The translations under genes and the position numbers were made by a program. This document shows, piece by piece, positions 1 through 39,950 of a stretch of DNA of 39,950 bases. This DNA is from Ktedonobacteria bacterium (GTDB lineage: Bacteria; Chloroflexota; Ktedonobacteria; Ktedonobacterales; JACDGC01). The stretch spans positions 1 through 39,950 of the forward strand of contig DAIDHM010000113.1 of NCBI GenBank assembly GCA_027459705.1, read 5' to 3'. The notes beneath the pieces are model-generated. The model worked only from the letters and a program-made list of their open reading frames with translations, had not been told where the DNA came from and did no database searches. Position 1 is the first letter of the stretch. Each line of letters opens with the position of its first letter.

Positions 1-62
1 GTGGAGCGCGATACCGCATCAACCCGCTCGGCCGGGCGGGTTGATGCGGTATCGCGCTCCAC
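1..62. terminator. Long perfect hairpin, probable terminator
   Basis: Bases 1-27 are the exact reverse complement of bases 36-62, leaving an 8-base centre that can itself pair partly. The hairpin starts 16 bases past the stop codon of the minus-strand gene at 79-858, the right place for its terminator. No T tract can be judged because the window ends. A 27 bp perfect stem is long for an intrinsic terminator, so a palindromic repeat element is an alternative. Confidence 0.6.
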
Positions 63-78
63 CATGTCGACGGTTCTG

Positions 79-858
79 CTATCCGCAGACCGGCGCGGGC
101 TCGCTGGCGAAGAGCGCCTGGTATGAATTTTGCAAGTCGTCCTGAAGGACCGTCGCGGTGCCGTTGGTCGTCAGGTCGAATTCCTGACTGAGGACGCAAG
201 TCTTATAGGCCCAACCCTGGGGTAGCTTCAAGCGAGTTCCCAGTGTCGCCAACTGATCGATGGTCAGTTGCGGATCGACAATCTGTGCATCTGTCTGCAT
301 GATATAGGTCTTGCCGGAAGGCGCGACCAATTCATAGATCTGACTCCCAGCGAAATAGTTATAAACCGTATGGCGGTCAACCGTGTTCTCGGAATAGTTA
401 CCGCTGGTATTTGGCGTCCACAGGTATCGTGGGATCGTCGCCCGTTGGATGAATTGCAGGCTACCAACCTGGATGACCTTGCCATGAGCGGAATTGTCGC
501 TCCCATGAATGCCGTCCAATACCCAGTGGCGCGGGCCATTCAGGACGACCAAGGTCGCGCCATATTGCCTGGCAAGGGCTTTCGCACCAGTGTTCTCAAT
601 CGCCGCCCAGGCATCCGCCGGGCATTCATTGGCCGTCAGCGTGTTATACACCTCAGCGTTGAGCTTGACGCCCCATTGAAAAATCGGAATGAATTCGCAG
701 TATGGGTAATCTCGCAGATCCGTTGGCAAGGTAACCGTCTGGGTACGCGGACTGGCAGGCATGGTGCCATATTGCGGTGGGTAAAAGGCGAGCACAGCCA
801 CAGCGACCACAATGACCGCCAGTATCCCAAGGCCAATCCAGGTGAGAATCTTTCGCAC
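79..858 (-). CDS. Membrane-anchored or secreted protein of unknown function
   Basis: I do not recognise the family. The 259-residue product begins with a short basic stretch (MRK) and one hydrophobic segment at about residues 5-26, so it is either exported or anchored with the bulk outside the cell. The rest is soluble-looking and mixed alpha/beta in composition, with only a few cysteines (C54, C79, C220 and C258 by eye) and no catalytic motif I can name. The start is GTG at 858, chosen because AGGAGAT lies about 6 bases upstream of it on the minus strand. It is transcribed away from the GntR regulator at 1206 and ends just before the long hairpin at 1-62. Whether it belongs to the mannoside locus is unclear. 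Confidence 0.75.
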   Translation of the reverse strand: MRKILTWIGLGILAVIVVAVAVLAFYPPQYGTMPASPRTQTVTLPTDLRDYPYCEFIPIFQWGVKLNAEVYNTLTANECPADAWAAIENTGAKALARQYGATLVVLNGPRHWVLDGIHGSDNSAHGKVIQVGSLQFIQRATIPRYLWTPNTSGNYSENTVDRHTVYNYFAGSQIYELVAPSGKTYIMQTDAQIVDPQLTIDQLATLGTRLKLPQGWAYKTCVLSQEFDLTTNGTATVLQDDLQNSYQALFASEPAPVCG

Positions 859-1205
859 AGAATATCTCCTGCATGTTGCACAATAGTGCAGAATATGTCA
901 CAAGCGGTTGCATCTTTAAAAATCAACAAGTTGTTGATATCTACGTTGCGTTGATATTCTAAGGGACCAGGATCTGTGGCGTCAAGAGGTGAGGCGCACT
1001 TTGTGACCGAGCACACACTGGTAGGGGTGATCTGACCTGATTGGTTGTGCCTGAGGTTAATAGGGTCGAGTAAAATGCGTAACGCCACATGCACTAATAT
1101 ATGTTATAATCAATCTATGGCAAATGGAACTGATATGCATTGTTGCTTAGCTCGTTTCCAAAATGAGGAGCTGAACTCACCACCCATCCATATGAAAGGA
1201 AAAGC
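859..1205. promoter_or_regulatory. Divergent intergenic region with palindromes
   Basis: This 347-base gap separates two divergent genes and is AT-rich, as expected of a shared promoter region. It contains a perfect 17-base palindrome, ATCAACAAGTTGTTGAT, at 922-938, with the half-site GTTGATAT repeated at 933-940 and 950-957. A smaller palindrome, TGCACaataGTGCA, lies at 877-890. A TATAAT at 1105-1110 is a possible -10 box for the regulator gene, but no good -35 box is visible 17 bases upstream. No gene with a credible ribosome site was found inside. Confidence 0.5.
1098..1110 (+). promoter_or_regulatory. Candidate operator over -10 box of the regulator
   Basis: The sequence TATATGTTATAAT holds the 11-base core TATATGTTATA, which recurs exactly at 2473-2483 before the mannosidase gene. 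A variant, TATATGCCATAT, lies at 2431-2442. The site overlaps TATAAT (1105-1110), so a bound protein would block polymerase. Autoregulation by the GntR protein is inferred. Confidence 0.45.
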
Positions 1206-2324
1206 ATGCCAACCCACATACCAACGTACCAGCGTATCAAAGAAGTTTTACGGACCGAGATCGACAATGGCCATTTTCAACCCCATCAACGCTTTATCAC
1301 GCAGCAAGAAGTGTGTGTACGGTTCGGGGTAAGTCGGATTACCGCTGACCGCGCAATTAACGAATTGGTGAGTGATGGCTTAGTTTACCGGAGACGCGGC
1401 CATGGCACCTACGTATATGCCCAGCCTGTGGCAAGCGCAGTCGACCTTGTGAGAGCCCCCGAGCGGGACACGATTGCCTGTGTCATGAGCTATATCCACA
1501 GTGGCCATTCTCTGGCTTTGATGAAAGGGGTAGAGCGAATGTGTCGCGAAACAGATCACCCTTTCTTGCTTTTTAACTCTGATGAATCTGTCGAGACAGA
1601 GCGTCAGAATGTGCAGCGCGCCCGCGAGGCGGGTGTTTCCGGCCTGATCGTCTATCCGGTGGATGGATTCAACAATGCTGACTATTTTACCGATATTCAA
1701 CACGAAGGAATGCCGATGGTGATGGTCGACCGCTATTATCCTATGATCCCGACCGATATCATCGTACCTGATAATGTCGACGCGGGATACCAAGTCACGC
1801 GCCATCTGCTGGCCCGGGGCCATCGCCATATTGGTGTTCTCTGGTCTGATATCAACTGCACCAGCGTGCAGGAACGTTTAATCGGATATCGTCGTGCTTT
1901 GCAAGAGGCTCAGGTTCCGATCGAGCCCGAACTATCCGCCCTACGCCACTACTATTTCTTACCCGAAACCGACCGCCTAGCGATTCTCAGCCAATGGCGC
2001 TCGCTGGTAGATCCACCAACCGCGATCATTGCTTCCAATGGTCGCGTCATGATGCGCCTTGTGCAAGATTTGATGACCTTGTCGGGTGAGATGGGGGCAG
2101 AGACCACGTTGGCAAACCTGGATAGCACTGACCCCGAAATAATCGTACCCTTTGCCGAGGTCCAGACGCTGTTGCCATCGTTCGCGATGGGCTACCAGGC
2201 GGCACAACTTCTCATCAATCGTCTTGGCGGCCAGGATATTTCCCCACCCCAACATCGCATCATGCCAGTAACTCTCGCTTATCCTTTGCGCTTCATCATC
2301 TCAAGGCCCGCTGCGGTCTCCTGA
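1206..2324 (+). CDS. GntR-family regulator with LacI-type sugar-binding domain
   Basis: The protein has an N-terminal GntR winged helix (about residues 5-72, including FGVSRITADRAINELVSDGL and the RRRGHGTYV wing). A periplasmic-binding-protein-like effector domain of the LacI/GalR type follows from about residue 87 to the end. This fusion is the AraR architecture, in which a sugar ligand releases the repressor from DNA. At 372 residues it is full length for the type. The ATG at 1206 follows a GAAAGGAAAAG ribosome site. It sits directly upstream of, and in the same direction as, the mannosidase/transporter operon, so it most likely controls that operon. A mannose-containing sugar is the expected effector, by inference from context. 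Confidence 0.9.
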   Translation: MPTHIPTYQRIKEVLRTEIDNGHFQPHQRFITQQEVCVRFGVSRITADRAINELVSDGLVYRRRGHGTYVYAQPVASAVDLVRAPERDTIACVMSYIHSGHSLALMKGVERMCRETDHPFLLFNSDESVETERQNVQRAREAGVSGLIVYPVDGFNNADYFTDIQHEGMPMVMVDRYYPMIPTDIIVPDNVDAGYQVTRHLLARGHRHIGVLWSDINCTSVQERLIGYRRALQEAQVPIEPELSALRHYYFLPETDRLAILSQWRSLVDPPTAIIASNGRVMMRLVQDLMTLSGEMGAETTLANLDSTDPEIIVPFAEVQTLLPSFAMGYQAAQLLINRLGGQDISPPQHRIMPVTLAYPLRFIISRPAAVS

Positions 2325-2430
2325 TTGTTCTCGTATGCGTCATTGTTCCACTGCAAAATTCCTGGTCGCGAGCGATGACCAATCCACCGTGTAGAGACAA
2401 TATATGGGTCTGATCAGCAATTCGTGAATA

Positions 2431-2487
2431 TATATGCCATATCATACAGAAAACACTTGCAAATGCCGCGTTTATATGTTATATAAA
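2431..2487 (+). promoter_or_regulatory. Promoter and twin operators of the mannoside operon
   Basis: A -35-like TTGCAA (2457-2462) and a -10-like TATATA (2480-2485) are 17 bases apart. The -10 lies inside a 17-base inverted repeat, TTTATATGTTATATAAA (2471-2487), with 7 bp arms. A second palindrome, ATATGCCATAT (2432-2442), lies upstream of the -35 box. Both contain TATATGYYATA, also seen before the regulator gene, so repression by the GntR protein with a pair of sites is likely. The binding itself is inferred. Confidence 0.55.
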
Positions 2488-2536
2488 GCATATCAATAGC
2501 GCACGAAGCGTAAGCATCGGGAGGCGAGACAGATCT

Positions 2537-5224
2537 ATGGGACCCTACACGATTCTGGTTGTGCCCCATACCCATTGGGATCGCGAATGGTATGTCCCTT
2601 TCGAGGTATTGCGCTTTAGTCTGGTTCGCTTCATGGACGAGTTGATCGCGCAAATGGAAGAAGATCCCGCGCTCCACACATTTCTCCTGGACGGTCAGGT
2701 GATCCTGCTGGAAGATTACCTCGCCATTCGCCCTGAGCAAGCCGCGCGATTACGCACATTGATACAGGCAGAACGGCTGATCATCGGTCCCTGGTACATT
2801 CAACCTGATGAATTCCTCGTCTCGGCGGAATCGTTGGTCCGCAATCTCCTCAAAGGATTACGGTACGGAGCAAGTTTTGGCCCGGTGATGCGGGAAGGAT
2901 ACATCCCCGACACGTTTGGCCACATTGCGCAATTACCGCAGATCTTGCGGGGATTCGGTATCGGCACCTTCTACTTTATGCGCGGACTCGGGGCAGATCT
3001 TGAGGAACTGCGCGCGGAGTTTTGGTGGGAGGCACCGGATGGATCGCGGGTACTTGCCCATTATCTTTCCGAGACGTATTCAAATGCCGCAATTCTCCAC
3101 CCCGATCCCGATCAGATGATGCTCCATCACGGGCAGAATACCCATTATGATTCTTATACGGAATTGCGCGCCAAACTGGCAAAATACAGCAGTGGGTCGA
3201 CACTCCTCTTCATGAATGGAGGGGATCACCTCCTGGCTCAGCCCAACTTTAGTGCGGCAATGCATGGGTTAGAGGACAAGGTGCCTGACCACCTGCACAA
3301 TAGCACCTTAGCGGAATTCGCGCACCAGGTGCTTGCCACGAAACCCAATCTTCACACGCTGCAAGGCGAGCTGCGTTTTGGGCGTTACCATCCAATTCTG
3401 AAAGATGTCCTCTCGACGCGGCTCTACTTGAAACAAGCGAATGCCGCGGCAGAAGCTTTACTTGAAGGTAGGGCGGAACGTTTGGCTACCTTCATGCGAG
3501 TCACCGGGGACGACCACCTGACCGCGTTTCTCCACCATGCCTGGGCGGAATTGTTACGCAATCACCCGCATGATTCCATCTGTGGTTGTTCGGTCGACGC
3601 TGTCCATCGCGAGATGTTGACACGCTTCGCCCATGTCCAGGAAGTCGGCAAGGCGATTATCGAAGATGCCATAGGAACATTGGCAGCGCGAGTTGCGCCG
3701 ATGGTACCCGATGATCAGATACCCATAGTGGTCTTCAATCCTTCCACATGGACGCGCTCTGGTATGGTACAGGTCGCGGTCGCACCTTATCTCCATCTGC
3801 CGCTGGGGCAACGCGTCTATGATTGGGAAAGTCAGGCCACTGCGATTCATCTCGACGACTACGAACTAGTGGATAGTTCCGAGCAACCAGTTGCATGGCG
3901 AAGTGTCGGCACGCAACTGGCCAGCCTGGACGGGCTCCACCGCAGGAAAAACATGCAGCAGGTGCTGATTGATTTCGCTGCGACCAATGTCCCGCCCTTA
4001 GGGTTTCAGGTCTATCGCCTCCAGCCGAAAGCACATTGGAACCTCATGGCGGACAGATCTTCCATTGCCGAGGATAACACAATCGCCAATGAGTTTCTGC
4101 GTGCTACCGCCAGTAGCGATGGCGTGCTTCGTCTGACGGATGTGTCCACAGGCCACGTCTATTCCGGATTACATGTCTTCATTGACGAAGCCGATGCTGG
4201 CGATGAATATACATTTTGTCCATTACCCGCAGGTGACCACATCAGTTCCCGTGGATCACACTGGCAGATCCAAGCGGATCCGGTCAAGAACACGCTCACG
4301 ATTCAAGGAGTACTGCGTTTGCCAATTGGCCTCACTGCGGACCGGACTGCCCGCGCCTCTGTATTGGTAGATTGTCCCATCACGACAACCGTACAGCTTG
4401 TGCAAGGTTCACGAAGGGCCGATATCCACATAACCCTGGAGAATTTGGCGCGTGACCATCGACTACGCGTCCAATGCGCGAGTGGGTTTAGTGAGGTCAC
4501 ACAGTCCATGGCGGAGACGGCCTATGGGGTCATCACGCGGCCAACTACCCCTGAAGCGAGCGTCGGATGGCGCGAACAAACCTCATCGACCTATGCCCAG
4601 AAGCGCTTTGTTTGCATTGAAAGCGCGGGACATGGCCTTGCGATCTTGAATCTCGGATTACCTGAGTATGAGGTCACTCCCGATGGACAGATCGCGCTTA
4701 CCTTGTTGCGGGCGGTGGGATGGCTCTCACGTGATGACCTGACGACACGTCCCGGCGCGGCAGGTCCATCGTTCGCCACCCCTGATGCACAGTGTCTGGG
4801 CGTTCATGAATATGACTACGCCATTATGCCATATCAAGGGACGTGGGCCACGGCCCAGCTGTTTCAGGAAGCTGAAGCGTTTGTCGTTCCCTTCGTGGCT
4901 CAAGCTGTGCAAGGAGTGCGCCAATCACCCAGCAATGGACTCCCCTTCACTTCACTGCTGGCCATTGAACCAGCCGAGATTGTCCTGAGTGCGCTCAAAC
5001 CAGCTGAGGACAATACCGGGATCATCATTCGCGTCTTTAACCCTTTATCAGAGGCGCGAACCGCGACCCTCACGCTTGGCTTCCCAATCCTCAACGCCTG
5101 GTATACCAATCTCAATGAGGAGGCACTGCCTGCGGATGAACAAACCTGCATTGTGACCGAATCCATGATCCACATTTCTTTGCATCCAGGCCAGGTCCGG
5201 ACCATCGCCGTCATGTGGCATTGA
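2537..5224 (+). CDS. Alpha-mannosidase, glycoside hydrolase family 38
   Basis: It hydrolyses terminal alpha-linked mannose by the retaining GH38 mechanism. The zinc and substrate motif HTHWDREWY is at residues 11-19. The expected nucleophile is D125 in GYIPDTFGH. NGGDH is at about 227-231, and the mid-domain signature HPHDSICGCSVDAVH follows at about 343-357. The C-terminal half is the beta-rich mannosidase domain. With 895 residues it is in the usual range for bacterial members. No signal peptide is present, so it acts in the cytoplasm on imported mannosides. GGGAGG lies 12 bases before the ATG. It is the first gene after the regulator and is followed by the binding protein and permeases of a sugar importer. 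Linkage preference cannot be read from sequence. Confidence 0.95.
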   Translation: MGPYTILVVPHTHWDREWYVPFEVLRFSLVRFMDELIAQMEEDPALHTFLLDGQVILLEDYLAIRPEQAARLRTLIQAERLIIGPWYIQPDEFLVSAESLVRNLLKGLRYGASFGPVMREGYIPDTFGHIAQLPQILRGFGIGTFYFMRGLGADLEELRAEFWWEAPDGSRVLAHYLSETYSNAAILHPDPDQMMLHHGQNTHYDSYTELRAKLAKYSSGSTLLFMNGGDHLLAQPNFSAAMHGLEDKVPDHLHNSTLAEFAHQVLATKPNLHTLQGELRFGRYHPILKDVLSTRLYLKQANAAAEALLEGRAERLATFMRVTGDDHLTAFLHHAWAELLRNHPHDSICGCSVDAVHREMLTRFAHVQEVGKAIIEDAIGTLAARVAPMVPDDQIPIVVFNPSTWTRSGMVQVAVAPYLHLPLGQRVYDWESQATAIHLDDYELVDSSEQPVAWRSVGTQLASLDGLHRRKNMQQVLIDFAATNVPPLGFQVYRLQPKAHWNLMADRSSIAEDNTIANEFLRATASSDGVLRLTDVSTGHVYSGLHVFIDEADAGDEYTFCPLPAGDHISSRGSHWQIQADPVKNTLTIQGVLRLPIGLTADRTARASVLVDCPITTTVQLVQGSRRADIHITLENLARDHRLRVQCASGFSEVTQSMAETAYGVITRPTTPEASVGWREQTSSTYAQKRFVCIESAGHGLAILNLGLPEYEVTPDGQIALTLLRAVGWLSRDDLTTRPGAAGPSFATPDAQCLGVHEYDYAIMPYQGTWATAQLFQEAEAFVVPFVAQAVQGVRQSPSNGLPFTSLLAIEPAEIVLSALKPAEDNTGIIIRVFNPLSEARTATLTLGFPILNAWYTNLNEEALPADEQTCIVTESMIHISLHPGQVRTIAVMWH

Positions 5225-5339
5225 TCCAGGGCAGGCTCCAGTCAGAACTGCGCGAAGGCAGCATCGTTGCCATGCTCGCCGCAACGTAAAGCGACCGAGC
5301 ATACGTTCATTGCGAGAGCAGCAAAGGAGCATCGTCGCT

Positions 5340-6662
5340 ATGTATTCATCCTCCAATCTCAGCCGTCGTCAATTGTTGCGTATAGGGGCTGTGAGTGCAT
5401 TGGGTATTGCTGGGGCAGATCTCTTGGCGGCCTGTGGCGGGTCTTCCAGCGCGGGTTCCAGCATTCCTTCCAGCTTCAGCTGGGAAGCGATTCCACCGTA
5501 TTCACTGCAATCAACGGATCCGAAACGCGTCAGCTACATTCAGAGTGCGATTAACGCCTGGCAGCAAGCACATCCCAAGACGACCATTAGCCCCATCGTC
5601 GCATCATCGGATGAGACAGCGGCCAATGCGCGGCTCCTCTCAGAGTTCTCCCAGTCGCGTGGGCCAGATGTGGCGATGATCGATTCATACATCTTTCCTG
5701 ATTTCGCCCAGTTCGCACAGCCAATTGATGCCTATCTCGCGGAGAATGGTCTATCGGTCAACGATTTCTTCCCCTTTGCTCAGAAAGCTATGAAAAATAG
5801 CAAAGGGCAGACGATTGGCCTTCAGTTCACAACCGATGTCCGCTTGATGTTTTATCGCAAAGACCTGGTTCCCACTCCGCCTGCATCGTGGAACGATGTG
5901 TTCACTATCGGTCAACAAGTCAAACAGGCTGGCTATGCCGCCTATCTATTTCCGGCTGGTCGCGGTGAAGCGACCTCGACGACCGGTCTGCTGCCTTATT
6001 ATTGGGCACAAGGGTATGATCTGTATGATGCAAACAATACCCTCCTCATCAAGACCGATCCCGGTAAGACGGCCATGCTGAACGCCTTCCAGTTCATCCA
6101 AAATCTCGTGCAGCAAGGCTTGACCCCAGCACGCGTGACACAGTATAAAGCAGAGTCAGACCTCAATAGTGAGGCCGCTTCCGGAAAAATCGCGATGTTT
6201 TTAGGCGCGAATTTTCAGGTGCCGCAACTGGCGCAGATCATCGGATCGGACAAATTCTTTGCCGAATGGGGTGTCGCACCGATTCCTTCAATGGACGGGA
6301 CCAGTCATGCCACTACGTCTGGCGGATGGATCTGGGCGACTTTCACGAAGGATACCGCCAAGCAACGAGACGCAATCAATTTCGTCAGTGATGCTTTTGT
6401 GAATGACGCAGGTATGGCTGGGTGGTGTAATGTTGGGGGATACCTGCCGACACGCTCCAGCATCTATACTTCATCAGCCTTCACCACCAACCAGTTCACC
6501 ACGACCTTCAGTCAGTATTTGCGCCAATATGCCCACGTGCGGCCAGCAGCGCCGAGCTATCAGGCCCTTACCACCGCGCTACAGGTTGCGGTAGGATCAA
6601 TTGTCTCTGGCAGCCAATCCGCTGCGGATGCGCTGACCACAGTGCTACAGCAGGTGTCATAA
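5340..6662 (+). CDS. Sugar ABC transporter substrate-binding lipoprotein
   Basis: This is the family 1 type of extracellular solute-binding protein that captures sugars for the importer formed by the next two genes. The N terminus carries a twin-arginine motif (SRRQLLR, residues 8-14), a hydrophobic stretch and a lipobox LLAAC with the acylated cysteine at position 32, followed by a Gly/Ser linker. It is therefore probably Tat-exported and lipid-anchored. The mature part has the usual features of the family, for example GKIAMFLGANFQV and SGGWIWATF. I chose the ATG at 5340 because AAAGGAG lies 10 bases upstream; a TTG at 5310 would add ten residues before the Tat motif. Its stop overlaps the next start by one base. 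A mannoside ligand is inferred from context. Confidence 0.92.
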   Translation: MYSSSNLSRRQLLRIGAVSALGIAGADLLAACGGSSSAGSSIPSSFSWEAIPPYSLQSTDPKRVSYIQSAINAWQQAHPKTTISPIVASSDETAANARLLSEFSQSRGPDVAMIDSYIFPDFAQFAQPIDAYLAENGLSVNDFFPFAQKAMKNSKGQTIGLQFTTDVRLMFYRKDLVPTPPASWNDVFTIGQQVKQAGYAAYLFPAGRGEATSTTGLLPYYWAQGYDLYDANNTLLIKTDPGKTAMLNAFQFIQNLVQQGLTPARVTQYKAESDLNSEAASGKIAMFLGANFQVPQLAQIIGSDKFFAEWGVAPIPSMDGTSHATTSGGWIWATFTKDTAKQRDAINFVSDAFVNDAGMAGWCNVGGYLPTRSSIYTSSAFTTNQFTTTFSQYLRQYAHVRPAAPSYQALTTALQVAVGSIVSGSQSAADALTTVLQQVS

Positions 6663-7627
6663 TGGCGCGAATCCCATCTGCAATGACGAGGCTGGCCGAT
6701 GTCGACCAGCCTCCTGCTTCGAATCCCAGGCCACGGTTCGCTTGGGCGAGATTTGGCAATTCTCCGTGGCCATGGCTCTTGCCATTGGCCGTGGTCCTGG
6801 TGTTTGTCTTTCTTTATCCTGTCATTGAGATCATTCGACTCAGTTTTACCAGTGCAACTCTGATCAATGAAAATACTCCTTATACCACTGGTTCCTATGC
6901 GACTATCTGGCACTCGCCAGATTTTATCTCGATGTTGCATGTCACCTTACTCTTCGTCATCTTTAGCGTGGTATTTCAAATGGCATTGGGGTTCGTTATT
7001 GCGCAGATTGTCACGATTGGCCAGCAACGCGGTTTACGTGGTACCGTAGCCACTCGTTCGGCGGTGTTAACCGCGTGGGCTATTCCTGGGGTGATTATCG
7101 GCATCATCTGGAGCTTACTATATCAAGAATCAAGTAGTGGGATTCTCAACTACCTGATTCGTCCGTTCACCCATCATGCAATTCCGTTTCTTTCTCAGCC
7201 ACAAGTCGCCCTGATCTCGTTGACAGTCGCGAATATCTGGCGCGGGACGGCATTCAGTATGATTCTGATATATGCAGGGTTACAGACACTCTCCGCTGAA
7301 GTGACGGAGGCTGCCAAAGTGGATGGTGCGAATGCCTGGCAACGGCTCGTGCGCGTCACTATCCCGCAACTCGCCCCCATGCTATTGCTCAATCTGGTAC
7401 TCATATTAATTGATACTTTTAATACATTTGATATGGTGTTGGCTCTGACAGGTGGTGGTCCTGGTCGCAGTACAGAGGTCATAGCGCTGACCATCTATGA
7501 TCAGATCTTCCAACAACTGAATCTTGGCATCGGGGCGGCCTATGCCGTCGTTCTCCTGACGATTAATCTCGTCATGACAGTAGTATATATTCGTTTGGTC
7601 GAACGTAGCGGACAGGGGAGGGCATGA
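6662..7627 (+). CDS. Sugar ABC transporter permease, UgpA/MalF type
   Basis: This is a MalF/UgpA-type inner-membrane permease with about six transmembrane segments; the first is around residues 38-60, after a Pro-rich cytoplasmic tail. The cytoplasmic EAA loop that docks the ATPase reads EAAKVDGANAWQRLVRVTIP, which matches the consensus EAAxxDGA. At 321 residues it is normal length. Its start overlaps the stop of the binding-protein gene, and its stop overlaps the next start in an ATGA junction, so the three genes are translated together. It carries the substrate released by the binding protein across the membrane. Confidence 0.93.
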   Translation: MARIPSAMTRLADVDQPPASNPRPRFAWARFGNSPWPWLLPLAVVLVFVFLYPVIEIIRLSFTSATLINENTPYTTGSYATIWHSPDFISMLHVTLLFVIFSVVFQMALGFVIAQIVTIGQQRGLRGTVATRSAVLTAWAIPGVIIGIIWSLLYQESSSGILNYLIRPFTHHAIPFLSQPQVALISLTVANIWRGTAFSMILIYAGLQTLSAEVTEAAKVDGANAWQRLVRVTIPQLAPMLLLNLVLILIDTFNTFDMVLALTGGGPGRSTEVIALTIYDQIFQQLNLGIGAAYAVVLLTINLVMTVVYIRLVERSGQGRA

Positions 7628-8469
7628 TGTCTCAAATTTGGCGACAACGTCTTACCGATTGCGCGATTTATCTCGCGTATGCGGTGATTATCATCTTTTT
7701 TCTCTTCCCGGTCTTCTGGGTATTCTCGCTCTCACTGCGCACAGTTCCCGAACTATACGCCTCCCCTCCAATTTGGTTTCCATTGCATCCTCAGTTCCAG
7801 AACTATACGTTCGTCCTGCACCAGACACCAATCGGCGGCTACCTGATCCATTCGTTGATCATTGTCACTGCGACGATTGCGGTGGTTTTGGGGATCGGCA
7901 TCCCGGCCGCCTATGCGCTTTCCCGTTTCAGATTTCGCTTATCACGCTCGGTACTGACGGCCATTCTGGTCTGTCAGATGATCTCGCCTGTGGTGATTGT
8001 CATTCCGCTTTACCACTTTCTGTCGATATTAAACCTTTTGAATAACTATGCCGCACTTATTCTCGTCTATAGCGCGTTGGCGCTCCCGTTCTCCACCTGG
8101 TTTTTGAAAGGCTTTCTGGATGCCGTTCCGCACGAACTCGATGAATCAGCCCAGATCGATGGTTGCAATCGATTCCAGACATTGCGGCGTGTCGTTTTGC
8201 CGCTGGCCATGCCTGGTATTACGTCGGCAGCGATCCTGGTCGCCGTGCTCAGTTGGTCACAGTTTGTGGTCCCGTTTATCCTGGTCGACGATTCGTCGAT
8301 TTATCCCGTAACCGTAGGCTTGGTGAACCTCCAGTCAAACTCTGATGGGATTACCCTGCAATATCTGGCGGCAGGCAGCATGATCGCGATTATCCCAGTG
8401 ATGATCGTCTTTATCTTTTTACAACGATTTATTGTCAGTGGCCTGACAAATGGTGCGGTCAAGGGATAA
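7624..8469 (+). CDS. Sugar ABC transporter permease, UgpE/MalG type
   Basis: This is the second permease of the pair, 281 residues with about six membrane segments. The EAA loop reads ESAQIDGCNRFQTLRRVVLP, followed by the typical LAMPG. It overlaps the previous permease by four bases (ATGA) and is the last gene of the operon. The next gene is the lectin on the opposite strand. No ATP-binding subunit follows, so the importer probably uses a shared MsmK/UgpC-type ATPase encoded elsewhere in the genome, as several carbohydrate importers of this class do. Confidence 0.93.
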   Translation: MMSQIWRQRLTDCAIYLAYAVIIIFFLFPVFWVFSLSLRTVPELYASPPIWFPLHPQFQNYTFVLHQTPIGGYLIHSLIIVTATIAVVLGIGIPAAYALSRFRFRLSRSVLTAILVCQMISPVVIVIPLYHFLSILNLLNNYAALILVYSALALPFSTWFLKGFLDAVPHELDESAQIDGCNRFQTLRRVVLPLAMPGITSAAILVAVLSWSQFVVPFILVDDSSIYPVTVGLVNLQSNSDGITLQYLAAGSMIAIIPVMIVFIFLQRFIVSGLTNGAVKG

Positions 8470-8488
8470 TAGTTACGAACAGGTGTGG

Positions 8489-8504
8489 TGATCGTTGACG
8501 ATCA
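8489..8504. terminator. Short hairpin between convergent genes
   Basis: TGATCG and CGATCA flank a TTGA loop. The hairpin sits just after the permease stop and overlaps the lectin stop codon on the other strand. The stem is only 6 bp and no T run follows, so a terminator role is weakly supported. Confidence 0.3.
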
Positions 8505-9014
8505 GAACTGATTGGTTGTACCCGAGGCCCAGAGGATATGGTCGCTGGCGCTATAGAGTACCAGGTTTCCATCGTTCTGTACGGCGAGTTGATCACCGGG
8601 ATTCCCTTGTGTCGCGCTGTTCCAGTGCGGGGTCCCACTAATGTCGTAGACGACCAGATTCCCGTCACTCTGAACAGTGACATAGGGGTCCACGATGCCC
8701 ACAGTGTTGCTGGCCCAGAGCGCGATGCCGCTCCCAGCGTCATTGATCTCATAGAGGACAAGGTTTCCATCCGTCTGCATGATCAATTCATCAGCATGAT
8801 TACATGAATAAAGTAGGGGCAGCATATTAGAATAGCCAATGGCAGACAGTTCGCCGCCTGAGGTGAGAAATCCACACGGCGGTGAACTGATGTTCAAAGG
8901 TAATACTTTTGCAGTGCTTGCGAAGATCTGATGCATGTCATGCAGCAGGTCATTCACGTCTTTTATACCCGCGAATTGCAGAATCGCAATGAGGCTCGCA
9001 ATAAGGGATATCAT
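8502..9014 (-). CDS. Bulb-type (mannose-binding) lectin protein, membrane-anchored
   Basis: The C-terminal part (about residues 55-170) is a bulb-type lectin domain, the beta-prism fold of plant mannose-binding lectins. Three sites read QTDGNLVLY, QSDGNLVVY and QNDGNLVLY, each an exact match to the mannose-binding pattern QxDxNxVxY. A hydrophobic stretch near the start (ISLIASLIAILQFAGI) suggests membrane anchoring with the lectin outside. The ATG at 9014 has no good ribosome site. A strong GGGGAGG followed nine bases later by ATG lies at 9084 in another frame, and joins this frame if one A is removed from a seven-A run (minus strand, 9048-9054). The true product may therefore carry about 23 more residues. 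The gene converges on the mannosidase/transporter operon, so a role in binding mannose-rich glycans at the cell surface is likely but inferred. Confidence 0.85.
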   Translation of the reverse strand: MISLIASLIAILQFAGIKDVNDLLHDMHQIFASTAKVLPLNISSPPCGFLTSGGELSAIGYSNMLPLLYSCNHADELIMQTDGNLVLYEINDAGSGIALWASNTVGIVDPYVTVQSDGNLVVYDISGTPHWNSATQGNPGDQLAVQNDGNLVLYSASDHILWASGTTNQF

Positions 9015-9084
9015 TGTGATGGATTGGACCAGGCAACAACCTATCGGTTTTTTTGCGCTGTTTTGTTGACGTGTCCTGTGCCAT

Positions 9085-9830
9085 CGGAACGATCCTCCCC
9101 ATCTATTACTCTATCAAATAGTCAACATAACCGCAAGGTTCATTTCTTTCGAAATAGGCCGGTTTTATTGATCATACCGGAGGATTCTAAAGTAATGGTA
9201 AAATCACGCTCATTGTCGCGTAGTTCGAGGTTGCTTCGAAGTTGGCATCACCGGATTTCATCCCAAAGTTTTTTGACCCACGGTCCCAACATTTCTGGAC
9301 CATTGCCGAGCAGCAGTGAGAAGTTAGTAGCGCTCGGTAGCAGGACTCCTGCCAGCGCTTACACCACTTCTGTCAGCAAACCCCGTGGTACGCGTGGATT
9401 CAGGACGATCGCTACGGCGCCCCTGATCATAGCATCGTAAGTGCCCTAGAAGATCTGGGCTGCCATGAACTTTCGGTGCAATGAATGGTTGGCGTTAAAG
9501 TCGTCACCACAGGCAGTCGCAAAATTCCCAAAAACCCTGGCAATACTTCCGGAGCGAGCGCCTACACCATGTTCTCACTTGCTTGTGTGCAAGGTGATTG
9601 ATGACTGTTTGTGTACTTTAGCGTCCCTGTCCTGTATGATATCTGTGTAGAGAAATGCATGATTCTTGAGCATGTACTTTAAGATGCCTTCCCATCGTAT
9701 GGAGTGACATGACGATGAGTCTTCACCCTTTGCCATGCTGGGTGACTTTCTGGACCCCTTCCCAGTCATCCTTGGCCCGCGCTACGGGAATAGCAGGGCG
9801 ACCCACCACACGACGCGAGGAGCTTGCACA
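9085..9830. other. Large gap with no intact gene
   Basis: Apart from the NRAMP-like remnant at 9248-9574, nothing with a ribosome site and a convincing reading frame is seen between the lectin and the desaturase. Small open frames on both strands here have no family features. A TATGAT at 9635-9640 could be a -10 box for the desaturase, but its -35 box is not clear. Confidence 0.4.
9248..9574 (-). pseudogene. Remnant of an NRAMP-like metal transporter (C-terminal part)
   Basis: One minus-strand frame, interrupted by stops at 9446-9448 (TAG) and 9359-9361 (TAA), reads through three blocks resembling the C-terminal half of NRAMP divalent-metal transporters. The blocks are NANHSLHRKF, then VAIVLNPRVPRGLLTEVV, then ALAGVLLPSATNFSLLLGN followed by LGPWV. 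Only this part is visible, with no N-terminal half nearby, so it looks like a decayed fragment and not a frameshifted gene. Recognition is by eye from family memory, and a profile search would be needed to settle it. Confidence 0.5.
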
Positions 9831-10961
9831 ATGATTGAAGAACCTATCCTCTTGGACTCCCTGATCGCCCCTCTCAACCCACCATTGACGTCCGCCGCAG
9901 ATCCACTGGCGGGCGCAACGGGAGATCGTTCGCGGATGCGCGAGCATACGGATGCCTTCGCGACACTCAAACAGCAGATCAAACAACACGGCTTGCTGGA
10001 AAAACAACTGCCGTTTTATACGTTCATGATCTTGTCGGCGCTGGGTCTCCTGGGCGGGAGTATCGCGATCCTGGCGCTTGTCCACATCTGGTGGGTGCAG
10101 GTGTTGAATGCGGTCGTGCTGGCTTTCCTCTCGACCCAGTTTGGCTTCCTGGGGCATGATGCGGGGCACCGCCAAATTGCGAAATCGACGCGCATCAATG
10201 ATGTGATTGGGCTGTTCCTGGGCAATTTTCTGGTGGGGATGAGCTTCAACTGGTGGTTAGATAAACACAATCGCCACCATAGCAATCCCAACCAACTCGA
10301 TCATGATCCCGATATCAATATCCCGATCCTTGCGTTCTCGGCGGATGATGGGATCCAGCGGACAGGTTTCCAACGTTACATGGTCCGTCACCAGGCGATC
10401 TTCTTCTTCCCTATCCTGATGCTGGTGGCCATTGACCTGCAGGTCAATAGCATCAAGTATGTATTAGCGGGCAAAGCGAAGTATCAGGTGGCGGAAGTGC
10501 TGTTGTTGCTGGCGCACTGGGCATGCTATTTGGGTGCCATCTTCTTGCTCTTGCCCGCCTGGCAGGGCTTGATCTTCATCGCTGTCCATCAGATGCTCTT
10601 TGGTCTCTACCTGGGCACGACCTTCGCGCCTAACCATAAGGGGATGCCGATCATCGCAAGCGAGAGCAAGATGAATTTCCTGCAACAGCAGGTATTGACC
10701 GCGCGCAACGTGCACGCCAATATCTTCAATGATTACTGGTATGGTGGACTGAACTACCAGATCGAACATCATCTCTTCCCCTCACTGCCGCGCAACAAAC
10801 TGAAGCGGGCCCAACGCATCATCCGGCAGTTTTGCGCAGAGCACGAGATTCCCTACTACGAGACCGGGGCGATCCAATCGTTCCGCGAGATCCTGGCGCA
10901 TCTGGCCGAGGTGAGCACCATCGTGACTACTGCGGCACAGACCAATCGGGCTGGCGCATAA
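9831..10961 (+). CDS. Membrane fatty acid desaturase
   Basis: This is a di-iron membrane desaturase that introduces a double bond into an acyl chain (lipid- or CoA-bound). The three histidine boxes are HDAGH (residues 109-113), HNRHH (146-150) and QIEHH (310-314), with hydrophobic segments at about 62-105 and 185-260. Gln as the first residue of the third box is typical of front-end desaturases and of mycobacterial DesA3-like enzymes. No cytochrome b5 domain is fused, so electrons must come from a separate ferredoxin or reductase. I chose the ATG at 9831 because GAGGAG lies nine bases upstream. It appears to be a single-gene unit. Regiospecificity cannot be told. Confidence 0.92.
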   Translation: MIEEPILLDSLIAPLNPPLTSAADPLAGATGDRSRMREHTDAFATLKQQIKQHGLLEKQLPFYTFMILSALGLLGGSIAILALVHIWWVQVLNAVVLAFLSTQFGFLGHDAGHRQIAKSTRINDVIGLFLGNFLVGMSFNWWLDKHNRHHSNPNQLDHDPDINIPILAFSADDGIQRTGFQRYMVRHQAIFFFPILMLVAIDLQVNSIKYVLAGKAKYQVAEVLLLLAHWACYLGAIFLLLPAWQGLIFIAVHQMLFGLYLGTTFAPNHKGMPIIASESKMNFLQQQVLTARNVHANIFNDYWYGGLNYQIEHHLFPSLPRNKLKRAQRIIRQFCAEHEIPYYETGAIQSFREILAHLAEVSTIVTTAAQTNRAGA

Positions 10962-10994
10962 AACGTGAGCCACGCCGGTCACTGGCTGAGTTGG

Positions 10995-11027
10995 GACATC
11001 GCCGCGTCTACCAGACGTGGTGATGTC
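10995..11027 (+). terminator. Hairpin downstream of the desaturase
   Basis: Two 15-base arms (10995-11009 and 11013-11027) pair with two G-U pairs and a three-base ACC loop, 34 bases after the desaturase stop. No T run follows, so termination is plausible but not certain. Confidence 0.45.
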
Positions 11028-11093
11028 GCGATCTGTCCGCTGAAATATGCCACGTGTTAATACATGTCTCTGGTTATGGACATTATGCCTGGA

Positions 11094-11123
11094 TTGATAG
11101 CGGCTCAGCAGTCTTTTTATATT
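11094..11123 (+). promoter_or_regulatory. Candidate promoter of the peptide importer operon
   Basis: TTGATA (11094-11099) and TATATT (11118-11123) are separated by 18 bases in an AT-rich stretch about 100 bases before the binding-protein start. They match the consensus of a housekeeping sigma factor well. AGGAGG at 11203-11208 follows as the ribosome site. Confidence 0.45.
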
Positions 11124-11220
11124 TCAATGATGAGAAATTTATCATGTGAGTTCAGCGTAACCTCATACGTATCCATAATTATGGTCGTCCTTCCAAATTC
11201 TTAGGAGGTACTTACCCTTT

Positions 11221-12880
11221 ATGGCATTTCCTGCCCGTCGCACCATCGTCTCCATGCTGCTCGGCATGGTTGCGCTCCCTTTCAGCCTGTGGCAGCACCA
11301 CGGCGACGAGCGCTGCCCCGAAGCTGGCCGCGAACCAGACCTTGACGTTACCTAACGTCGGGGTCAGCGAGATCAGCACGTTTGATCCCGCCCTCCCCTC
11401 TGATTTGAACTCCGCTGAAGCCATTCAGCTGACTTTCTCCGGCCTGGTAGGTCTCGATCCCAAGACCCTCAATGTGGTCGCGGATATGGCGCAAGACGTT
11501 CCGTCCGTCGCCAACGGTGAGATCACCAACAACGGCTCGACGTATACCTTTAAGCTCAAACCCGGACTAAAATTCTCTGACGGTAACCCCGTCACCGCCA
11601 GCGATTTCGCGTTCTCGATCGATCGTTCGCTGGATCCACGCCTGAAATCTAACGTCGCCACGGTCTACCTCGGCGCCATCAAGGGCGCGATGGACCGCTA
11701 TGCCGGCACCAATGGTGTTACGAGCATCATCGGCACCGGTGTCGTCGTCGTCGATCCTTCTACCCTGCAGATTAACCTGGCGCAACCTGTCGCCTACTTC
11801 CTCGAAGCGATGACCTACTCGACCTCTTTCGCTGTCGAGCAGAGCAACGCCTCTTTCACGAACGCCAAGTGGACCGATAACGCTGTCGGCACTGGCCCCT
11901 TCATGCTGAAAGAGTGGGTACATTCTGACCACATGACCTTCGTCCCGAACCCATACTGGTATGGCGCAAAGTCGAAGATCACCCAGATCACCATGCCGTT
12001 CATCAAGGACACCGAAGTCGCCTACAAGTCCTACAAAGCCAAAGAACTGGATATGGACGGCCTGGGCGCGACCATCACCTCGGCGGACTACGCCGATGCC
12101 AAAGCGCTCCCCAACCACCAGCTCCAGGAAGGCCCTTACCTGGAAACGAACTATGTCTCTCCCAACTGGAACATCGCACCATTCAATAACCAGGCAGTGC
12201 GCCAGGCGTTTGCCTATGCCACTGACCGCGACACGATCGCCAAGACCGTGTTGAAAGATTCGGTGTACTCCACTGACCATATCGTGCCCAACGGTATGCC
12301 AGGATACTTCGCTGGCTTGCAAGGATTGGCATTCAATCCGACCAAAGCCAAGCAGCTACTGACCTCGGTCTATCCAGATCCTACCAAGGTTCCGGCGATC
12401 ACACTGACCTATCCGGACGTCGGTGACAACAAGGCCGTCGCGCTGGAATTGCAGTCGGAATACACGCAGTACCTGGGGGTCACCATCCAATTGAATGGTG
12501 AAGATTTCAACAAGCTCGTCAATGACGTGTACGGCAACAATATCCAGTTCTACATGCTGGCCTGGATCGCAGACTATCCGGACCCGCAGGACTGGCTGTC
12601 GCTGCAGTTCACGAAGAACGCGCCCAACAACACCATGAATTTTAACGACCCCAACTTCGACGCGTTGACCAACAAGGCCGACGTGGAACAAAACCAGGCC
12701 ACCCGCTTCACTGAGTACAATCAGGCGGAAGAGTTGGCCGTGGATGAGGTCGCGTGGATTCCGTTCAGCCAGAACAAGAACACCTATGTGGTGCAACCCT
12801 GGGTGAGTGGCTTCACCGTTGACGCTGGCGGCTTGATCCCCGATAGCGTCTGGGCGAATGTGTACGTAACGCAACACTGA
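11221..12880 (+). CDS. Peptide ABC transporter substrate-binding lipoprotein (family 5), frameshifted in signal peptide
   Basis: This is a DppA/OppA-type binding protein. The mature part is in one long frame from 11270 and has family 5 features: ISTFDPAL near the start, KPGLKFSDGNPVTASDFAFSIDR, VGTGPFMLKEW, and AWIADYPDPQDWL near the end. The best start is the ATG at 11221, 12 bases after AGGAGG, and it encodes a clear signal (MAFPARRTIVSMLLGMVAL), but in another frame. Dropping one C from the CCC at 11277-11279 joins the two parts as VALLSACGS, an ideal lipobox. A TTG at 11270 alone would give a lipoprotein without a usable signal. The gene is therefore either broken by a one-base insertion or affected by a sequence error. 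It leads the importer operon. Confidence 0.88.
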
Positions 12881-12923
12881 GCGCGAATCACTCGCACGAC
12901 AGCGACCAGCACTTTGCGCACCG

Positions 12924-12962
12924 CGCAGACGCGTTGTATGCTTTGCATAGAACGCGTCTGCG
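12924..12962 (+). other. Intra-operon hairpin between binding protein and permease genes
   Basis: Perfect 12-base arms CGCAGACGCGTT and AACGCGTCTGCG enclose a second 5 bp stem with a TTT loop, with one G-G mismatch between the stems, 43 bases after the binding-protein stop. No T run follows. Such structures often protect the upstream message or dampen read-through, which would allow more binding protein than permease. That role is inferred. Confidence 0.55.
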
Positions 12963-13033
12963 ATTGCATTCACGAGGTCACACATCCGCTAGCCATGTCT
13001 TCCACCCACCTCCCCACTCAGAGGAGCACCAGT

Positions 13034-13975
13034 ATGCTGCGATTTTTCCTCCGCCGCTTGATCGGCCTGCTCTTTGTCGTCATTGGCGTCACCTTCGTCA
13101 CCTATGCCATGGGTTATCTCGCCCCCAATCAAGATCCGATCGCGGCGCTCTTAGGTCAACATAATACCCCTCAAGCCTATGCCACCCTGAAGCATGAATA
13201 TGGACTGGATAAACCCTGGTATATCCAATATGGCACGTTCCTGCTGAACCTCGCGCATGGCAATCTGGGTCTCTCCTATCGTTACCCTGGCCAGAGCGTG
13301 AATGATTTTATCGGACCAGCAATCGCCATCTCGATTCAACTCGGCCTCAGTGCGCTGATCCTGGCACTGGTGCTGGGGATTCCCTCTGGCATCATTGCGG
13401 CCCTGCGCGCCAATACCTGGGTTGACACATCTTTAATGAGCGTCATGCTCTTCTTCTATGCGGTGCCCGCCTTTGTGATCATCCCCTTTTATCAAGTCTT
13501 GATCGATATCCTGGTGGCCAATAATTTGCCTACATTGCCCGTTCAGGGGTGGTCCGAGGGCCTCACTTATAAGATTGTGCCAGTGGTCATCCTTGCCTTG
13601 ACCAGCATGGGGTATTTCGCGCGGATCTCGCGAACCGTCATGCTGGAAGTGCTCAGACAAGACTACGTTCGCACCGCGCGTTCGAAGGGTCTCTCCGAAC
13701 GACGGGTGATCTATCTCCACGCCTTCCGCAATGCCCTGCTCCCACTGCTCTCCGTCATCGGCCCATCGCTGGCCTTTTTGGTCAGCGGCGCCTTCGTCAT
13801 CGAGGATCTTTTCAATATCCCCGGTGTGGGCGGCGCCGCGATCCAGGCGGTCGCCAACCGCGATTGGCCGGTCCTACAGGGGACGGTGGTCGTGCTGGCA
13901 GTGGCCGTGGTGATCATGAATATCGTTGTCGACATCCTCTATAGCGTGGCAGATCCACGCATTCGTATACAGTAA
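13034..13975 (+). CDS. Peptide ABC transporter permease, DppB type
   Basis: This is the first permease of the peptide importer. The N terminus MLRFFLRRLIGLLFVVIGVT is the hallmark of DppB/OppB proteins, followed by about six membrane segments. The ATPase-docking loop includes DYVRTARSKGLSERRVIYLHAFRNALLP. The end, NIVVDILYSVADPRIR, is also typical. I chose the ATG at 13034 because GAGGAG lies seven bases upstream; an upstream ATG at 12994 has no ribosome site. The product is 313 residues, normal for the family. It lies between the binding-protein and second permease genes of the same operon. Confidence 0.94.
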   Translation: MLRFFLRRLIGLLFVVIGVTFVTYAMGYLAPNQDPIAALLGQHNTPQAYATLKHEYGLDKPWYIQYGTFLLNLAHGNLGLSYRYPGQSVNDFIGPAIAISIQLGLSALILALVLGIPSGIIAALRANTWVDTSLMSVMLFFYAVPAFVIIPFYQVLIDILVANNLPTLPVQGWSEGLTYKIVPVVILALTSMGYFARISRTVMLEVLRQDYVRTARSKGLSERRVIYLHAFRNALLPLLSVIGPSLAFLVSGAFVIEDLFNIPGVGGAAIQAVANRDWPVLQGTVVVLAVAVVIMNIVVDILYSVADPRIRIQ

Positions 13976-14006
13976 GCGCGGATTGTTCGCTCAAGAGGAG
14001 AGTCTC

Positions 14007-15035
14007 ATGGATACCGATCGTTACCTGGAACCGGACACTGCCCCCACCCAGCTCACGCAGGAATACCTCATGGAAGAGTCGTTAGAGCCGGGTTTGCATT
14101 CTACCTCGCCCTGGCGCGACTCGTTTCGCCGCTTCCTGCGCGATAAGCGGGCAGTGGGCGCCCTGGTGCTGCTTGCCATCTTTATCCTGGCGTCGCTTTT
14201 TCTATTGCCGATCTACGAGCATATCGGGCCGGTGATCAGCGAACGCCATGGCTTCGTCCACATTGGACCCGCCAAGTACCACTCCCCGACCTATGTCGAT
14301 AATCTGGTTGAGAATGCCCCAGCGTCTTCGCTCCACTGGTTAGGCACCAACTACGCTGGTCAGGATATCTTCGCGCGGTTACTGGCGGGCATTCAGGTCT
14401 CGCTCTTCGTCGCCGTCATTGTGGTCGGTGTCATGGACGTCGGGTTGGGAATCATCTTCGGCGTCCTCGCTGGCTACTATGGCGGCATCCTGGATACCTT
14501 GCTGGCGCGATTCACCGACCTGATCTTCGCGTTCCCGGGCCTCCTCTTCGCTGTACTGGTGACGGGACTCTTCCGTCAAGCGGCACTCGACAGGTTCGGC
14601 AATGACGGGCCGCTCTACCTGGTCGCGATTACGCTGGGTCTGACGATCTGGCCGCAGATGGCGCGCTATGTCCGCGGTCAGACGCTGTCGCTGAAAGAGC
14701 AACAGTTCATTGAGGCCTCGCGCACCATCGGGACTTCCTCGAATCAGATCATCCTGCGGCATATTTTGCCGAACATCCTCAGCCTGATCTTCGTTGCCGC
14801 CACCCTGGACATCTCCGGTACGATTATCAACGAAGGCGTCTTGAGCTTGATCGGCCTGGGGGTGCAGGCACCGGGATCGAGCCTCGGTCTCATGATTCAG
14901 GAATCGCTCGCTAATATTCCATATTTCCCGATGGAGGCGATCTTGCCATCGTTGACGCTGACGATCATCGTGTTGGCGTTCTCGTTCATCGGCGACGGAC
15001 TGCGCGATGCCTTTGATCCGCGCAGCAAAGATTAA
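14007..15035 (+). CDS. Peptide ABC transporter permease, DppC type
   Basis: This is the second permease. It has a cytoplasmic tail of about 45 residues, then a DppC/OppC membrane domain with the preserved docking loop (EQQFIEASRTIGTSSNQIILRHILPN) and the C-terminal signature FSFIGDGLRDAFDPRSK. The periplasmic loop holds the HWLGTNYAGQDIFARLL motif common to DppC proteins. The ATG at 14007 follows AAGAGGAG by six bases and gives 342 residues, a little longer than many homologues because of the tail. It starts 31 bases after the DppB-type gene and is followed 18 bases later by the first ATPase. Confidence 0.94.
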   Translation: MDTDRYLEPDTAPTQLTQEYLMEESLEPGLHSTSPWRDSFRRFLRDKRAVGALVLLAIFILASLFLLPIYEHIGPVISERHGFVHIGPAKYHSPTYVDNLVENAPASSLHWLGTNYAGQDIFARLLAGIQVSLFVAVIVVGVMDVGLGIIFGVLAGYYGGILDTLLARFTDLIFAFPGLLFAVLVTGLFRQAALDRFGNDGPLYLVAITLGLTIWPQMARYVRGQTLSLKEQQFIEASRTIGTSSNQIILRHILPNILSLIFVAATLDISGTIINEGVLSLIGLGVQAPGSSLGLMIQESLANIPYFPMEAILPSLTLTIIVLAFSFIGDGLRDAFDPRSKD

Positions 15036-15053
15036 CCAGTGGAACGAGGAATT

Positions 15054-16022
15054 ATGACAGATTTACTGACCGTACGCGACCTGCATACGACATTTCATAC
15101 GCGTGCTGGCGACGTGCCAGCCGTGAATGGAGTCAGCTTCACAATGCGCGAGGGTGAGACACTGGGGATCGTAGGGGAGAGTGGCAGTGGCAAGAGCGTC
15201 ACGGCACTCTCGATCATGCGCCTCTTGCCAACACCGCCCGCTGAGATTACTGGGCAGGAAGTCTTGTTTGCCGGGCAAGACCTGCTGGAAATGAGTCAAG
15301 ATCAATTGCGCGCCCTGCGTGGCAACAAGATGGCGATGATCTTCCAGGATCCGATGACGTCGCTCAACCCCGTCTTCAAGGTCGGCTTCCAGATCGCGGA
15401 ATCTGTCCGGATGCATATGAATCTGGGTCCGCGCGATTCCTGGAACCGTGCCGTGGAGATGCTCGACAAGGTCGGCATCCCCAATGCCGCGCGTCGCGCC
15501 AACGATTATCCGCATGAATTCTCTGGCGGCATGCGTCAGCGCGTCATGATTGCGATCGCCCTCTCATGTAATCCTTCCCTGCTGATCGCTGACGAACCGA
15601 CGACCGCGCTGGATGTGACAATCCAGGCGCAGATCCTCGAATTAATGCGGGCGCTCTCCAAGGAATTTCAGACAGCGGTGATGTTGATTACGCATGACCT
15701 TGGCGTGATTGCGGGGATGGCGCAACAGGTGCTGGTGATGTATGCTGGTCGCCTGGTGGAAGCGACCGATACGCGTACTCTCTTCGCCAAACCCGCCCAT
15801 CCGTACACCCAGGCGCTGCTACACTCGATTCCACGGATGGACGATGCGCAGAACGAACGCCTGCAACCGATCACCGGGCAGCCGCCCGATCTCTTGAAGA
15901 TGCCGGTGGGATGTTCGTTCGCGCCACGCTGCCCGAAAGCGCAAGCGCGGTGTCAGCGCGAGACGCCGCCCCTGGTCGAGGTAGGCGCGGGTCAGCGGGC
16001 CGCGTGCTTCTTTCCGTATTGA
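15054..16022 (+). CDS. Peptide ABC transporter ATPase, DppD type
   Basis: This is one of two ATPases that power the importer. Walker A GESGSGKS is at 41-48, the Q-loop FQDP at about 97-100, the signature FSGGMRQR at 156-163 and Walker B LLIADEP at 176-182. The C-terminal oligopeptide-transporter extension has the Cys pattern [15 protein letters not shown]. In related DppD proteins such a cysteine cluster has been reported to bind an iron-sulfur centre. The ATG at 15054 has GAGGA four bases upstream; a GTG at 15039 is a possible alternative. The product is 322 residues. Confidence 0.94.
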
Positions 16023-16042
16023 GTTTCGAGAGGTACGAGACA

Positions 16043-17065
16043 ATGGCAGATGAGACGATGCTGGCCACCAGCATGACGACCGACGCGCTCCTCGATGTCC
16101 AGGATTTAAAAGTCTATTTTCCCATGACTGGCGGGCTGCTGCAACGCGGTGGCGCCGTGCGCGCGGTGGACGGGGTGAATTTTACTATTCGACGCGGGGA
16201 GACGCTGGGATTGGTAGGCGAGAGTGGCTGTGGCAAATCGACAACGGGCCGCGCCATTCTGCAATTGATCCCCGTCACAGGCGGCAAGGTGATCTTTAAT
16301 GGGATGGATATCACCAAGCTCTCCCCCAAAGCCGTGCGCCAGAAACGCGCTGAGATGCAGATGGTCTTCCAGGACCCTTTCAGTTCACTCGATCCGCGCT
16401 ATACTGTCGCGCAGATCATCGGCGAGCCATTGGTGAATTTCAAGCGCGGCAATAATCGCGAGATCGACCAGCGCATCCGCGAATTGCTCTCGACCGTCGG
16501 CCTGCCGACCAATTCGTTGAATCGCTATCCCCATGAATTCTCTGGCGGGCAGCGCCAACGCGTGGGCCTGGCGCGCGCCCTGGCGCTGAATCCAAGCCTG
16601 TTGATCGCTGATGAGCCGGTCTCGGCGCTGGATGTCTCAGTGCAAGCGCAGGTGCTGAATCTGATGGAAGACCTGCAGCAGAAACTGGGACTGGCGTACC
16701 TCTTCATCTCGCATAATCTCTCGGTCGTACGCCACATCAGCCAGCGTGTGGCGGTCATGTATCTGGGGCGCATCGTCGAGATTACGGCGAGCCGCCAACT
16801 TTATGCTCAGCCGCTCCATCCCTACACCAAAGCGCTGCTTTCGGCAATCCCGATGCCGGATCCTGTGCTGGAGGCTACGCGCCAGCGCATCGTTCTCGCC
16901 GGTGACCTCCCCAGCCCGGTGGCGCCGCCCAGCGGTTGTCATTTCCATCCGCGCTGCCCACGGGCACAGGCACTGGGGAATCCCGAACGCTGTCGACAGG
17001 AATCGCCCACATTGACGATGGCGACGCTAGATCATGCGGTCGCCTGCCACTTTCCGGAGGCTTGA
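16043..17065 (+). CDS. Peptide ABC transporter ATPase, DppF type
   Basis: This is the second ATPase of the importer and forms the heterodimer with the DppD-type subunit. Walker A GESGCGKS is at 59-66, the Q-loop [11 protein letters not shown] at about 109-119, the signature FSGGQRQR at 166-173 and Walker B LLIADEP at 186-192. The C-terminal extension contains the [11 protein letters not shown] Cys motif. I chose the ATG at 16043 because GAGAGGT lies about nine bases upstream and it follows the previous stop by 20 bases. It has 340 residues. The DUF1028 gene follows two bases after its stop, which suggests one mRNA. Confidence 0.94.
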
Positions 17066-17067
17066 GC

Positions 17068-17955
17068 ATGCGCCAGACTCTCCCCACCCATCCGTTGGTG
17101 GCAACCTTCTCGATCGTGGGACGCGACGCGCGGACGGGCGACCTGGGAGTTGCCGTGCAATCAAAGTTCCTGGCGGTCGGCGCGGTCGTCCCCTGGGCGC
17201 GGGCTGGGGTGGGCGCCGTCGCCACCCAGGCTCTGGCCAATACGGACTACGGCCCGCAGGGCTTGAGTTTGCTGGCAGCTGGCCTACCGCCAGCGACTGT
17301 GCTGGCGCGGATGATGGAGGCCGATGACCTGGCCACGCAGCGTCAGGTGGGCATCGTCGATGCCCAGGGAGCCCACGCGACCTACACCGGCAGTGACTGC
17401 TTTGATTGGGCAGGAGGCCAGTCTGGACCCGACTTCGCCGCTCAGGGCAATATCCTGGCTGGCCCGGCTGTCGTGGCTGCCCTGGCGGAGGTGTTCGTGG
17501 CCAACGCGAGGCTGCCGCTCTGGGATCGTCTGTTGCTGGCACTCACGGCGGCGCAAGCCGCCGGCGGCGATCGGCGCGGTCGGCAATCGGCGGCGTTGCT
17601 CGTGGTGCGCGCGGGTGGTGGCTATGCCGGCCATAATGATCGCTTTATCGATCTGCGCGTGGATGATCATCCTGATCCGATTCCCGAGTTAATTCGGTTG
17701 TTAGACCTGCATAAACTTTATCTCTTCCCCTCCGATCCCGCCGATCTTCGTCCCATCACCACGGAGCTGGCCAGCGAGATCCAGACCAGGTTGATCGCGA
17801 CCGGCGATCTCGCGTCACCCCCCAGTGGTCAGTGGGATGCCGCGACCCAGCGAGCGATGGAGGCGTTCGTCGGGCGCGAGAATCTGGAAGAACGCTGGAA
17901 ACATCCAGGCCAGATCGATCAGGTGGTTCTGGATTTCCTGCGGCGCGCCCGCTGA
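17068..17955 (+). CDS. DUF1028 family, Ntn-hydrolase-like protein
   Basis: Residues 10 to about 205 match the DUF1028 family: ATFSIVGRD, LGVAVQSKFLAVGAVVPWARAGVGAVATQA, YGPQGLSLLAAG and RQVGIVDAQG. The family is placed in the Ntn-hydrolase superfamily, which cleaves amide bonds, but its substrate is not established. The last 70 residues (SGQWDAATQRAMEAFVGRENLEERW) look like the small peptidoglycan-binding-like domain often found at the end of this family. The ATG at 17068 follows GGAGG by seven bases and is two bases after the DppF-type stop, so it is probably the last gene of the peptide importer operon. Cleavage of an imported peptide or amide is a reasonable guess. No signal peptide is seen. 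Confidence 0.9.
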   Translation: MRQTLPTHPLVATFSIVGRDARTGDLGVAVQSKFLAVGAVVPWARAGVGAVATQALANTDYGPQGLSLLAAGLPPATVLARMMEADDLATQRQVGIVDAQGAHATYTGSDCFDWAGGQSGPDFAAQGNILAGPAVVAALAEVFVANARLPLWDRLLLALTAAQAAGGDRRGRQSAALLVVRAGGGYAGHNDRFIDLRVDDHPDPIPELIRLLDLHKLYLFPSDPADLRPITTELASEIQTRLIATGDLASPPSGQWDAATQRAMEAFVGRENLEERWKHPGQIDQVVLDFLRRAR

Positions 17956-18143
17956 ACATCGCTGCATGATGTCGAGGCAAGTGTAGGTGAGCATGCACTC
18001 GCCGCTGTATTCGCGATAATGCTGTGTCTGGCAGGGGGGATAGTCCGGTTGGATCGCCGCTTTGATGCGAGAAAGCCCTGGTGGGAATGCGATTGCTGGC
18101 GATAGCGAGAGATCAGAAAGTACGCATTGGGGAGCGTTTCATC

Positions 18144-20135
18144 ATGATTCTCGCTATTATCGTTGCGCTATTGCTCGGTCTCGCATTGGGGAGTGGCGGG
18201 ATCTGGTTCGTTTTGCGGCGTCGCCATGCTCCCGACCATACGGAAGCGAAAGAGGAAGATCGCGCCGCGCGGCTCGCGCTGGCTTATGGTGACCGCTTTC
18301 AACTCTTCAAGCAATGGCAAGATGTCCTTGAGCGATTCCAACACCGGCTCGACCGCGCGCACTCGCTGGATGCGTTGACGACTGCGCTGGACGAGACGTT
18401 GCACCAGGTCTTCACGAGTAGCGGGCTGGTGTTTGCGGTTGGCGCGCTCCCGGATCTCTTGCTGCTGGATTCGCTGCTGGCCATGTCAGCGAAGAGTATT
18501 GATACGCGTCAGCCAGTGGGTGTCGTCGTCAAGCCCACTCCCTCCGCCACCGAGAGCGCTGAATTGGTGCAAGATCTCTTCGCGGCAGCGGCGCGATTGC
18601 GCGGACAAGAACACCATTGGGCACTGATCAGTGATCTGCAGCCAGGGTTACAGACTCGACTCACCCAGCAGTATCATTTTCCCGGTCTCGCGCTCATCGC
18701 CCCGCTTTTCTTTCAAGACATTGTCTGCGGCATCCTCGTGATTGCTGGTGAGCCAGCGGGTAAGACCGCGGATGTACACCCTGAGTGTGGCCGATTCGCC
18801 AATGTGTTGAGCGAAATGATCATGCTATGGCTGCGTGGGACGGCGTCCACATTGCAACACGGATCAGCCGACGCGCGATCCACCGCCCCCGCCCAGGTCA
18901 TAGATCACCTGCGCCTCCTGGAATCCACCACGCTGGCAACCCAGATAGGTGGCGAGGATCATGCCATGATCGCCGAATTAGCGAACTGGGCCACGACGCT
19001 CACCGTGCCATCCACGGAATATGCGCTGCTGGCGGCGCAGGCCAGCCATACCTTGCGTCAGGTCTGTGGGGGTGATCTGGCAGTGGTGCTGCGATCCGTA
19101 ACGAATCATGGGCAGACCAGCTATATGGCAGAAGCGATCGATGCCGCCCATTGGACGTGGTCGCGCCATCGTGGCTTCCAGGGCGATGAGGGCGCCAACG
19201 CCGAACTGCCGATCTCCGAGGACATCCTGGCCAACTGGCCCGATACGTGTATCGCGGCAGCCGTGGAAACAGGCCAGCCCGTCACGCTCACGACCAATGA
19301 GATCCACCAACACGCCCGCGTCTTCCTGAAACTGGGCATGCAAGCGTTGGCGGCCCTGCCAGCAACGGCGCGCGACGCCGAGCCCTGCGTGCTGGTCGTT
19401 GGGCGGCAATCGACCGCGGCCTTCACGAAACAGAACATCGCGCTCGCTACCATTCTTGCCCATTTTACTTCAACCGGTTTCACTAATCTGCGCCTTGCTC
19501 AGCAAGCCACGACCCTGCGGGAGGCAGCGGCGAATCACTGGAAAGAGATGTCAGCGACAACGAGACAATGTCTGGATGTCCTGATGAACATCGTCCGGAA
19601 ACGCAGCGTCTTGTCGGGGACAGATCCAGAGGCCGTCGCAACCTACGGCGTGGCGATCGCGGAGCAATTGAATGCTCCCCCCCGAATGCTCGGCCACATC
19701 CGCCTCAGCGCATTGCTGGCCGACATTGGCACGCTGATGCTGCCATACAACCTGATGCGCAAAGAGAGCGGACTGACCCCTGATGAGTTACGTTTGATCC
19801 AGAGCCATCCCATGCTCAGCTGTGAGATGCTGGCAGAGCTGGATATCGTGCAAGTATTGCTCCCAATCATTCGCGCGCACCATGAGCATTTCAATGGCAA
19901 TGGCTATCCAGATGGTCTGGAAGGTGGCCACATTCCGCTGGAAGCGCGCGTCATCGCGGTCGCGGACGCCTTTGTACACATGCAGATGGAACGTCCTTAT
20001 CGTGCCGCGCGAACCAAAGCGGAGGCCCTGGCGATCATTGAGGAAGGATCTGGCAAACAATTTGATCCCGCCGTGGTCCGCGCGTTGCTGAAAGTTGTGC
20101 GCGACCAGGAGCAATCGCCAGGGGCAGTGGCCTGA
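18144..20135 (+). CDS. Membrane-anchored degenerate HD-GYP domain protein
   Basis: One N-terminal membrane segment (about residues 2-25, then RRRH) is followed by a long region that resembles one or two poorly conserved GAF-like domains. A C-terminal HD-GYP domain (about 495-655) ends the protein. Active HD-GYP proteins hydrolyse cyclic di-GMP. Here the domain keeps D527, H555 (SHP), H579-H580, GYP (587-589) and D608. It lacks the His of the HD pair, because LLADIG with A526 replaces LLHDIG. The usual upstream metal His appears absent, and N584 replaces Asp in the DGxGYP motif. It is probably inactive or a sensor. The start ATG at 18144 has GGGGAG nine bases upstream. It stands alone and converges on the methyltransferase gene. 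Confidence 0.88.
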   Translation: MILAIIVALLLGLALGSGGIWFVLRRRHAPDHTEAKEEDRAARLALAYGDRFQLFKQWQDVLERFQHRLDRAHSLDALTTALDETLHQVFTSSGLVFAVGALPDLLLLDSLLAMSAKSIDTRQPVGVVVKPTPSATESAELVQDLFAAAARLRGQEHHWALISDLQPGLQTRLTQQYHFPGLALIAPLFFQDIVCGILVIAGEPAGKTADVHPECGRFANVLSEMIMLWLRGTASTLQHGSADARSTAPAQVIDHLRLLESTTLATQIGGEDHAMIAELANWATTLTVPSTEYALLAAQASHTLRQVCGGDLAVVLRSVTNHGQTSYMAEAIDAAHWTWSRHRGFQGDEGANAELPISEDILANWPDTCIAAAVETGQPVTLTTNEIHQHARVFLKLGMQALAALPATARDAEPCVLVVGRQSTAAFTKQNIALATILAHFTSTGFTNLRLAQQATTLREAAANHWKEMSATTRQCLDVLMNIVRKRSVLSGTDPEAVATYGVAIAEQLNAPPRMLGHIRLSALLADIGTLMLPYNLMRKESGLTPDELRLIQSHPMLSCEMLAELDIVQVLLPIIRAHHEHFNGNGYPDGLEGGHIPLEARVIAVADAFVHMQMERPYRAARTKAEALAIIEEGSGKQFDPAVVRALLKVVRDQEQSPGAVA

Positions 20136-20146
20136 TGAGATGCGGG

Positions 20147-21064
20147 TTAGCTTACACGCCGACCATAGGCGACATAGAAGGGCAAATAACCCCGTCCGCG
20201 CGGTTGGCGCAACTCTTGTTCGGCCTGCGCATACAACCGATCGTAGGCTTCCTCTGCATAGATATCCATCCCGATGACACCGGCGCGCAATGCTTTGCCC
20301 ACCGCCAGGCAGTCGGTGGCCGACATCGCGCCGATGTGGCCGCCAAAGTTCCCCATCGGAAAACGCACTTCGCGGACCTGAACCTCGACCAGGCCAGCAG
20401 CTTGCAACTTCTCGCCGATCGTATGGCCGAGGGTAAAATCAATGCCACGGCGCTGGCAGAGCGCCACCCATGAATCCCAGAGCGCCGTGAGCCCGGGGCC
20501 ACCTTCGCGGGGATAACCACATTCCGCCAGTTCCACCCACCCACCGGGCTGGGTCACACGTACGAGCTCGTGGACAACTTCAGGCCAGCGTGCCGATGGG
20601 ATCGCGGCAATCAAGAGTCGCTGATGGACAAAGTCGAAATTTCTATCGGCGAAGGGCAATCCGTCCAGGACATTACCCTGCACGAAGAGATAGTTATCGG
20701 GACGGCGTTCCACCCCATAACCAAGTGTCACTTCTTCGGTCGGAACGAGATCGACGTTGATGACATTGGCCTTGGGAAAATTCGTCGCGAGTTCCATCGC
20801 CCAACGACCGGTGCCACCGCCGACATCCAGGATGCTCAGCGGCTGTGTGATTGGTGCGGCGAAATTTCCTCGTAAGCCACTGCGTAACAGAAAATGCTGG
20901 AAATCCAACCGCTTGATCTCGCCCTCATCTTTGGGAAGGACATAGGGTGCATCCGCCAGATGACGGCGTCCACCGAAGAAGAACATACCACGTTGCGCAA
21001 TCTGAGGGGTATCGGTCGCGAGAGCTGGTGCCGCCGTGCGGGCGCGACGCTGGAACCAGGGCAT
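20147..21064 (-). CDS. Class I SAM-dependent methyltransferase
   Basis: The SAM-binding motif I, LDVGGGTGRW, is at residues 79-88. The acidic end of strand 2, VINVDLVP (D105), follows, and later FVQGNVLDGLPFADRNFDFVHQR and LVRVTQPGGWVEL (motifs II and III of UbiE-like enzymes). The product is 305 residues. Its N-terminal extension of about 70 residues and C-terminal region presumably bind the substrate, which is unknown. I chose the ATG at 21064 because AGGAGG lies six bases upstream. It appears to be a single-gene unit. Confidence 0.9.
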   Translation of the reverse strand: MPWFQRRARTAAPALATDTPQIAQRGMFFFGGRRHLADAPYVLPKDEGEIKRLDFQHFLLRSGLRGNFAAPITQPLSILDVGGGTGRWAMELATNFPKANVINVDLVPTEEVTLGYGVERRPDNYLFVQGNVLDGLPFADRNFDFVHQRLLIAAIPSARWPEVVHELVRVTQPGGWVELAECGYPREGGPGLTALWDSWVALCQRRGIDFTLGHTIGEKLQAAGLVEVQVREVRFPMGNFGGHIGAMSATDCLAVGKALRAGVIGMDIYAEEAYDRLYAQAEQELRQPRGRGYLPFYVAYGRRVS

Positions 21065-21207
21065 CGTTTTCCTCCTGCATCCGTGAAACACCGATCGAGA
21101 GACGATCTCGACGTAGCAGCAGTGTACAGGTTTTTCATGAATTGTCCAGTGGTAGGTTGCCAGGAGCTGCCAGGATCCAATGGCGCTGCATGGCCAGCGT
21201 TATGAGC

Positions 21208-21249
21208 CACGGGTGGCTCCGACCGACACCGAACTTTTCGGTCGTGCGC
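21208..21249. repeat. 42-base dispersed repeat, copy 1
   Basis: It matches 21807-21848 at 39 of 42 positions, and the first 24 bases are identical. It contains the hairpin ACCGAA-CTT-TTCGGT. In copy 2 one stem pair has changed from A-T to G-C on both sides, although another pair is lost. This suggests partial conservation of folding. Confidence 0.7.
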
Positions 21250-21424
21250 AGCTATGTAGCCACCTAGCGCGAACTTTGCCGCAATCTTTGGCAGGGGTTG
21301 GCATCACGCTTTACAGATATGCGCCACATCGAGCACTCAAACCACCGCAAACCCACCCATTTTCTCGTCACCCTGCTCTGCGGTCTGATTGCCGATGGTC
21401 TCCAACCGACCAGGTCTACCATGA

Positions 21425-21452
21425 GTCGCGAGCGCACCGTCGAGCTCGCGAC
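21425..21452 (-). terminator. Hairpin downstream of the YciI-like gene
   Basis: GTCGCGAGC (21425-21433) pairs perfectly with GCTCGCGAC (21444-21452) across a ten-base loop, 16 bases past the YciI-like stop. There is no T run, so a terminator role is only possible. Confidence 0.3.
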
Positions 21453-21468
21453 GTACCTGATACCCACG

Positions 21469-21771
21469 TTAAGCAGGAGCATCAAATGTATTGACAAAGA
21501 TCTCCCATTGACGGATGCTTTGTAACGCTAAGATGCCATGGATATACCAGGGATCGGGCTGCAATTTGCTGCGGACATCCTCTTCGCTTTCCGCGCGGAC
21601 AATGAGCATGGCTCCGCCATCAGCTTCGAACGGTCCACCCAGCATAATGAATCCATCAGTGAGGGCATCGATAAACGCTGCATGTTCATCCCAAAAGGGT
21701 TGCTGACGCGTACGTTTGTTGCGATCACGTCCAGGGCCAGCGCTTGAGAGTACAACAAACACGTTGCTCAT
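21469..21771 (-). CDS. YciI-like (YCII-related) small protein
   Basis: A 100-residue protein that consists of one YCII-type ferredoxin-like fold. The recognisable parts are VVLSSAGPGRD, PFWDEHAAFIDAL, GFIMLGGPFEADGGAMLIVRAES and DPWYIHGILALQSIRQWEIF. The conserved His and Asp residues of the family are present (H in WDEHAAF, DPW). The biochemical role is generally unknown; some relatives are pathway enzymes acting on small ring compounds. The ATG at 21771 follows GGGAGGG by about seven bases. It begins 34 bases after the recN stop on the same strand and may share its message. Confidence 0.88.
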   Translation of the reverse strand: MSNVFVVLSSAGPGRDRNKRTRQQPFWDEHAAFIDALTDGFIMLGGPFEADGGAMLIVRAESEEDVRSKLQPDPWYIHGILALQSIRQWEIFVNTFDAPA

Positions 21772-21805
21772 ACAACTACCCTCCCTTTCAAAACCTGCTC
21801 ATCCC

Positions 21806-23845
21806 TCACGGGTGGCTCCGACCGACACCGGACTTTCCAGTCGTGCGCCGTGTTGCCTGGTGAGGCGCCTGTCCGTTGGTCGCTCCCGCGTTGGGCGGCA
21901 CCGCACCAGGGGATTGTAGGGCCGACGGGGTCGGAGGGTCGGGCGCCGCTACTGCGCGCTTCATCTGGTCGGCGCGGTCTATGAGTTCGGCGGCATTGCG
22001 CGCTGCCGTCGCGGTCGCCACTCCGCCGAGCATCTGGGCCAGTTCCAACGTACGCGCCTCGGTGTCCAGGTCTGTGACCGCCGTGGTGGTGCGGTCATCC
22101 TGCACCAATTTGGCGACATGCCAGTGCTGATCGGCGAAGGCCGCCATCTGGGGGAGATGCGTCACACAGATCACCTGGTGCGCGCGCGCCAATCGCCAGA
22201 GCATCTCTCCGACGATCTGCCCCGTCAAGCCACTGATGCCACTGTCCACTTCGTCGAAGATCAGTGTTGGGGTCGTGTCAGCCGCAGCGAGGATCGACTT
22301 CAGCGCCAGCATGAGCCGCGAGGTCTCGCCACCCGAAGCGATGCGCGCCAGCGGACGCGGCGGCTCACCTGGATTGGGAGCGATCAAAAACTCGACGCGA
22401 TCGATGCCGGTGGGGCTGATGGCGACGCGCCGTGTGCCTTGTGACGCGTCATCCGCCGGGACACCGTCAGGATGTTCGTGGGTTGTCATGGCGACGACGA
22501 AGCGCGCTCGCCGCATATGCAACGTCTCCAGCGCTGCCTCCATTGCCGAGCTCATCCGTTCCGCCGCCACCTGGCGTCGACGCGATACATGTGCCGCCAG
22601 TGTGCCGAGCGTCGCACGGTCGCGCTCGATGCGCGACACAATCTCCGCCAACCGCTCATCACGATGCTCAATGCCCGCTAGCTCCGACCGAGCCGCATCG
22701 GCGAACGCCAGAATCTCCGGGATCCCCGCACCATATTTTCGGCGCAACCGACCGATCAAAGCCAGTCGCTCTTCGATCTCCGCGAGCCGTTCTGGGTCGG
22801 CCTCAGCACGCTCGCGCTCATCGCGCAACGTCGCGCTGATATCCTCCAGGCGATAGATCGCATCATCCAGGGCGGCCTGCGTCTCCGTCAGCGCGGGATC
22901 CAGCCGGATGAGGTCGCGCAGCAGATGCTGCGCGGTCGCCAGGATGCTGAGGGCGCCAGGCGTCTCTCCCTCATCATCGCCATTGAAGGCCGCATAGGCC
23001 GCTGTGCTCTGTTCGCGCAACTGCTCGGCGTTCGCCAACAAACGCCGTTCTCGTTCCAGATCTTCCAGCTCGTGGGGCTGGAGGTCCGCTGAGTCGATCT
23101 CATCGACCTGATAGCGTAACAACTCCGCGCGGCGCTCCAGTTCACGTTCATCACCGCGCAAACGTCGTTCCGCGCGCTTCAGCTCCTGCCAGGCGCGGAC
23201 CGCCTCGCTCAGTTCCGCGCGTTGCGGTAACAGATCGCCATAGCGGTCCAGATAGTTGATATGCTGCTCGGAGCGCAACAGTTCCAAATGCGCTCCCTGG
23301 CCATGCACATCGACGAGCAATGCGCCGATGCGGCTCAGTAGCGCAATCGGCACGGCACGCCCATTGACACGCGCCGTGGTCCGTCCGCTCTGGGCGATCT
23401 CGCGCGTGATGATCAGCGTCTCTTCACCAGCGAGCGATGCATCCGCCGTCGTTAACCCATGTTCGTAGAGAAGCCGCGCCAGCGCGCGCCGTGGTTCGGG
23501 CGCATGGTCTGCTCCCGGTTGCTGCCCATCTTGCTCCTGCTCGTGCTGAGCTGTCCCGTCGTCCTCGTCAGCGGCATCTGTCACCGGGGCCTCGGCCGTC
23601 GCTCCAACATCGATCTGCGCGGCGGGGAGCCAGGGCAGGACGAATATTCCTTCGACCACCGCGCGCGCGGCGCCCGCCCGCACCACCTCCGCGCTGAGCC
23701 GGTCGCCGAGCAGCGCACCAATGGCGTCCAGCACGATCGATTTACCCGCGCCTGTCTCGCCCGTAAAGATCACCAGGCCCTGAGACAGATGCAGTCGGAT
23801 CTGCTGTATGATGGCGAAATCAGTGATGGTCAACTCCTGGAGCAT
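21806..23845 (-). CDS. recN: DNA repair protein RecN
   Basis: This is an SMC-like ATPase that acts early in recombinational repair of double-strand breaks. Walker A GETGAGKS is at residues 29-36, the RecN motif LVDVHGQGAHLELL at about 187-200, a central coiled coil runs through about 220-450, the signature SGGETSRLMLALK is near residue 535, and Walker B LIFDEVDSGISG follows. At 679 residues it is longer than the usual 550-580. An acidic low-complexity insertion at about 79-118 and an unusual tail account for most of this. The last residues (GVGRSHP) are encoded by a copy of a dispersed 42-base repeat. The ATG at 23845 has only a weak ribosome site. Confidence 0.95.
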   Translation of the reverse strand: MLQELTITDFAIIQQIRLHLSQGLVIFTGETGAGKSIVLDAIGALLGDRLSAEVVRAGAARAVVEGIFVLPWLPAAQIDVGATAEAPVTDAADEDDGTAQHEQEQDGQQPGADHAPEPRRALARLLYEHGLTTADASLAGEETLIITREIAQSGRTTARVNGRAVPIALLSRIGALLVDVHGQGAHLELLRSEQHINYLDRYGDLLPQRAELSEAVRAWQELKRAERRLRGDERELERRAELLRYQVDEIDSADLQPHELEDLERERRLLANAEQLREQSTAAYAAFNGDDEGETPGALSILATAQHLLRDLIRLDPALTETQAALDDAIYRLEDISATLRDERERAEADPERLAEIEERLALIGRLRRKYGAGIPEILAFADAARSELAGIEHRDERLAEIVSRIERDRATLGTLAAHVSRRRQVAAERMSSAMEAALETLHMRRARFVVAMTTHEHPDGVPADDASQGTRRVAISPTGIDRVEFLIAPNPGEPPRPLARIASGGETSRLMLALKSILAAADTTPTLIFDEVDSGISGLTGQIVGEMLWRLARAHQVICVTHLPQMAAFADQHWHVAKLVQDDRTTTAVTDLDTEARTLELAQMLGGVATATAARNAAELIDRADQMKRAVAAPDPPTPSALQSPGAVPPNAGATNGQAPHQATRRTTGKSGVGRSHP
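21807..21848. repeat. 42-base dispersed repeat, copy 2, within the 3' end of recN
   Basis: It is the partner of 21208-21249 (39 of 42 identical). It supplies the last codons of recN, and the stop codon lies across its edge. It appears to have been inserted at, or to have created, the gene end. Confidence 0.65.
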
Positions 23846-23987
23846 GGCTCACGCATCCAATTCAATAGCACCGTGCCGTACCATCGCACTGTGCCAATCC
23901 AGTTTCCCGTAGCATCGTGAACCTGGCGACTGCAGCGATAATCTGCATCATGACCATTCTCGCCAATCACTGCCACACACCTGTAGC

Positions 23988-25349
23988 TTATTCCAGATTG
24001 CCCGATGCGATCAACTGGGCGTACCAGTAGCCACTTGCTTTTATCGTCCGTTGCTGGGTATGGTGGTCGACACCGACCAGGCCAAAGCGCGGTCGATAGC
24101 CACATTGCCACTCGAAATTATCGAGTAACGACCAGACAAAATAGCCACCAATCTTCACCCCAGCGCGTAACGCGGCCAGGGTGACGCCAATATGCTCGCG
24201 CAGATAGTCGATGCGGCGGGTATCCGCGATCACTCCTGCCGGGCCCAGCCTATCTGGCAGACCGATGCCATTCTCGGTGACCACAATGGTTTGGTCAGGG
24301 TACTCGCTCTGCAGCCGATTGAGCCAGTACGCCAACCCGGCGGGATATTCTTCCCAGCCCATCGCCGTTGGTCGACGCGTCTTCACCAACTCCGTAGTAT
24401 AGCCAAAGATTTCCCGGAGGGGTGCGGCGCGCGCCAGCAACCGCAGGTAATAATTGACCCCAATCACATCCACTGGACGGCTGATAATATCCAGATCACC
24501 TGGCTCGACGATATCGGCGGGCATCACCACGGCAACGTCGGCAGGATAGTGACCGCGCAGCGTCGCCTCCAGATACGCACCGTGGGCGAACACATCAGCG
24601 CGGATGGCGGCCTCCTGATCTTCCGAGCGATCGGTTGCTGGTTCGATCTGCGCCAGATTGTAGGCGATGCCCACCTGCGCGTCACGTACGTTGGCACGCA
24701 GGGGTTCAAGCGCCAGTCCATGCGCCAGCAACTGGTGATGCATGGCGGCGAAGTAATGCTCACCGCGTCGCAGACCAGGCGCATGGACGCCCATGACATA
24801 ACCGAGCTCGGTATGCGCCGATGGCTCGTTGAGGGTCATCCAAAATTTGACACGGTCACCCAGCCGCTGGGTCACGCTGTGGGCATAGTCGGCGAAGTAG
24901 CGTGCGGTGTCGCGCCAGAGCCAGCCGCCATGCTCTTGCAGCGCCAGGGGCAGGTCCCAATGATAGAGCGTCGCACAGGGTGTGATTCCTCGCGCCATCA
25001 GACCATCGACGAGACGATCGTAGAAATCCAGTCCAGTCGTATTGATCGATCCGCGACCATTGGGATGGATGCGTGGCCAGGCGACGGAGAAGCGATAGGC
25101 GCGCAACCCCAATTGGGACATCAGGGCGAGATCGGCTTCCCACAGCCGGTAGTGGTCGCAAGCCACATCGCCATGTTCGCCGCGCTCCACGGCTCCGGGT
25201 TGATGAGCGAAAGCATCCCAGATGCTCGCACCCCGGCCGCCGACATGGGCGGCGCCTTCAATCTGGTAGGCCGATGTCGCGGCGCCCCAGAGCAATGCGC
25301 CAGGTGGAACTGCGTTGCTGCTCGGCATCTGGTCATGTGCGGTGGTCAT
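23988..25349 (-). CDS. Beta-glucosidase, glycoside hydrolase family 1
   Basis: This GH1 retaining enzyme removes terminal beta-linked glucose or galactose from short oligosaccharides. The N-terminal GH1 signature WGAATSAYQIEGA is at 21-33. The acid/base is E175 in TLNEP, the nucleophile is E359 in VVTENGIG, and the sugar-binding WSLLDNFEW lies near the end. At 453 residues it is standard length, and the absence of a signal peptide makes it cytoplasmic. The ATG at 25349 follows AGGAG by about nine bases. It lies 57 bases after the GTPase stop on the same strand, but no functional link is obvious. The exact sugar preference is unknown. Confidence 0.95.
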   Translation of the reverse strand: MTTAHDQMPSSNAVPPGALLWGAATSAYQIEGAAHVGGRGASIWDAFAHQPGAVERGEHGDVACDHYRLWEADLALMSQLGLRAYRFSVAWPRIHPNGRGSINTTGLDFYDRLVDGLMARGITPCATLYHWDLPLALQEHGGWLWRDTARYFADYAHSVTQRLGDRVKFWMTLNEPSAHTELGYVMGVHAPGLRRGEHYFAAMHHQLLAHGLALEPLRANVRDAQVGIAYNLAQIEPATDRSEDQEAAIRADVFAHGAYLEATLRGHYPADVAVVMPADIVEPGDLDIISRPVDVIGVNYYLRLLARAAPLREIFGYTTELVKTRRPTAMGWEEYPAGLAYWLNRLQSEYPDQTIVVTENGIGLPDRLGPAGVIADTRRIDYLREHIGVTLAALRAGVKIGGYFVWSLLDNFEWQCGYRPRFGLVGVDHHTQQRTIKASGYWYAQLIASGNLE

Positions 25350-25406
25350 GCGCGCATTCTCCTCATCGGCCCATGGCCAGGCGTTAGCGGTGGCGGGTGA
25401 TGACGG

Positions 25407-26573
25407 CTAGTCCGTCCCCGTCACCAGGCCACTGCTGGCATCTTGTCGTTGGCGTGCTCGGAATCCAGTGTAGAATCCTTTGAACAGGAGGCGAAGTTGG
25501 TTGGGAGAGATCTGTTTCCCCTCTTCAAAATACTCAATGGCGACCATACCGATCGCCCAGGTGCCTGCCGCCGCGATTGCCCCGGAGACCAGGTCGCCAC
25601 CCAGCGGCACCGCCTTGGCAAGCTCACCAGCGATATAGCGGAGCGCGAGACCGCCCGCGACGGTCGCGAAGAGTTCACGGAGATACTGTGAACCAACGGG
25701 CTCGCCATAGAGCGCGGCAATCCGTAAGACCATACGCATCTGGTTACCGATCAGGATGGGGATGTCCACCATCGGAATGGGTTCCAGACCCGCCGCCAAA
25801 CCCACCAGCGCGGCGTTTCGCACGATGCGTTCCGCGGCAACACGCCGAAAAGTGGGCAGATCGTGTCCAATAGCCAGAGCGGCTTCGGGACTGATTTCGA
25901 TCAGTGTGGGGATCAGATCCTCGGTGATATTCGTGCCATCGCGCGCCGAGATTGGGATCGCTTCGCTGACTCCCAGTTGGGCGGCATAGCGGGCTGCCAG
26001 CCCTTCTCCATCGCCGCCAACCGCATCAATTTTGTTGACCGCAACGATGATGGGGCGCTGCACCGCCACGATGCGATCATAGAGCGCGCGATCGGCCTGG
26101 TTGAGGGGCCGTGTGCCATCAAGGAGCAGGACGATTACGGCAGCATCGCGCGCGGCGGCTTCCTGGGTCTCTGGCAGGTGGCCGGGAGTATCGATCATCG
26201 TGAATGGGCCAAATGTACCAGCAATCAGCGAACGCGTCGTGCCTGGTTCCGAGGAGACTGCCGACTGATATCGCCCGCGCAAACGATTGAAGAGCGTCGA
26301 TTTGCCTGCGTTGGGGAGGCCCACGATGACGACCCGCTGCCGCAACTCCTGGCGAATCTCGCTCTCGGCGGCATTCCAGTTGACCGCGTCAGCGAATGTG
26401 CGAATAGCGGCGAGGGTGGCCGGAATCTTCATCAGATTGCCAAGTGTCAGCAATTGCCTGATCTGGTTGCCTTCACTTTTGCCAGCATGTTTCGCCGATG
26501 TCCCAGTGCGTTTCGTCAGTGCCGCATGGTCTTCATGCGGCGCGCCGCCTGACGGCGGATGTGCTTGCGCCAT
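25407..26573 (-). CDS. Era-like GTPase with DUF697-type membrane domain
   Basis: This is a P-loop GTPase: G1 GLPNAGKS (85-92), a T in PGTTRS as G2 (about 110-114), G3 DTPG (128-131), G4 NKID (180-183) and G5 SAR (209-211). The C-terminal part, from about residue 235, is Gly/Ala-rich and amphipathic (VGLAAGLEPIPMVDIPILIGNQMRMV, then later LGGDLVSGAIAAAGTWAIG). It resembles the DUF697 domain, which is usually attached to Era-like GTPases and associates with the membrane. The first 70 residues are poorly conserved. I chose the ATG at 26573 (388 residues); a longer frame upstream to 26711 is open but unsupported. Its cellular role is not known. Confidence 0.85.
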   Translation of the reverse strand: MAQAHPPSGGAPHEDHAALTKRTGTSAKHAGKSEGNQIRQLLTLGNLMKIPATLAAIRTFADAVNWNAAESEIRQELRQRVVIVGLPNAGKSTLFNRLRGRYQSAVSSEPGTTRSLIAGTFGPFTMIDTPGHLPETQEAAARDAAVIVLLLDGTRPLNQADRALYDRIVAVQRPIIVAVNKIDAVGGDGEGLAARYAAQLGVSEAIPISARDGTNITEDLIPTLIEISPEAALAIGHDLPTFRRVAAERIVRNAALVGLAAGLEPIPMVDIPILIGNQMRMVLRIAALYGEPVGSQYLRELFATVAGGLALRYIAGELAKAVPLGGDLVSGAIAAAGTWAIGMVAIEYFEEGKQISPNQLRLLFKGFYTGFRARQRQDASSGLVTGTD

Positions 26574-26871
26574 AATGCCCTTACCCCCACCCACGACCGC
26601 GGCTCCACGTTGGAAGCGTCTTCGCAATCGATTGATCTCATCGTACCATATGTCACTCCGACCGGCTAAAGCCTTATGACTAACATTTCTCTGGCCTAAA
26701 TGAGAATCCAACGCCTATTGGCTATAATATCGCGCGAAGAAAGTCCTCCAGTTCAGCTTCCCGTGCGTTCTTTATTGTAGAGGGAAGTATAATTTCTCCG
26801 ATCGGGTTCTTCCGAACCGCATCAGGCAATCAATATAAGCAGCACATGCGGTTCATTTCGAGGTATTGTTG
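26574..26871. promoter_or_regulatory. Divergent intergenic region with an inverted repeat
   Basis: The gap separates the GTPase from the dimethylformamidase-like gene. A perfect 9-base inverted repeat, GAACCGCAT (26814-26822) and ATGCGGTTC (26846-26854), lies just before the latter and could be an operator or a leader hairpin. TATAAT at 26788-26793 is a possible -10 box without a clear -35. GAGG at 26860-26863 serves the ATG at 26872. Confidence 0.4.
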
Positions 26872-28797
26872 ATGCGCGATGGTCAGTGGCTCTCCTGGAT
26901 GCGGCGGCACCGCACCATCTCTCTCCCGTTGCTGGGGGGTATGGCGGCGATTATTGTGCTTGTCACGACCCTGGCCGTGGTCGTCCCCAAGTTGCGCACC
27001 CTCTTTGGGGCAGATCGCCCATTACAGACGACACAGCCCAAACCAATTGTCCCTGCCACCCCTTTGACCATACTCCAGGAGAACGCCTTGCCCGGGACAA
27101 CCGCGTGGATGCTCGACAAGGGCGCGGATACACTTTTTATCCAGGGTTACGCGGGCTCCGCGGCGATCACCGCGGGCGAGAGCGTGGCAATTTATGTCAG
27201 TTCCGCTCAAGCAGCGACCTATACCCTGGATGTCTACCGGCTGGGATGGTACGGTGGCCTCGGCGGCCATCTTTACTATAGCCAGAAAGGTCTGCACAGT
27301 CTGGCGCAGGGTGTCTGGGATATTACGCATGGCTTGACAGGTTGCACCACCTGCATCATTGATCCTAAGACCAAGTTACTGGACGCGAACTGGCAGTTAT
27401 CCCTGATGTTGACGACCGGCCCGACGTGGACCAGTGGCGTCTATCTCATCAAACTGACGTCGACAGGTCCAACTGGCCTGGCGGAATCTTACATTCCGCT
27501 TGTCGTCCGTGCGGAACTCCCTCAATCACCGATCCTGGCCGAGGTGCCAGTGATGACATATCAAGCCTATAATTATTGGGGTGGGTACAGTCTCTATCAG
27601 AAAGCGGGCAAGGCTGCCCTGGGTGGCGAAGAGACCGGCAATCGCGCGGTCAAAGTCTCCTTCAATCGCCCGTACGAGCGGGATGCGGGCGCCGGTGATC
27701 TGTTGAACTGGGATATCCATACGATCCGCTGGTTGGAACGCAATGGATTTCAGGTCGACTATGAGACAGGGCTGGATTTCGCGGCGCATCCCGAAGCGTT
27801 GTTGCAATATCATGTCTTGATCGCTTTGGGGCATGATGAATATTGGACGAAATCCATGCGCGACGGCGCGGAGAACGCGCGTGACCAGGGAGTCAACCTG
27901 GCATTCTTCGGTGCCAATGACGCCTACTGGCAGGCACGCCTGGAACCAGATTCCGCTGGGAATGCCGCGCGGACGCTGGTGTGTTATAAAGTGGCGACTG
28001 GCGCGACCACCGCCGATATGAAGCTGACGGATGATCCATACTATCCGGCTGATCCAGCGGAATTAACCGCGCAGTGGCGCGATCCGGTGATCAATCGACC
28101 AGAGAATGAGTTATTAGGCCTGATGTATTCCAGCTATTTTCTGGCCGCCGAGAATGGCAAGTTGAACCGACCAGATTGGGTGGTCAAGACTGGTCCGGCC
28201 GACCCCATGCTGGTAGGAACAGGTTTGACACCCGGTGCACATATCAAGGGTGGTCTGCTGGGTTATGAATATGACAGCGTCGCCAACAACAAGCATGGAC
28301 CCGCGGATCTGCACGTGCTAGCGCTCTCCCCCGTCCAGGATGTCTATAAAGATGTGCAGATGGCGGCGACCGCCTATTACCGCGCCACCTCCGGTGCACT
28401 GATTTTCGACGCTGGGTCGATCTGGTGGAGCTATGGCCTGGACGAGTTGTATGTCCCAGGCCAGTCACAACCCAATCTGTTGCGCGGCAACAAACAGATC
28501 ATGGCGCTGAGCAAAAATATCTTGCTGGCGATGCTCCCCGCCAATTTGCAACCAGTCAGCACACCGCCACCTAACGGAACGGGAACGGCTGTAGCCACCA
28601 TCGGACCAATCCAGAGCGCGACCCAGACGCCGGGAGCACATGGAAACGTCACCGCCACGCCAGGAGCGAGCGGCAACCCGATCGCCACGCCGGGGGCACG
28701 CAGCAATCCCACTGCCACGCCAGGGCCTTTGAGCAACCCCACCGCAACGCCAGGTGCACAGGACAACCCGACCACCACGCCCGGGTCGAACAATTAG
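26872..28797 (+). CDS. Secreted N,N-dimethylformamidase large-subunit-like protein with repeat tail
   Basis: A membrane anchor or signal segment lies at about residues 15-36. A long extracellular region resembling the C-terminal part of the dimethylformamidase large subunit follows: TYQAYNYWGGYSLY, FNRPY, LNWDIHTIRWLERNGFQVDY, LIALGHDEYWTKSMRDG, NLAFFGANDAYWQ and DAGSIWWSYGLDE. The family has a glutamine-amidotransferase-like fold, but the exact activity of these secreted members is not established. The C terminus is six copies of a ten-residue Thr/Pro/Gly-rich repeat beginning TPG. The start ATG at 26872 has GAGG eight bases upstream; two TTG codons precede it. It is a single gene followed by a strong hairpin. 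Confidence 0.85.
   Translation: MRDGQWLSWMRRHRTISLPLLGGMAAIIVLVTTLAVVVPKLRTLFGADRPLQTTQPKPIVPATPLTILQENALPGTTAWMLDKGADTLFIQGYAGSAAITAGESVAIYVSSAQAATYTLDVYRLGWYGGLGGHLYYSQKGLHSLAQGVWDITHGLTGCTTCIIDPKTKLLDANWQLSLMLTTGPTWTSGVYLIKLTSTGPTGLAESYIPLVVRAELPQSPILAEVPVMTYQAYNYWGGYSLYQKAGKAALGGEETGNRAVKVSFNRPYERDAGAGDLLNWDIHTIRWLERNGFQVDYETGLDFAAHPEALLQYHVLIALGHDEYWTKSMRDGAENARDQGVNLAFFGANDAYWQARLEPDSAGNAARTLVCYKVATGATTADMKLTDDPYYPADPAELTAQWRDPVINRPENELLGLMYSSYFLAAENGKLNRPDWVVKTGPADPMLVGTGLTPGAHIKGGLLGYEYDSVANNKHGPADLHVLALSPVQDVYKDVQMAATAYYRATSGALIFDAGSIWWSYGLDELYVPGQSQPNLLRGNKQIMALSKNILLAMLPANLQPVSTPPPNGTGTAVATIGPIQSATQTPGAHGNVTATPGASGNPIATPGARSNPTATPGPLSNPTATPGAQDNPTTTPGSNN
28627..28794 (+). repeat. 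30-base tandem repeat encoding TPG decapeptides
   Basis: Five full 30-base units start at 28627, 28657, 28687, 28717 and 28747, with a partial sixth at 28777. Each begins ACGCC and encodes TPG followed by variable residues, then N-P-T-A in most units. The flexible tail is probably exposed outside the cell. Such units can gain or lose copies by slippage. Confidence 0.85.
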
Positions 28798-28828
28798 AAT
28801 GGTAACAATTAGGGTAATAATCAGATTG

Positions 28829-28860
28829 CAATCCGCTATAGCTTCAGCCATAGCGGATTG
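28829..28860. terminator. Bidirectional terminator hairpin
   Basis: Perfect 11-base arms, CAATCCGCTAT and ATAGCGGATTG, enclose a ten-base centre, 31 bases after the dimethylformamidase-like stop and 34 bases from the tgt stop on the other strand. The placement between convergent genes supports termination in both directions. Confidence 0.65.
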
Positions 28861-28894
28861 TCAAAACCTCATCGAGATAAACCAACGGCTCGCT

Positions 28895-30154
28895 CTACTC
28901 AGATCTTTCGCCGGGTGTGCGGTCGGGGTGCGCGCCGTGCCGGATGATCCATTTCTGGCGCTGCTCTTCGCGCTTCTCAGCTGAAGCCGGGCGGTAGCGT
29001 GCCAGAAATGTATCGTGGAAGGTTCCGAAATCGCCCGCGAGAATGGCAACGCGCATCCGGTCTGCCAACCGGACCATATAGCGGAGATTGTGGATCGTCC
29101 CCAGACGGTAATACAGCAATTCCTGAGCACGCGCCAGGTGGTGCAGATAGCCCGCGCTGAAATGCTGGCAGGTCCAGCAGTCGCAATCATCAGACAAAGG
29201 GCCTTGTTGCTCACGGAACCGCGCGGTCCGGATGTTGACGCGGCCATCGTCGGTGAAGAGGCCGCCGTTGCGCGCCACGCGTGTGGGCAGCACGCAATCA
29301 AAGAGGTCAATTCCGCGCGCGACCCCTGCCAACAGATCCTCCGGCGAACCAACGCCCAGCAGGTGGCGCGGTTTGCCATCTGGCAGCTCTGGGATCGCGG
29401 CCTCAAGCATCGACCACATCAGATCTTTGGACTCACCAACCGAGAGCCCGCCAATACTGAAGCCGTCGAACGGCAGCGCGCCGATGGTCGCAGCGCTCCA
29501 CGCGCGCAATTCTGCCGACATTCCCCCCTGGGGAATACCAAAGAGACCCTGCTCGGTCGGGCGCACGCGTGCCGCCAGCGCCCGCTCTGCCCAGCGATGT
29601 GTTCGCTCGGTCGCGGCGCGCATCGTCGCCAGATCGCACGGGTAGGGCGGGCACTCGTCCAATGGCAAGATAATATCCGCCCCCAACTGCGCCTCGATGC
29701 GCATGACCCGCTCAGGATCTAACTGGATCCGCGCGCCATCCAGATGGGAGTGAAAGGTGACACCGTCATCATTCAGCGCGCGCAAGTGCCCCAGGCTGAA
29801 GACCTGGAAGCCGCCAGAATCCGTCAGGATCGGCCCGTCCCAGCCCATAAAGCTGTGCAAGCCGCCGAAGCGCTCCACCAGTTCTGGTCCGGGTCGCAGC
29901 AGCAAGTGGTAGGTATTGCTCAGGATGATGCGCGCTCCCAACAACTGCAGATCTTCGGGCGTGAGCGCCTTGACGCTGGCCTGCGTCCCGACGGGCATGA
30001 ACATCGGCGTCGGCACTGTGCCGTGCGGCGTCGTCATGACCCCCGCGCGGGCCAGTGATTGTGGATCGCGCGCGACGATGGTGAAGCCGATCGGCCCTTT
30101 CGGTCGCATGGTCGAATCCGTTGGATAGGTGTCGGGTGACGTGAGATCAGTCAT
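28895..30154 (-). CDS. tgt: Queuine tRNA-ribosyltransferase
   Basis: The enzyme exchanges guanine at position 34 of GUN tRNAs for preQ1 (bacterial route). The catalytic Asp in DSGGFQVFSLG and the nucleophile Asp in GIDLFDCVLPTRVARNG are both present. NTYHL, GIPQGG, and the zinc site DCDCWTCQHF plus a later His (YLHHL) match the family. The product is about 419 residues from the ATG at 30154. A second ATG at 30109 would still include the whole barrel, and neither has a clear ribosome site. No queA or tatA/yajC neighbour is visible. It converges on the preceding gene and has an isolated promoter region of about 80 bases. Confidence 0.95.
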   Translation of the reverse strand: MTDLTSPDTYPTDSTMRPKGPIGFTIVARDPQSLARAGVMTTPHGTVPTPMFMPVGTQASVKALTPEDLQLLGARIILSNTYHLLLRPGPELVERFGGLHSFMGWDGPILTDSGGFQVFSLGHLRALNDDGVTFHSHLDGARIQLDPERVMRIEAQLGADIILPLDECPPYPCDLATMRAATERTHRWAERALAARVRPTEQGLFGIPQGGMSAELRAWSAATIGALPFDGFSIGGLSVGESKDLMWSMLEAAIPELPDGKPRHLLGVGSPEDLLAGVARGIDLFDCVLPTRVARNGGLFTDDGRVNIRTARFREQQGPLSDDCDCWTCQHFSAGYLHHLARAQELLYYRLGTIHNLRYMVRLADRMRVAILAGDFGTFHDTFLARYRPASAEKREEQRQKWIIRHGAHPDRTPGERSE

Positions 30155-30235
30155 GGACTGAGTGTACGATCCTGGCAGCGCGGATCTCAAGGTGATATAT
30201 GTGAGAATTTGACCATGGGATATGTGGGGATTGCA

Positions 30236-31624
30236 TTACCGCCGCGACAGCCGCTGGCGTATGGCCTGCACCGCCGCCAACGAGAGGCCAGGACTCTGCC
30301 CCAACAGCCCACGGATCATGGCGAAGAAGCCGCTATCCATGCTGATGATTGGGGTCTCGAAAAGCGTTCGGCGCAGGATGGCATTGCCCGAAGGTGTCGC
30401 GAACAGCCCATAAAACGCGCGGACCTCGCTGGGAGTCGTCAACCGATCCAGCGCGACACGCAACCAATCTTCGACGCGCAGATATGGCCCCAATCCACCC
30501 GTCCGGGGCAGATCGCGCAGGTAGCCCTGGATCGCGCCGGGGGTATGGTGGAGTAGCGCGTTGGCGACGGCGTGCGCCGCCAGTGGACCACAGAGCAGAG
30601 CGGGGTAGATGCCCCCGCCAGTGGCCGCACCGCAGAGTCCGGCGGCATCGCCCAGCAACAAGGCATGCGCCGCGCTGTCATCGCGATACGGTTGGCGCAC
30701 TGCTCCGCCAACCGGAATGATCCCCCCTTTGCGTTCCACAATGCGCATCTGATCCATCGGCGTATAGGCCGCGAACGCGTCGGTGGCTTGTCGCAGGGCG
30801 TCGTTGGGTTTGAACGATCGCTGGTGCCCGGCGACACCCAGCGCGGCCAGCTCGCCATGCGGAGCTAACCAGAGACAATAGCCCGGCGCCAGGACCGGAT
30901 CCATGATCAACTCGAAGGTCTCACGATCGACGGGCACCCCGGCGACGATCCACTCCGCTCCCGCCAGGAAGCGTCCTGATTTGCCGGCATGCGCGGAACC
31001 AGCCCACACACCGAGTTGTGTCTGACGGGCGACCTGTGACTGCGCGCCATCGGCGCCAATGAGCAATGCCGCGGTGACAGTCTGTTCCGCCACCGCGCTG
31101 GTTTGCTCAGCCTCAGACGGTACGTGCACCGGCACCGGGCCACCCGGCGGGCCATCCGACGGGCTACCTGGCGGCGGGTCGGTACGATGCAGATAGGCGA
31201 TCTGCATCATGCCTGTGGAGTCGCGCTTTGCCGAGCGGAAAGTTGCCCCACAGCGGATCTCGGCGCCATGCGCCCGCGCGCTCTCGGCCATCCAGCGCAA
31301 CATCCCCGTCACATCCGCCATGAAGAATCGTGGGCCGCCGCCCTCCACCGTGATCGCATCGGGGATACCCGGAGCATGAATGCGGATACGTCGGACCGCA
31401 TTCAAAAGAAAGCGTTGTGGGACATCCATCAGGCTCAGCACATCACTGAAGAGCACCCCGGTGGTGCGTACGACGCCGCCCACCTCGGAGTCACGCTCCA
31501 GGACCAGGACGCGCAGTCCATGGGTCGCGGCAGCGCTCGCAAAGCTGAGGCCAGCAAAGCTGGCCCCCACCACCACGACATCAAATTGTACATCGAGTCT
31601 CTCGCCCATGGACTGAGCCACCAT
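30236..31624 (-). CDS. FAD-dependent oxidoreductase, geranylgeranyl reductase type
   Basis: Family members hydrogenate isoprenoid chains or perform related FAD chemistry. The FAD-binding motif VVVVGASFAG is at about 16-25 and ends with VLERD near 44. The second motif, LIGADGAQSQVARQ, lies at about 188-201, and the third, LLLGDAAGLCGAATGGGIYPAL, at about 325-350. A Pro/Gly-rich insertion (149-171) is absent from most relatives, and part of it recurs in the MFS transporter at 35162. The start is uncertain: ATG 31624 or ATG 31609, both with weak ribosome sites. It is 119 bases downstream of the catabolic operon and may be separately expressed. The substrate is unknown. Confidence 0.85.
   Translation of the reverse strand: MVAQSMGERLDVQFDVVVVGASFAGLSFASAAATHGLRVLVLERDSEVGGVVRTTGVLFSDVLSLMDVPQRFLLNAVRRIRIHAPGIPDAITVEGGGPRFFMADVTGMLRWMAESARAHGAEIRCGATFRSAKRDSTGMMQIAYLHRTDPPPGSPSDGPPGGPVPVHVPSEAEQTSAVAEQTVTAALLIGADGAQSQVARQTQLGVWAGSAHAGKSGRFLAGAEWIVAGVPVDRETFELIMDPVLAPGYCLWLAPHGELAALGVAGHQRSFKPNDALRQATDAFAAYTPMDQMRIVERKGGIIPVGGAVRQPYRDDSAAHALLLGDAAGLCGAATGGGIYPALLCGPLAAHAVANALLHHTPGAIQGYLRDLPRTGGLGPYLRVEDWLRVALDRLTTPSEVRAFYGLFATPSGNAILRRTLFETPIISMDSGFFAMIRGLLGQSPGLSLAAVQAIRQRLSRR
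31124..31147 (-). repeat. Coding repeat element in the flavoprotein gene
   Basis: On the minus strand this encodes PGGPVPVHV. The bases GGCACCGGCACCGGGCCACCC resemble 35831-35854 in the MFS gene, in the same reading frame, and 38771-38790 in a gap. This suggests a small mobile or expanding element. Confidence 0.45.
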
Positions 31625-31743
31625 CGTTCACACTTTAGCGGACTGGCGCCGGACTATCCAGCATACGGCAGGCAGCGCAGGTATCGCCGTCCATATGATA
31701 CCATACGCGACCGCCGGAGCGGATGCCCTGCGCCGTGGTGATC

Positions 31744-33519
31744 TCAGCCACGCGGAATTATCGGCAGCAACACAAAGGCATCGTGCTCGCCACCGCCGAA
31801 CAGCGTATGGTCACCACCATAGATCTCGACCGGACGATCTTGCGGCGAAGTGTGGATGAACGGGCCAGACCCACGGAACTCATTCACCATTGTGGCCAGG
31901 CCCAACCCATGCACATCGCGTTCAAAATCCTGGCCTGAAATCGTCACCGCGATACGGTAGCCTGCTGGCAAGACCACACAAGTTGGCCAGACCTCAACCT
32001 CCAGGGGATAGGGCATATCGCGTAGCAACCGCTGTATTTCATCGTGGGTATGGTATGGCCGATAAGGGGTCGACAGGGCGGGATCCAGCTTGCGCTGCGA
32101 AGCGCGCAACCAGCCTTGCCCCAGCGGTGTATGGGGATCCAGCGCGCCATGAAAATCGATCTCGTTGCCATCCGGATCGAAGGCCCGCAGTGTCACGAAG
32201 ACATCGCCATCACAGGTGGATGAAGCGAAGACGAGCCGCGCCGCGACCGGACCGGTGATCTCCGTCTCATACGCTAATGGCGCCGAGGTAAAGGTGACCC
32301 CCGCGCTCAGCGCGGCATAGCGTGTCTGGCTGGCAGTCGCCACGGGCTCCCAACTCAATTGTGAATCCGCCGGATTCAGATAGAGCTTGGTCCAGCGCGT
32401 CCGCGCTAATGGCCACTCGTGTTCCATGCGCTGCTCGAAATGTTCGCCGGGATATCGTATTTGTAGCTGGACGGGGGGCTGTTCATCCCAGCCATTGGAC
32501 GCACCTTTGAGGAAGTGATCGAAGAATCGCAACTGCAAGGAGCGGCCATAATCCGTATAAAAATGCGTCCAATGCTCCAAACCATGCACTTCCAACCACT
32601 TCTGGTGCGAAGCAGCCCGCACAAAACCCTCGAAATTACCGCGTGGATGCAATCCCTGACCACCCCAATTGGCCGCCGAGAGGATGGGTACGGTCACTCG
32701 TGACCAATCTGGCGACCGGTTCTGGTAAAACGCATCATCCAGCGGATGGGCGAGCGCGTGCGCTTCCATATCGGTTCGATTGTGGGCCAGTTCCTCGTCA
32801 CTCAGCGTTTCTGGTCCTGAGACGAGCAGTCCGCTATTGGGATCGCGCGCGCCGCGTTCACCTAACCCATGCTGCACTGTGCGTACTTGCATGCGGAACC
32901 AATTCGCCCAAAAATCGCTGAGGATGCCGCCATGTCGCGACATATCGCGATAAAAATCCGCCGCGCCTTCCCAGGGGCAGATAGCGGCCAGGTGGGGTGG
33001 CTGGAGCGCTGCCACATGCCATTGATTGATCGCGTAATACGAAATACCATTCAGGCCCACCTTGCCATTGCTCCAGGGCTGGACCCCCGCCCATTCTATG
33101 CAGGCATAGAGATCTCTGGTTTCCCTCGGCGAGAAAACATCGATAAACCCCGGCGACCGGCCAGTGCCACGTGAATCGACGCGCACACAGGCATAGCCCG
33201 CTGGCACCCATTTCTCAGGATCGACCACTTCCCAATTCTGATACTTGTTGGAAGAACCGGCGACGACATCGGGGTGCTCGCGCGCCATGATCTCCCACTG
33301 ATCCGCGTAACCAACCTGGAACGGCAGGCCTTTGCCATAGGGGCCATACGTTAATATGACCGGAAAGACGTCCGCTCCTGAGGCTGAATGGGAACCGTCC
33401 GTGACGGGGCGGTAAATATCCGCTCTGAGGATGATGCCATCATCCATCGCGATCGGCACATCCCAATCGATGTGCATGCCATCCATCACCACACTGTGTT
33501 CTCGTCGTTCTTCACTCAT
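31744..33519 (-). CDS. CocE/NonD family hydrolase (X-Pro dipeptidyl-peptidase-like)
   Basis: An alpha/beta-hydrolase of the S15-like type is followed by a C-terminal jelly-roll domain. The block VRVDSRGTGRSPGF leads to the nucleophile Ser in GLNGISYYAI, and the likely catalytic His lies in LEVHGLEHWTHF. The position where CocE has Asp (in a GGWYD-type motif) reads SAANWGGQGLH here, so that acid may be missing or moved. The C-terminal domain includes VFVTLRAFDPDGNEIDFHGALDPHTPLGQGWLRAS. It has 591 residues and no signal peptide. Its start overlaps the MBL-fold gene stop by eight bases, and it is the last gene of the catabolic operon. Ester or amide cleavage is likely. Confidence 0.9.
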   Translation of the reverse strand: MSEERREHSVVMDGMHIDWDVPIAMDDGIILRADIYRPVTDGSHSASGADVFPVILTYGPYGKGLPFQVGYADQWEIMAREHPDVVAGSSNKYQNWEVVDPEKWVPAGYACVRVDSRGTGRSPGFIDVFSPRETRDLYACIEWAGVQPWSNGKVGLNGISYYAINQWHVAALQPPHLAAICPWEGAADFYRDMSRHGGILSDFWANWFRMQVRTVQHGLGERGARDPNSGLLVSGPETLSDEELAHNRTDMEAHALAHPLDDAFYQNRSPDWSRVTVPILSAANWGGQGLHPRGNFEGFVRAASHQKWLEVHGLEHWTHFYTDYGRSLQLRFFDHFLKGASNGWDEQPPVQLQIRYPGEHFEQRMEHEWPLARTRWTKLYLNPADSQLSWEPVATASQTRYAALSAGVTFTSAPLAYETEITGPVAARLVFASSTCDGDVFVTLRAFDPDGNEIDFHGALDPHTPLGQGWLRASQRKLDPALSTPYRPYHTHDEIQRLLRDMPYPLEVEVWPTCVVLPAGYRIAVTISGQDFERDVHGLGLATMVNEFRGSGPFIHTSPQDRPVEIYGGDHTLFGGGEHDAFVLLPIIPRG

Positions 33520-34429
33520 AGGATGGGAATGTACCTTTCTCCCTCAAACTGCGCCGGTGCGCCTGTATCGTGATGCGTGTCACCGGATTCACAGGAGCGC
33601 GGGTCCAGCCCGCGGTATCGAGAATCTGGCGAATGCGGTCGTCATCAATTGGCGTGGTAAGGTCGGGCCACGCGACGGCGGCCACCGCTGCGTCCAGGCG
33701 ATCCATCCACGCGAGGGTCGCGTCCAGCGCCGCCACGTCGGTCCGCGACGCCCCGGGCGCGTGACTGGAGAGCAACTGGGTATCCGGGCCGATGAGCGAA
33801 CGCAGCGTAGCCATGCTCACCCGCACCGCCGCCGGATCATCATAGAAAGGCGCGCCAACGACCTGAATGATGACATCGCCACTGATAATGACATTATCCG
33901 GCATGACCACGAGGCTGAGCGAACCAACGCTATGCCCGGGAGTGTGGACGACGGTCAGCTGGCAATCGCCCAGATCCACGACCTCCCCATCATCCAATGG
34001 GCGTTGCACCGGAACGGATCCACCCATCAATTGATCGAAATGCGGCAAGGGCCGTTCACGCGCCTGCAGGTCCGCATCCTCAATCCAACGGCATGCCAGG
34101 CGATGCGCCGCGACCGGCCAACCGTAGGTTTGGGTCAATTCCCGGGCCGCGCCGACATGGTCGGCATGCTCATGCGTGGCAAGGAAGAGATCGATCTCTG
34201 CCGGATCGACCCCCACGTCGCGCGCACCCGCCACGATCTGCGGCGCGTTCATGCGCGTTCCGCAATCAACCAGAACGGTGCCGCTGGGACTGGACCCGCG
34301 GATGAGGTAAGCATGGACAAGGCGCTCAGGCGTGGGCACGCCGAAATAGAGCGGAATCGCCCAGACGTGTGCGCTGACCTGGACCACGGCCGGGTGGTCG
34401 GGCCCTCGGCCCATAGCATCAGCACTCAT
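33512..34429 (-). CDS. MBL-fold metallo-hydrolase
   Basis: A metallo-beta-lactamase fold with a complete metal site: THEHADH (85-91), H166 in HTPGHSVG and D185 in ISGDV, and a later His in LSSHAPGAS. The product is 305 residues with a C-terminal helical extension (about 220-290) that may shape the substrate pocket. It lacks a signal peptide. Its start codon shares ATGA with the stop of the SDR gene, and its stop overlaps the start of the CocE-like gene, so translation is coupled. Hydrolysis of a lactone or thioester intermediate is possible, but the substrate is unknown. Confidence 0.92.
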   Translation of the reverse strand: MSADAMGRGPDHPAVVQVSAHVWAIPLYFGVPTPERLVHAYLIRGSSPSGTVLVDCGTRMNAPQIVAGARDVGVDPAEIDLFLATHEHADHVGAARELTQTYGWPVAAHRLACRWIEDADLQARERPLPHFDQLMGGSVPVQRPLDDGEVVDLGDCQLTVVHTPGHSVGSLSLVVMPDNVIISGDVIIQVVGAPFYDDPAAVRVSMATLRSLIGPDTQLLSSHAPGASRTDVAALDATLAWMDRLDAAVAAVAWPDLTTPIDDDRIRQILDTAGWTRAPVNPVTRITIQAHRRSLREKGTFPSYE

Positions 34430-35190
34430 GGCATCACCCCGCCACCATTGGCATCAAGTACCGCACCAGTGATGAATGTCGCGGCATTACTCGCAAAAAA
34501 GAGGATGGAATCGGCATGCTCGCTGGCTTCACTGATGCGATGCTGCGGAATCAACTGCTCCAAATTCGCGATCGTCGTGTCATCGTAGAGTTGGCGTATG
34601 CGTGGCGACCAGGCAACTCCAGGGGCGGTCGCGTTGACGGTGATCCCATTCGGCGCTAGTTCGCGGGCGAGTTGGCGCGTCATGCCGATCAACCCGGCCT
34701 TGCTGGCGACATAATGCAGTGAAGCGTGCACCGGCGCCCCGCGTGCCAGCCAGGATGAGACGAGAACAATACGCCCCCATCCACGTCCCAGCATGTGGGG
34801 CACGGCGGCGTGGCACGTCAAATAGACCGATTTGAGGTTGAGGTCCACAATAGCGTCCCATTCCTCCTCATCAATCTCCAGCAGCGTGCGGCGATACCAG
34901 AAACCGCCCGCGGTGGTCACCAGGATATCAATCTGCCCATACGCCAGCACCACCTCGCCAATCGCGCGTTCGACCTCCGTGCGGCTGGTCACATCCGTGC
35001 GAAACGCCTGCGCGTGCAAGCCCTCGGTGGTCAAGCTCACGGCCAGGTCCTGCGCGGCCTGCCCATCGCGATCAAGTATCGCGACCGTCGCGCCCTGACG
35101 CGCGAATTGCGCCGAGGCCGCCCCCCCAATGCCCGCTGCGCCGCCCGTCACGACGACGACCTTACCGCGCAATTCCGGATACTCTGCCAT
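34426..35190 (-). CDS. Short-chain dehydrogenase/reductase
   Basis: A classical SDR with the NAD(P)-binding TGGAAGIG motif (15-22), the active-site Ser in VSSW (145-146), and Y160 with K164 (YVASK). Asp at the end of strand 2 (AILDRDG) favours NAD over NADP. The NNAG motif is TTAG here. At 254 residues it is full length. The start overlaps the MFS stop by 29 bases and the stop overlaps the MBL-fold start by four, so it is part of the overlapping operon. It probably oxidises a hydroxyl intermediate of the pathway. Confidence 0.93.
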   Translation of the reverse strand: MAEYPELRGKVVVVTGGAAGIGGAASAQFARQGATVAILDRDGQAAQDLAVSLTTEGLHAQAFRTDVTSRTEVERAIGEVVLAYGQIDILVTTAGGFWYRRTLLEIDEEEWDAIVDLNLKSVYLTCHAAVPHMLGRGWGRIVLVSSWLARGAPVHASLHYVASKAGLIGMTRQLARELAPNGITVNATAPGVAWSPRIRQLYDDTTIANLEQLIPQHRISEASEHADSILFFASNAATFITGAVLDANGGGVMP

Positions 35191-36646
35191 ACTCTACCTC
35201 CTGATTTCTGGTGCGATCGGATGGTTCGGTTGCCGACTCTGGCCACAGTGTCGATCGACTGATCATCAGAACAATCGCGAACATCACCACGCTGGTGGTC
35301 CAGAAGCCCGCAACATACGTCCCGGTGAGATGGACCAGCGCGCCGATCAGCGGCGGCAAGGTCAAGGCGACGCCATTGCTCGCGACGATCACCAGCGTGA
35401 TGCGCCAATCCAGGCCACCGGGCGCTGGTCGGGTCGCGACAGACCCAAAGACCGTCCCATACGAGACATTGACACAGAACGTGAAGACGAGCAGTGCGCC
35501 CACTGCCAGCGCGAGGTTGGGCGCGACGGGGGTCGCCAACAGGGCCACACCACCGCCTAGCCCGGCGAAGATGACCAGGCGGCGCATCCCCAGCCAGGTG
35601 GTGGCGCGCCCGCTGATCAGTCGCCCCACCACCGCCATACCAGTCGCGCCAGCCGCCAGGAACGCCGTCTCCCTCGCGGTGACGCCGAAACGGTCCGCGA
35701 AGAATGATGCGATCCAGGCCGTGATGCCAACAAAGATGGCGTAGCCAATCACATTTGCCCCGGTCAGCAGCCAGGTAAAACGCTCCGTGAAGACAGCCAG
35801 TGTGAATGGCGTCCGCGTTGGCACCCGCACTGGCACCGACACTGGGCCACCCGGAGAGCTGTCCCGCTGAGGAGCAGATACTGATTGGCTCCGTGCCAGT
35901 GGAGGAAAAAGCCACATAATGACGACAAAGCCAATGAGCATGATCAGCGCATATCCCAGCCAGAACGGCGCCAGCCCCCACGCCGATGTTCCGAGCGGCG
36001 CCAACAGCGCGGTCAACACGATGCCAAACTGCTGACCAGCGCCAATCAAGCCCTGATCGCGCACCTTGACCGCGGCGGGGCTATAGCGCGCGATGACCTG
36101 CACACTGGCCGCTCCGACCAGCCCCGTCCCGATCCCCGTCATGCCGCGACTGATGAGGAGCAGAGCGAAGGTGGGGGCCAGGGCGCGCGCGACACAGGAT
36201 ATCGCCATGATCGCCATGCCCCAGAGGATGCCACCACGCGGTCCGGTCCAACGGATCCAGCGGGGCATGGCGGCGATCATCAAGGTGTGGCAGATAATCG
36301 TCGTCGAGACCGCCCAGCCCGCAGAGGTCGCACTCACCTGATAGATTGCGCGTTCGAACGGTAGGATGGCGCTGATATCCAAGAATACCAGGCCGAGCAT
36401 GATGCCGCTCAAGATCGTCGCAACGAGCATGCCATGATAAGCGCCAGACGGCAACACGCTGGCGATTGTCCCAGAAGCCGACCGCTCTCTTCCCAGATCG
36501 GCCCCAGCAGCCAGCACGTCTCCCGGGTGGCCTGGTGCCGCTGGCGGCATGCCGTCCGGCGAGTGCCAGTCTGGCGCCACACTGCGCGATTCGGTGTCCT
36601 GCGTTTCTTCAGGGAATGACGACCGCTCGGCCGATGATGCCGCCAT
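35162..36646 (-). CDS. MFS transporter
   Basis: A major facilitator with 12 predicted membrane segments. A hydrophilic N-terminal tail of about 65 residues comes first, and a central loop (about 250-280) links the two halves. The first half has MARW-like charged motifs between helices 2 and 3 (MPRWIRWTGPRGG). The central loop contains SPGGPVSVPVRV, similar to an insertion in the flavoprotein gene at 30236. I chose the ATG at 36646 because GGAGG lies eight bases upstream. This start lies 38 bases inside the preceding alcohol dehydrogenase gene. It likely imports the substrate or exports a product of the operon's pathway. Confidence 0.9.
   Translation of the reverse strand: MAASSAERSSFPEETQDTESRSVAPDWHSPDGMPPAAPGHPGDVLAAGADLGRERSASGTIASVLPSGAYHGMLVATILSGIMLGLVFLDISAILPFERAIYQVSATSAGWAVSTTIICHTLMIAAMPRWIRWTGPRGGILWGMAIMAISCVARALAPTFALLLISRGMTGIGTGLVGAASVQVIARYSPAAVKVRDQGLIGAGQQFGIVLTALLAPLGTSAWGLAPFWLGYALIMLIGFVVIMWLFPPLARSQSVSAPQRDSSPGGPVSVPVRVPTRTPFTLAVFTERFTWLLTGANVIGYAIFVGITAWIASFFADRFGVTARETAFLAAGATGMAVVGRLISGRATTWLGMRRLVIFAGLGGGVALLATPVAPNLALAVGALLVFTFCVNVSYGTVFGSVATRPAPGGLDWRITLVIVASNGVALTLPPLIGALVHLTGTYVAGFWTTSVVMFAIVLMISRSTLWPESATEPSDRTRNQEVEYGRVSGIAR
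35821..35854 (-). repeat. Coding repeat element in the MFS gene
   Basis: It encodes PGGPVSVPVRV on the minus strand. The GGCACCGACACTGGGCCACCC stretch is close to the element at 31124-31147 and is in the same frame. Similar GGGTGGCC-cored sequences also lie at 36523-36540 and 38771-38790. Confidence 0.4.
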
Positions 36647-37703
36647 TGCGCAGATCCTCCAGCGCCGTATTGACCTCCGCGAGCGCGTACGTTCGACTGA
36701 CAACCGGCGTGAGGCGACCGGCGCTCAGCAAGTCTATGACTTCGGTGAATTCCTGGCGACCGGAGGCGCGACTGCCGATAATGCGGAAGTCGTTCAGCAC
36801 CACATCCATCGTCCGAAAGGTGCTGAGTTGGTCCGGGGTATACCCGATCAAGACCAGCGCGCCATCTGGCCGCAGCAGGGCGAAATCCCTATCGAGCGCG
36901 GGCTGGGTCGAGACGAAATCCATCGCGACTTCGACCCCGGCGCCCCCGGTCGCCGCGCGCACCATGCCGACCACATCATCACGCGCGACGTGCAATGCGA
37001 GATCGGCTCCAAATTCGCGGGCCAGGCGCAGCTTTTCCTCATCGACATCGACGACCGCCACCCGCGCCCCCAACAATTTCGCGACCTGGATGGCATGCAG
37101 CCCGATGCCGCCCGCTCCGGTCATGTAGACCCAATCCCCAGCTTGCACATTGGCGCGCCTGGTCAATGCATGCCAGGCCGTCGTGAGGCAGTCACCTAAC
37201 AGGGCGATATGCTCGAATGGGATGCTCGGTGGCACCACGACCACATGTGACACAGGCACCTTCAGATATTCGGCATAGGCGCCATCGATGGTGAAGCCAA
37301 TGCGCCCTGCCATGTGCGGACAGATCTGCTCACGTCCGGTCTGGCAATACACACATTCCCCACAATTCAAAAAGATGACAACCCCGACATGATCGCCGAC
37401 GCTCACCTCGGTCACTGCGGTGCCAATCGCCGCCACTTCACCGGCCGGCTCGTGACCGGGGATATGGGGCAATGGGACGCCTTTGATTTTGCCTGCGGTG
37501 ATCTTGAGATCTGTGCCACAAACCCCCACGGCGCGGACACGCACCAGGACATCGCGCGGCCCGATCGCGGGGACTGGTAGTTCACGCTCCTCGAGGAGCG
37601 CCGCCGCACTCGCTGACGCCTGGCTACCCGGCGTGCCCGAGCCAACCGGTTCCCCCCCAAATTTCGTCAGTACCATCGCGCGCATCGTCGCGGGAATATG
37701 CAT
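36609..37703 (-). CDS. Zinc-dependent alcohol dehydrogenase (MDR superfamily)
   Basis: A medium-chain dehydrogenase. Catalytic zinc ligands are C62 and H84-E85 (GHE), and the structural zinc site has four cysteines at 114, 117, 120 and 128. The NAD(P)-binding motif GAGGIG is at 196-201, with Asp at the end of strand 2 (VVDVDEEK), which suggests NAD. An Ala/Ser-rich insertion at about 18-38 is unusual. The product is 364 residues. The ATG at 37703 follows GGAGG by about seven bases and lies 11 bases after the amidohydrolase stop. It probably oxidises an alcohol intermediate to the aldehyde used by the neighbouring aldehyde dehydrogenase; that link is inferred. Confidence 0.94.
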   Translation of the reverse strand: MHIPATMRAMVLTKFGGEPVGSGTPGSQASASAAALLEERELPVPAIGPRDVLVRVRAVGVCGTDLKITAGKIKGVPLPHIPGHEPAGEVAAIGTAVTEVSVGDHVGVVIFLNCGECVYCQTGREQICPHMAGRIGFTIDGAYAEYLKVPVSHVVVVPPSIPFEHIALLGDCLTTAWHALTRRANVQAGDWVYMTGAGGIGLHAIQVAKLLGARVAVVDVDEEKLRLAREFGADLALHVARDDVVGMVRAATGGAGVEVAMDFVSTQPALDRDFALLRPDGALVLIGYTPDQLSTFRTMDVVLNDFRIIGSRASGRQEFTEVIDLLSAGRLTPVVSRTYALAEVNTALEDLRNGGIIGRAVVIP

Positions 37704-37714
37704 CGCACTCCTCC

Positions 37715-38707
37715 TTATCCCAGATGGGCTAACCGGGTGATGTTGCCACCCAGGATGGCCGCGCGATCACTCTCGCTCAGTCCTGACAGGCCTTCGATCT
37801 CGCCGACCGGATCATCCTGGCCCATATCGAACGGGAAGTCTGAACCGAGGAGGACGTGATCAGCGCCAAAAAGCTCCACCAGTACACGCAATTGCGGGTC
37901 GCCATGGGCGATCGTATCCACATAAAAATGGCGTGCTGCCGCCATGGGGCTGGTCTTGAGATCGCGTTGCGGCTCCGGACGTTTTTCCCAGCCATGTTCC
38001 CAGCGCCCCATAATCCAGGGCATCGTCCCACCCGCATGGCCCAGCATGACCTTGAGGTCTGGCAGTTCGGTGAAGAGGCCCGAGAAGATCATGTGCGCCG
38101 CATTGAGACCAGTTTCGCTGGGATTGCCGACGAGATTCGTCAGATAATACTGCTTGAGGGTTGGCGAGGAATGCCCCTGGAAATATTCGGGATGGATGAA
38201 AACAAAGAGATCATCGGCGGCACAGGCTTGCCAAAATGGACGGAATTCAGGATCGCCTAGATGGACGCCACGTACATTGCTGCCAATCTCGACGCCGTGG
38301 AACCCCAGCTCATGAGTCGCCCGGCGCAATTCGGCCAGCGCGAGCTGGGTATCCTGCATAGGGATCATCGCCAGCGGTGCGAAACGATCGGGATGCTGGC
38401 GCGCGACCGCAGCCATGGCGTCGTTCTGGATGCGCGCGGCGTTCAGCCCTTCGGCACCCGGCAGATCATACAAAAAAAGAAAAGGGGGCGGGCAGATGAG
38501 CATCATATCGATGCGCAACTTATCCATTGCGGCCAGCATGCCAGGGACATCCGATCCCTCGTGCGGCATGGGGCCATTGCGAACCTGGACATTCGTGGAA
38601 TACACACCTTCTGGTGTCCGTTCGAGGCGCGGTCGCCACGGTTCCGGCCCGTGATCGGCAGTAATCTCTTCGACGATGATATGCCCGTGAGCATCGATAT
38701 GGCGCAT
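37715..38707 (-). CDS. Amidohydrolase-family protein, ACMSD-like
   Basis: The TIM-barrel metal site starts with DAHGH (residues 5-9). FIHPEY, GHAGGTMPWIMGR and, near the end, GADHVLLGSDFPFDM supply the other ligands. The order and spacing match the ACMSD branch, which contains decarboxylases and hydrolases of small aromatic and muconate-type acids. It has 330 residues. The ATG at 38707 follows GAGGAG by about eight bases. In ACMSD relatives the reaction is non-oxidative decarboxylation, but branch membership does not fix the substrate. It is the second gene of the operon, after the aldehyde dehydrogenase. Confidence 0.92.
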   Translation of the reverse strand: MRHIDAHGHIIVEEITADHGPEPWRPRLERTPEGVYSTNVQVRNGPMPHEGSDVPGMLAAMDKLRIDMMLICPPPFLFLYDLPGAEGLNAARIQNDAMAAVARQHPDRFAPLAMIPMQDTQLALAELRRATHELGFHGVEIGSNVRGVHLGDPEFRPFWQACAADDLFVFIHPEYFQGHSSPTLKQYYLTNLVGNPSETGLNAAHMIFSGLFTELPDLKVMLGHAGGTMPWIMGRWEHGWEKRPEPQRDLKTSPMAAARHFYVDTIAHGDPQLRVLVELFGADHVLLGSDFPFDMGQDDPVGEIEGLSGLSESDRAAILGGNITRLAHLG

Positions 38708-38770
38708 GGTTTGCTGCTCCTCATTATGGCTTGGCGCCGTGCGTTATCGCCCGCGCGGCGAGGCCGGAAG

Positions 38771-38790
38771 CCGGGTGGCCCGTGCCGGTT
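38771..38790. repeat. Intergenic copy of the GGGTGGCC-type element
   Basis: The sequence CCGGGTGGCCCGTGCCGGTT in the gap between the aldehyde dehydrogenase and amidohydrolase genes resembles the reverse complement of the coding elements at 31124 and 35821. The rest of this 208-base gap shows no gene. Confidence 0.35.
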
Positions 38791-38915
38791 GCTGGGGGTG
38801 TACCTGCTGCGATAAGCAAGCCTATGTTCGCTGCCCCGCGTGGTAGTCTCTCAAGGCCACCAACTACTCGGCCCCAGGTGCTGCCCACAAGCAGCGTCGA
38901 TCAATGCGGGTGTGC

Positions 38916-39950
38916 TCAATTGAGTCGCATGGCGTCGGCGCTATCGTACCAGGTCACCGGGTCCTCCGTCAGGCTGACCCAGACACTCTTTACCTCGGTG
39001 AAGGTATGGATCGCGTCCAGGCCATTTTCGCGACCAATTCCAGAATACTTGAATCCGCCCCAGGGAGACCCCGGCGCGTTGCGATGATGATCGTTGATCC
39101 AGATCGTTCCGCTCATCACATCGCGCGCCACGCGGTGCGCCCGCGCGACATTCTGCGTCCATATCGCCGCGCCGAGGCCAAAGGGGATATCATTGGCGAG
39201 CGCGATCGCTTTGGCCTCTGTCTCGAACGGCATGATCATCATGACCGGCCCGAAGATCTCTTCCTGGCAGGCGCGCATCTGATTATCGGCATCATAGAAT
39301 GCCGTGGGGGTCAAAAAGTAGCCATCCTGCAGCGCGGCATCACTGGGTCGATGGCCACCGGTCAACAATTTCGCGCCATCCTGCCGCGCCGATTCGATGT
39401 AGCTCTCAATGCGTTCGCGCGCACCCGCGCTGATCTGCGGCCCCATCTGCGTCGTGGGATCGCTGGGGATGCCAACTTTCATGGCTTCCAGGCGCGCTTT
39501 GAACCGCGCGAGAAATTCTTGATAGATGCTGCGCTGCACGAGTACGCGGGTCCCGGCAATGCACGTCTGGCCCGCCCCGATGAATCCGGACCACTGGGTC
39601 CCGCGGACTGCGCGGTCCAGGTCCGCGTCCGCGAAGACCAGTACCGGGGCTTTACCCCCAAGTTCACCACCGAAACGCTTCATACCATCGGCGCAGACCT
39701 TCATGATGGCTTTGCCGGTGGCAGTGGATCCGGTGACATCCACGCGCGCGATGGCAGGGTGCGCCACCAGCGGCGCGCCTGCGTCAGGCCCGTACCCCGA
39801 CAAGACTTGCAAGACGCCGGGAGGCATCCCCGCCTGGCGCGCGAGATCGGCGACTTCCAGCAAGCTGCAGGGCGCCAACTCACTCGGCTTGAGGATGACG
39901 CAGTTTCCAGCGGCCAATGCTGGCGCCAACTTTTTGGTGGCGATCAACAA
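38916..39950 (-). CDS. Aldehyde dehydrogenase, partial (5' end beyond window)
   Basis: NAD(P)-dependent aldehyde oxidation. The visible 344 residues begin inside the cofactor domain (KKLAPALAAGNCVILKPSELAP). The general base Glu in GGELGGKAP, the catalytic Cys in GAGQTCIAG, EEIFGPV, and PWGGFKYSGIGRENG near the end are all intact. About 140-150 N-terminal residues must lie outside the window, because full-length enzymes have about 480-500. It shows best general resemblance to betaine-aldehyde or hydroxymuconic-semialdehyde dehydrogenases; the difference cannot be settled here. It is followed by a 208-base gap and then the rest of the catabolic operon in the same direction. Confidence 0.95.
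   Translation of the reverse strand: MLIATKKLAPALAAGNCVILKPSELAPCSLLEVADLARQAGMPPGVLQVLSGYGPDAGAPLVAHPAIARVDVTGSTATGKAIMKVCADGMKRFGGELGGKAPVLVFADADLDRAVRGTQWSGFIGAGQTCIAGTRVLVQRSIYQEFLARFKARLEAMKVGIPSDPTTQMGPQISAGARERIESYIESARQDGAKLLTGGHRPSDAALQDGYFLTPTAFYDADNQMRACQEEIFGPVMMIMPFETEAKAIALANDIPFGLGAAIWTQNVARAHRVARDVMSGTIWINDHHRNAPGSPWGGFKYSGIGRENGLDAIHTFTEVKSVWVSLTEDPVTWYDSADAMRLN

Follow-up and report, generated by a model that had tools for sequence, protein, structure and literature searches.

Where one gene is read in two frames, the question is whether the break belongs to the organism or to its sequence. We addressed it for a peptide-binding lipoprotein gene in a window of 39,950 nucleotides –the whole stretch of DNA analysed– from a Ktedonobacteria bacterium. 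In the sequence as given, a frame break near codons 11-19 leaves the type II signal peptide in one frame and the mature protein in the next (Table 1).

The frame and signal peptide

The frame that starts at ATG 11221 reads MAFPARRTIVSMLLGMVALPFSLWQHHG... and includes two arginines and a run of hydrophobic residues. The cysteine codon of the lipobox (TGT 11288-11290) lies one base off relative to this frame, and the mature frame is open from a TGA at 11147-11149 through the end of the gene without any internal stop. The main description given by an earlier, sequence-only reading was thus confirmed: the signal that follows AGGAGG and ATG 11221 ends out of frame, the lipobox and an intact mature protein continue in the next frame, and joining both frames yields a standard lipoprotein signal.

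No start codon in 11140-11300 provided a lipoprotein signal with the sequence left unaltered. The sole ATG, GTG, or TTG in the mature frame ahead of the lipobox cysteine is TTG 11270, which gives a protein beginning MRSLSACGSTT..., without a hydrophobic stretch. Only when the two frames were joined did the mature protein gain an in-frame type II signal peptide. Eight of the 27 codons tried as joining points, from about 11254 to 11278, produced an acceptable signal; the two best joins ended in ...LLSACGS and ...SLSACGS, and the joined signal measured 23 residues to the cysteine. The sequence-only reading had proposed the removal of one C from the CCC at 11277-11279, which precedes a TTT at 11280-11282. 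That join does give a lipoprotein signal, but with eight joins giving a signal that very base cannot be named as the culprit.

Across 302 kb of the genome, a lipoprotein signal obtained solely through a +1 join was present at six of 544 sites with a Shine-Dalgarno sequence and an ATG. The 11221 site was among the six and had the longest downstream open stretch (534 codons), which makes it more than a chance arrangement. Two further +1 joins that lead into long frames, at L051 9429 (386 codons) and L050 6638 (267 codons), presented weaker signals.

Table 1. Features around the frame break and along the importer operon (positions in the window)
Feature	Position	Strand	Remarks
Shine-Dalgarno-like AGGAGG	11203..11208	+	12-nt spacer, then ATG 11221
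44-codon frame with lipoprotein-type signal peptide at its start	11221..11355	+	TAA 11353-11355 comes before any lipobox in frame
One-base frame displacement	11254..11280	+	Exact base not determinable from sequence; signal-giving joins at about 11254-11278
Open frame with lipobox and intact mature family 5 solute-binding protein (OppA/DppE-like)	11270..12880	+	PF00496, 5.7e-75
Strong intergenic hairpin, after the binding-protein gene and before permease 1	12924..12962	+	12+5 pairs; z -3.64 for 12881-13032
Permease 1 (DppB/OppB-like)	13034..13975	+	PF00528, PF19300
Permease 2 (DppC/OppC-like)	13926..15035	+	PF00528, PF12911; ORF as listed, start not settled
ATPase 1 (DppD/OppD-like)	15039..16022	+	PF00005, PF08352
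ATPase 2 (DppF/OppF-like)	15911..17065	+	PF00005, PF08352; ORF as listed, start not settled

The binding protein and its importer operon

The SBP_bac_5 profile matched over the mature domain (253 bits, profile positions 3-365 of 368), and the best solved relatives of the mature protein were DppE (8ay0), a murein peptide-binding protein (3o9p), and OppA (8are). Downstream, PF00528 occurs twice and PF00005 together with PF08352 –the oligopeptide C-terminal domain– occurs twice, and the remainder of the operon is intact, as the sequence-only reading held. Its predicted domains and its neighbors mark this as an ordinary gene for an oligopeptide/dipeptide-binding lipoprotein, heading an opp/dpp-type ABC importer operon. 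It shares with the other family 5 lipoproteins (PF00496; OppA, DppE, MppA) the full-length match, the lipobox cysteine, and the permease-permease-ATPase-ATPase operon, and it differs from them in that, in this sequence, signal peptide and mature protein are out of register by one base. We found no close paralog in its own genome, where the next best match covered part of the protein at 33% identity.

Directly after the ATPase genes comes a DUF1028 protein (16936-17955) that carries a peptidoglycan-binding domain at its C terminus and is possibly a peptide-processing enzyme of the importer operon.

The hairpin that follows the binding-protein gene could set the ratio of binding-protein to permease expression. 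The five nearest loci (L034, L033, L006, L007, and L008) also carry strong 50-nt hairpins after the binding-protein gene, of different sequence and with energies from -25.8 to -36.4 kcal/mol; in L034, L033, L006, and L007 a same-strand permease comes next. Rfam gave no matches in the window, and a promoter and terminator scan of 10900-13100 detected nothing above chance.

Elsewhere in the window, at 1206-8469, a family 38 alpha-mannosidase adjoins a second ABC importer with two permeases, behind a GntR-type regulator with a sugar-binding domain. The lipoprotein of the second importer (5310-6662) has an intact signal and no Pfam match at 0.001.

The sequence-only reading had counted a lectin gene (8502-9084, minus strand) as another shifted frame. 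The frame of its GGGGAGG and ATG 9084 does leave the lectin frame, around an A7 run (plus strand 9048-9054). At 9014, ahead of a hydrophobic stretch, there is also an ATG that belongs to the lectin frame itself. Lectin matches were present in five of 60 other genomes, all starting at residue 47 or later, so that the relatives are uninformative on that start. Grouping the lectin and the binding protein as two homopolymer-linked shifts is weak, since a three-C run is no hotspot: runs of at least three make up 12.7% of the bases in the window.

Comparison with related genomes

The protein search returned matches in 59 of 61 genomes, its own included. For 29 of the 58 matching genomes other than the source, we examined the best locus; L035, which matched at 28% and comes from a record named Acidobacteria, does not count among them. 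A scan of genome contigs gave three loci, two of which duplicate matches of genomes G003 and G005 and were counted once. The start, the hydrophobic stretch, and the lipobox were in frame with the mature protein at every one of the 29 loci, and none of them had the frame break. In L007, for instance, the translation has a proper signal ending in LLAACG. The two closest orthologs, with 75% identity, presented an in-frame signal of 22 residues to the cysteine, and the AAGAGG ahead of the ortholog start in L004/L005 aligns with the AGGAGG of the window. A close ortholog was present in four of the five other genomes of the family; the fifth (G001, 80% complete) had distant matches only. Among the genomes compared, the genus is represented by the source genome alone.

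At the level of constraint, identity to the ortholog was 75% for the binding protein, 72% for the neighboring permease, and 69% for the following permease/ATPase region. Unique amino-acid changes in the binding protein numbered 40 on the branch of the window versus 27 on that of the ortholog (457 columns), against 22 versus 17 in the permease (185 columns). Together with the lack of stops in the mature frame, these counts reveal neither the further decay nor the relaxed constraint of a pseudogene; from the alignments, constraint looks normal, with no clear sign of relaxation.

Assembly quality

A Viterbi scan based on codon usage was run over 301,868 bases of the source genome (the window plus 20 stretches). 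It detected 35 same-strand frame switches, 33 of which were ordinary gene junctions by rule and two were flagged. Both were rejected as broken genes: one sits within 180 bases of the start of a contig, and in the other the gene reaches its own stop shortly before the next ATG. The comparison genome G003 gave 37 switches, six of them flagged. With no convincing mid-gene frameshift found, the sampled assembly is free of a general indel problem. When one-base shifts were planted, the scan recovered 100 of 120 in mid-gene and two of 120 at 30-60 bases from the gene start. Since it is blind near gene starts, it says little on the 11221 site.

We also searched for broken genes with tblastx, comparing 302 kb of the genome with loci of other genomes totaling about 458 kb, and just 22 kb of the query was covered. 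The coordinates of the six candidate pairs span junctions of neighboring operon genes, so the search is uninformative. A paper on Illumina indels (PMC3334598) carries no weight here.

Discussion

We infer that the break is a one-off in this sequence and not a biological device. Translation might instead begin at TTG 11270 or at some other start in that frame, making a protein without a signal or one made by an unusual route, and the frame, open from 11150, does contain that TTG. This is improbable. TTG 11270 failed the signal test, having no hydrophobic stretch before the cysteine, and by eye there is no apparent Shine-Dalgarno site ahead of it. An unexported family 5 binding protein would not serve its importer. 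In the relatives, the start aligns with ATG 11221.

A functional break, whether programmed ribosomal frameshifting or slippage-driven phase variation, has in its favor that both parts of the gene, signal and mature protein, are undamaged. We consider it very improbable, because the break is absent from the 29 relatives' loci examined and there is no long homopolymer. Neither a long homopolymer nor a short tandem repeat marks the break, where the CCC and TTT fall short of the length that phase variation needs, and conservation of a break with a slippery site is contradicted by the in-frame signal at all 29 loci. By eye, the join holds no stop or rare-codon slippery site of a known kind. Slimmer still is the chance that a lineage-specific +1 recoding inside the signal peptide yields an exported binding protein despite the break; if it did, export of the receptor would be coupled to translational conditions.

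The choice is then the one that the sequence-only reading had framed correctly, between a gene just lost and an indel in the assembly, and an isolated error accounts for the observations about as well as a very recent mutation does. We slightly favor an error, in base calling or in assembly, with a probability of roughly 0.5. Such an error would put one base out of place in the sequence of a functional lipoprotein gene. We lean this way because the operon and the gene are otherwise intact, because no close paralog could act as a backup, and because of the work of Antonov et al. 2013 (PMC3711429), where singleton genes with frame transitions were assigned to sequencing errors or recent indel mutations. 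Like those GeneTack fs-genes singletons, this gene is split over two frames, with a break absent from the relatives examined. There is no difference in kind; the shift here is near the gene start, where the codon-usage scan is blind. Against an error stands the three-C run, which is not a typical error site, and the sampled genome is not error-ridden, no flagged switch having held up in 302 kb.

This last point also supports a genuine one-base mutation that recently silenced the binding protein in the strain or population, with decay not yet begun: in a sampled assembly without a general excess of frameshifts, there is no need to invoke an error. A very young pseudogene would also be expected to look undecayed; the extinction of bacterial pseudogenes is the subject of PMC2916853. 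We regard a recent mutation as a serious possibility, somewhat short of an even chance. Against it stand the otherwise intact operon, the normal-looking constraint on the gene, and the lack of a close paralog in the genome that could take over.

Whether by error or by mutation, the frame break is ordinary. For annotation, automatic start calling would probably choose TTG 11270 and so hide the out-of-frame lipoprotein signal. For the organism, an error would mean that the gene simply works, whereas a real break would leave the importer without its own exported receptor.

Follow-up and report, generated by a model that had tools for sequence, protein, structure and literature searches.

Seven co-directional genes of a Ktedonobacterales-like Chloroflexota bacterium as the probable 3' third of an 18-gene catabolic cluster

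Introduction

ACMSD (2-amino-3-carboxymuconate-6-semialdehyde decarboxylase) is the best PDB match of an Amidohydrolase-2 protein (AH) encoded at the locus described here. The metal site of ACMSD comprises His9, His11, His177 and Asp294, with His228 as the catalytic residue and Arg239 and Trp194 as substrate residues (PMC11650718). A second enzyme of the locus, a CocE/NonD serine hydrolase (CocE), has its nearest folds in 3ib3/3iii, the structures of S. aureus SACOL2612. In cocaine esterase, the aspartate of the catalytic triad is that of the WYD motif. Two M24 metalloenzymes of the same locus, M24a and M24b, contain M24-type ligand motifs; the nearest NCBIfam model of M24a is DddP, and those of M24b are PepQ and ectoine hydrolase. 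The literature on the combined parts list revealed no described pathway, in agreement with a first-pass annotation of this DNA that could match the gene mix to no named one.

Results

The host is an uncultured Ktedonobacterales-like Chloroflexota bacterium, and the window (the whole stretch of DNA analysed, 39,950 nt) is an entire contig. The first-pass annotation described seven co-directional genes near its end as an overlapping operon. Each of the seven ORFs lies on the minus strand, between 31744 and 39950, and profile matches confirmed the families it had given them:

38916..39950, minus strand: aldehyde dehydrogenase (ALDH), C-terminal 344 aa; Pfam Aldedh, 5.3e-123, from profile position 140
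37715..38707, minus strand: Amidohydrolase-2 with ACMSD fold (AH); Pfam Amidohydro_2, best PDB match ACMSD
36609..37703, minus strand: zinc-dependent medium-chain alcohol dehydrogenase (ADH1); Pfam ADH_N and ADH_zinc_N
35162..36646, minus strand: MFS transporter; Pfam MFS_1, start codon uncertain
34426..35190, minus strand: short-chain dehydrogenase (SDR1); Pfam, TGxxxGIG and YxxxK
33512..34429, minus strand: MBL-fold metallo-hydrolase (MBL); Pfam Lactamase_B, HxHxDH intact
31744..33519, minus strand: CocE/NonD serine hydrolase (CocE); TIGR00976, 267.9 bits against a cut-off of 66.3

The reported junctions were also recovered. By ORF coordinates, 208 nt separate ALDH from AH and 11 nt separate AH from ADH1, and the overlaps are 29 nt for MFS-SDR1, 4 nt (ATGA) for SDR1-MBL and 8 nt for MBL-CocE. 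The ADH1-MFS overlap is 38 nt with a start at 36646, 95 nt with TTG at 36703, and becomes a 61-nt gap with ATG at 36547; since the N-terminal ~67 residues of MFS are not conserved in its sole close homologue, the 38-nt value is a matter of start choice. The SDR1 start (MAEYPELRGK) is backed by homologues (MATYPEL, VARYPEL). A scan for sigma-70 promoters and terminators gave site numbers similar to those of shuffled sequence, with no excess. Shared orientation by itself would be weak evidence where genes are as densely packed as in this contig. That the grouping is not due to chance is indicated by the close junctions and by gene order retained in G020, a genome of a different family in the same order.

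ALDH is incomplete because the contig stops at 39950. The missing 5' half lies at L170:10298-10789, where host contig C203 ends, and the intact ALDHs of three relatives place exactly two codons (6 nt) between the halves. LivK is likewise interrupted, one part being on contig C213 and the other on C203; with LivK of G020 as the ruler, about 5 codons are lacking between them. Based on the two joins, the real unit is an 18-gene co-directional run: LivHMKGF-ADH2-CrtO-like-M24a-2HADH-M24b-SDR2 is followed by ALDH-AH-ADH-MFS-SDR-MBL-CocE, the genes of the window being the 3' third. The extension past 39950 that had been proposed as a check is provided by C203 and then C213, and the supposed seven-gene operon is the cut-off end of a longer run. 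Beyond the seven genes, this run encodes a dedicated LIV-type ABC importer, the two metalloenzymes M24a and M24b, a second alcohol dehydrogenase (ADH2), a 2-hydroxyacid dehydrogenase (2HADH) and a CrtO-like flavoprotein. FAH-SDR-HisD-isochorismatase forms a divergent arm. Several transcripts are possible, given gaps of 295-386 nt on either side of SDR2 and the 208 nt after ALDH.

G020 keeps the order of the run from LivH to SDR at 39-83% identity (LivK 60, LivM 54, LivH 55, LivG 65, LivF 74, ADH2 71, CrtO 68, M24a 83, 2HADH 68, M24b 74, SDR2 70, AH 65, ADH1 63 and MFS 39%). SDR1 has a partial orthologue (60% over 70 aa) in the equivalent place, and the MFS homologue, at 39-42%, is the only close one among 400 genomes of the phylum. 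ALDH and MBL are absent from the G020 block, and CocE (74%) is encoded alone on another contig; the pathway may therefore not need MBL, CocE or ALDH. A lack of conserved order, which the first-pass annotation had named as counting against its operon, was not found, since AH-ADH-MFS-SDR is kept in G020. The conservation does not extend to the whole set, however, as MBL-CocE is conserved apart from it, in locus L062 of Anaerolineae and locus L063 of Acidobacteria. MBL-CocE is a second, separable module.

The active-site motifs of ALDH, ADH1, SDR1, MBL and AH are intact, including the catalytic Cys and Glu motifs of ALDH and the catalytic and structural zinc motifs of ADH1. MBL was considered as a class B3 beta-lactamase and rejected, with 81.7 bits against a cut-off of 240 for bla_subclass_B3 and scores under all other cut-offs. 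The AF2 model of AH (pLDDT 92) matches ACMSD with a Foldseek TM of 0.92. In an alignment of 21 sequences, the AH metal ligands H7, H9, H172 and D290, as well as H224 and R235, are invariant, as is N191 where ACMSD has Trp. AH as a single-sequence query against genome contigs gave no match, and an alignment of CocE was therefore taken as the query for a second scan. CocE (AF2 pLDDT 93) contains both the S15 and PepX_C domains, and S160 and H316 are invariant in 52 relatives. The position expected for the triad Asp reads G, and the acid was not located in the predicted model.

The CocE subfamily is widespread. A CocE tree with neighbourhoods gave no single conserved operon, and the neighbours differ widely across other phyla. 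In L062 and L063, MBL-CocE-isochorismatase forms a tight operon, with MBL orthologues (34-39%) close upstream of the CocE proteins closest to that of the window outside G020; the row in L063 is hydantoinase-MBL-CocE-isochorismatase-nitrilase. Two loci of other phyla carry different parts of the set: L082 has M24a (68%), CocE (64%), isochorismatase (41%), ADH2 (48%), M24b (59%) and hydantoinase (54%), and L131 has HisD (70%), CrtO (54%), ADH2 (52%) and AH (40%). Molybdenum-hydroxylase subunits are encoded at the Geodermatophilus and Ancylobacter loci and at an island of Haloarcula sp. JP-L23. Among titles and abstracts on Haloarcula sp. JP-L23, no paper linking this strain to a catabolic substrate was recognised.

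Discussion

The results presented here suggest that the seven genes make up the 3' third of an 18-gene cluster for peripheral catabolism that combines an importer, hydrolases, oxidation and possibly decarboxylation (probability about 0.62). The existence of the cluster is well supported, and its substrate would best be read as a carboxylate that is taken up from outside and contains amide or ester bonds. A small polar compound may be imported by LivHMKGF, aided or replaced by MFS. M24a, M24b, MBL, CocE and the isochorismatase of the divergent arm would cleave amide, ester or cyclic bonds. ADH1, ADH2, SDR1, SDR2, 2HADH and the CrtO-like flavoprotein are candidates for oxidizing the carbons of alcohols, hydroxyacids or amines to carbonyls, which ALDH would oxidize to the carboxylate. 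The ACMSD-fold AH may then remove a carboxyl group, or hydrolyse a C-C or C-N bond, to feed central metabolism. Gene content, the joins of the split genes, synteny, folds and active-site motifs are directly observed; the order of the steps, the class of substrate and co-transcription of the genes are what we infer from the locus.

The recurrence of isochorismatase, hydantoinase and M24 enzymes as partners points more towards amide or cyclic-amide chemistry. A narrower form of the explanation, proposed only tentatively, is degradation of a cyclic amide or N-heterocycle, in which a hydantoinase-like enzyme would open the ring and isochorismatase, M24 and CocE would cleave amides before oxidation and decarboxylation. 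It is consistent with the contig of the G020 block, which also encodes hydantoinase and isochorismatase, with the L063 row, and with the molybdenum-hydroxylase subunits at the three loci listed above. However, no hydantoinase, isochorismatase or molybdenum-hydroxylase gene is present in the window, and the hydantoinase homologue of the host is outside the cluster, beside F420 and protease genes, and scores below every NCBIfam cut-off. Somewhat more speculative is the proposal of an undescribed pathway that has been passed among Chloroflexota, Actinomycetota, Pseudomonadota and haloarchaea. Dedicated M24 metalloenzymes and a CocE-type hydrolase would jointly attack a cyclic amide or amide-ester that is taken up and that is handled by no known pathway.

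It is comparably doubtful that the locus joins two independent modules, in which AH-ADH-MFS-SDR and the upstream cluster serve one compound and MBL-CocE was acquired separately for another ester or amide. The G020 block without MBL, its solitary CocE gene and the operons in L062 and L063 are as this explanation would have it. Yet the 4-nt and 8-nt junctions tie both parts into one unit in the window, G020 has retained CocE elsewhere in its genome, and in L082 CocE occurs with M24a, M24b, hydantoinase and isochorismatase.

Breakdown of aromatic esters, lactones or furans, for which the first-pass annotation proposed induction tests, is improbable. The CocE and ALDH families do include aromatic-ester and aromatic-aldehyde enzymes, and the N-terminal part of ALDH is nearest to phenylacetaldehyde and HpaE dehydrogenases, albeit far below cut-off. 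However, the partners are amide hydrolases instead of aromatic-pathway enzymes, giving these substrates no specific support, and the earlier observation that no ring-cleavage oxygenase is visible holds for oxygenases and ring-cleavage enzymes in the window operon, C203 and the first 9 kb of C213.

Contamination of the 245-contig assembly by a foreign contig is very improbable and was rejected: although the cluster is absent from five sampled genomes of the same family, the TGT gene of the window contig is closest to that family (67-76%), indicating that the contig is native, and the GC content of C203 (61.1%) is similar to that of the operon (61.6%), and no abrupt shift occurs within the contig. 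The TGT neighbourhoods in the same family contain no operon gene, and an empty site cannot be defined, since the gene adjoining TGT differs among them.

With the complete run in view and not only its tail, the seven loosely named genes become part of a pathway that can be tested. M24a, M24b, CocE, the ACMSD-like AH, ADH2, the CrtO-like protein, isochorismatase and the LIV importer recur in different phyla as well as on a plasmid from a haloarchaeon, and no assigned substrate was found for them. M24a is the outstandingly conserved enzyme of the cluster, with 83% identity between families versus 68% for the house-keeping TGT, and is the first choice for assay. Parts of the set also occur in cultured relatives, namely Haloarcula sp. 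JP-L23, Paenactinomyces guangxiensis, Rhodomicrobium and Geodermatophilus.

Compared with described enzymes, AH has the whole ACMSD fold at 28-29% identity, the four metal ligands, the catalytic His and the equivalent of Arg239, but the active-site Trp194/191 of ACMSD is replaced by Asn191 and no further kynurenine-pathway gene is nearby; the kynurenine pathway is ruled out on both counts. CocE shares fold and the GxSYxA nucleophile motif with SACOL2612 (31% identity, TM 0.81-0.87 to 3ib3), whereas Rhodococcus cocaine esterase is only about 22% identical (TM 0.72); the WYD position reads WGG in the window CocE and WST in 3ib3. The neighbourhood of M24a and M24b is unlike that of DddP (DMSP lyase) or DoeA/EutD (ectoine hydrolase) in their pathways. 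DMSP catabolism was rejected for M24a (106 bits against the DddP equivalog cut-off of 600), and ectoine catabolism for M24b (88 bits against 575 for DoeA; 80.6 against 613 for TIGR02993). The G020 island has LivHMKGF, ADH2, CrtO-like, M24a, 2HADH, M24b, SDR2, AH, ADH1, MFS and SDR1 in equal order, but has an extra HMGL-like gene and a divergent arm with HIBADH and hydantoinase, where the host arm has FAH and HisD. The island on the plasmid of Haloarcula sp. JP-L23 (CP050017.1) encodes M24a (61%), CocE (57%; unannotated and matched in two pieces), ADH2 (43%), HisD (44%), 2HADH (42%) and FAH (43%), and differs in its archaeal plasmid setting, its added molybdenum-hydroxylase genes and its rearranged gene order.

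The proposed seven-gene operon and its missing upstream part

The seven genes of the operon (31744-39950) exist as the first-pass annotation had described; all are encoded on the minus strand, and their family assignments are backed by Pfam and NCBIfam. They encode an aldehyde dehydrogenase (ALDH), an amidohydrolase with the fold of 2-amino-3-carboxymuconate-6-semialdehyde decarboxylase (AH and ACMSD, respectively), a zinc alcohol dehydrogenase (ADH1), an MFS transporter, a short-chain dehydrogenase (SDR1), an MBL-fold hydrolase and a CocE/NonD serine hydrolase (CocE). The catalytic motifs of ALDH, AH, ADH1, SDR1 and MBL are all intact in the window sequences. AH and ADH1 are separated by 11 nt, and overlaps of 29, 4 and 8 bases join the later genes, as annotated; the 38-base overlap of ADH1 and MFS holds only if MFS starts at 36646, and this start is uncertain because the first ~67 MFS residues are not conserved. 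ALDH and AH are 208 nt apart. The claim of a seven-gene catabolic operon is correct in that the genes are real and form a catabolic set, but the operon is incomplete, since joins predicted from split genes carry a larger cluster past the contig end.

Further features of the window are as follows.

2537-8469, plus strand: gene for a GH38 alpha-mannosidase, then genes of a sugar-type ABC transporter
16936-17955: DUF1028 and peptidoglycan-binding protein, adjoining oligopeptide-type ABC transporter genes
26866-28797, plus strand: 643-aa protein carrying a domain (DMFA2_C, 1.4e-101) similar to the N,N-dimethylformamidase beta subunit
28650-28781, plus strand: degenerate 30-base tandem repeat, C-terminal in the 643-aa protein, encoding an ATPGA..NPT-like tail
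30236-31624, same strand as CocE and directly downstream of it: FAD-dependent geranylgeranyl-reductase or lycopene-cyclase-like protein

The reductase- or cyclase-like gene at 30236-31624 has no counterpart adjoining the housekeeping gene TGT in four same-family genomes.

Proposed reconstruction of the host cluster

The window spans the entire contig C160 (39,950 bases) in the host assembly, which is why the ALDH gene is cut. An M24 protein and a flavoprotein from G020, a genome of the same order but another family, were used as probes and led to host contig C203. The end of C203 encodes the first 164 residues of ALDH, the last of them being ITPWN, and the ALDH of the window begins with LLIATKK. 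Exactly 6 nt lie between the two halves, as measured in three loci with an intact ALDH (L110, L108 and L102). LivK, a component of a LIV-type ABC importer (LivHMKGF), is likewise split, with its body at the end of contig C213 and its C-terminus at the start of C203; comparison with the G020 LivK places approximately five codons between the pieces. Extension past 39950, as the first-pass annotation had advised, would place the missing 5' part of ALDH on C203, with LivK as the predicted link to C213.

The ALDH halves and the split LivK therefore indicate the order C213 (reversed)-C203-C160 (reversed). The host cluster would then read LivH-LivM-LivK-LivG-LivF-ADH2-CrtO-like-M24a-2HADH-M24b-SDR2-ALDH-AH-ADH1-MFS-SDR1-MBL-CocE, with joins predicted from split genes and synteny rather than from reads. 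ADH2 is a second alcohol dehydrogenase, M24a and M24b are M24-family metalloenzymes, and 2HADH is a 2-hydroxyacid dehydrogenase. A divergent arm, FAH-SDR3-HisD-isochorismatase, lies opposite. The window operon is a real but partial view of this larger catabolic cluster.

Conservation and distribution

Gene order from LivH to SDR1 is identical in G020, with identities of 39-83%. Gene order in this relative is conserved in part: the G020 cluster lacks both ALDH and MBL at that place, and has its CocE (74%) isolated near a PucR-type regulator. It also contains an additional HMGL-like gene. M24a is the best conserved protein between host and G020 (83%), compared to 68% for TGT, which is located on the window contig. 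Contamination, as a source of the cluster in this assembly, is unlikely because TGT is most similar to its counterparts in same-family genomes (67-76%). A host allantoinase/hydantoinase-like gene (contig C219, locus L161, 9563-10906) is 65% identical to the clustered G020 copy; its neighbours are F420-cofactor genes and trigger factor-ClpX-Lon.

Beyond G020, close homologues of AH and MFS were not found among 400 sampled genomes of the phylum, except for AH relatives at 36-43%, nor was a close ADH1 homologue found among 47 sampled genomes of the order. Close homologues of all three are absent from five same-family genomes. The distribution of the cluster genes is patchy, through loss or transfer.

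Proteins of the CocE subfamily occur widely. Of the 582 loci confirmed in a scan, 80 were kept; they belong to Pseudomonadota, Actinomycetota, Chloroflexota, Acidobacteriota and other groups. Partners in the kept loci include AH relatives (22/80), SDR (21/80) and MBL (2/80) and, at stricter thresholds, isochorismatase and HisD-like proteins (7/80 each) and hydantoinase (4/80). A rough estimate, assuming about one close isochorismatase copy per genome and loci no longer than 22 kb, puts the chance expectation for isochorismatase near CocE well under one, versus the seven observed. The nearest CocE proteins outside G020 are those of an Anaerolineae locus (L062) and an Acidobacteria locus (L063), in both of which MBL lies shortly upstream of CocE, followed by isochorismatase. 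Several further parts of the host cluster are present in loci L082 and L131. One island of a Haloarcula plasmid encodes M24a (61%), CocE (57%) and relatives of ADH2, HisD, 2HADH and FAH, together with molybdenum-hydroxylase genes. The CocE homologue on this plasmid (CP050017.1, 19439-21159) lacks annotation and matches in two pieces, which suggests a frameshift or sequencing error.

Proposed pathway and comparison with known enzymes

The substrate would be taken up by LivHMKGF or MFS. Amide, ester or cyclic bonds may then be hydrolysed by M24a, M24b, MBL, CocE and isochorismatase, with oxidations by ADH1, ADH2, the SDRs, 2HADH and the CrtO-like flavoprotein. ALDH would oxidize an aldehyde, and the AH step would be a decarboxylation or hydrolysis. 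Of this scheme, only gene content and the intactness of the genes are observed; step order and substrate are predictions. As first noted from the window, a ring-cleavage oxygenase is not encoded in the operon, nor is one found on C203 or within the initial 9 kb of C213. The enzyme families that make up the cluster are known, but the open-access literature yielded no described pathway that combines them, in agreement with the first impression; a description may exist elsewhere.

M24a and M24b retain M24-type ligand motifs but score far under the cut-offs for DMSP lyase (DddP), ectoine hydrolase and peptidases. CocE is closest to an uncharacterised Staphylococcus aureus structure (3ib3), and Ser160 and His316 are invariant in an alignment of its relatives. 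Unlike cocaine esterase, in which the acid is D259, it lacks an acid at the position expected to correspond. AH resembles ACMSD in fold (TM 0.92; AF2 model, pLDDT 92) and retains the complete set of four metal ligands along with the catalytic His and a counterpart of Arg239, with residue roles taken from PMC11650718. However, Asn191 replaces Trp194 throughout the aligned AH subfamily. Naming AH as ACMSD is unwarranted; it may act as a decarboxylase or as a hydrolase.
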